DNA from: a virus
Virus record (IMG/VR): IMGVR_UViG_3300029258_005029
Span: 1-33,075 of that record
Reading direction: 5' to 3' (one strand)
Length of the DNA stretch: 33,075 bases
Shown: positions 1-33,075 of the stretch, in pieces
Layout of the letters: every line of letters begins with the position of its first letter
Numbering within the stretch: the stretch's first letter is position 1
Position numbers and translations under genes: made by a program
Notes under the pieces: generated by a model
The model's input: only the letters and a program-made list of their open reading frames with translations
Told to the model about the DNA's origin: nothing
Databases searched by the model: none

Positions 1-585
1 AAGGCCGCGGCCGATGCCTTTACGGGCACGGACGCCAAGGTGATTTTTATTCCCACCTCCATGACCGGCGGGACGTGGGACACGGACGGCACCGCGTCGT
101 CTGCGGCTACGAACAATGTGAGCAAGCACCATATTTCCACGATCCGGGACTACATGATCAACGATCTGCACGTGCCGTTTTTCACGGGCGAGCATTTCAT
201 CGGGCTGTTTACCACCAAGGCCTTGCGCGGGCTGCGCAACGACCGCGTGATCGAGTCGTGGAATATGTATCTGCGCAAGGGCGATTTGCTGTACCGCGGG
301 GAAATCGGACAGGTGGAGAGCGTGCGTTTCATTGAAGTCAACCACGAAAGCGCGCTTTCCAATTCCGTGGGCACGGGCAATGTGCTCGGCGAGGCCGTGA
401 TCTTCGGCAACGACGCCGTGGGCAGGATCGAGACCGAGTTTCCGCACCTGCGGGCCCAGCCCAACTATGCGGCCGATTTCGGGCGGCGGCACGCGGTTGC
501 CTGGTACGGGCTGGTCGGGTACGGGGTGAAGTTTCCTACTGCAAACGACCGCGAAGCGCGGATCGTGCGGATCACTTCTCAGTAG
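1..585 (+). CDS. Major capsid protein, C-terminal part (N4-gp56-like), 5' truncated
   Basis: The frame is open from the first base, so the start lies outside the window; 194 residues are visible. The fragment has features I associate with the C-terminal half of N4-gp56-type major capsid proteins: a GEIGQVESVRFIEV strand (capsid proteins of this group have a similar 'G-x-I-G-x-x-x-x-R-F-I-E' segment), a following GNVLGEAVIFGNDAVG segment, and a final GYGVKF...ARIVRI strand. It would form the icosahedral shell. A hairpin and small virion genes follow directly, as is common after capsid genes. The family assignment comes from recalled motif patterns, not a search; another HK97-fold capsid family is possible. 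The role as capsid is more certain than the exact family. Confidence 0.7.
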   Translation, partial: KAAADAFTGTDAKVIFIPTSMTGGTWDTDGTASSAATNNVSKHHISTIRDYMINDLHVPFFTGEHFIGLFTTKALRGLRNDRVIESWNMYLRKGDLLYRGEIGQVESVRFIEVNHESALSNSVGTGNVLGEAVIFGNDAVGRIETEFPHLRAQPNYAADFGRRHAVAWYGLVGYGVKFPTANDREARIVRITSQ

Positions 586-617
586 GGCTGTTGCCCCGGG
601 CCTGTACGGAAAAACCC

Positions 618-643
618 GGACGGGGATATCCTGATCCCCGTCC
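618..643 (+). promoter_or_regulatory. Perfect 10-bp hairpin between capsid gene and next gene
   Basis: Bases 618-627 (GGACGGGGAT) and 634-643 (ATCCCCGTCC) are exact reverse complements around a 6-base loop. No U-tract follows, and the next gene's Shine-Dalgarno (651-655) begins 8 bases later. It could be an mRNA-processing or stability element that protects the abundant capsid message, or a weak terminator. Confidence 0.55.
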
Positions 644-662
644 AAGTAGAGGAGGATGAGAA

Positions 663-1136
663 ATGCTTAGGAGCGCAGAATTGGTCAGCCTGCCTTTCCG
701 ATACCTGGAGACGGGCGTGACCGTGGACGATACGAAGATGGCCATCGATTTCCCGGGCCATGCGACCGGGGACTTGGGGATTTTCGAGATCCCCTTCAAA
801 TGTGAGGTGGCCGGTACGGCGCTGTTAATCAAGGAAGGGACGAGCGACGCGGACATCCGCGTTAAATTCGACAAGCGGCCCACCGCGGGCAGCGACACCA
901 GCCGGACCGACGGAACCCTCGGGGACATCATCCTGGGCACCAGCGGGGCCAGCGAGGCGGGCGCGTTCGTGTACGACGACGCAGGCGCGATGACGGTGTT
1001 GCAGCCCGGGCATGAAGTGGTGGCGCAGTTGATTACCACGGATTCGTGCACGACCGGGATGGCGTGGCCGTTTTTGCTGGTGCGCCAGGTGCCTGAGACG
1101 ATGGCGAATTGGACCAACGCCCAAGAGACCGAATAA
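663..1136 (+). CDS. Small virion protein, possible capsid decoration protein
   Basis: A 157-residue protein that I do not recognise by family. It is rich in beta-prone segments (for example ALLIKEG, ADIRVKF, GHEVVAQLIT, AWPFLLVRQVPE), as expected of a compact beta-sandwich. There is no signal peptide or membrane segment. The start is fixed by GGAGG at 651-655, 7 bases before the ATG. Its place directly after the capsid gene, separated only by a hairpin, fits a decoration or head-fibre protein; that role is inferred from position. A terminator-like hairpin follows its stop. Confidence 0.8.
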   Translation: MLRSAELVSLPFRYLETGVTVDDTKMAIDFPGHATGDLGIFEIPFKCEVAGTALLIKEGTSDADIRVKFDKRPTAGSDTSRTDGTLGDIILGTSGASEAGAFVYDDAGAMTVLQPGHEVVAQLITTDSCTTGMAWPFLLVRQVPETMANWTNAQETE

Positions 1137-1138
1137 CC

Positions 1139-1181
1139 GAGCCGCCGGCGCCGCTTAGCCCGGGGACCGCCGGCTCCTTTT
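1139..1181 (+). terminator. Possible rho-independent terminator
   Basis: GAGCCGCCGG at 1139-1148 pairs with CCGCCGGCTC at 1167-1176 as 6 bp, one C:C mismatch and 3 bp, and is followed by C then TTTT at 1178-1181. The T-tract is short, so it may only attenuate transcription and lower expression of the downstream genes relative to capsid. The next gene's Shine-Dalgarno starts at 1187. Confidence 0.4.
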
Positions 1182-1199
1182 CAGCAAGGAGAGAGTCTT

Positions 1200-1676
1200 A
1201 TGACTGCGTTAGCATCGTCGGACGTGACCGTGACCATCAACGACCGGGACAAGGACGTGGGCCACGGGGCGTTGCTTAAAAACATGACCATCGCCCAGGT
1301 GCAATTCGGGGACGGGAGTTTGACGTATCCCACGGGCGGGGTGCCGTTGCCTGCGAAGGAGAATTTCGGGTTCCTGAACGAGATCGCGTTCGGGGCCGTG
1401 CAGGAAAGCGCCGTGGGGTTTGTCTACAAGTACGACCAGACAAACCACAAGATTAAAATTTTTACCCAGGGGTTGGTCTCGGGATCGACGACCGGCGTCA
1501 CCATCGAGGCCGGGGCAACCGCGGCAAAGGTGGAAGACAGCGCCGGCTCGGAAGGCGATCTCAAGTTGGCAGGCGCGACCCCGGATACGACCTATGATGT
1601 GGGAGCATTGATCGAGCTGCCCAGTACGGTGGCCCCGGCTTCTGCGACGTTGAAGCTGTTTTTGGTCGGGGATTAG
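1200..1676 (+). CDS. Small phage structural protein
   Basis: A 158-residue protein. The pattern YPTGGVPL early, GFVYKYDQTNHKIKIF in the middle, and a hydrophobic C-terminal strand (ATLKLFLVGD) resembles a small structural protein that recurs next to capsid genes in other phages; I know no assigned function. The start has AGGAG at 1187-1191. There are no membrane or signal segments. It is probably a second capsid-surface or head-completion protein. Confidence in the gene is high and in the role low. Confidence 0.8.
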   Translation: MTALASSDVTVTINDRDKDVGHGALLKNMTIAQVQFGDGSLTYPTGGVPLPAKENFGFLNEIAFGAVQESAVGFVYKYDQTNHKIKIFTQGLVSGSTTGVTIEAGATAAKVEDSAGSEGDLKLAGATPDTTYDVGALIELPSTVAPASATLKLFLVGD

Positions 1677-1829
1677 CCCCCGGAAGCAAGAGGAAGGCGC
1701 TTTACAAAAAAGGCGTCGATTGAAAATTCAAGTGCGGAGGGGCTTTCCGGGGGTCGAAAAAAAAGTCCGTCCCTTTCCCTGGTCGGTCGATTCCCGGCCC
1801 CTCCCGCAACCAAACATTCGGAGAGACGC
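1677..1829. other. 153-base gap with long-range inverted repeat
   Basis: CCCCCGGAAGC (1677-1687) is complementary to GCTTTCCGGGGG (1742-1753) apart from one extra T, with a loop of 54 bases. An A8 run (1757-1764) follows. I find no convincing promoter. It is the longest non-coding stretch in the window. Confidence 0.35.
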
Positions 1830-2372
1830 ATGCAGACATTGCAAGTGAAAACCGCAGGCCCGGACGGCAAACCGTTTTTGCGCGACGTGCAGGTGATCCG
1901 GAGTTGGAGCAATTCGTCGGGGCAGCAGCTTTTTCTTCACGCCGACGGCGTTTACGGCTACAAGGACGGGTCTCCCATGCGGGACAAGCGGGAGTTTGAG
2001 TTGATTGCAAACGAGGCCCAGCGCAACGCAGCCCTACGCTGGTGGGAGGCCAAGGGCGAAGCCTTGAGCAAGCGGTTTTATGAGGAGAAAACGCAGCGTG
2101 AAATCCAAGCCGCGGAAGTCGCGGGCACGGACTTGATCCTGCAAAATGAGGCGGACTTGGATGCGTGTCAATACATCCGCCGTCCGGTCAACAACCGAAA
2201 GGCCTCTGCCTACGGAGAACCGCACACCTGGACGCATTGGTTCGATCACCGGCCGGAGTGGTGGGGACATGCGTTTTCCATCCAACTCGGGCCGTTTTAT
2301 TACAAGCGGATGGACCCCGAGCCGACCCCGGAAGCGACGGCCCCCGAGCCGAAGGACAAGGAGACGTTTTAG
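1830..2372 (+). CDS. Hypothetical virion-region protein
   Basis: A 180-residue protein of unknown family. The N-terminal part has beta-prone segments (TLQVKTAGPDG, LFLHADGVYGYKDG). The middle is helical and charged (residues about 60-105), and residues about 120-165 are rich in aromatic residues and histidine (WTHWFDHRPEWWGH). The tail is acidic and proline-rich and probably disordered. GGAGAG at 1820-1825 lies 4 bases before the ATG. The next gene starts at the base after its stop codon, so the two are translationally coupled. I make no functional call. Confidence 0.75.
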   Translation: MQTLQVKTAGPDGKPFLRDVQVIRSWSNSSGQQLFLHADGVYGYKDGSPMRDKREFELIANEAQRNAALRWWEAKGEALSKRFYEEKTQREIQAAEVAGTDLILQNEADLDACQYIRRPVNNRKASAYGEPHTWTHWFDHRPEWWGHAFSIQLGPFYYKRMDPEPTPEATAPEPKDKETF

Positions 2373-2798
2373 ATGGCAACGGCGACGGCCTCCAACCGGA
2401 TCAAGTATAAGCTGGCCCAGGGCGCGGTGGATTTTGAAAACGACACCTTTACCGTCATCCTGATGCAATCGGGGTTTACATTCGACAAGGATGCACATCA
2501 CGCCTATGCGGATGTGAGCTCCGATGAGCTGGCCGCGGGAAACGGCTATACGCAAAAGGACAAAGCCATTGTTTTCGACTCCCTGACCGAATCGGACGCA
2601 AACGACCGGGCCGAGGCTTTGTTCGGAAATGCGCAGTGGGACGCTTCCGGCGGCTCCATCGGCCCGGCTGCGGCGGCCGTGGTGATCGACGAGACCGCGG
2701 ACGATACGATTGTTGGCTGCTATGCGTTCGACGCGGACGTGACGGTGCCGAGCGGGGATACGTGGTTGATGTCCGGATTTCAATTCAATATCGGGTAG
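2373..2798 (+). CDS. Conserved phage structural protein with an ENDTF..ILM / GDIGP-type fold
   Basis: A 141-residue protein of a type I recognise from many phage structural regions. It begins with a helix followed by VDFENDTFTVILMQSGFTF, then YADVSSDELAAGNGYT, a central SGGSIGPAAAAVVID strand, GCYAFDADVTVPSG, and ends in a hydrophobic strand. No biochemical role is known to me. The ATG directly follows the upstream stop and uses AAGGAG at 2358-2363. The same pattern recurs in the second half of the next gene, so the two genes appear to share a duplicated domain. Confidence 0.85.
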   Translation: MATATASNRIKYKLAQGAVDFENDTFTVILMQSGFTFDKDAHHAYADVSSDELAAGNGYTQKDKAIVFDSLTESDANDRAEALFGNAQWDASGGSIGPAAAAVVIDETADDTIVGCYAFDADVTVPSGDTWLMSGFQFNIG

Positions 2799-2804
2799 CG
2801 GACG

Positions 2805-3947
2805 ATGGGATGGGTCACCCGGCTTTCACCAACATACTGGACCCCTTACGAAAGCGGCGGCCCTTGGGCCGTATGGAACGGCGCAAGTTGGATTCATAAT
2901 GTCGCGGAGAACCCGGGGACGATTGCCCTGGTTCCGACCGGTGGATGGAGCGCCGGGTTCCGGGCGTTGTACATGGAGGTGACGCACAATCTAACGGGCC
3001 AATCAACGCTTCTGAATCTGAGCGACGTCAACTTTAGTCCGACCCCCCGCTCCGGGCCTTATATTTCGGGGTTGTGGTCGAATTCCGCATCCGGCGCTCA
3101 GTTGGTTTGCGCCGGCTGGACCCAGGATGTGCCGGGCAAGGACGATATCGGGGTATTGTATTTGGAAGGTTTGATGCCGTGCATTTTGAACCTCCGGCTT
3201 TTCGAGCTGGAGTTTACGTCGCTTCCGGACATGGATTTGACGTTTGGGGCCGAAGGCGGCACCGGCAGGCTGACGACGAACCTTTCCCCCCTCACCCTGG
3301 CCGTTACCCTGAGCGGCGGCGACGGGGACCTGATCTATGCGGACACAATAATCGAAATGAGTCAGACCGCAGGGATTCCGGGCCGGTATCCGGGACATAT
3401 GCCGGATTGGGAGAACGACACGTTCGAGGTCGGGCTCATGGGAGGCGGAAGCGGAGGCGGAGGCTCTTTTTCCTGCGTGGTGCAGCAGGCCGCGTGGCGT
3501 CGCACGGATTTTGCGACCTGGGAGTTGTCGGTCGGGTCCTATGTCGGCGCGAGCCTCACCCTGTCCGGCGTGACGGTGAGCGAAGACCCGGACCAAAATC
3601 AAAAAGAGATCACTTGGGATACGTTGCATGTGACGCCGCAAGGCGGCGACATCGGGCCGATTTACGGCGTCATGATTTTCGATGTGAGCTTGCCTTCGAA
3701 ACCCTATGTCGGGTGTTTTGCCTTTGATGCGCCGTTCACCTTGTACGCCGGACATACGTTGCAATTGACGTTGACCTGCACCGATTATGTCGGATCGCCC
3801 ATCGTCGATTTCCCCGTGTACGTCTGCCGGGCCTGCGGGGCCGTTTGGATGGGGGACGATCAGATGTACCGCGACCCGGACCGGTGTCCCCGGTGCGGGC
3901 GGTTTGCGGGCCCCAGGGATTTGCGTCCGGCCGGCGGCGGTTGGTGA
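2805..3947 (+). CDS. Virion-associated protein with a duplicated structural domain and C-terminal zinc ribbon
   Basis: A 380-residue protein. Residues 1-200 are a beta-rich region I do not recognise. Residues about 200-345 repeat the pattern of the preceding protein: WENDTFEVGLM, a short Gly/Ser linker, then GGDIGPIYGVMIFD, VGCFAFDAPFTLYAG and a hydrophobic strand. The C-terminus carries two CxxC pairs (CRAC and CPRC, 19 residues apart from first to third Cys region), the signature of a zinc ribbon. No clear Shine-Dalgarno is visible; the start lies 6 bases after the upstream stop, which suggests coupled translation. It is probably a virion or assembly protein. The zinc ribbon could bind nucleic acid or stabilise the C-terminus. 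Confidence 0.8.
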   Translation: MGWVTRLSPTYWTPYESGGPWAVWNGASWIHNVAENPGTIALVPTGGWSAGFRALYMEVTHNLTGQSTLLNLSDVNFSPTPRSGPYISGLWSNSASGAQLVCAGWTQDVPGKDDIGVLYLEGLMPCILNLRLFELEFTSLPDMDLTFGAEGGTGRLTTNLSPLTLAVTLSGGDGDLIYADTIIEMSQTAGIPGRYPGHMPDWENDTFEVGLMGGGSGGGGSFSCVVQQAAWRRTDFATWELSVGSYVGASLTLSGVTVSEDPDQNQKEITWDTLHVTPQGGDIGPIYGVMIFDVSLPSKPYVGCFAFDAPFTLYAGHTLQLTLTCTDYVGSPIVDFPVYVCRACGAVWMGDDQMYRDPDRCPRCGRFAGPRDLRPAGGGW

Positions 3948-3967
3948 TGCGCGAGGAGCGGGTTTAA

Positions 3968-4903
3968 ATGTTCGGAAAATTCCTAAAACGGTTGGTGCTG
4001 GACGCCTTGGATGAACACACCCCGGATGCGCTGTTTTACGGGGAGCGGCAGATTTTCGATTATCTGGACATCGCCGCAAACCACTTTGCCCGGGCCACGG
4101 GCATTTTGCATGCCAGCACGGAATTGACCACCGTGGAAGACCAACAGGCTTACGACCTTCCCCCCGATTTTATCCGGCTGTATTTAAAGAACAATCTCGG
4201 CCGGTATTTTATCAAATACAACGACGGCAGCGTGTATTCATGGCCCATCCTGGCGCCTTACGAGCGGCTTTATAAAACCAACCTGACCGATTCGCGGGAG
4301 ACTCCGGCCCGGTTCGCCCTGCGGGACAAGCCCGAAAAAGAATCGTTGATCGAGGGAGAGGTCTCGGAAGACGGCGCGGTGGACGACAAGGGGGAAAGCG
4401 CGTTGATCGACGAGGACATGCTGTTTTCAACCACCAACCGGGTGCATGCCAGGGATGTGGTGCACAACACGACCCGGGGGGCGAGCGGATTCGTGCTGTC
4501 GGTCACGGGCGAGACCGAGTGTCGGTGTGCGTTGTTTAACGACAACGGAGACGCTCGAACGGGCTTTTCAGACGGAGACGCTTACATTATTCAACCGGCC
4601 GCGGAAAAACAGATTTATTTGGATGCGCCTTCGGCGACCGCCGGGCATACGATGACGGTGGAGTATGTGTCGGTGCCGAATTTGGTGTACACGGATTATG
4701 GGTTTTGGCGGTTTCCTTCCCGGACCTGTCAGGCGATTTGTTGGGGCGCGGCCCAACTGTTGCGGATGCCCGGAGCGGACATCAACGGGATGAAGCTGGC
4801 CGGGGCTGTCGGCGGGATGTTCCAAGATGAGATCCGCCGGGTGAAGCAAGAGGAGGCTTTGCATATTTTGCGCCATCGCCGTCGCGGAAAATTCGGCCGG
4901 TAG
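3968..4903 (+). CDS. Head-to-tail adaptor-like protein (long form)
   Basis: A 311-residue protein. The N-terminus (YLDIAANHFARATGILHASTELTT, then QQAYDLPPDFIRLYLKNN) follows the pattern of head-tail adaptor proteins: a helical bundle, then a strand with 'Y-D-L-P-P-D-F'. Residues about 110-200 form an acidic insertion, followed by beta segments, and the C-terminus is a helix ending in basic residues (RHRRRGKFGR). Such proteins dock on the portal ring and connect it to the tail. GAGGAG at 3953-3958 supports the start. The next gene has the same general plan, so the pair may form successive adaptor rings. The family assignment is by pattern only. Confidence 0.65.
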   Translation: MFGKFLKRLVLDALDEHTPDALFYGERQIFDYLDIAANHFARATGILHASTELTTVEDQQAYDLPPDFIRLYLKNNLGRYFIKYNDGSVYSWPILAPYERLYKTNLTDSRETPARFALRDKPEKESLIEGEVSEDGAVDDKGESALIDEDMLFSTTNRVHARDVVHNTTRGASGFVLSVTGETECRCALFNDNGDARTGFSDGDAYIIQPAAEKQIYLDAPSATAGHTMTVEYVSVPNLVYTDYGFWRFPSRTCQAICWGAAQLLRMPGADINGMKLAGAVGGMFQDEIRRVKQEEALHILRHRRRGKFGR

Positions 4904-4950
4904 GGCCGGGGCAACAGCGGGAAAAAACGAAAAAAGGGAGGGTTTAAAAA

Positions 4951-5577
4951 ATGAGCATGACGCTTGCAACTTTAAAATCGGAGACCCGGTCGTTGTTGAA
5001 TGAGCCGGCACAAGAGTTTTTTGACGATACGGAGATCGAGCGATGGTTGCAGCAGGCTGCAATCGATGTCTCCCGGGTCGCGCTTTGCGTGGAAGGGTCC
5101 GCCGAGGTGGGGCTTACGACGGACACCCAAGAATATTCTTTGACCGGCACGGACGCGGTTGATGCGATTAAAATCCATGCCGTGATTTACGACGAAAAGG
5201 GGTTGATGAAGATCGACCCCCGGATGATCGCCCATATCACCGGCACCGCAAGCGGCACCCCTGCGTATTGGTACGACTGGGGCGGTTCCATCGGGTTTTG
5301 GCCGGTCCCGGATTCGGATTGCAACGGCACGTCCGCGGACTTGTATTTCAGCGAAGAGACGGACGATGTGACCGAGATTCCGGATGAGTTTCAACTCGAT
5401 TTGCCTCTTTATGCGGCGAGCCGGGGCAAGATCAAGGAAGGGAAATTCGCGCAGGCCGCACAACTCCAACAGATGTATCTCAATTCCGTGGCGTTCCATC
5501 GCCAGAATCTCCATGAGCGCGGCCGCGACAGCAAGGACATGATGAAGGTCCCGGACCGGACCGTGCAGGCTCAATAA
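4951..5577 (+). CDS. Head-to-tail adaptor-like protein (short form)
   Basis: A 208-residue protein with the typical layout of podovirus-type adaptors. It opens with helices (SETRSLLNEPAQEFFDDTEI, then ERWLQQAAIDVSR), continues with a strand region (EYSLTGTDAVDAIKIHAVIY), then GTPAYWYDWGGSIGFWPVPD, EIPDEFQLDLPLYAASRGK, and a long C-terminal helix. It probably binds below the portal and carries the nozzle, which is the next gene. GGGAGGG at 4936-4942 is a strong ribosome binding site. A hairpin separates it from the nozzle gene. Confidence 0.7.
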   Translation: MSMTLATLKSETRSLLNEPAQEFFDDTEIERWLQQAAIDVSRVALCVEGSAEVGLTTDTQEYSLTGTDAVDAIKIHAVIYDEKGLMKIDPRMIAHITGTASGTPAYWYDWGGSIGFWPVPDSDCNGTSADLYFSEETDDVTEIPDEFQLDLPLYAASRGKIKEGKFAQAAQLQQMYLNSVAFHRQNLHERGRDSKDMMKVPDRTVQAQ

Positions 5578-5591
5578 AACGTTTTACCCCC

Positions 5592-5633
5592 CCGTCCTTT
5601 TGTTCCGCCCGCAGCGGCAGGGGCAAAGGACGG
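5592..5633 (+). promoter_or_regulatory. Hairpin just upstream of the nozzle gene
   Basis: CCGTCCTTT (5592-5600) and AAAGGACGG (5625-5633) are exact reverse complements around a 24-base loop that can form a smaller CCGC/GCGG stem. No T-tract follows. The Shine-Dalgarno of the next gene (5643-5648) begins 9 bases later, an arrangement similar to the hairpin at 618-643. Confidence 0.5.
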
Positions 5634-5655
5634 ACCGCGGTAGAGGAGAAGCAGG

Positions 5656-8600
5656 GTGACCCGGAAACTCGATGACAAAGAGAAACCGGTCGTTCAGGCG
5701 GTGCGGGAGCCGGAGGTTCCAATCGGCGTAGAGCCTACCCCGGACCGGGAACGAATCGAAATCAAAGCCCCAACCGCACCGAGGTCGGAGACGCCCACGG
5801 CCGGAGATGCGTTCACGGTGGAGCCGGGCATGCGGCCCTCCCCTGCCGTGGAGACGCCCACGGCCGGAGATGAGTTCACGGTGGAGCCGGGCATGCGGCC
5901 CTCCCCTGCCGTGGAGACGCCTACGGCCGGAGATGCGTTCACGGTGGAGCCGGGCATGCGGCCCTCCCCTGCCGTGGAGACGCCTACGGCCGGAGATGCG
6001 TTCACGGTGGAGCCGGGCATGCGGCCCTCCCCTGCCGTGGAGACGCCCACGGCAGGGGATGCGTTCACGGTGGAGCCGGGCAGACGATTCCCCCCTTTGG
6101 TAGACCTGACGCCTGCGGGCGATGCCTTTACCGTCTATTCCCATAGAGTTCCTATTTATCAAACGAATATTCAACCGGCCCGGGACGATTCCAGGATCGA
6201 GCCGGGCCGCAGGCTTTCCCCCGCCGCCGATCTGCCTGTGGCCCCGGACCGGGAGACAATGACCCCGGCCGGGACCGGCCGGCCCCCCACGGATGTGCCG
6301 CAGAGCCCGGACACGGAACGGATCGAGCCGGTCCGACGGCCTGCACCGCCTACGTCCACGCCCGCCGGGCCGGACACCGAGATATTGAGCGCCGCACCGG
6401 CGTTGCCGTCTCAGGAGATCCGCCCGGCCCGGGACGAGGAGACGCTGCGGAAGCAGTTTTTTTTCATCGGCGAATGGATCCCGGATGCGGACCCGTTGAA
6501 GATCGGGGAGGAAAACTATGAGACCCTGGAAAATTACCGCTACAATTCCCGCGGGATCGAAGGGGTGCAAGGCTACCGCAAGGTGAACACCCGTCCCTTG
6601 ATGGTGTTGCAGAACAACATTCAGACCGAATTCAGCGAAACGGACCCCTCAAGCTGTTTCAGTGTGGGCGAAAACGGAATCGAAGCGACCAGCGTGAGCC
6701 AGGATGCCGCGGCCGCGGTGTCGTGCGATTACGGTGCGAATTTCGCCGGAGATTGGGAGCATCAATTGTTGGTGACCGCTTCGGGGACAAGCGACGACAG
6801 CCGGTGTTTTGTGTGGGGCTTGGGGACCGAAGAACATAAGGATTTGCTGGATGCGCTGCAAACCGGTCTCGGGATTTACAGCCTGTATCACGCCACGGGA
6901 ACCACATGGGATTTGCGGATTCAGGAAAACGTGACCGGCACGACCCGGGATGCGGAAGCGGCTTCCGGCTTGACCGCAAGCACATCTTACTGGGTGCGGC
7001 TGATACACGATGCGGACGGGGCCTCGAACGGCCGGTTGACCGTGGAAACCTGGTCGATGGATGCGGCCGGAGATTTGGATTCGTTGGTGCAATCCGCGAG
7101 CATGGACCTGGACGCGGCTTTGACGTCGCACCGGTATTTGTTTTTGGCATGCGCCTACAACGACGGGACCGCGAACCGGGAATGGTCAGGGAATGCGCCG
7201 TCTTATCTCTTTGTAATCGCGGAGGATTTGCCGGCCGGGTTTTACTACAGGAAAGACACGCCGGCAGAGGAAAGCTATTGCGTGGTGCAAGCCGAGGATT
7301 TGAAAAGCGGCTTGAACCGCTTGTTCGTGAACGAGACCGCAATCGGCGATCAGGGCCAATTCGAGGACCGTTCCGGAGAGACTTTGTTGACCGAATCGGA
7401 AAACGGGGGCTTGGGTCGTTTTGCGCTTTGGCCCCGCAACACCCTGGCGTATGCCAACGGCCGGGACGTCAAGGTTTGGGCCGGGGAGAAGGCCCCCGTC
7501 GCATGCGCGTTTACCGTGGACTCCACGCCCACGGGGGTCAGCTTCGATAATATGACGGATTTTACGGCCCAGGCCAACAACACTTTGGATGATGCGGACC
7601 AGGTGGTGCGCGTGGGCGGCGGAAACAATTCGGATTGCGTGTTGCTGCTCCACGGCGACGGCACCGACGGAAGCACGACCATTCCGGATAGTTCTTCGGG
7701 CGGGGGCCACGGCAACGCGACCGTCGTCAACTCGGCCCAACTCGACACGGATCAAGCCAAGTTCGGCGTGTCGTCCATCAAGTTTCCGGCAGTTGGGGAT
7801 TACATCACTTTTGCGGACAGCGACGATTGGGACTTCGGCTCAGGGTGTTTCACCATCGATTTTTGGATCCGGTTCGAGACGGCCCCGAGCGCAACCAGTA
7901 TAACTATGATTTACCAAGGGACAGGATCAACGGATTGGGAATTGGGATGGAATTATGGAACCGGTGCCCTTTACTTTACCGCGCAAAACAGTGGAAGTCA
8001 GATATTCCAACTTTTTAGCACTTTTTCTTTCGATGCGGACCGTTGGTATCATATCGCGGTCGTGCGCGGATGGGGAGGAGACACGGACCTGCTGGCCCTT
8101 TGCGTGGACGGCACGGCGCTGGGCACTGATACGGCCGAAAATACGGGCGTCATGCCGAACGCAACCACTACGCTGAGAATCTTAAGCTATCACAATGAAG
8201 CCTGTTGGGTGGATGAATTCCGCATCCTCAAAGGCGCGGCCGCGTGGACCGCGAATTTTTCTCCGTCCGCCTCGGCGTATCGGACCGCGGACAATGTGCT
8301 GGTATTGGGGACCGAACGGCCCGCGAGTGCGTTTCACATCGAGACGGCTTCGGCGAATTCCGAAACCGGCGCCACCCTGGACGGCAAGGCCCATAACGGG
8401 GCTTCTTGGGCCGACATAGCCGATTTTACGGACAATACCTCCGGGTTCGACGCGGACGGCGAAGTCGCCCTGAGTGCGTCGGCGTTTGAAGCCGCGGATA
8501 CCGTGCCCGTGTACATCGCGGGCCGGTATCTGCATTGGTATGCGTTGGTCCTAAGCGGGGGCCAGGCGGACCTCAAGCGGATCACCTGCGAGATGCCGCC

Positions 8601-10224
8601 CTCGGATGTACAAGATTTGTGGGACGGGGTGTACCGCGCGTGTGCGTTGATGAAGGTGTACCACTCTTCGACGTGGACCGAGTCCACCTTGCTTGTGGCC
8701 GAAGAGACCCCGAGCGGCATCAGCGATCCGGCCAATTATGCGCCGAATGTCGGGGGGTTGACGTCGTCGGAATACATCGAATGCTATTTCACCGAACGCA
8801 TGACCGCCATAGAGTTGACGATGTGGACCCGGACGAGCGGGAAGGTGAACACCAACTCCGCGGACATCGCGGTGTATTACTGGACCGGGTCGAGTTATGC
8901 CGCGTGCCGAAATGTGTATGATTTTACGAGCGCGGGCACGGCCGTGTGCTTGAAAAGCTCCGGGGTGCTGCAATGGACCCCGCCTGATTTTGTCGAAGAG
9001 GCGCAGAAGGTCGTGGACGGGGTCCCGCTTTGGGCATACCGGATCATGGTAACGGCCACGTTGTCGTCGGATGTGTACATCGACCGGGTGCGCGGGATCA
9101 CGGCTCCTAAGAAATCGCCGAAAGGCTATGTGTTTCCCTTCACGTTCGCCAACCGTCCCATGCTGTGCGGGTATGCGGCCGGCGGCGAAGGCCACCGGGC
9201 AGATTACGGCATGACCGACGCGGTGAGCGTGTGGAACGGGGAAGATTCGAGCGACGGGAACGGATCGCTCTATTTCGGTTCCGGCGGAGAACTCACGTGT
9301 GCGTGTCAGGTGTATAACCGGTTCGGGTCGAACATCTATAACACGGCTATTTTCTGCAAAAAAAACGAGACCTGGCTCCTAAACGGCTACGATGCCGACA
9401 CCTGGCGCATCTATCAGCTCAGCGGGCGCGTGGGCTGCCCGGCCCCCAAGACGATGGATACCGCGGAGATGGGGTACGGCATGGCCGCGGATGCGGTACG
9501 GCATGTGGCGTGCTGGCTCAGTTATCAAGGCCCGGTGATCTGCGATGCGGGCGTGATTTCCATTCACAAAGAGCGGATCAGCCACTTTTTCGACCCGGCC
9601 CATGCGGCTTGCATCAACTGGGACGCGGTGGAAGAGGCGGCCGGATGGGTGGACCCGAGGCGGCAGGAATACAATCTTTTGCTGCCCACGGGATCGAGCA
9701 CGGTTCCGGACCGGTGGATTTGCTTTGATCTGCATCGGAAAAAATGGTTCGAGAAGGTTCCCGCCGGAGACACACCGTACCCCCGGGCCGGGTTCCGCAC
9801 CGTGGATGAGTACGGCCGGCAATTGGTGTATGCGGTGTTCGCAAACGGGTATATGCGGCAGTTGGAGACCGGCACGAGTTGGGACGGCAGCGCGATCACG
9901 GCGAAGGTCAAGACCGGGGACCATGTGCCGACCGGAGACATTTGGGATAAGACGCGCATCCGCAGGGTCAAGCTCCTGTTGGACGCGGTTTCCGAAAGCA
10001 CCGCGGTGAGCATCGATCATTACGCGGACGGAGGGTCGTCCGCGGACGGCTTGACGAGCGTTTCCGCGGACGGAAGCAACCGGTTTGTGAAAGACACCCA
10101 GGCCATGAACTACGTCGGGTGGAGCCATCAGTTCGAGATGCAGGTGGAGACTGAAGAGGAAGAGACCGGCGTGGCGCTTCTCGGCTGGGGGTACGAATAT
10201 CAAGTCGTGAGGGAGGATACCTAA
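5656..10224 (+). CDS. Large tail nozzle-like protein with repeat N-terminus and LamG-like insertion
   Basis: A 1522-residue protein that starts at GTG, with GAGGAG at 5643-5648. Residues 1-260 are proline-rich and made of about 21-residue repeats. From residue about 270 (GEENYETLENYRYNSRGIEG) it follows the pattern of podovirus tail nozzle or stabilisation proteins. Residues about 660-875 look like a LamG/concanavalin-like lectin domain (LLLHGDGTDGS, FTIDFWIRFET, DRWYHIAVVRG, WVDEFRILKGAAAW). The C-terminal third has nozzle-like elements: FCKKNETWLLNG, RVGCPAPKTMDT, LSYQGPVICDAGVISIHKER, then YNLLLPTG...WICFDLHRKKWF, consistent with beta-propeller blades. It would form the end of the short tail; the lectin-like domain may touch surface glycans. 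I saw no protease or lyase motif. The fold is inferred. Confidence 0.75.
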   Translation: MTRKLDDKEKPVVQAVREPEVPIGVEPTPDRERIEIKAPTAPRSETPTAGDAFTVEPGMRPSPAVETPTAGDEFTVEPGMRPSPAVETPTAGDAFTVEPGMRPSPAVETPTAGDAFTVEPGMRPSPAVETPTAGDAFTVEPGRRFPPLVDLTPAGDAFTVYSHRVPIYQTNIQPARDDSRIEPGRRLSPAADLPVAPDRETMTPAGTGRPPTDVPQSPDTERIEPVRRPAPPTSTPAGPDTEILSAAPALPSQEIRPARDEETLRKQFFFIGEWIPDADPLKIGEENYETLENYRYNSRGIEGVQGYRKVNTRPLMVLQNNIQTEFSETDPSSCFSVGENGIEATSVSQDAAAAVSCDYGANFAGDWEHQLLVTASGTSDDSRCFVWGLGTEEHKDLLDALQTGLGIYSLYHATGTTWDLRIQENVTGTTRDAEAASGLTASTSYWVRLIHDADGASNGRLTVETWSMDAAGDLDSLVQSASMDLDAALTSHRYLFLACAYNDGTANREWSGNAPSYLFVIAEDLPAGFYYRKDTPAEESYCVVQAEDLKSGLNRLFVNETAIGDQGQFEDRSGETLLTESENGGLGRFALWPRNTLAYANGRDVKVWAGEKAPVACAFTVDSTPTGVSFDNMTDFTAQANNTLDDADQVVRVGGGNNSDCVLLLHGDGTDGSTTIPDSSSGGGHGNATVVNSAQLDTDQAKFGVSSIKFPAVGDYITFADSDDWDFGSGCFTIDFWIRFETAPSATSITMIYQGTGSTDWELGWNYGTGALYFTAQNSGSQIFQLFSTFSFDADRWYHIAVVRGWGGDTDLLALCVDGTALGTDTAENTGVMPNATTTLRILSYHNEACWVDEFRILKGAAAWTANFSPSASAYRTADNVLVLGTERPASAFHIETASANSETGATLDGKAHNGASWADIADFTDNTSGFDADGEVALSASAFEAADTVPVYIAGRYLHWYALVLSGGQADLKRITCEMPPSDVQDLWDGVYRACALMKVYHSSTWTESTLLVAEETPSGISDPANYAPNVGGLTSSEYIECYFTERMTAIELTMWTRTSGKVNTNSADIAVYYWTGSSYAACRNVYDFTSAGTAVCLKSSGVLQWTPPDFVEEAQKVVDGVPLWAYRIMVTATLSSDVYIDRVRGITAPKKSPKGYVFPFTFANRPMLCGYAAGGEGHRADYGMTDAVSVWNGEDSSDGNGSLYFGSGGELTCACQVYNRFGSNIYNTAIFCKKNETWLLNGYDADTWRIYQLSGRVGCPAPKTMDTAEMGYGMAADAVRHVACWLSYQGPVICDAGVISIHKERISHFFDPAHAACINWDAVEEAAGWVDPRRQEYNLLLPTGSSTVPDRWICFDLHRKKWFEKVPAGDTPYPRAGFRTVDEYGRQLVYAVFANGYMRQLETGTSWDGSAITAKVKTGDHVPTGDIWDKTRIRRVKLLLDAVSESTAVSIDHYADGGSSADGLTSVSADGSNRFVKDTQAMNYVGWSHQFEMQVETEEEETGVALLGWGYEYQVVREDT
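5788..6102 (+). repeat. Five tandem 63-base repeats encoding a 21-residue Pro-rich unit
   Basis: Units begin at 5788, 5851, 5914, 5977 and 6040. The first four are almost identical; differences seen are an Ala-to-Glu change in unit 2 and a silent C/T change in units 3 and 4. The fifth diverges in its second half. Each encodes ETPTAGDAFTVEP plus GMRPSPAV. More degenerate copies of the same 'D-x-x-x-I/V-E-P-x-R-R' pattern continue to about 6440. The unit length is a multiple of 3, so copy number can change without a frameshift. Confidence 0.95.
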
Positions 10225-10225
10225 G

Positions 10226-10720
10226 ATGGACTTGGCAAGTTTGCCGCTTCCGGTGGATTACTATTATGAGCAGGGCTTGCGGCGCCTTGCCCGTGTGCCC
10301 AAGGAAATCGCGGCCACGCCGTCGGCCCGGCCCCTGACCTTGCAATACCTGGCCAGGAAAGCGGCCGCAGACGAAACCGCGGCGGCAAGAGAAAGCCGGA
10401 CCGAGGCGCAACAGAAACGATTGGAGGAGAGCGGCCGGCAAGCGGATGTGTCGCTTCAATTCGCCCGCGGGCAAGCGGACAGGCAGGCGGATTTGAACCG
10501 CACGGCCCGGCGGATCAGCTTGGGGAGCTTGGCTGCCGAAGGCTTGAACAGCATTGTCCGAGCCCGGGAGACGAAGAAACTCACCGAAATGCAGGCCCGC
10601 CAAAGCCGCATGATCCGGGAGCTCTCCGAGGCTCGCATGCAGGCTTTGGGCCGGGTGACCCCGTTTTTAGACCGGATGCGGGAAATGTACGAAACCGCGC
10701 TCCCCTCCGGGCCGGAGTAG
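10226..10720 (+). CDS. Small helical protein, probable internal virion protein
   Basis: A 164-residue protein, almost entirely helical. It is rich in Ala, Arg, Glu and Gln with a long probable coiled coil over residues 40-150. It begins one base after the nozzle stop, with GGGAGG before the ATG. It has no signal peptide or transmembrane segment. Its position after the nozzle and before glycine-rich proteins is where podoviruses encode the internal (ejected) proteins. I do not recognise a family. Confidence 0.75.
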   Translation: MDLASLPLPVDYYYEQGLRRLARVPKEIAATPSARPLTLQYLARKAAADETAAARESRTEAQQKRLEESGRQADVSLQFARGQADRQADLNRTARRISLGSLAAEGLNSIVRARETKKLTEMQARQSRMIRELSEARMQALGRVTPFLDRMREMYETALPSGPE

Positions 10721-10747
10721 GATCGCAAGAAGACGAGGAGGGACCAA

Positions 10748-11434
10748 GTGAATCTATCGCTTGCCGACATTGCAAACCCCCAATACAGCGCATTGACCGG
10801 GAAAAGCCGGCGGACATCCATCGCCGATGTGATCTATCCGCAGGTGCCTTCGGCCATGCAGGCCGCGGCCCGGCGCACCGAGGAACAATACGAAGAAGAC
10901 CGGCTTGCCGAAGAAAAACGCCAATTCGAGCAGGAAATGGCGTTGAAGCAAGGCTTGGCCGACCAAGCCGCGAAACAGCAAGAGAAGGCCGACCGGATCA
11001 ATATGGCCTCGCTCGGGGTCCAAGCGCTTTACCTGGGCGCGAAGGCGGCCCCGTCCCTTGCCGCCGTGACCGCGGGAACGGGCTCGGCCGACACCGCGGC
11101 AGGCGTTCCGATCAGCGCGACAGAGAACGCGACGACGTTGGCCGCCGCAACCCCGGGGACCGAGGGAGCCGGCGGCGTAGAGAGTGCCCCCGTGTCTCTT
11201 GCGTCCACCGCCCGTGCGGGGACAACGCCCTGGTCTCAGACGGTCCGAACGGTTGCCCCTGCCATGGTCGGCGCCGGGGTCGGATACGGGGTGGGCAGGC
11301 TCACCGAGAGTCGGACCAAAGGCGCCGTTGCCGGCGGGGTCGTCGGCGCGTTGACCGGGTTGGCCCAAGGCGGTCCCATCGGGGCCGTGATCGGGGGCAT
11401 TTTGGGAGTCGGCGGCGGCATATTCGGGGGATAA
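10748..11434 (+). CDS. Probable internal virion protein with coiled coil and glycine-zipper C-terminus
   Basis: A 228-residue protein that starts at GTG with a strong GAGGAGGG at 10735-10742. Residues 40-85 form a charged coiled coil (EEQYEEDRLAEEKRQFEQ). Residues 95-160 are Ala/Thr/Gly-rich linker that contains PISATENATTLAAA. Residues 170-228 are small-residue hydrophobic (MVGAGVGYGVGRL; KGAVAGGVVGALTGLAQGG; IGAVIGGILGVGGGIFGG), a glycine-zipper pattern typical of membrane-inserting segments. This fits a protein that helps form a channel across the envelope during DNA ejection. The role is inferred. Part of the linker recurs in the gene at 12871. Confidence 0.75.
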   Translation: MNLSLADIANPQYSALTGKSRRTSIADVIYPQVPSAMQAAARRTEEQYEEDRLAEEKRQFEQEMALKQGLADQAAKQQEKADRINMASLGVQALYLGAKAAPSLAAVTAGTGSADTAAGVPISATENATTLAAATPGTEGAGGVESAPVSLASTARAGTTPWSQTVRTVAPAMVGAGVGYGVGRLTESRTKGAVAGGVVGALTGLAQGGPIGAVIGGILGVGGGIFGG

Positions 11435-11455
11435 GCGAAAGAAAGGACTCTAATC

Positions 11456-12871
11456 ATGACGACGAGTTATGCGCCGGTTGCCCATGCGGTGCAGGGGGCA
11501 CGGCAAACCCTTCGGGACATCATGAGCGATTACTTAAAGAACAAGGTGGACCAAAGCCGCCACCAGCTCGCCCTGGCCGAATTGGATGCGCAGACCCGGT
11601 TGGCGGACAGGCAGGCGGTGCTTGAAGAAAGAAAGGCTGCCGCGGATTTGGCACGAGCCGGGATGGAGACCCGGGGGCTTGAAGCCCGAATCGGGTTGGA
11701 GTCGGAGCGCGTGGCCCAGGGAAGGGATAGGCTCGCCGAAACGGTTCGCCGTCATAAAGCGCTGGAAAAGCATGAAGCGGCCCAGGCAAAGACCGCGGCC
11801 GGTCGTTTGGCCCTGGACCAGGAAAAACTCGATTATGCCAAGGAGCAAAAGAGCCCCGATGAGTGGGCCGAAACCTTGGGCTTGACGCCGACCATGCGGG
11901 AGCAGTTCATCGGGTTGTTTCCCGAAGGAGCCATGCCGACCCGGACCGATGTGGACCGGATCCGAAATTATATCGCAAAGAACCCGGCGTTGTTTCTCGG
12001 CACCGCGTTGATCGAGCGGGCGGATGTTCTCAATGCCCTGGCAGAACAGATGAAAGCCCAGGACCTATCGGCTGAGGACCGTGCCGCGCTGCAAAAACAG
12101 TACGACGAAATGCTTCCTTCCTTCCGGCGCCTCAAGAAGGTGATGGATTGGGTCGAAGCGGGCAAGACACGCTTGAGCGCTTCCGACATCAACGACATTA
12201 GAACCTGGGCCCGGGAGCAATGGGACCTCGCCCTCACCGATGCGGAGCGGGCTCAATACGGCGGCGATTTCAAGGCATACGAAAAAGAGGCCGTCCGGGA
12301 CGCGCTCGCCATGCTCCAAGACGTGAGGGCCAACTTGTCGGGGTTGACATCCCCGCAAGGCCCGGATGCGTCGGGAGGGAAGCCAAGGGCCCCGGAGGGA
12401 TTCGATTTTAAAAAAGACGTCCCCGCTGCAAAGAAAAGAGAGGTTGTCGAGCTCCTGAACGAAGCCGAACGCCGGTTCGGCGAAAATTGGGGGCTTGCCG
12501 GAGCCGAAGGCGGCTTGCACGATAACGCCCGGACGGTCAAGGAACTGCTCCGGTCGGGCCAAGTCGATAAGGCCATTGCCGCTTTGGAGCGCACGCTCAG
12601 GACGTCAAAGAACACCACCCCGGGCCGGAAGCCCGGAGGTGCGCCCGCGGGGGGCGGGATTTCGCAGACGGCTAGGGCCGCGGCCGAAGGTTATGAGACG
12701 GCGGGCGCACGCCGCGGTGTCGGCGGGGATTTCGCACAGCCTCTATCGCTTTCCGATTTGGCCCGAAAAGCGGCCCCCAAGGGCCACGGCAGCGCATCGG
12801 TCCGGGCGTTGCAGGAAGCGGGTTTTTATCGAAAGAGCAAAGACGACCAAAAGAAAAGGAGCGGGAAATAA
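11456..12871 (+). CDS. Long helical protein, probable internal virion protein
   Basis: A 471-residue protein. Residues 10-135 form a heptad-rich coiled coil (KVDQSRHQLALAELDAQT, then VLEERKAAADLARAG). Residues 140-300 are helical with few repeats (LGLTPTMREQFIGLFPEGAM, FRRLKKVMDWVEAGKTR). Residues 330-390 are another helical segment, followed by a Gly/Pro linker and a basic C-terminus (QKKRSGK). It contains no cysteine that I noticed and has no signal peptide or membrane segment. AAAGGA at 11442-11447 precedes the ATG. Its TAA shares its last base with the ATG of the next gene (TAATG), so the two are coupled. I do not recognise a family; an ejection or scaffold-like role is suggested only by position and composition. 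Confidence 0.75.
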   Translation: MTTSYAPVAHAVQGARQTLRDIMSDYLKNKVDQSRHQLALAELDAQTRLADRQAVLEERKAAADLARAGMETRGLEARIGLESERVAQGRDRLAETVRRHKALEKHEAAQAKTAAGRLALDQEKLDYAKEQKSPDEWAETLGLTPTMREQFIGLFPEGAMPTRTDVDRIRNYIAKNPALFLGTALIERADVLNALAEQMKAQDLSAEDRAALQKQYDEMLPSFRRLKKVMDWVEAGKTRLSASDINDIRTWAREQWDLALTDAERAQYGGDFKAYEKEAVRDALAMLQDVRANLSGLTSPQGPDASGGKPRAPEGFDFKKDVPAAKKREVVELLNEAERRFGENWGLAGAEGGLHDNARTVKELLRSGQVDKAIAALERTLRTSKNTTPGRKPGGAPAGGGISQTARAAAEGYETAGARRGVGGDFAQPLSLSDLARKAAPKGHGSASVRALQEAGFYRKSKDDQKKRSGK

Positions 12872-13770
12872 TGGAATTGACCCCAAAAGCCGGGCCGACG
12901 GGGCTCGGCGTGCAAAATGCGGCCCTGGCCGCTGCAAATGCCGCAAGCGCCCAAACGCTTGCGGGCGGCAGCCGCAGCTTGGCTTGTCTCGGCGGGCCGG
13001 GTGACGGCGATGCAGGAGCAGGCCCCCCGGGCGGCATCGGCGGCATCGGCGGCCCGGGCGCGGGAGATGCCGGCGGCCCGGGCCCGGGAGACGATACGGG
13101 CATCGGGGCCGGGGCCGCGTCCGTGGGTCCGGGCGATGCCGGGGCCGCCGGTTTAGCCGGTGCCGCCGTCGGTCCAGGGCCGGGTTCGGTCCAGGCCGGC
13201 AGTGTGCCGATCAGCGCGACGGAAAACGCCGGGACCCTGGCTGCGGCATCGCCCCCCGCGACGGCATCGACGGGGCCGACCCTGGGCGGGACGATTGTGG
13301 GCGTTTTGGGAGATGTGGCCCAGGCCGTGCTAGGCCCGTTCGGGGCCGCGGTCAATACGGGCATTAATGCGGCCCAAGGAGACATCACAGGGACGATGAA
13401 CAGCGCCTTGGGGATCGGCAATATCGGAATTCCCGGAGGCATCGTGGGCATGGGACAAGCCGTTTCATCGGCATTGGACAATGCGGCAGCCACGGTTGCC
13501 GGCGCCTTGGGGGTTCCGTCGAGCCCGGGGGCTCCGACCGTGGGCTCACCGACCGGCCCGCCGGATTCAGTGCCCGGGATCATGGAGACGAAACGGGGCC
13601 GGTCTTTGCTTGATTTAACGAGCCCGCTTCCGGCTCAACCCCAAGCGCCGCAACGACCCGTTTCGGCCGCGGCGGCGGAGGTCGGCCGTCCGGGGCCGCA
13701 AGGCCGGACTTTGAGCGAATTGATTATCCTACCCAATGCGCAGCAGGATGCGTTGCAGGGCCGCTGGTAG
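12871..13770 (+). CDS. Glycine/proline/alanine-rich low-complexity protein with hydrophobic middle
   Basis: A 299-residue protein coupled to the previous gene through TAATG. Residues 10-35 are Ala-rich. Residues 38-105 are nearly all Gly, Ala, Pro and Asp, with irregular GGIGGIGGPGAGDAGG-type repeats. Residues 110-125 contain PISATENAGTLAAA, almost the same as in the gene at 10748. Residues 130-215 are Gly/Ala/Val-rich hydrophobic segments (GGTIVGVLGDVAQAVLG; NIGIPGGIVGMGQAV) that could associate with membranes. The C-terminus has two short conserved-looking motifs (RGRSLLDL and GRTLSELIIL). It is probably an internal virion protein related to its neighbour. The collagen-like region could also be structural. 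Confidence 0.7.
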   Translation: MELTPKAGPTGLGVQNAALAAANAASAQTLAGGSRSLACLGGPGDGDAGAGPPGGIGGIGGPGAGDAGGPGPGDDTGIGAGAASVGPGDAGAAGLAGAAVGPGPGSVQAGSVPISATENAGTLAAASPPATASTGPTLGGTIVGVLGDVAQAVLGPFGAAVNTGINAAQGDITGTMNSALGIGNIGIPGGIVGMGQAVSSALDNAAATVAGALGVPSSPGAPTVGSPTGPPDSVPGIMETKRGRSLLDLTSPLPAQPQAPQRPVSAAAAEVGRPGPQGRTLSELIILPNAQQDALQGRW

Positions 13771-13797
13771 CCTGCGGACCGCGTGAAAGAGTGATCG

Positions 13798-16700
13798 ATG
13801 GCGATTAAAAGCATTGCAGAGCTTGACGACTGGGTGACCGGGGAAACGGCACCGGCAGAGCGAACAGCGCAACCGGCCCCGGCCCAACCCCGGGGTTTTT
13901 TTGGAGAAGCCGCCAGTGCCCTGGGGATGGGCATCATTCAGACGGCCAAGAGCATCGGCGGAGCCCTGGAAATGGCCGGGCTGGAAGCCGGCGAACGCAT
14001 GGTGGACTATTACGGGGAGGTGGAGAAGTCGCCGTCGCTCCGGCGGCCCGAGCATTTGCAGCAAGACACCGTGCTGGAGCACCCCGAACGCTTGAAGGAC
14101 TGGCGGTGGTGGGTGCGGATGGCCGGGGAAAACCTGCCCACAATGGCGGCGATGATGCTCCCGGGCGCAACCGCGATGAAGGCGGCCCAGGCCGGGCTCA
14201 AAGGGGTGCAGGCCGGGAAATTTGCGGCCCTGGGGATCCGCGGGGCCCGGGCCGCCAAGATTTTGAGCAAGGGCCGAAAGATCATCAAGGGCGCGGCCAC
14301 GGCCGGGGGCTGGACCGGCGCGGCCACGGTCGAGTCGGGCGCGGCCTATAACGACGCCAAGGAGGAGATGCTCCGGGAGGGGTACGACCCGGACCTGGCC
14401 GAACGGATCGCCACCCTGGAAGGGCTCACGGTGGGGACGGCCAACGCCATGCTGGAGACGGCGCCCTTCCTGGAAGCGCTCTTCGGCGGGGTCGGAAAGA
14501 AGGCCCTTACCCGGATCGTGCGCACGGCCCTTTTCGAGGGCACGACCGAGACGGCCCAGGAGGCGGTCAATATGCTTGTGGCCCAGGCCGGGCACGAGCC
14601 GGATATCACCACGCGGGAAGCCCTGGGCCGGGCCCTGGAGAGCGGCATCGCCGGGTTGATGTTGGGCGGCGGAGCCGGAGCCGTGATCCGGGGGGAAAGG
14701 GATGCGGCCCGAAAAGACGAGGAGGACACGAAGAAAAAGAAGAAAACGGAGCAGGAACAACCGCTCGGAGCCGCCCCCGATCAGGTCGCCGAGACGGTTC
14801 AGGCCGGTCCCCGGGCCCGGGCGGAAGAAGAACGCCGCAAGGTCGAGCACCAAAAGGAAGTCAAGGAAAAGGCTGCCGGGCTTTTGGCCGAGATCGAATC
14901 GGAGGTGCAGCCCGGACCGGTTTATGAGGGTGCAGAGGGCAAAGAAGTGCCTGCGGAGGAAAGACCGGCCCTCACGGCCCCCGCGGAGCGCACAGAGAGA
15001 AGGCCGTCGCTCGCGGAATTTGCAGAGGAAGAGGAAGAGGCGCCGGAGAGCCCCGCCGGGCAAGGGGTTTCGGAGCCGGCTTCGCAGGAGCCACGAGAAT
15101 CGACGATCTCGGATGAAGGCATACCTAAGCCTTCACTTTTTGTGGAGGTGGGCGCCCGGATTAGAAGCGGAAGCGTTGAGGGCGAAATCATCGAGGACCG
15201 GGGCAAGAAATGGGCTGTCCGATCCGACGGCGGGATGACGGTGATCGTGCCCAAGGACGGGCCCATCGAGGTGCTGGGGCCGGCAGAGGAGAAGAAAGAG
15301 CCCGCCGCAGAGCCCAAAGGGGGCTCAGAAAAAAAACCGACGCCGGCAGAGGTTTCCACCGATCAGGAGGAAAAAGAAGAAGAGGCCCCGTTGCCTTCTT
15401 CCATGCCGCCGGGGATGCAGGCGAAGTACCGGGAGATTGTCGGGGAGGCCGAACGCCGGTTGCATGAATTGGAGGTGCAGGGCAAGCCGACGGACACCCG
15501 GGCACCGGCGTATGTGGAAGCGTTAAAGAAAGTAGAGGCCATCCGCGGAACCGTCGACCGGCTCAGGAATCAACAGGAGGCCGTCGACAAGGGGTATAAG
15601 CGCGGGGATCCCAAAAAGCTCCAAGAGACCCTTGAGCGCTTACAAGAAGACCTTGATCGGACGGACCTGGACGACCCCCGGTACAATCCCGTCCCCGAAG
15701 CGGATTTGAAACGGGGCGGAAAGGAAATCAAGGACCCCTGGAACGACCGGAAGATCACCAATTACAAGAAACGGGGGGACTATTATACCGGGATCGTGTG
15801 GAGCTACGAAGACAGGGAGCCCTCTTACTGGTTCGCGAGCCGGGAGGATTACGGGGCCCTGCCTGAATCTGAGAAGGCCGAAGGCAGACCGCGATTGGAC
15901 GGCATCGGGAGCACGGAAGCGCGGGCCGTGGCCCACTTGGAAGAAAACATCCGGAAGGATGCGTCCCGGGACGCCCTGCTCAACCGCACGGACTTTTCCC
16001 GCGAGGAGCTGAAGGGGGTGGGGAACGTCACGCTCCGCCAGATTGCCAAGCATCGGGACATCCCGAACTGGCAAAGGAAGCAGACAAAGACCCTGATCGA
16101 CGAAATCCTGGACGGGCAGCCGCCCCGGTCGGGGGGCGAGGTAATTGAGTCGGCGCCGGGGGAGGAGCAGAAAGGCCCGGGGTTTAAGCCGAGTAAGACG
16201 GTTGAGCCGCCCAAGATCGAGCACCGGGGGGGTGGCAAGAGCCTGACGGGGGGAAAGCCGCTCGCAGAGCCCGCAGAGGGTGCGGAGAAGACGGGCGGGG
16301 AGGCGCAGCCGGAGACCGTCTACGGGAAGGTGTTTAAGGGAATTCCCGTGGACAAGCCTGCGGCTGAGCTGACCGACGAGGAAATGGACCGGATTCTGGA
16401 GCCCGATGGGAACAGCATGAGGCTCCGCAACAAGGAGCTGGGGGAATACGAGGTCGACCCCCGGTTTCACGTGATGGTGAAAAAGGGAGAGCCCGGGTAT
16501 CAACCGTCGTGGAAGGCAGACCGGCAACCCGTGCGGACGGATTTCCGTGCGGTGCGCGAGTACCTGAAAACGGGCAAATTCACCACGCCGTTCGGGGAAC
16601 AGATCGACCGGCTCTCCGGGGTCATGCAGGCCCGGGGGATTGCGGACCCGAAGGAAGCGCTCGGGGCTGCATCCCGGGTGCTCCATACCATCCGGACCGG

Positions 16701-18036
16701 CGACCAATTCCGCGCAAAGGGGTTTTACCCCACCAAGGCCGGCGGAAACACGGTCAAGGTCATGCGGCGCGTGTTCGAGGAAATGACCGGAGAGAAGCTC
16801 CCCCGGACCGTGAAAGGCACCCGGGAGTTTTTTAAAAACCGCGAGGGGTCTTTTTTCGTGGTGAAAGGCGTTGAAGACCTGATCCGGGAGACGGAACCGG
16901 GCAGTAAGGATGTGCCCGCCCCGGAGAGCCCGAAGCCGCAGAAAAAGGCGGAGAAAAAAGCGCCGGAACCGAGCCCGCGGGCGCCGGTGGAGATGGGCCG
17001 CGATGCGCTCCGGGCGTTCGCGGAAGAAGAGGGGCTGAAGGTTTCCACGCAAACGGCGAGTTGGGATGCGCTCTTCACCCGGGTGCGCGATGCCCTGCTC
17101 CGCAAGCAGGGGAAGGAGCCCCGTAAACGGGGGCCGGCCACGGAGGAGATTAAGAGGTTCAAACCCGGGGACCGGGTGGTCTTCGAGGAATTTGAGGGCG
17201 AAAACGAGGGCGGTCGGGCCGAGGCCACCGTCGCCGAGATACCGGAAGAGCACCGAAAGGCGGGCACCCTTCCGGTGATCGACCGGGAAGGGAGCCGCCG
17301 GGTCCTGCCGGCCGACAAGGCCTATCTCGCCATGCCGGAAAAGGAGAAGGGCGTCACCGCAGAGCCCGCAGAGGGCGCGGAGAAGACGGCGCAGCCTGCG
17401 GACAAGATGATCGGGGTGAACAGCGAGGGCCAAAAGATTTATGAGAACGAAAAGGGCCATCGCTATGTGATCGAAAAGGTGGGGGGCAGCGAGTTTAAAA
17501 CTTTTGAGCCGATTCAGTGGCCCCAGGGGACGCCCCGGGATCGCAGGCCAGAGCAGTATACGCCCGTTTCGTCCATGGCGGGGTTGAAGGAGAAGCAGGA
17601 GAAGGCCCCCGGGAAGATCAAGGATGCCTTGAGCGGGAAGGGCAACAAGTTTGAAAAAGCCGCAATTCAAAAGGCAAAAGAAATCGCCGGAGCACTGGAA
17701 CCGGGTAAGGAAGCCTATGTCGGCCCGCAATTCAGCGTGGAGGTGGGCGGAAAAGAAAAACTGGTCGGATCGGAATTTTATTTGAGAAAGGCCGGCCTGG
17801 AACCCGGGAGCGACGCGAATTATTGGAAAAAGCCTGCCGGGCCGACGGCGCCGGCGGACCTGACGGTCAAGCCGCCTGCGCTGGAGGACCTGACGATCAA
17901 GACCCGGGCCATTGTGGAGGAGACCGGGGAGCTGACCAAGGAAGCGGTGAACGAGGAGAACGCGGCGGAGGCGGTTTCCGAGATCGACGAGAAGACCGAG
18001 CGGCTCTATGAGCTGATCGAGTGTATCGAGGTGTAG
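13798..18036 (+). CDS. 1412-residue polyvalent-type protein, probably packaged and ejected
   Basis: I recognise no single family; the architecture resembles phage large polyvalent proteins. Residues 30-300 are mostly small-residue and hydrophobic (ENLPTMAAMMLPGATAM; ESGIAGLMLGGGAGAVI), suggesting membrane contact. Residues 300-440 are charged and disordered. Residues 451-490 form an SH3-like barrel candidate (VGARIRSGSVEGEIIEDRG). Residues 733-775 look like a SAP/Rho-N-like helical motif (TLRQIAKHRDIPNWQRK). Residues 1066-1180 combine another such helical motif with an FKPGDRVVF SH3-like segment, and this pair recurs at the start of the giant gene at 19165. Residues about 1205-1235 (MIGVNSEGQKIYENEKG) resemble a motif common in such proteins. 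No enzyme motif is evident. It probably travels with DNA into the host. Confidence 0.75.
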   Translation: MAIKSIAELDDWVTGETAPAERTAQPAPAQPRGFFGEAASALGMGIIQTAKSIGGALEMAGLEAGERMVDYYGEVEKSPSLRRPEHLQQDTVLEHPERLKDWRWWVRMAGENLPTMAAMMLPGATAMKAAQAGLKGVQAGKFAALGIRGARAAKILSKGRKIIKGAATAGGWTGAATVESGAAYNDAKEEMLREGYDPDLAERIATLEGLTVGTANAMLETAPFLEALFGGVGKKALTRIVRTALFEGTTETAQEAVNMLVAQAGHEPDITTREALGRALESGIAGLMLGGGAGAVIRGERDAARKDEEDTKKKKKTEQEQPLGAAPDQVAETVQAGPRARAEEERRKVEHQKEVKEKAAGLLAEIESEVQPGPVYEGAEGKEVPAEERPALTAPAERTERRPSLAEFAEEEEEAPESPAGQGVSEPASQEPRESTISDEGIPKPSLFVEVGARIRSGSVEGEIIEDRGKKWAVRSDGGMTVIVPKDGPIEVLGPAEEKKEPAAEPKGGSEKKPTPAEVSTDQEEKEEEAPLPSSMPPGMQAKYREIVGEAERRLHELEVQGKPTDTRAPAYVEALKKVEAIRGTVDRLRNQQEAVDKGYKRGDPKKLQETLERLQEDLDRTDLDDPRYNPVPEADLKRGGKEIKDPWNDRKITNYKKRGDYYTGIVWSYEDREPSYWFASREDYGALPESEKAEGRPRLDGIGSTEARAVAHLEENIRKDASRDALLNRTDFSREELKGVGNVTLRQIAKHRDIPNWQRKQTKTLIDEILDGQPPRSGGEVIESAPGEEQKGPGFKPSKTVEPPKIEHRGGGKSLTGGKPLAEPAEGAEKTGGEAQPETVYGKVFKGIPVDKPAAELTDEEMDRILEPDGNSMRLRNKELGEYEVDPRFHVMVKKGEPGYQPSWKADRQPVRTDFRAVREYLKTGKFTTPFGEQIDRLSGVMQARGIADPKEALGAASRVLHTIRTGDQFRAKGFYPTKAGGNTVKVMRRVFEEMTGEKLPRTVKGTREFFKNREGSFFVVKGVEDLIRETEPGSKDVPAPESPKPQKKAEKKAPEPSPRAPVEMGRDALRAFAEEEGLKVSTQTASWDALFTRVRDALLRKQGKEPRKRGPATEEIKRFKPGDRVVFEEFEGENEGGRAEATVAEIPEEHRKAGTLPVIDREGSRRVLPADKAYLAMPEKEKGVTAEPAEGAEKTAQPADKMIGVNSEGQKIYENEKGHRYVIEKVGGSEFKTFEPIQWPQGTPRDRRPEQYTPVSSMAGLKEKQEKAPGKIKDALSGKGNKFEKAAIQKAKEIAGALEPGKEAYVGPQFSVEVGGKEKLVGSEFYLRKAGLEPGSDANYWKKPAGPTAPADLTVKPPALEDLTIKTRAIVEETGELTKEAVNEENAAEAVSEIDEKTERLYELIECIEV
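16264..16294 (+). repeat. 31-base dispersed direct repeat, copy 1
   Basis: It matches 17359-17389 with one mismatch and in the same reading frame. It encodes AEPAEGAEKT in a linker between domains. Confidence 0.9.
17359..17389 (+). repeat. 31-base dispersed direct repeat, copy 2
   Basis: Second copy of the repeat at 16264-16294, again encoding the AEPAEGAEKT linker. It lies just after the SAP/SH3-like module of the same protein. Confidence 0.9.
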
Positions 18037-18336
18037 ATGAAGAGCATCAGCCGAAAGCGGGCGGAAGAGTTGGGCGTGGTCCGGCGGGTCCGGTCCCAAC
18101 AAAAAACGGTCGTTGAAAAAGCCGCCGCCGGGGACAAGGCTCGGGCCATGCTGGAGCTTGCGGCCCGGGAGATCGGGGACAGCCGGGCCTTTCAGGCCGC
18201 GATCCTGGAGCGGCTCTCGAAGGTGATCGAGGCGGACGGCCGGATCAAGAACTGGAAGGAGCTGGAGGTGGAGGCCGTGGAGAGAACGGAAGACGGCCGG
18301 GTGAGAAAATGGCGAATTAGAAAGGTGGCGTCGTGA
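18037..18336 (+). CDS. Small basic helical protein
   Basis: A 99-residue protein. Its ATG is the codon right after the upstream stop, and its own TGA overlaps the GTG of the next gene, so it sits in a tightly coupled series. It is helical and strongly basic at the N-terminus (SISRKRAEELGVVRRVRSQQ), and ends in charged strand-like sequence (VERTEDGRVRKWRIRKV). I do not recognise a family. The high charge would allow nucleic-acid binding or binding to the large protein encoded upstream. Confidence 0.75.
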   Translation: MKSISRKRAEELGVVRRVRSQQKTVVEKAAAGDKARAMLELAAREIGDSRAFQAAILERLSKVIEADGRIKNWKELEVEAVERTEDGRVRKWRIRKVAS

Positions 18337-18860
18337 ATTTCCAGGCTTTTTTTCACGAGATGGTCGGGAATGAAATGACCCCGAAGACCGGGCTTTCTCC
18401 GACGATTGATATTTACGACGTGAATGCGGCGGCCAAAGTCGTGGATGCGCAAGCCATGACCGAGGTGGGCGGCGGGTTCTACAAATACGAATACGCGATC
18501 AGCGAGGACCGGGAGTACGGTTGGGTCTGCGATGCGGGGCAGGATTTAATCGGGGCGAGCCGTAAGGCATACGCCGGCGCCTTTGCCTTCGGGGACTATA
18601 AGGCCGACTTGACGGGGCTGTCGGCCGATCTGGCGGCCGTGGAGACCAAAACAGATCGGATTCTCGGGCTGGTGCATGAGAACATGATGATCGATCAATG
18701 CGTGTTCGATGCGGACGACAATTTGACAAGCGGCCGGCTGCGGATTTATTCCGCCGCGGCCAGCGTCGGGACGGGGTCCGATGTGGTTGCGACATACACG
18801 ATTACGGCGGTCGGCGCCGGACCCGGGAAGTTCGATTCGTGGCGGATGGTGAAGGATTAG
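18333..18860 (+). CDS. Phage structural protein, neck or fibre-associated type
   Basis: A 175-residue protein that starts at GTG in a GTGA overlap with the upstream stop. The N-terminal pattern GLSPTIDIYDVNAAAKVV, then MTEVGGGFYKYEYAI, and the C-terminal ILGLVHENMMIDQCVFDADD, then LTSGRLRIYSAA, recur in small virion proteins of many phages; I know no proven function. The predicted fold is an N-terminal beta domain, a short helix and a C-terminal beta segment. It is probably a tail or fibre-attachment component. Confidence 0.75.
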   Translation: MNFQAFFHEMVGNEMTPKTGLSPTIDIYDVNAAAKVVDAQAMTEVGGGFYKYEYAISEDREYGWVCDAGQDLIGASRKAYAGAFAFGDYKADLTGLSADLAAVETKTDRILGLVHENMMIDQCVFDADDNLTSGRLRIYSAAASVGTGSDVVATYTITAVGAGPGKFDSWRMVKD

Positions 18861-18899
18861 GCCGGGTGCGGCGGCACGGAGGGCGGAAAAAGACAAACC

Positions 18900-19124
18900 A
18901 TGTTGAGCCAGTGCTTGGCAACACGGGGGAAATGCGGCGGCGGGAGCCAGGGCGTGGCAACGGCCGGAAAGTACCCGATCCGGGCCGTGGTCGTGGTCGT
19001 GTCGACCGAGGAACCCGTGATCGGTGCTTACGGCGGCAGCGTGCCGTCGGGGCCGAGCGCGAAGCGGGACCGGGACGAGCTGGTCGAGCTGATCGTGATC
19101 CTGGCCGGTGCGGATGTGTTGTAG
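18900..19124 (+). CDS. Small hypothetical protein
   Basis: A 74-residue frame. The C-terminal two-thirds look protein-like (YPIRAVVVVVSTEEPVIGAYGG, then DELVELIVILAG). The N-terminus is less convincing, and an in-frame GTG at 18954 could be the real start, giving about 56 residues. The purine-rich GGAGGG near 18878 is somewhat far from the ATG. It fills the space between two certain genes in the same direction. No family is recognised. Confidence 0.5.
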   Translation: MLSQCLATRGKCGGGSQGVATAGKYPIRAVVVVVSTEEPVIGAYGGSVPSGPSAKRDRDELVELIVILAGADVL

Positions 19125-19164
19125 AAAATCGATAAAGAGATGAAGGCGGGGTGAAAAGAAAGTT

Positions 19165-22100
19165 ATGGCGAGTTTGGCGTATTGTCTGGATTTAAAGGCA
19201 CACCGGGATGCGTTTTCCGACGCGGAGAAGAAACGACTCATGCGCCTTGCGAAAAAGTACGGGAGCGACAAGGAAGCCGTGCTCGCCTATATCAACGAGC
19301 TGGCCGAGGAAAAAGAGCGGATTTACACCCAAGCGGAGGAGAAAGGGTGGGCGCGGCCGGCGGTCGAGAAGAAGGGGGAAAAGCCCCCCGAGACACAAGG
19401 GCCGGAGCAAGAGAAAAAGACGTTTCGGAACCTGTCCCACATGGAACGGGATGAACTGAAGCAATTCGCACGGGACAACGATTTAAAAATCAAACGAGCG
19501 AATCAATTAGGCTGGTTCGATCTTTTAAGAGAGGTGCAAGGGGCATACAACAAAAAACAGGGCTTAACCGTTGTCGATGTTATCGAGAGCCCCGGGATCG
19601 CCGTCCGCAATTTTAAACCGGGCGACCCGGTGGCATGGGAAGGCGGGAACGGAAAAGAGGAAGGCGAACGGATGTTCGGGTATGTCGCGGAGATCAAGGA
19701 CGAGAACCGCCGAACCGGCAATCTGACCATATCCGAAAAGAAAGGCGGAAACGGCAGTTGGCTGGTTCCCGCCAATAAGATGGTTAAAGTTCCGGAAACC
19801 TTGACAAAAGAAGAAAAAAAGCCGAAAATAAGCGAGGAGGAAACAAAAGATGACGAGCGTAAGCCTGAAACAACTAAAACGGATCAAGCCGGAGCAGATC
19901 GACCTGGATCACCCGGAGAGGGAGCCGGATTTCAAGAACCACCTGCGCCACCTGTTACAGAATTATCCGCAGGTGACCGGGGACCTGGCGTGGAACCGGC
20001 CCAAGGAACTGAAGGCGAGGCTGGAACGGGTGACCAAGCGGGCGATCTTACAAAGGATCATTCTGAAAAAGGAGGGACGACTCGCCCCGGATCAGATCGA
20101 GGAGGCCGTGCGGGAGATCGTGGCACCGCACGACAGCCCGGTGGACCTGGGGGAGGAACCGGAACCGCTTCCGGAGGAGGACGAACTGAGGATTCTGGCG
20201 TGGGCGGACAACCCGGACGGCCCCCCGCCGATACCCTCGCAGAAGAAGACCGGGACCACAGAATCGAAGCAAGCGACGTTCTCTTCCCTGCCGGGCCTGA
20301 AACCAAAATCCAAACCAATATCAAAGCCGTCCGACTTTACAAAAAGCTCGTAGCCGAAGACCGAAATCCCACCCCCGAAGAAAAAAAGAAACTGGCCCAG
20401 TATGTGGGATGGGGCCAGTTTGCGCAAAAAGTCTTCAATCTCAAACCCTATAAAGCCTACCTGGACGCCGTGGCCCGGGACCCGGAAGTCAAGCGGAAAC
20501 CCGAGGATTTCCTTTACGGCACGGACCTGACGAAATACCTGGACTGGGAGAAACGATACGGCCGGCACCTCCACCCGGACCTGGGCGGGGTCTTGACCCC
20601 GGAGGAGTGGGACTCGGCCGAGCGGAGCACGCTGAACGCCCATTACACCTCAAAGGATGCGATCACGGCCATGTGGCAGGCCGTGGAGCATCTCGGGTTC
20701 GAGCAGGGGGTGATTGTGGAGCCGTCGGCCGGGGTGGGGCATTTCTTCGGGCTCATGCCGGAGAAGATTCACAAGAAAAGCGTTTTGATGGGGATCGAAC
20801 TGGACGAAATTACAGGCGGGATTCTTCAAAAGCTCTATCCCCAGGCGGATATTCAAGTCACCGGGTTCGAGAAGGCCCTGGGGGTGCCGGACAACTCGGT
20901 CGACCTGGTGATCAGCAATTTCCCTTTTGGAAACTACTCGGTTTACGACAAAAAGCATAAAGATTATACGGGCTGGTCCATTCACAATTATTTTTTCGCC
21001 CGGGCCATCGACGCGGTGCGCCCGGGGGGGCTCGTCATGGGGATCACCTCGCACTGGACCCTGGACAGTAAGACGGGCGGGCCCATGCGGGAATATTGGG
21101 CCCGGAAAGCGGACCTGGTGGGCGCGGTGCGCCTGCCCAATAACGCTTTCAGCAAGGATGCGGGCACGGAGGTGACCACCGACATCCTGGTTTTCCGCAA
21201 GAAGGACGGGACCGGTCACGGCCTGGGCCGGAACTTCCGGGTGGTGCGGGAGGTGGCGGCCGGGGACAAAACCGCGGAGGTGAACGAGTATTTTGCGGAC
21301 CATCCGGAGATGGTCCTGGGCCGGCACAGCCTCAAGGGGAAGATGCACGGCCGGCAGGCCGCGGAGGAGGAGTACACCGTCGAGCCCGTTTTCGGCCGGG
21401 ACGCGCTTCAGGAAAACCTGGCCAAGGCGTTCACGGCGCTTCCCTCGAACATCTACGGGGAAGGACAAGGAAAGGATGCGGCCGAGCGGGTCCGGGCCGA
21501 AGAGGGACAGACCGACGGGAGCCTGGTCGAGTCCGACGACGGCAAGATTTACATGGTGGAAGAGGGGCTTTTGAAAGAGCCCATGATGTTCGACAGCAAG
21601 GGCAATTATGTCAAGGCCATCAACACCAAGGCCCGGGAGCGCCGGGTCCGGGATTACCTGGCCCTCAAGGCCGCGGCGAAAAAGCAGATCGACCGGGAGC
21701 TTTCCGAGGATGCCACGGACGAGGAGATTGAAACGCTCCGGGCCGAACTCAACCGCCGCTATGATCGGTTCTACAAGAACAACAAAGCCTTAAACAGTGT
21801 CGCCAACGGATTTTTGCGGAAGATCGATATCGAGTTTCCCATTATGGACGCCCTGGAGACCGAGGCCCGGGAGAACATCAGCTTCAAGGTGCCCAAGGGG
21901 CAGAAAAACGCCGGCGAGCAACGGTTTAAATTCAAGTACACCTACACGAAGGGGCCGATCCTCCAAAAGCGGGCCCTTTATCCCTTCCGGGAACCGGAGC
22001 GGGCCGAGACCGTCGAGGACGCCATCGCTCTTTCCCGGGTCTACCGGGGCGGGGTATCGACCCGATACCTGGGGAAACTCCTGGGGCGGGATCCGGAGGA

Positions 22101-25100
22101 GGTGCGACAGGAGATCCTGGAGCGGGAACTCGTGTACCTGGACCCTGAAACGGGTGTGCTGGAGGCCCCGGACCGTTACCTATCCGGTCATGTGCGGAAG
22201 AAGCTGGACATCGCCCGGGACCGGGCCAAGGAGGACAAAACCTTCGAGGCCAATGTGAAGGCCCTGGAAAAAGTCCAGCCCGAGCCCCTGGATATCGCGT
22301 TTATCGAGTTCCGCCTCGGCACCGCCTGGATGCCCCCGGAGGCGGTGCAGGACTTCCTACGGGATGTGATCGGGGTCGAGGCGGAGGTCGTCAATGTGCG
22401 GACCCAGGAGGAGACCCACTGGGCCGTTCGCGTAAGCGACGGCGAGCGGTCGGCCCGGAACGTGGAGACCTGGGGGGTCTCCTGGGAGCGCATAAACGGG
22501 GGCACGGGCGTCCGCACCGGAACCGATCTGGTGGAGAGGGCCCTCAACCTGCGCCGGCCGGAGATCCGCGACCCCCGGTACAACGACAAAGGCGACCCTT
22601 CGGGGAGCGTGCTCAACGCCAAAGCCACCCTACAGGCCCGGAACAAGACGGACGAGCTTCAGTTCGAGTTTTTGCAGTACATCCGGAAACACGATACCTG
22701 GGGGCAAAAGTGCGCGGATATCTATAACGACATCGCCCGGGGGTGGCGCCGGCGGGAGACGCCCACGCCGGATATCGAGCGGTTTCCCGGGGCCAGCCGG
22801 GCGGTCAAGCTCCGGGACCTTCAGAAGCGCGGGGTCGCCCGCGCGCTCCAGGACAGCACCCTTTTGGCCTACGGGGTGGGCACGGGCAAGACCTTCACCT
22901 TTATTTCGCTCGCCATGGAGATGCGCCGGATCGGCACGGCCCGAAAGCCCATGATTGTGGTGGACGGGGCCACGGTGGACCAGTATGCCCGGGATTTCAA
23001 GGCCCTCTATCCCCAGGCCAAGGTGCTCGTGCCCGGGGACAAGATGCGCACGGGCAAGAACCGCACCCGGCTCCTGGCGCAGATCGCTATGGGGGACTGG
23101 GACGCGGTGGTGATCCCGGACAGTTTTTTCGACCGGATCCCCAACGACCCGGCCCGGGCGCAGGCTTTCATCGAGGAGAGCCTGGCAGGGCTCCGGGCCG
23201 CACTTTCCAAGGCCCGATCCAACGCCCCCGGCAATTCGGAGCGGGAGATAGAGCGGGACCCCACGGTGAAGCAGCTCCGCCGGCAGTTGGAAAACAAGGA
23301 GGCCAAGCTCGAAAAGCTCCTGGACAGGGAGACGGACCCGGCCATGCCTTTCGAGAAGATGGGGGTGGATGCGCTCCTGGTGGACGAGGCCCACCGCTAC
23401 AAGCGGGGGGAGTTCTACACGCAGATGGGGAACATCAAGGGGATCGACCACGGAGCGAGCCAGCGGAGCGCCGGGCTCCTCATGAAGGCCCGGTATGTGC
23501 AGGAAAAGACGGGGGGGAAGAACGTGGTCCTCGCCACGGGAACGCCCATCTCGAACACCACGGCGGAACTCTGGACCCTGCTCCGCTACATCCGGCCCCA
23601 GCTTCTCAAAGAGTTTCATTGCGAGCTGTTCGACGATTTTGCGGCCATGTTCGGGGAGAGCCAGGTCCAGACCGAGCAGACCGCGGACGGCACGTTCAAG
23701 CAGGTGGAGCGGTTCAATAAGTATAAGAACGGGACGGACCTGCTCACCATGTTTTTCGAGGCCACGGACGTGGCCCTCACCCAGTGGGCCGACCTGAACC
23801 TGCCGGAGATGGAAGGCGGGCAGGTTCAGTCGGTCGTGGTGGAGCGGAGCGAGGCTATGGCCGGGTTCATCGAGGAGCTCAAGAGCGCCATGGAGTGGTA
23901 CGAGTCGCTGGCGGGGCCGGGTAAGCTGGATTACGGCTACATCCCCGTCTCGGTTTACACCCTGGCGCGGCAGGGGGCCGTGGACCTGCGGCTCGTGGAC
24001 CCGGAACGCTACGGGGACGACCCGGGGAGCAAGGTGAATGTCATGCTCCGGAAGGTTCACGAGATTTGGAAGGAGACGGCCAAGGACCGGAGCACCCAGG
24101 CGATATTCTGCGACCTCCACCACGATCCGTCCAAGACCTTCGATCTTTACAAGGACATGAAGGAGAAGCTCGTCAAGATGGGGATCCCGGAAGAGGAGAT
24201 CATCATCTACCGGGACGCCGATTCGGACGCAAAGCGGGACGCGGTGAAGGACCTTCTGCGCCTGGGGGATGCGCGGGTGGTGATCGGGTCGAGCACCAAG
24301 CTCGGGGTGGGGGTCAACATTCAGGATAAGCTCATTGCGGCCCATCACGTGGACCCGCCTCAGCTCCCCAAGGACATCGAACAGCGCAACGGCCGGATCG
24401 TGCGGGAGAAAAACGAAAACCCGGTGGTCCGGGTCTACGCCTACGGGGTCAAGGACACGCTCGACAGCGTGCTCTACGACCGGCTGTTGAAGAAGCAGTT
24501 TTTTATCGATCAGATTTTATCCGGGGACATCGAGGGCCGCACGTTCGAGGAGCCGTCGAGCGAAAGCCTTATGTCTTTTGCGGAGATGCAGGCGGCTTTT
24601 GCGGGCAACCCGCTTTTGTATGAGAAAAACGAGATCGACGCCCGGGTGCGCGAGCTCCGGATTATGGAGCAGCAGCACCAGGTCCGGGTGAGCAAGGCCC
24701 GCCAGGAAGCCAGGTGGCTCAAGGAGAAGGTGATCCCCGGATATGAGAAGGACCTGGTCAAAGCCCGGTCCCGGGCGAAACGGTTTGCGAAGTTGTTTCC
24801 CGAATCGAAATACGCAGAGGCGACCTATGAAGGGAAGGTGCTCGACCGGAAGGACTTTATCGAGGCGTTGACCGAGGCCCGGGTTGCAATGGGCAAGGCC
24901 CTGGCGAAGAAGTTTAAGGGCATGACCGTTGTAGACTTCCATCACGAGGATGCAATGGGCCGCAACCGGGAGATGTTCGCCGAGGCGGAGATCGGCGGGC
25001 TGACGGTCAAGTTCGATATCGAGGTGCACATCTCGGACTGGAACTTGCGATATTACGATAACAAGAAAACAGCCAAACACAAGCTCAAGCTGGAGGAGCT

Positions 25101-28100
25101 GGAGACCACGCTTAGTTACAGCGTGCACGACGGCGGAAAGTTCGTGTGGGGCCGGGAGATCGGGACGCCGGACGGGTTTACCACGAGCTTTCAGGCCCAG
25201 CTTAAAAACGTGCAGGCTTTGCCCGGGGACATCGAGAAGACCCTGGCGGTAAAGAAAAAGGACCTGGCCGAGCACGAGCAGAACATCAATCAACCCTTTG
25301 CCGCCGCGGACGAGCTTAGGGAGAAGCGGCAGCGGAAGGACGAGATCGACCGGGAGCTGGAGGAGACGAGCGCCCAAGCCCGGGAAGAAGAGCGCGGGGA
25401 CCAGGCCGCGCCGGCAGGGCCGGCCCCGGACAGTCCCCTCGGGCGGATCATGGACCGGGCCGCGTACCGCCGTAGCTTGAAAGACCAAGGGTTGAGCGAC
25501 GCCGCGATAAGACGGTGCATGAAAAATTATGTGCCCGGCCGGGCATGGGCCGCGGCCCCGGCTGCGGAAGAAGAGCCCTGGCGCCGGGACCCGTCGAGCG
25601 TTTACTGGACCAGTTTGAGGGATGGGTGGAAGCCGATCCCGGACGCGGCCCGGGTGGAGACGATCCCCGGGGTCGAAACCTTTGCCTACAAAGACGAAAT
25701 TACCGGGAAGTGGTCCGTGGTGGAGGCCCGGACCGGGTTGGCCGTGGGCGGGGGACAAGACACCCGGAAGGATGCGATCCGGGCGTTTATGGAAGGCGTC
25801 GGCCGGGCCGGCGGGCCCGAAGTCCTCGAAGAGACCATAAAAACACACCTGGCCGATAACGAGGAGAGCCCGTATATCACCGGGGAGTTGCCGGAGAACC
25901 TCTATGAAAAGACCAGCTTGCGCCCGGCTCCGGAAGCCCGGGAAACATACCGGCCGAACAAGGCCCAGCTTAAAAACGCCCGGGACCTGGCAAAGCTCGT
26001 CCCAAAGTGGCTGGAGGAGGCCGGGGCCCATCCCTCGGTGATCGAGCGGATCCGGGTGGAGTTTAAGCCCTTCATCGATTTGACGGGCAAGAATATCGAC
26101 CGGACCGTGGAAGAGTGGCGGAAAGACGGCCGAAGCGTGGAAACGATCCTGGGGGCGACCACGGTCCGGGAGTTGGAGGCCGTGATGGAGCTGGCCCTGC
26201 ATGTGCCGTCGCTCCGGGATTTGGAGAAAACCGTGCTGCACGAATATTTCCACGTGGCGGCCCGGTGGGTCCTGCCCGGGGAAGCCTATCAAAAACTCAT
26301 CCGCCATTACGGCACGGAAGAACGGACCGCCGATGCGTTCGCCGATTTTATTAAGGGCCGGAAACGAACGTTTATCCCGGGCACGACATCGTGGGTGCGG
26401 CGGCAGTGGTTGAGAATCAAAAGGTTTTTAACCCGCCTCCGCAACTGGCTGGACGGCAAAGGGTTTGCGCGGCCCCAGGATTTTTTCGGGCCGTTGAGCG
26501 TGGGAGCCTACCGGCCGCATTTCGCAAGCGGGACGACGGCTCAGCAAACCTTTCCGCAAATGAAGTTCCGGGGGGAGCCCGGCCGGCCCAAGCCGTTTTA
26601 TTCCCACCTTGTCCGCACCCTCGAACAGGCTCCGCCCGATATGCCCCGAAAGGCGCAGAGCCTTAAGAAGTGGCTGGAGCGCCGGCAGGTAAAGCCCGAT
26701 GAACTCAAGTGGATGGACATCGACGGGTGGATCGAGACGAACCAAGACAAGGAGGGAAAGATCGACCGTAAGGCCCTGCTTGAGTATGTGCGGGCCCATG
26801 AGATCCGGGTCGAAGAGGTGGTGAAGGACGTCGACGCGCGGGAATTTCCGGACTGGGAAGAGGTGGAGTCTCAGAAAGCCGCGTTGAGTGTAATGGGGAT
26901 CGCCGCCGAGGTCTATGAAAGTGAAGACGGGTATGTCGTCAGCTTGTACGACCGGAAGTCCTCCAAACACATCCCCCCCGAGGAATTGGACGGTGTCGCC
27001 CTGGAAGCCTACGACCGGTTGATTAATGCCGTTTTCGGGGTCGAAGGCTCGGAAGAAGGCGGCGGGTTAGCCCTCTACGGCCCTTCGACCGGCTACGATG
27101 TGAATGTGCCGGGCGGGGAGGAATACCGGGAGATTTTGTTTCGGTGGGATCCGCCCATGCCCGGGTTTGTCCCGGAACCCACGGATCGGCTGCCCCCGAA
27201 CCACACCATGGAAACGGTGCAGGAGAATGAATGGACGGGACAGCGGGATGTGGTGATTCTGGACGCGGACGGCCGGTTTGTTACGGAGCGGACCGGCACC
27301 AGAGCCACGGACGAGGAGATCGTCCGGCGCTTCATGGAAGCCCGCAATGAAGACGCCCGGATGATGGCCCGGCGGAAGGCCTCCTACCAATCGACACATT
27401 GGGAGGAGAAAAACGTACTGCTCCACGCCCGGGTGGACGAGCGCCGGGACAGCAGCGGGCGGAAAATCGGGTTTATTCAGGAAATACAGAGCGATTGGCT
27501 CCAGGACGCGGCCAAGGGGAAGGCCGTACCCGATGCGCCGTTTAAGGACACCTGGCACGAGTTCGCCTTAAAGCGGTTGATCCGGTGGGCCGCGGAAGAG
27601 GGGTTCGACATGCTGGCCTGGACCACGGGCCGGCAGCAGATCGAGCGCTATAACTTGCGCAAGCACATCGATGAGATCGAGTGGGTGAAACAGGACAGGC
27701 CCAAATTCCACGACCTGCCGAAAAAAGGCCGGGACTATTACACGATCCACGCCAAGAAGGACGGCGGATCGGTGTTATCCCGGGCCGATTTGAAGCCCGA
27801 GGACCTGGCCGGCGCGGTGGGCGAAGGGATGGCTAAAAAAATCGTGGCGGCCTCGCGGAACAAGGATTCCGGGACCCTCAGCGGGCTTGACCTTCAGATC
27901 GGCGGCAAGGGTATGGAGGTGTTCTACGACGAAAAACTCCCCGGGTTCGCCCGCAAGTATGTGAAGAAGTGGGGGGCCAAGGTGGAGCGGATCGAGGTGG
28001 AGACCGGATACGCGCAACGGCCGGTCTATGAAGGGCCCACGTTCAGCCTCGAAGCGTTCCGGCGAATGATCGCCGAGAAACGGTTTAAGGACTCGCTGGG

Positions 28101-31095
28101 CTGGGTAGCCGACGGGGTCGAGATATACATGAGCGCTCACTATGCTACATTCAAGGATGCAATAGCGGCGATGGGAACCACCTGGCTTGCAGAGGCGCTC
28201 GGGGGAAAAATGATCTATCCCCAGCTCACCGAGCCCGTCCACGCCGTTCCCGTCACCGAGGCCATGCGGGAGAGCGTGCTCTTCGAGGGGCAGACCTATT
28301 TCAAGCTGGCCGAACCCGAAAGCGGGCCGGAGACGGCCCGGGACCTGGAGGAAAACCGCACATTTGTGAACAAGCTCTTCGAGACCGGGGACCTGGGCAG
28401 GCACCGGATCAGCACGGCCGCGGCCAAGTTGCAGGAAGAGGTGCAGCGCCTGGCGGGCAAAGCGAGCCGGCGGAAGTTCACCCTGGGGTTCGCCTACAAT
28501 AAAGAGCTTAAGCGGAGCCGGGCCTCCGACGAGTTGGACCAGGCTATGATGATCTACCGGGATGTGCAGGCGGCCCCGGAGAAGATCGACGAGTTCCGGG
28601 CTTGGGCCAATGGGGCGCTCGCGGACGAAAAAACCAAGGCCGAGACCAAGCTCGAAATCAAGGGCATGTTGAAAATCCTGGACCGTGTCGAAACCCTCAC
28701 GGACGAGCAGAAAGCCTTTGCCATGGACCGCATGGGGGACGCTTTCGAGGGCATGTATGATGTTGCATCCCGGGCCGGCCTGGTCAAGTCCCACCGGGAT
28801 TTTTATGTGCGGAGGCTTTGGCGCCTGCCGGAAGGCAAGGAGGGGGATTTTTTCAGCTCGGGCACGGGGCACGGGTTTAAGACTTTCACCACGGCCAAAC
28901 TGGAGCGCAAATTCGACACCATCCTGGACGGTTTTATGGCCGGGTATCGCCTGCGGGTCTCGGGGCTTACCAACTCGTGGAAGGAGTATGCTTCCGAGAT
29001 CGCCACGATCCTCTCCAACAAGGCCTTTATCAGCCGCGGGGTCAAGACCAAGGACATCAACGGCAACGCCCTTTTCAGCACGAAAAAACTCTCCGGCTAC
29101 GCTCCGCTCAAGGCCAAGGGGTTCGAGGTGTGGCGTTGGGCCGGAGAGGCGTCGGCCGAGGTGCACCTGGAGGAAAAAGAAGCGCTCGTGATCGATACCT
29201 ACGGGAGAAAGTTTTTCGCCACGCCGCCCGAGCGGGTGCCGGCTAGATTCATCGTGTCTCCGCCCGAAGGGAAGAAGGGCCGGGTCCCCCGGGGGTTTTT
29301 CACCCGGGAAGAGGCGGAGGCGTTCGCCGAAGAGCAAGGCTGGACGGACATCAAGGAAGAGCCGCCCGTGGATGTGAGCACGCTCTTTGAAAAGCAGCGA
29401 CTCTATGCGCCCGCGGACCTGGCCGAACAGATCAACAAAGTGACGGCTACGGACCGCTGGTTTTGGCAGACCCCGGGGGCCCGGGCGCTCCTGCGCCTGA
29501 ACGCGGGGCTTAAAAGCTATATCCTGATGAGCAGCTTCTTTCACCACCTGGCCGGAAGCCGGTCGTGGATATTCGGGGTGCACCACGGGTGGAAGGGGGT
29601 GAGCCCGATCAAGGCCTATAAGGACGGGCTGCGGAAAATCCACGACCTGCACCCGCTGATCGACCTGGGGGTGAAAAACGGTCTCACCCTGGGGGACGTG
29701 CAGGACTGGAGCGAGTGGCAGCTCCGGGAGGAGAAAGGGTTGACCGAAAGCCTGGTCAAGAAACTGGGGATGGAAAGGGCCGCGGCCTTGATCGAGAAGG
29801 GCAAGTTCAAGCGTGAGGGGTTCGCGGACAGTCTCTTTAAAAAGTTTTTTGCGGGGCTCAAGGCGGAGGCGTTTTGCGTTGAGTACGCCCATGAGCTGCA
29901 AAAAGCCCGGGAAAAATTCAATGCAGGCCGGGGCCCGGCCCCCAACGAAGGCTTGATCGCCGAGCAGACGGCCCGGCTCATCAACGCGGACTTCGGCGGC
30001 TTGCACACAAAGCGCATGGGACGGAACCCCACCCTTCAAAAAACGGCCCGGCTGCTTCTCCTGGCCCCGGACTGGACGGAGAGTAACTTCCGCACCGTGA
30101 CCGGGATGATCCCCGGGCTCAACAAGAAGATCGGGAACCTGATCGGGGATGTGCCCCCGCCTAAAGGCATGGAGGAAATCTACCGCAAGTTCTGGACCCG
30201 GGTCATGCTCCGGATCGCCGTCGGTACGATCATCGCCCAACTGCTTATGAGCAATAAGGACGAGCGGGAGGAGTTTTATGAGGAGCAGATGCGCTCCAAC
30301 CGATGGAACAAGTTCCGGTGGACCGAGATCGAGGTGACAAAGCTCTATCACATGCTGGGGATCGACACGGAAGGAACAAAGAAAACCTTCTCCCTGGGCG
30401 GGCATTTTTTCGACCCGCTCAAGCTGCTCGATCCTTGGCGGTTGGTCAAGGGCAAAGGGAGCCCGCTGACCCGGGCCCTGGGGGCCCTGGGCGGCACGGA
30501 CTGGGCCGACCGGCCATTTACCGGGGTCAGGGAGTTGGCCGAGACCGGGAAGACCGTGAAAAAAAGCCCGTATATGCCGAAAGAACAGTTCTACAACCGA
30601 CTGCCGAGCGTGGTGGTGAACCAGGTCGTGAATATGCAGCCCATTCAGGTGGGGCATTTTATTAAGCTGTTGCAGGGAGAAGAGGATGCGCTTACGGCGC
30701 TTATGCACAGCGCCGGGGCCGCGACTCATACGGCATGGCCCCCGAGGATTACGACGCCCATCGTGAAACGGAAATCCGGCCCGGACCCGGTCTATGAAGA
30801 AATTGAGGCGATGATGAAGGCCGGCGTGCTGGCGATGGGGCCGCCCTCGCGGTATACGCAAATGGCCGGGGTGAGTTATAAGATGAGCCGGGAGCAATAC
30901 GAGGAGTATCTGTCCCGGTCGTCGGCTGCGGCCCGCCGGAAACTGGCTCCGCTGGTGACAAGCCGTAGGTGGGAACAATGGGATGATGCTAAAAAACGGC
31001 GGATCGTCGAAGGAACGCTCCGAAACGCCCGCAAGCGGGCCCGGGGCCGGATCAGACGGCAGATCGTTCGTGAGGCCCGAAGGGAGGCGTCCTGA
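19165..31095 (+). CDS. 3976-codon giant polyvalent protein: SAP/SH3-like, DNA methyltransferase, SF2 helicase, zincin and other modules (DarB-like)
   Basis: One uninterrupted frame. Order: residues 93-210 helical SAP-like plus SH3-like module; 229-375 low-complexity linker over a nested gene; 376-680 methyltransferase; 1210-1760 helicase; 1815-2070 coiled coil; about 2110-2200 a small domain (FAYKDEITGKWSVVEARTG); 2340-2400 zincin; 2478-3050 a module with EIQSDW; 3050-3976 a long helical C-terminus with a hydrophobic helix near 3680-3696 (RVMLRIAVGTIIAQLLM). The methyltransferase-helicase pair resembles P1 DarB, a virion protein that protects ejected DNA from type I restriction, and related proteins of mobile elements. 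I infer it is packaged and ejected. The Shine-Dalgarno is weak. The frame may be a fusion: see the nested gene at 19850 and the A7 run at 19814. Confidence 0.85.
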   Translation: MASLAYCLDLKAHRDAFSDAEKKRLMRLAKKYGSDKEAVLAYINELAEEKERIYTQAEEKGWARPAVEKKGEKPPETQGPEQEKKTFRNLSHMERDELKQFARDNDLKIKRANQLGWFDLLREVQGAYNKKQGLTVVDVIESPGIAVRNFKPGDPVAWEGGNGKEEGERMFGYVAEIKDENRRTGNLTISEKKGGNGSWLVPANKMVKVPETLTKEEKKPKISEEETKDDERKPETTKTDQAGADRPGSPGEGAGFQEPPAPPVTELSAGDRGPGVEPAQGTEGEAGTGDQAGDLTKDHSEKGGTTRPGSDRGGRAGDRGTARQPGGPGGGTGTASGGGRTEDSGVGGQPGRPPADTLAEEDRDHRIEASDVLFPAGPETKIQTNIKAVRLYKKLVAEDRNPTPEEKKKLAQYVGWGQFAQKVFNLKPYKAYLDAVARDPEVKRKPEDFLYGTDLTKYLDWEKRYGRHLHPDLGGVLTPEEWDSAERSTLNAHYTSKDAITAMWQAVEHLGFEQGVIVEPSAGVGHFFGLMPEKIHKKSVLMGIELDEITGGILQKLYPQADIQVTGFEKALGVPDNSVDLVISNFPFGNYSVYDKKHKDYTGWSIHNYFFARAIDAVRPGGLVMGITSHWTLDSKTGGPMREYWARKADLVGAVRLPNNAFSKDAGTEVTTDILVFRKKDGTGHGLGRNFRVVREVAAGDKTAEVNEYFADHPEMVLGRHSLKGKMHGRQAAEEEYTVEPVFGRDALQENLAKAFTALPSNIYGEGQGKDAAERVRAEEGQTDGSLVESDDGKIYMVEEGLLKEPMMFDSKGNYVKAINTKARERRVRDYLALKAAAKKQIDRELSEDATDEEIETLRAELNRRYDRFYKNNKALNSVANGFLRKIDIEFPIMDALETEARENISFKVPKGQKNAGEQRFKFKYTYTKGPILQKRALYPFREPERAETVEDAIALSRVYRGGVSTRYLGKLLGRDPEEVRQEILERELVYLDPETGVLEAPDRYLSGHVRKKLDIARDRAKEDKTFEANVKALEKVQPEPLDIAFIEFRLGTAWMPPEAVQDFLRDVIGVEAEVVNVRTQEETHWAVRVSDGERSARNVETWGVSWERINGGTGVRTGTDLVERALNLRRPEIRDPRYNDKGDPSGSVLNAKATLQARNKTDELQFEFLQYIRKHDTWGQKCADIYNDIARGWRRRETPTPDIERFPGASRAVKLRDLQKRGVARALQDSTLLAYGVGTGKTFTFISLAMEMRRIGTARKPMIVVDGATVDQYARDFKALYPQAKVLVPGDKMRTGKNRTRLLAQIAMGDWDAVVIPDSFFDRIPNDPARAQAFIEESLAGLRAALSKARSNAPGNSEREIERDPTVKQLRRQLENKEAKLEKLLDRETDPAMPFEKMGVDALLVDEAHRYKRGEFYTQMGNIKGIDHGASQRSAGLLMKARYVQEKTGGKNVVLATGTPISNTTAELWTLLRYIRPQLLKEFHCELFDDFAAMFGESQVQTEQTADGTFKQVERFNKYKNGTDLLTMFFEATDVALTQWADLNLPEMEGGQVQSVVVERSEAMAGFIEELKSAMEWYESLAGPGKLDYGYIPVSVYTLARQGAVDLRLVDPERYGDDPGSKVNVMLRKVHEIWKETAKDRSTQAIFCDLHHDPSKTFDLYKDMKEKLVKMGIPEEEIIIYRDADSDAKRDAVKDLLRLGDARVVIGSSTKLGVGVNIQDKLIAAHHVDPPQLPKDIEQRNGRIVREKNENPVVRVYAYGVKDTLDSVLYDRLLKKQFFIDQILSGDIEGRTFEEPSSESLMSFAEMQAAFAGNPLLYEKNEIDARVRELRIMEQQHQVRVSKARQEARWLKEKVIPGYEKDLVKARSRAKRFAKLFPESKYAEATYEGKVLDRKDFIEALTEARVAMGKALAKKFKGMTVVDFHHEDAMGRNREMFAEAEIGGLTVKFDIEVHISDWNLRYYDNKKTAKHKLKLEELETTLSYSVHDGGKFVWGREIGTPDGFTTSFQAQLKNVQALPGDIEKTLAVKKKDLAEHEQNINQPFAAADELREKRQRKDEIDRELEETSAQAREEERGDQAAPAGPAPDSPLGRIMDRAAYRRSLKDQGLSDAAIRRCMKNYVPGRAWAAAPAAEEEPWRRDPSSVYWTSLRDGWKPIPDAARVETIPGVETFAYKDEITGKWSVVEARTGLAVGGGQDTRKDAIRAFMEGVGRAGGPEVLEETIKTHLADNEESPYITGELPENLYEKTSLRPAPEARETYRPNKAQLKNARDLAKLVPKWLEEAGAHPSVIERIRVEFKPFIDLTGKNIDRTVEEWRKDGRSVETILGATTVRELEAVMELALHVPSLRDLEKTVLHEYFHVAARWVLPGEAYQKLIRHYGTEERTADAFADFIKGRKRTFIPGTTSWVRRQWLRIKRFLTRLRNWLDGKGFARPQDFFGPLSVGAYRPHFASGTTAQQTFPQMKFRGEPGRPKPFYSHLVRTLEQAPPDMPRKAQSLKKWLERRQVKPDELKWMDIDGWIETNQDKEGKIDRKALLEYVRAHEIRVEEVVKDVDAREFPDWEEVESQKAALSVMGIAAEVYESEDGYVVSLYDRKSSKHIPPEELDGVALEAYDRLINAVFGVEGSEEGGGLALYGPSTGYDVNVPGGEEYREILFRWDPPMPGFVPEPTDRLPPNHTMETVQENEWTGQRDVVILDADGRFVTERTGTRATDEEIVRRFMEARNEDARMMARRKASYQSTHWEEKNVLLHARVDERRDSSGRKIGFIQEIQSDWLQDAAKGKAVPDAPFKDTWHEFALKRLIRWAAEEGFDMLAWTTGRQQIERYNLRKHIDEIEWVKQDRPKFHDLPKKGRDYYTIHAKKDGGSVLSRADLKPEDLAGAVGEGMAKKIVAASRNKDSGTLSGLDLQIGGKGMEVFYDEKLPGFARKYVKKWGAKVERIEVETGYAQRPVYEGPTFSLEAFRRMIAEKRFKDSLGWVADGVEIYMSAHYATFKDAIAAMGTTWLAEALGGKMIYPQLTEPVHAVPVTEAMRESVLFEGQTYFKLAEPESGPETARDLEENRTFVNKLFETGDLGRHRISTAAAKLQEEVQRLAGKASRRKFTLGFAYNKELKRSRASDELDQAMMIYRDVQAAPEKIDEFRAWANGALADEKTKAETKLEIKGMLKILDRVETLTDEQKAFAMDRMGDAFEGMYDVASRAGLVKSHRDFYVRRLWRLPEGKEGDFFSSGTGHGFKTFTTAKLERKFDTILDGFMAGYRLRVSGLTNSWKEYASEIATILSNKAFISRGVKTKDINGNALFSTKKLSGYAPLKAKGFEVWRWAGEASAEVHLEEKEALVIDTYGRKFFATPPERVPARFIVSPPEGKKGRVPRGFFTREEAEAFAEEQGWTDIKEEPPVDVSTLFEKQRLYAPADLAEQINKVTATDRWFWQTPGARALLRLNAGLKSYILMSSFFHHLAGSRSWIFGVHHGWKGVSPIKAYKDGLRKIHDLHPLIDLGVKNGLTLGDVQDWSEWQLREEKGLTESLVKKLGMERAAALIEKGKFKREGFADSLFKKFFAGLKAEAFCVEYAHELQKAREKFNAGRGPAPNEGLIAEQTARLINADFGGLHTKRMGRNPTLQKTARLLLLAPDWTESNFRTVTGMIPGLNKKIGNLIGDVPPPKGMEEIYRKFWTRVMLRIAVGTIIAQLLMSNKDEREEFYEEQMRSNRWNKFRWTEIEVTKLYHMLGIDTEGTKKTFSLGGHFFDPLKLLDPWRLVKGKGSPLTRALGALGGTDWADRPFTGVRELAETGKTVKKSPYMPKEQFYNRLPSVVVNQVVNMQPIQVGHFIKLLQGEEDALTALMHSAGAATHTAWPPRITTPIVKRKSGPDPVYEEIEAMMKAGVLAMGPPSRYTQMAGVSYKMSREQYEEYLSRSSAAARRKLAPLVTSRRWEQWDDAKKRRIVEGTLRNARKRARGRIRRQIVREARREAS
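19814..19821 (+). promoter_or_regulatory. A7 run with slippery heptamer A-AAA-AAG in the giant frame
   Basis: In the 19165 frame the codons read GAA-AAA-AAG, so A-AAA-AAG (19815-19821) is in the register used by -1 frameshift sites such as dnaX. A -1 shift would end at TGA 19851-19853, giving about 229 residues and overlapping the ATG of the nested gene as ATGA. Loss of one A would instead end at TAA 19829-19831. I see no clear upstream stimulatory Shine-Dalgarno or downstream stem. A second in-frame copy of the heptamer occurs at 20382-20388, so the motif alone is not proof. Confidence 0.4.
19850..20353 (+). CDS. Nested gene in the +1 frame inside the giant frame
   Basis: A 167-residue protein of unknown family. 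Evidence that it is real: AGGAGG at 19835-19840 lies 9 bases before the ATG; an in-frame TAA at 19829 closes the frame upstream; and its first 60 codons have G or C at the third position in about 48 cases (my hand count), against about 19 of 60 for the giant frame over the same bases. The product is a well-mixed helical sequence (LKQLKRIKPEQIDL; RPKELKARLERVTKRAIL; APDQIEEAVREIV), basic first and acidic later (GEEPEPLPEEDELRI). The last 45 residues look less natural, where the methyltransferase frame takes over. It may be an accessory to the methyltransferase-helicase; that is inferred from position alone. Confidence 0.65.
   Translation: MTSVSLKQLKRIKPEQIDLDHPEREPDFKNHLRHLLQNYPQVTGDLAWNRPKELKARLERVTKRAILQRIILKKEGRLAPDQIEEAVREIVAPHDSPVDLGEEPEPLPEEDELRILAWADNPDGPPPIPSQKKTGTTESKQATFSSLPGLKPKSKPISKPSDFTKSS
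20284..21210 (+). other. Methyltransferase domain of the giant protein
   Basis: A conserved lead-in (NIKAVRLYKKLVAEDRNPTP, then YVGWGQF at residue 413) precedes motif I EPSAGVGHFFG (519-529), which binds S-adenosylmethionine, and catalytic motif IV N585-F-P-F588. The following sequence SIHNYFFARAIDAVRPGG and LPNNAFSKDAGTEVTTDILVF matches adenine-specific DNA methyltransferases fused to helicases in mobile elements. The second motif IV residue is Phe rather than the usual Pro. Confidence 0.85.
22800..24520 (+). other. SNF2/SF2-type helicase domain of the giant protein
   Basis: Walker A GVGTGKT at residues 1237-1243, DEAH at 1407-1410, motif III-like ATGTP at 1457-1461, and motif VI QRNGRIVR at 1740-1747, preceded by STKLGVGVNIQ. 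All key residues for ATP binding and hydrolysis are present, so it is probably an active ATP-driven translocase on DNA. Confidence 0.9.
26180..26380 (+). other. Zincin metallopeptidase motif of the giant protein
   Basis: H2359-E-Y-F-H2363 inside VLHEYFHVAARWVL supplies two zinc ligands and the catalytic Glu. About 23 residues later, E2386-R-T-A-D2390-A-F gives the third-ligand pattern 'E-x-x-A-D' seen in gluzincin-like phage polyvalent proteins. It might cut host defence proteins or mature the giant protein itself. Confidence 0.7.
26590..28310 (+). other. Conserved polyvalent-protein module with EIQSDW motif
   Basis: Residues 2478-3050. FYSHL, ELKWMDIDGWI, GGEEYREILF, STHWEEKNVLLHARVD, E2773-I-Q-S-D-W2778, PDAPFKDTWHEFALKRLIRW, W2819-TTGRQQIERYNLRK and IGGKGMEVFYDEKLPG form a series I have seen repeatedly in large phage polyvalent proteins. 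I know of no demonstrated activity. The strictly polar motifs (H, E, Q, D, R) suggest an enzyme. Confidence 0.7.
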
Positions 31096-31271
31096 TGTTA
31101 AACGCCGTTGCAACGCAGGTGTTGCAGTTTGATTACCCGATGGTGCGAAAAGAAGTCCCCGCCGCCGTGACGTTGACCGTCCCCGCCGGTTTTTATTTGG
31201 TTGTGCCGGAAGAGTTCATTGTCTCCGGCGAAGTGTTTATCGAAGACGACGGGGAGCTGGTGACGTTGTGA
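31095..31271 (+). CDS. 58-residue fibre-region protein
   Basis: A short gene whose ATG overlaps the stop of the giant gene (TGATG), with GGGAGG at 31082-31087, 7 bases upstream. The product has a proline-anchored strand series (AAVTLTVPAGFYLVVPEEF, then IVSGEVFIEDDGELVTL), a pattern found in small beta-solenoid-like proteins encoded beside phage fibre genes. It is followed 13 bases later by the next gene. The function is unknown; fibre attachment or assembly is inferred. Confidence 0.8.
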   Translation: MLNAVATQVLQFDYPMVRKEVPAAVTLTVPAGFYLVVPEEFIVSGEVFIEDDGELVTL

Positions 31272-31284
31272 GAAAGGACGGACC

Positions 31285-31719
31285 ATGATTAGACTGGGAG
31301 ATAGAAGCAGCCATGCCGATACACCGGCTTCCGGGCAGCGCGTGTACGGGGTTTCCGGGGACCGAGAGACATACCGCAAGGACGCAGCCGGCAACCTGGC
31401 CGTGTTTTTGACGACGATGCCGAAACAGGAGGTGCAGATCGCTTCCGGCACCGCAACGGTTGCCTACCACGGGCTCGTGGAGCTGGAGAGCGAGACCGGC
31501 ACGGAAGACCAGTTGGACCGGATCACCGGGGTGACGACCGAAGGACTGCCCGCGATCCTGAAGGCAAAAAGCGGCGGGCATGTCATTACCGTGGCCCGGG
31601 GCACATATCTGAAGATGGCGACGGCGACGTTTACCCTGACGGGCTACCGCCGCATTGTGTTTGAAAAGGATGGAGAAACGGATGTTTGGGTAGAAAGATC
31701 GAGGTCGAACAATGAATAA
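31285..31719 (+). CDS. Fibre-associated beta-rich protein
   Basis: A 144-residue protein. The C-terminal part ([54 protein letters not shown]) follows a pattern of phage fibre-tip or fibre-attachment domains in which a string of short strands ends in a 'W-x-E' segment. AAAGGA lies shortly before the ATG. The 3' end overlaps the next gene by 8 bases in a different frame. It probably forms part of the receptor-binding apparatus. Confidence 0.75.
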
Positions 31720-33075
31720 ATTCATCGCATGTTTAACCGGTTTGGTTTGCCTGGCTGCTTCATTGGGGTATGCCGATCCATCATACGTCGGCGATCCGTT
31801 GCATGAGGGCGACGTGATCGGGGCCGTGAGTGCGGCGGATGCCACATTCGACGAATTGACGGCGACCACGGCGAACGTTACGACGGAAACCACCGCAAAC
31901 AGCACGGCGACCAATTTAACCGTGACGGGCGGCCTGGTTTTGTCCGGCGATACCGTGGACGTGAGCGAAGGAGGGACCGGGGCGTCGTCGTTGACGGATC
32001 ACGCTTTTTTGTTGGGCAGCGGGACGGGGGCGATTACGGCAAGCAGCGCCGCGACCGACGGGCAGGTTCCCATCGGGAGCACCGGGGCCGATCCCGTCTT
32101 ATCAACCCTTACGGGGACCGCGAACGAAATCGCGATATCCAACGCCCCGGGGTCTATAACCATCGGGATCCCCGATCCCTTGATCGTGTCCAAAGGGGGC
32201 ACGGGCGCCGCATCCTTGACGGACGGCGGGATACTATTGGGATCCGGAACAGGCGGGATCACGGCTTTGGGGGTGGCGAGCAACGGGCAGATTCCCATCG
32301 GGGACGGGACTACCGACCCGCAATTAGGAACGATCTCGGCGGGGGAAGGGATCGACGTTACGAACGGAGCGGGGAGTATTACAGTAAGCGGCGAGAACGC
32401 CTCCACCACAAATAAAGGCATCGCCTCTTTCACCGCTGCGGATTTTGATGTGTCCTCCGGCGCGGTGTCGGTCGAGGATTCGACCGTCCGGACGGCTGCG
32501 ACCGACTCCGGAACCGCCACGGGCTCGATCCACGGGATCACCTTCTCCGGTGGAGAGGGGATTGATACGAGCGGCTCTTCTGCGACCGTGACCATCGCGG
32601 GGGAGGACGCGAGCACGAGTAATAAGGGGATCGCATCCTTTGATTCGGATGATTTCAGCGTTTCGTCCGGGGCCGTGAGCTTGGACCGGGCGAGCTGGTC
32701 CGTCCCGAACCTCATTAAAAATCCCTTCTACGTCATGAGCAACATGGACGATGACGCAGGCGAAGGGATGATGACTTTTGATTCCGGTTCCACCGAATTC
32801 AGCGTGGGCGAGGTGTTCACCGGAGCGACTTCGAGCGCAACGGCTGTGGTCATTCAGTATACTGTGGCCTCCGGCACTTGGGGCGGAGGTGACGCGGCAG
32901 GGACGGTGAGTCTCGGGAGGGCTCAGGGGCGCTTCCAAGACGATGAAGACATTAATGGTTCGGACGCAGGGAATAACTGTGCCACGGTGAATATGCCCGA
33001 TTCTGCGGCGGGGGTGGACCTGGTGCAGAATGGGGAGTTTGAGAACGGAACTACTGGTTGGGATATAGGTAATCA
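31712..33075 (+). CDS. Tail fibre protein with N-terminal signal peptide, 3' truncated
   Basis: Open to the window edge; 454 complete codons are visible. Residues 1-22 look like a Sec signal peptide: Lys at position 3, a hydrophobic core ([15 protein letters not shown]) and a G-Y-A cleavage site before DPS. Then follow fibre repeats: V-S-x-GGTGA-x-SLTD...LLGSGTG..IT...GQ-x-PIG...DP-x-L at residues 84 and 159, and a second type, GEGID...[15 protein letters not shown]-x-VSSGAVS, at about 228 and 298. These are typical of trimeric phage fibre shafts. After residue 320 ([18 protein letters not shown]) a new beta-rich domain begins, and the last visible part ([18 protein letters not shown]) resembles the start of a carbohydrate-binding domain. 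A signal peptide on a phage fibre is unusual. Confidence 0.8.
31961..32332 (+). repeat. Two fibre-shaft repeats of about 47 residues
   Basis: Copies begin at 31961 (residue 84) and 32186 (residue 159), separated by about 27 residues. They share V-S-x-GGTGA-x-SLTD, LLGSGTG and PIG. They are diverged at the DNA level, so they are old repeats kept by selection for structure. Confidence 0.8.
32393..32690 (+). repeat. Two fibre repeats with the NKGIASF motif
   Basis: Copies begin at 32393 (residue 228) and 32603 (residue 298). Each has [15 protein letters not shown], then DF-x-VSSGAVS. Each is preceded by a GEGID segment, so the full unit is about 70 residues. Confidence 0.8.

Follow-up and report, generated by a model that had tools for sequence, protein, structure and literature searches.

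A TnpV-like gene nested out of frame in a giant phage DarB-like methylase-helicase gene, with both reading frames probably coding

The Rz/Rz1 genes are an embedded phage gene pair, in which a small gene lies within a larger one in another reading frame. To our knowledge, long same-strand nested genes have rarely been proven in prokaryotes, and such cases have often been blamed on misprediction. Polyvalent methylase-helicases of the P1 DarB type are giant multidomain phage proteins that combine an adenine methylase with a SNF2 helicase, and this dyad has been described in a survey of polyvalent proteins (Iyer et al. 2017, PMC5512222), the text of which mentions neither an overlap nor TnpV (0 occurrences of either). 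TnpV (PF14198) has been described as a free-standing gene of Tn4451-type mobilisable elements, where homology with lambda Xis led to the proposal that it may act as an excision factor (PMC3158075). Mobilisable elements of Streptococcus suis that carry TnpV insert within snf2 genes (PMC9815147), and this type of insertion is a possible source of the association between TnpV and snf2.

The window analysed here is the whole virus record IMGVR_UViG_3300029258_005029 (33,075 bases). It holds a giant DarB-like ORF and, inside it, a separate ORF with start signals of its own, as a first-pass annotation made from the sequence alone had pointed out (Table 1). The giant ORF shares the common features of the DarB type: it matches phrog_10089 (DarB-like; E 2e-121, and 1.1e-205 in a second search), its adenine methylase domain and conserved N-terminal module align with those of eight relatives, and a SNF2-type helicase follows the methylase (PF00176, SNF2-rel_dom, E 5.1e-6, 26.2 bits against a cut-off of 24.9). 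A match to Eco57I was below threshold. The N-terminal domain of such methylase modules has been named LPD36 (PMC5512222), and that of the window's module is probably the same domain. This module served as the anchor for comparisons across loci, and the first 94 bases of its segment are shared with the nested gene. P1 DarB differs from the window in having no nested gene and in beginning near the methylase module; methylase-helicases can therefore work without the nested product. As in embedded phage genes like Rz/Rz1 (PMC9144972), a complete small gene lies inside a larger one on the same strand in another frame, but the proteins are unrelated to those of that pair and the host gene here is a giant virion-type enzyme.

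Table 1. Features of the overlap in the window
Feature	Position	Strand	Basis
Giant DarB-like (polyvalent methylase-helicase) ORF, 3976 aa	19165..31095	+	phrog_10089 and SNF2-rel_dom matches
In-frame TAA, seven codons 5' of the nested start	19829..19831	+	
Shine-Dalgarno AGGAGG, 9 bases ahead of the nested ATG	19835..19840	+	
Nested TnpV-like gene, 167 aa, ATG start, +1 frame of the giant ORF	19850..20353	+	homologues, predicted fold
Giant-frame linker across the nested gene, Gly/Pro/Thr-rich, predicted disordered	19849..20256	+	
Conserved N-terminal module and adenine methylase domain of the giant protein	20257..21246	+	

The third-position G+C content (GC3) of the first 60 nested codons had been put at about 80%, and that of the giant frame over the same bases at about 32%. 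Both figures are exact (0.80 and 0.317), and the latter is the lowest among the listed 60-codon windows of the giant ORF (mean 0.78, SD 0.11). In the window alone, the openness of the nested ORF is not significant (codon permutation, p = 0.22), and the giant frame remains open over it with p = 0.016. The window ORF taken by itself could be luck, arising from the codon composition of a GC-rich linker and giving no protein, and relatives were therefore needed to decide. Frame constancy among these relatives stands against such an accident, as do homologues, substitution phase, Shine-Dalgarno enrichment and a confidently predicted fold, and since the last four are decisive over the openness of a single ORF, we give chance a probability close to nil. 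An Rfam search of positions 19000-20700 of the window gave no match.

A tblastn search with the nested product on phage records and a scan of viral contigs gave no match, and the homologues were reached by way of the methylase module. Searches with the module found nine viral loci, each with an ORF in the same relative frame directly upstream of it; the ORF at 5501-5857 of one of these, L002, is an obvious homologue of that in the window. Between the two, the nested product is conserved at 43% and the giant-frame linker at 27%. The reverse pattern, a linker conserved over an unconserved nested product, was thus not seen, and neither were nested-frame stops in relatives, the nested ORFs of the family staying open. 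Two profile scans brought 160 further loci, and the collection covers phages, prophages and bacterial mobile elements. Three profile seeds, built from four window-like, four TnpV-like and six other sequences, converge on about 105 nested products, the window's included. It should be mentioned that designed helical proteins are among the matches of the family profile, so that its E-values are inflated, and specificity therefore rests on a control of position and frame. Against 17,301 six-frame segments, the profile gave 112 matches in the nested place and 25 elsewhere, 24 of the latter being also +1 to the methylase and nearly all of them farther upstream. A family match was found upstream of the module in 134 of the 172 loci with enough upstream sequence, and 135 of 136 upstream family matches are in frame +1, the lone exception coming from a locus with a masked stretch. 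It is noted that L032, L035-L039, L103, L136, L054 and L040 carry +1 ORFs in the same place, some of them with a Shine-Dalgarno site. Their products fall outside the TnpV-like family, and these ORFs may be nested genes that were replaced or have diverged strongly.

Substitutions were counted by codon position in 24 disjoint family pairs, some of which share one clade, so that the pairs are not fully independent. At giant codon positions 1/2/3 there are 620/379/312 substitutions in the overlap against 733/509/2157 in the methylase of the same pairs (chi-square p = 7e-131). The fast position in the overlap is therefore position 3 of the nested codons. The phase is reversed, and the giant-frame pattern kept, in pairs with no family member in the nested place (L110/L112 and L120/L153). 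A Shine-Dalgarno match of at least 4 bases was found at 93% of the family starts, against 36% of 1172 control overlapping ORFs selected and scored in the same way. The nested ORF is a genuine protein-coding gene and the more constrained frame over the overlap; the comparison of codon positions across relatives, suggested in the first-pass annotation, bears out its view that the nested frame is the one under selection.

The giant-frame linker had at the same time been taken for readthrough of a non-coding frame. Its Gly/Pro/Thr-rich, low-complexity character is as described, and the model of the linker (35 members) is that of a disordered chain, with a pLDDT of 62.0, a pTM of 0.18, no strand and no helix of at least 4 residues. 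Together with the fall in giant-frame GC3, these features would suit a locus in which only the nested gene is translated, the giant ORF being separate genes joined by an accidentally open, untranslated frame. However, in 105 of 107 loci the giant frame runs unbroken across the full nested gene, and among 95 distinct members only 1 giant-frame stop was observed within the nested gene, where 200 are expected from codon permutation and 144 from synonymous permutation. Among the genomes and records searched, free-standing TnpV copies carry 2-12 stops in the giant-equivalent frame and copies inside a giant ORF carry none; one case, L148/L182 (both from one genome), has a single stop and may be decaying. 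Because of these three observations, the giant-frame linker is most likely translated, but disordered, and its description as non-coding readthrough is not supported. The detection of a DarB-like protein in JC1 virions by mass spectrometry, in which the contributing peptides are not specified (PMC9144972), also speaks against translation of the nested gene only, a reading that we consider very unlikely.

A weak sign of added constraint comes from the nested third positions, which change at a median of 0.73 of the methylase third-position rate (lower in 15 of 20 pairs, p = 0.04). Coding selection was thus found on both frames of the overlapping pair, on the nested frame by substitution phase and on the giant frame by stop depletion and the nested third-position rate. 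The opening of the methylase frame lies only a short way ahead of the nested gene in Verrucomicrobial loci. An ATG is present there, in most cases 340-385 bases ahead of the methylase module, and it usually has no recognisable Shine-Dalgarno site.

The nested product had been described as natural-looking and helical, and its AlphaFold2 model (72 members; pLDDT 88.5, pTM 0.73) agrees: helices are predicted through residue 120, with no strands of a wing and a loose tail, the core spanning about residues 1-130 and the low-confidence tail residues 131-167. Solved-structure and fold searches with the nested product gave no credible match (best VIA-align Z 4.0), and PADLOC gave scattered weak matches only. 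An Ulx-like match of L008 (E 0.12) was discarded.

Pfam TnpV (PF14198) is matched by 35 of 72 family members, with a best E of 2.9e-36; L006 scores 46.2 bits. The window product matched no Pfam family up to E 10 and no PHROG, and it does not reach the PF14198 cut-off (27 bits); having no direct match, it is named TnpV-like rather than TnpV. Its place in the TnpV superfamily is linked by profiles, since TnpV-like seeds recruit the window and window-side seeds recruit the canonical TnpV of L122, with E-values that are inflated. As judged from profile comparison, the tie is one that runs through intermediates. Compared with TnpV as described, the window copy lies inside a phage gene and has diverged beyond the reach of PF14198. 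Canonical TnpV genes are themselves nested in frame +1 of giant methylase-helicase ORFs in several Clostridia, and in a tree that combines nested with free-standing TnpV, the free-standing copies fall among the Clostridial nested ones, with weak support. In two RefSeq plasmids, 'TnpV protein' is the label given (L218, 4998-5336; L220, 4995-5348) where a methylase-bearing giant ORF of >2000 codons crosses; this giant ORF is absent from the gene table of PLSDB, a table with known gaps.

The family link to TnpV, along with the literature proposal for Tn4451, would be in keeping with an excisionase-like recombination factor, an alternative that concerns the function of the nested protein only. The phage copies, however, lie inside a virion-type methylase-helicase gene and not beside an integrase, and the predicted fold is all helical, so that we regard this function as unlikely.

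We propose that the nested gene is real and that both frames are coding, one for a folded small protein and the other for a disordered linker, and we hold this with high confidence. The nested ORF would give rise to a small, mostly helical TnpV-like protein through independent initiation at its own start signals, an internal Shine-Dalgarno site and an ATG, within the giant gene's mRNA. A fusion of the two frames by programmed frameshifting, in place of a free small protein, would find a precedent in PBC5 (L011, AF448724, about 5067-5404), where the TnpV-like stretch forms the C-terminal part of the upstream orf33 and is overlapped by the methylase frame, which is -1 to orf33. Yet most of the nested genes come with a separate ATG and Shine-Dalgarno site, and the PBC5 arrangement could be either a natural fusion by a real indel or an old sequencing error; frameshifting thus appears a very remote prospect. 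With a free small protein and a translated linker, the giant frame would supply merely a disordered stretch ahead of the methylase module, and the nested frame therefore dictates the sequence, as the substitution phase, the homologues, the stop depletion and the predicted fold show.

One relative frame is common to phages, prophages and mobile elements, which therefore suggests one old overlap inherited by descent, the disordered linker being probably the younger coding layer. We lean slightly towards a single origin, with a TnpV-like partner carried out of frame in methylase-helicase genes across several phyla, and towards TnpV being largely an overprinted gene and not a transposon excision gene. 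As to function, a chaperone, a regulator or an excision factor are possible. Because the nested gene stays in cis with the methylase module, we tentatively favour a role as dedicated partner of the methylase-helicase as the likeliest one; such a partner could, for example, chaperone or regulate the effector, holding it in a soluble or inactive state up to the point at which it is packaged or transferred.

The nested gene is unannotated in nine phage records whose giant gene is on the correct strand (BcepIL02, VvAW1, Pavtok, SopranoGao, Atu_ph08, 8P, POI1126, Mwe-JY07 and Y7). The family profile finds no member in 8P and Y7, and seven of the nine records are therefore informative. In Itty13 (L216, MW460249), gene annotation has been placed on the other strand from the DarB-like frame. 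No description of this overlap was found in the literature covered, with subscription papers mostly outside the search. The overlap is thus one that is backed by independent tests over more than 100 loci and had escaped annotation in the phage records checked. It offers a candidate partner for a widespread antirestriction-type effector, and it places TnpV, a family whose function is unproven, in a new setting. The loci also form a large natural data set in which two frames have shared one sequence over long times.

Two further large ORFs of the window were recorded. A 1412-aa ORF at 13798-18036 has a weak match to the virion RNA polymerase family phrog_2206 (E 0.0007), and a 1522-aa ORF at 5656-10224 carries a Laminin_G_3 domain (E 2e-13) together with matches to tail and virion-structural proteins.

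Follow-up and report, generated by a model that had tools for sequence, protein, structure and literature searches.

Giant phage proteins bundle activities of the first moments of infection, and many of their parts are unnamed. Such polyvalent proteins were described by Iyer et al. (2017), who proposed that their methylase and SNF2 modules modify the incoming DNA and that their zincins release parts of the polypeptide, and who also mention two RimI-like GNAT families in these proteins (PMC5512222). In phage P1, approximately 40 copies of DarB are present in the virion, to which the protein is targeted by an N-terminal signal (PMC9024508), and the Dar proteins are reported to leave the virion with the DNA (PMC12810830). 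P1 DarB itself has no defined mechanism, and darB carried on a plasmid gave antirestriction independently of the protein (PMC11109961). A 2074-aa version of DarB is found in Thermus phages (PMC11437467), mass spectrometry of virions identified 51 unique peptides of the 4515-aa gp69 of JC1, a Bcep22-like relative (PMC9144972), and the 4877-aa gp21 of Atu_ph08 has been described as a DarB homologue (PMC6630229).

The DNA analysed here (the window) is a virus sequence of 33,075 bases. We hold with moderate confidence that it encodes a polyvalent, probably virion-carried giant protein of the DarB type, which would act by the mechanism proposed below and carries an exchangeable payload slot. The genes that bear on this reading are as follows.

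1..585, + strand: C-terminal part of the major head protein (68% identity to an ORF of locus L228; phrog_1357)
3968..4903, + strand: SU10-type adaptor-like protein (Pfam SU10_adaptor above the cut-off)
13798..18036, + strand: upstream 1412-aa protein (blastp of residues 3-282 to the N-terminus of the giant proteins of relatives)
19165..31095, + strand: giant DarB-type polyvalent protein, 3976 aa (open frame; phrog_10089, E=0)

The giant ORF lies in a late-gene context, with the end of the head protein, the SU10-type adaptor, and a tail-like ORF with a LamG domain upstream. The adaptor protein is common to six of the eight close-relative records, suggesting that they belong to a single broad lineage of phages. 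The 322-aa protein of L228, to which the first ORF was compared, matches phrog_1357 ('major head protein'), and a tblastn search with the head protein retrieved 34 phage records, 28 of which are Vibrio phages (approximately 30% identity among the matches listed). The N4-like capsid proposed in the initial annotation found no support here, as no search linked phrog_1357 to N4. The 380-aa ORF at 2805-3947 had no PHROG or PDB match and only weak Pfam matches below the cut-off. The 1522-aa tail-like protein (5656-10224) contains Laminin_G_3, a lectin-like domain, at residues 714-844 and matches baseplate wedge PHROGs, and the 228-aa protein at 10748-11434, which is possibly a membrane-active ejection protein, shows a weak glycine-zipper match below the cut-off near its C-terminus.

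The N-terminal regions of the giant proteins of L069, L076, L071, and L113 match residues 3-282 of the upstream 1412-aa protein with 47, 44, 43, and 37% identity, respectively, indicating that the usual N-terminal end is encoded by a separate gene in the window. A segment is also repeated between the two genes (residues 65-205 versus 1045-1174, 33%). The 1412-aa protein contains Gly/Ala-rich hydrophobic stretches and has a segment of ~140 residues in common with the DarB N-terminus. A relation to the N4-type vRNAP was considered for this protein and judged unsupported, the PHROG search having given one weak match (E 7e-4) and tblastn none in the phages collection.

In the giant protein, the following features belong to the DarB-type half.

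20299..20454, + strand: LPD36-like region, residues ~379-430, with GWGQ (alignment A5, motif counts; name after PMC5512222)
20602..21264, + strand: adenine-methyltransferase-like domain, residues ~480-700 (motif; TaqI methylase match by profile)
20917-20928, + strand: methylase motif NFPF, residues 585-588 (motif search)
22642..24867, + strand: SNF2-type ATPase/helicase, residues ~1160-1901 (Pfam SNF2-rel_dom above the cut-off; motif counts)
+ strand: SNF2 motifs GTGKT at residue 1239, DEAH at 1407, and QRNGR at 1740 (motif search)

The ORF is real and intact: 3976 codons are open without interruption at exactly 19165-31095 (+). The PHROG profile search placed phrog_10089 ('DarB-like antirestriction') on residues 196-2122 (1309 bits), SNF2-rel_dom exceeded the Pfam cut-off, and a profile of six relatives of the core retrieved SNF2/ISWI ATPases and the TaqI methylase from the PDB. 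LPD36, gamma-class methyltransferase, and SNF2 ATPase, the DarB order, is also the order here, both in the full-length core alignment (A5) and in the phrog_10089 match. The DarB-type half is matched by 112 records of the phages collection, every one with <60% identity, and 48 of them cover at least 80% of the query; many of the matches listed are annotated as DarB-like antirestriction. Megablast of positions 1-25000 of the window against the same collection gave no match. Relatives of the core in viral_contigs were found with an alignment as the query. No confirmed relative came from scans of viral_contigs with one protein at a time, whether the query was the second half, the DarB core, or the C-terminus, probably because the query peptides were too specific.

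Motifs were counted in 74 distinct core segments obtained from the best 80 of 341 viral loci. In the methylase motif, N, P, and F are each present in 74/74 segments, the middle residue being V, P, or F in 34, 34, and 6 of them (NVPF, NPPF, and NFPF); the NPP(Y/F) motif of DarB is present in the window as NFPF. The Walker A lysine (74/74), the DE of DExH (73/73), and the last arginine of motif VI (73/73) are retained throughout. The LPD36 motif of DarB is GXGU, where U is G, A, or S (PMC5512222), and the GWGQ of the window keeps GxG but has Q as the fourth residue, at which the relatives have G in 46, A in 14, and S in 8 of 73 segments. Judged by sequence, the region of residues ~379-1901 is an LPD36-methyltransferase-SNF2 core of the DarB type that retains its catalytic motifs. 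The claim of a DarB-like giant protein is thereby borne out by the single ORF, the phrog_10089 match, and the intact methyltransferase and helicase motifs; inactive catalytic motifs across relatives, named beforehand as grounds for giving the claim up, were looked for and did not occur.

The far end of the protein is also shared with relatives.

28285..31092, + strand: conserved C-terminal region, residues 3041-3976 (52-61% identity in four distinct relatives)
30190-30246, + strand: hydrophobic segment of the C-terminus, residues 3676-3694 (hydropathy)

Four distinct relatives contain both the core and the C-terminus, namely L069, L071, L072, and L080 (L073 yields the same matches as L072 and was counted once). 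Identity to the window is 50.8, 48.6, 48.2, and 55.9%, respectively, over core residues 379-1901 and 60.6, 53.4, 53.4, and 52.5% over residues 3041-3976, the equal C-terminal identity counts of L071 and L072 having been rechecked. The C-terminus is thus better conserved than the core in three of the four relatives and less conserved in L080; overall, it is conserved about as well as the enzymatic core. In L076, only the last ~115 residues are in common with the window, and no C-terminal match was found in L068, L070, L074, L075, L077, or L078. We infer that the C-terminus is a virion-loading or translocation part because it is conserved at the level of the enzyme core, although the capsid targeting of P1 DarB is by the N-terminus, not the C-terminus (PMC9024508). 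No catalytic signature was recognisable in the region, and tblastn found no match to it in the phages collection. The membrane-prone segment noticed in the initial annotation is present as a single segment, and its hydrophobicity appears to be conserved but only borderline, with a Kyte-Doolittle mean of 1.39 (1.28-1.72 across the window and the four relatives). The C-terminus was also compared with LPD38, and this candidate was rejected, the profile comparison being at chance level (hhalign probability about 1% or less); the window was negative for both the LPD38 and the LPD23 Pfam models.

Between the core and the C-terminus, the relatives carry 411 (L069), 216 (L071), 220 (L072), and 718 aa (L080), compared with ~950 aa in the window, and this slot appears to be an exchangeable payload site. 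The N-terminal parts also differ: L069 has an inorganic pyrophosphatase domain, and L071 has one that resembles 2'-5' RNA ligases. The case separates constant parts, i.e. the DNA-modifying core and the C-terminus, from an exchangeable slot, the first occupant of which in the window is the following.

25972..26454, + strand: zincin-like metallopeptidase region, residues ~2270-2430 (limits approximate; HEYFH at 2359, downstream YGTEERTADAFAD; phmmer)

At the level of motifs, HEXXH and a downstream Glu are both present (HEYFH...YGTEERTAD), and phmmer matched the region to L017 (1.1e-5), whereas the Pfam search of the 3976-aa protein gave no metallopeptidase model among its matches at E up to 1. 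Only L017 and L045 were found to have the window's type of zincin (HExxH...YG..E..AD); both belong to the window's EIQSDW clade (support 0.845), and in both the zincin is C-terminal to the EIQSDW module. An HExxH motif is present in the slot of each of L069, L071, L072, and L080, suggesting that a zincin-like part is usual in proteins with this C-terminus and that its type varies. The claim that the protein 'adds a metallopeptidase' therefore stands as to the presence of the region and not as to its being an addition. Instead of processing the giant protein itself, the zincin might serve as an effector and cleave host proteins: its type differs among close relatives, as would be expected of effectors, and Iyer et al. 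keep the option open (PMC5512222). However, HExxH occupies the same slot in all four relatives that share the C-terminus, as would suit a processing function that stays constant, and P1 DdrB is processed before packaging (PMC5512222), so that we regard cleavage of host proteins as somewhat unlikely and take self-processing as the simpler reading.

The second occupant of the slot is the EIQSDW module.

26524..28323, + strand: EIQSDW module, GNAT-like predicted fold, residues 2454-3053 (profile match; models, fold comparison)
27481-27495, + strand: EIQSD motif, residue 2773 (motif search)

The module proposed in the initial annotation is, by homology, a true domain of about 600 aa and not a chance string. 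A 207-residue core of it from the window retrieved 57 viral contigs, from which an iterated profile gave the ~600-aa module, and a search of genome contigs found 114, of which the best 80 were used. After removal of near-identical loci (L021, L024-L027, and L044), the set comprised 136 ORFs: the window, 55 from viral/phage loci (near-duplicates removed), and 80 from genome contigs, the titles of which name many phyla (e.g. Salinisphaera hydrothermalis, Hoeflea poritis, and Draconibacterium mangrovi). Complete frames numbered 52 in the genome contigs, with a length of 1500 aa or more in 37 and of <1000 aa in 10. No Pfam model covered any of the 42 modules scanned, with no match to an LPD or to another named domain; three low-count matches to unrelated families among these members were rejected. 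No sequence relative was found in the PDB, nor was the string 'EIQSDW' found in the open-licence literature. An endolysin was also rejected as an identity for the module, as phrog_7348, a profile of 2564 positions, matches only ~60 residues of the window's copy, and the endolysin label probably derives from another part of that profile.

The partners of the module vary. LPD38 was found in 10 and ART-PolyVal in 7 of 44 C-terminal parts of these ORFs scanned with Pfam, and 30 N-terminal parts (13 further ones were left out of the scan) contained InPase in 5, ART-PolyVal in 4, ddrB-ParB in 2, and Acb1, PBECR3, PBECR5, and GGDEF in 1 each. A search of 34 records for LPD38 found it in 6. In L230 (Pseudomonas aeruginosa plasmid p382), a frame of ~5000 aa, with an integrase nearby, contains both LPD23 and EIQSDW, and LPD23 is situated away from the module. 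L003 (Dolichospermum phage Dfl-JY45) encodes two tandem modules in one ORF and a third in the neighbouring ORF, with a DarB core on a separate gene upstream, and in L016, L019, L020, and L038 a standalone EIQSDW gene of ~760-790 aa is followed by a gene of ~455-460 aa, forming a repeated pair. Pelagibacter phage HTVC028P gp34 (L004, 3105-5969) is a standalone EIQSDW gene of 954 aa. The genes for 'putative internal protein A' and 'putative internal virion protein' bound the block in which it lies, the tail fibre comes next, and this position suggests that EIQSDW can occur as a virion protein in its own right.

A DarB core is present in 6/136 EIQSDW ORFs (some frames are cut by contig ends), and reverse sampling found the module in one of the best 80 of 341 DarB loci (L117, the same contig as L041). 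In the EIQSDW tree (52 rows, with no more than 10 of the 80 genome loci, chosen by hand), the members with a DarB core are scattered, as expected of shuffled parts. The module and the C-terminus might nevertheless be ancestral, the close DarB relatives having lost the module rather than the window having gained it; in the EIQSDW giants L029, L043, and L065, the module and a distantly related form of this C-terminus follow each other as they do in the window. The tree, however, places the window with L150, then with L017, L045, and others, and not with L029, L043, and L065, and the module is missing from all seven close DarB-relative records searched, which makes an ancestral module doubtful in comparison with its insertion into an exchangeable slot.

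The structure of the module was modelled with AlphaFold2 from alignment A2 (42 rows), which omitted the modules of L010, L052, L055, L057, and L066 because of coverage or length, as well as those of L042, L054, L056, L061, L062, and L067 and of L003, L004, and L009. The model of the window's module had a pLDDT of 78.5 and a pTM of 0.68, and that of the compact 402-aa member of L065 had values of 85.4 and 0.80. Foldseek matches to the PDB were not significant (best E 0.016 for the window and 0.029 for L065), with GNATs prominent near the top. With VIA-align, GNAT-domain chains filled all of the best 50 rows for both models, with Z values from 10.7 (3.0 A, 144 residues) to 8.0 for the window and from 9.6 (3.1 A, 133 residues) to 7.9 for L065. 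The predicted structures of two divergent members thus both resemble GNAT acetyltransferases. From the DSSP string of the L065 model, we assign strand 192-200, which contains EELQSD, to beta4, helix 266-280 to alpha3, strand 285-289 to beta5, and helix 303-328 to alpha4, followed by two strands; this predicted order of elements fits that of GNATs. In the predicted structures, the beta4-like strand bears the invariant Glu of EIQSD, and the alpha4-like helix bears the invariant Tyr of FYD. A Glu on beta4 and a Tyr on alpha4 occupy the places of the general base and the general acid in several GNATs.

K44, E47, R181, E198, Q200, S201, P261, F262, W266, G291, Y313, D314, K326, and G329 are present in all 42 members. 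Because E198, Q200, S201, D202, and the next few residues belong to the search pattern, conservation in held-out genome sequences (76 of 80 genome loci aligned) was assessed at the other positions only: E47 (74/74), R181 (76/76), P261 (76/76), W266 (76/76), and Y313 (73/73) are invariant, and D314, K44, and G329 are present in 65/73, 59/74, and 56/71 sequences, respectively. At the sequence level, this conservation is enzyme-like. No acetyltransferase match was obtained for any of the 42 modules with Pfam at E up to 0.01, which speaks against identity with the RimI-like GNAT families of Iyer et al. The CoA loop of GNATs has the pattern Q/R-x-x-G-x-G/A; at the corresponding places, the modules have R in 35/42 and G in 40/42, the last position is mostly not G/A, and the loop of the window is shortened.

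We tentatively propose that EIQSDW is an undescribed, widespread family of GNAT-fold acyltransferases carried into the cell inside giant proteins with exchangeable payloads. Alternatively, a protein of ejection or packaging might use the module's GNAT-like scaffold for structure or binding, without enzymatic activity; the lack of a sequence match to any acetyltransferase family, the weak CoA-loop pattern, the Foldseek scores, and the position of the pelagiphage copy among internal virion protein genes all speak for this. In contrast, the invariant E47, R181, E198, Q200, S201, and Y313 (in the 42 members and, at the independent positions, in the held-out set) look catalytic, and a patchy, exchangeable distribution fits an effector better than a structural part; a non-enzymatic module is rather unlikely. 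That the acyltransferase acts on DNA like phage Mu Mom, as a second layer of modification beside the methyltransferase, is improbable, since fusion to the methyltransferase-SNF2 core and the modification of adenine in phages by Mom-family GNATs (PMC7824862) would fit such a role, but 130 of the 136 ORFs (some cut by contig ends), including standalone genes, are without a DarB core. For the proposed acyltransferase, a protein target in the host has a precedent in Rac, a GNAT of phiKMV-like phages that acetylates host RNA polymerase (PMC7824862); nothing on ejected phage acetyltransferases was found in the open-licence literature. If the proposal is true, EIQSDW acyltransferases would be the counterpart, with a host target, of the ADP-ribosyltransferases found in the same proteins. 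For a module present both in phage contigs and in assemblies of genomes from many bacterial phyla, the proposal provides a structural hypothesis that names candidate catalytic residues, and the enzymology of the module is directly testable with a single purified domain.

Domains of unlike activity, i.e. the methyltransferase-SNF2 core, the HExxH region, and the EIQSDW module, are thus combined in one ORF. In the mechanism that we propose, the giant protein would be packaged into the head and be ejected along with the DNA, with loading or translocation by the C-terminus together with the N-terminal part that is here encoded by the upstream gene. The core would travel along the incoming DNA and methylate it, so that restriction would be blunted; the zincin would cut the polypeptide into working pieces; and the EIQSDW domain would acylate a host macromolecule, most likely a protein. 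The role of 'protecting DNA' is suggested by family membership only, and since the effect of plasmid-borne darB was independent of the protein, this step rests on P1 genetics and not on biochemistry. The virion-delivered, multi-activity protein envisaged in the initial annotation fits the polyvalent concept, given the intact motifs, the late-gene context, and a relative detected in virions. Its capacity to 'disable host proteins' gains some support from the GNAT-like models of EIQSDW, but self-processing is the simpler role for the zincin. Assistance with entry found no backing, as the protein contains no peptidoglycan-degrading Pfam domain and its hydrophobic segment is borderline; this claim and the N4-like one should be dropped.

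Among the described systems, P1 DarB shares the methyltransferase and SNF2 architecture of the window (PMC5512222), and in P1 the protein is a virion-carried antirestriction factor. It is shorter, at ~2255 aa (PMC11109961) versus 3976 aa, and works with DarA, Hdf, DdrA, DdrB, and Ulx, whereas no such partners were identified in the window fragment. The giant proteins of Bcep22-like and PBC5-like phages (BcepIL02 gp70, JC1 gp69, and Atu_ph08 gp21) have the same LPD36-methyltransferase-SNF2 core, 30-34% identical to that of the window, exceed 4000 aa, and occupy a late-gene position as in the window. They differ in that EIQSDW was not found in L005, L007, or L008, and a lytic transglycosylase is reported at the N-terminus of the Bcep22 protein (PMC6630229), none being seen with Pfam in the window protein. 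With the GNAT acetyltransferases AtaT, NatD, and the C-terminal domain of ICL2, EIQSDW shares the predicted fold and the predicted order of strands and helices, but it differs in having no detectable sequence similarity, long insertions, and an atypical loop after beta4. The polyvalent proteins of Iyer et al. (2017) resemble the window protein in combining several unlike domains, including zincin and methyltransferase-SNF2, in a late-gene context (PMC5512222), but EIQSDW matches none of those LPDs that are modelled in Pfam, nor any other Pfam model. The window protein is a polyvalent protein, which is a described kind, and the EIQSDW module is the part of it that looks new.
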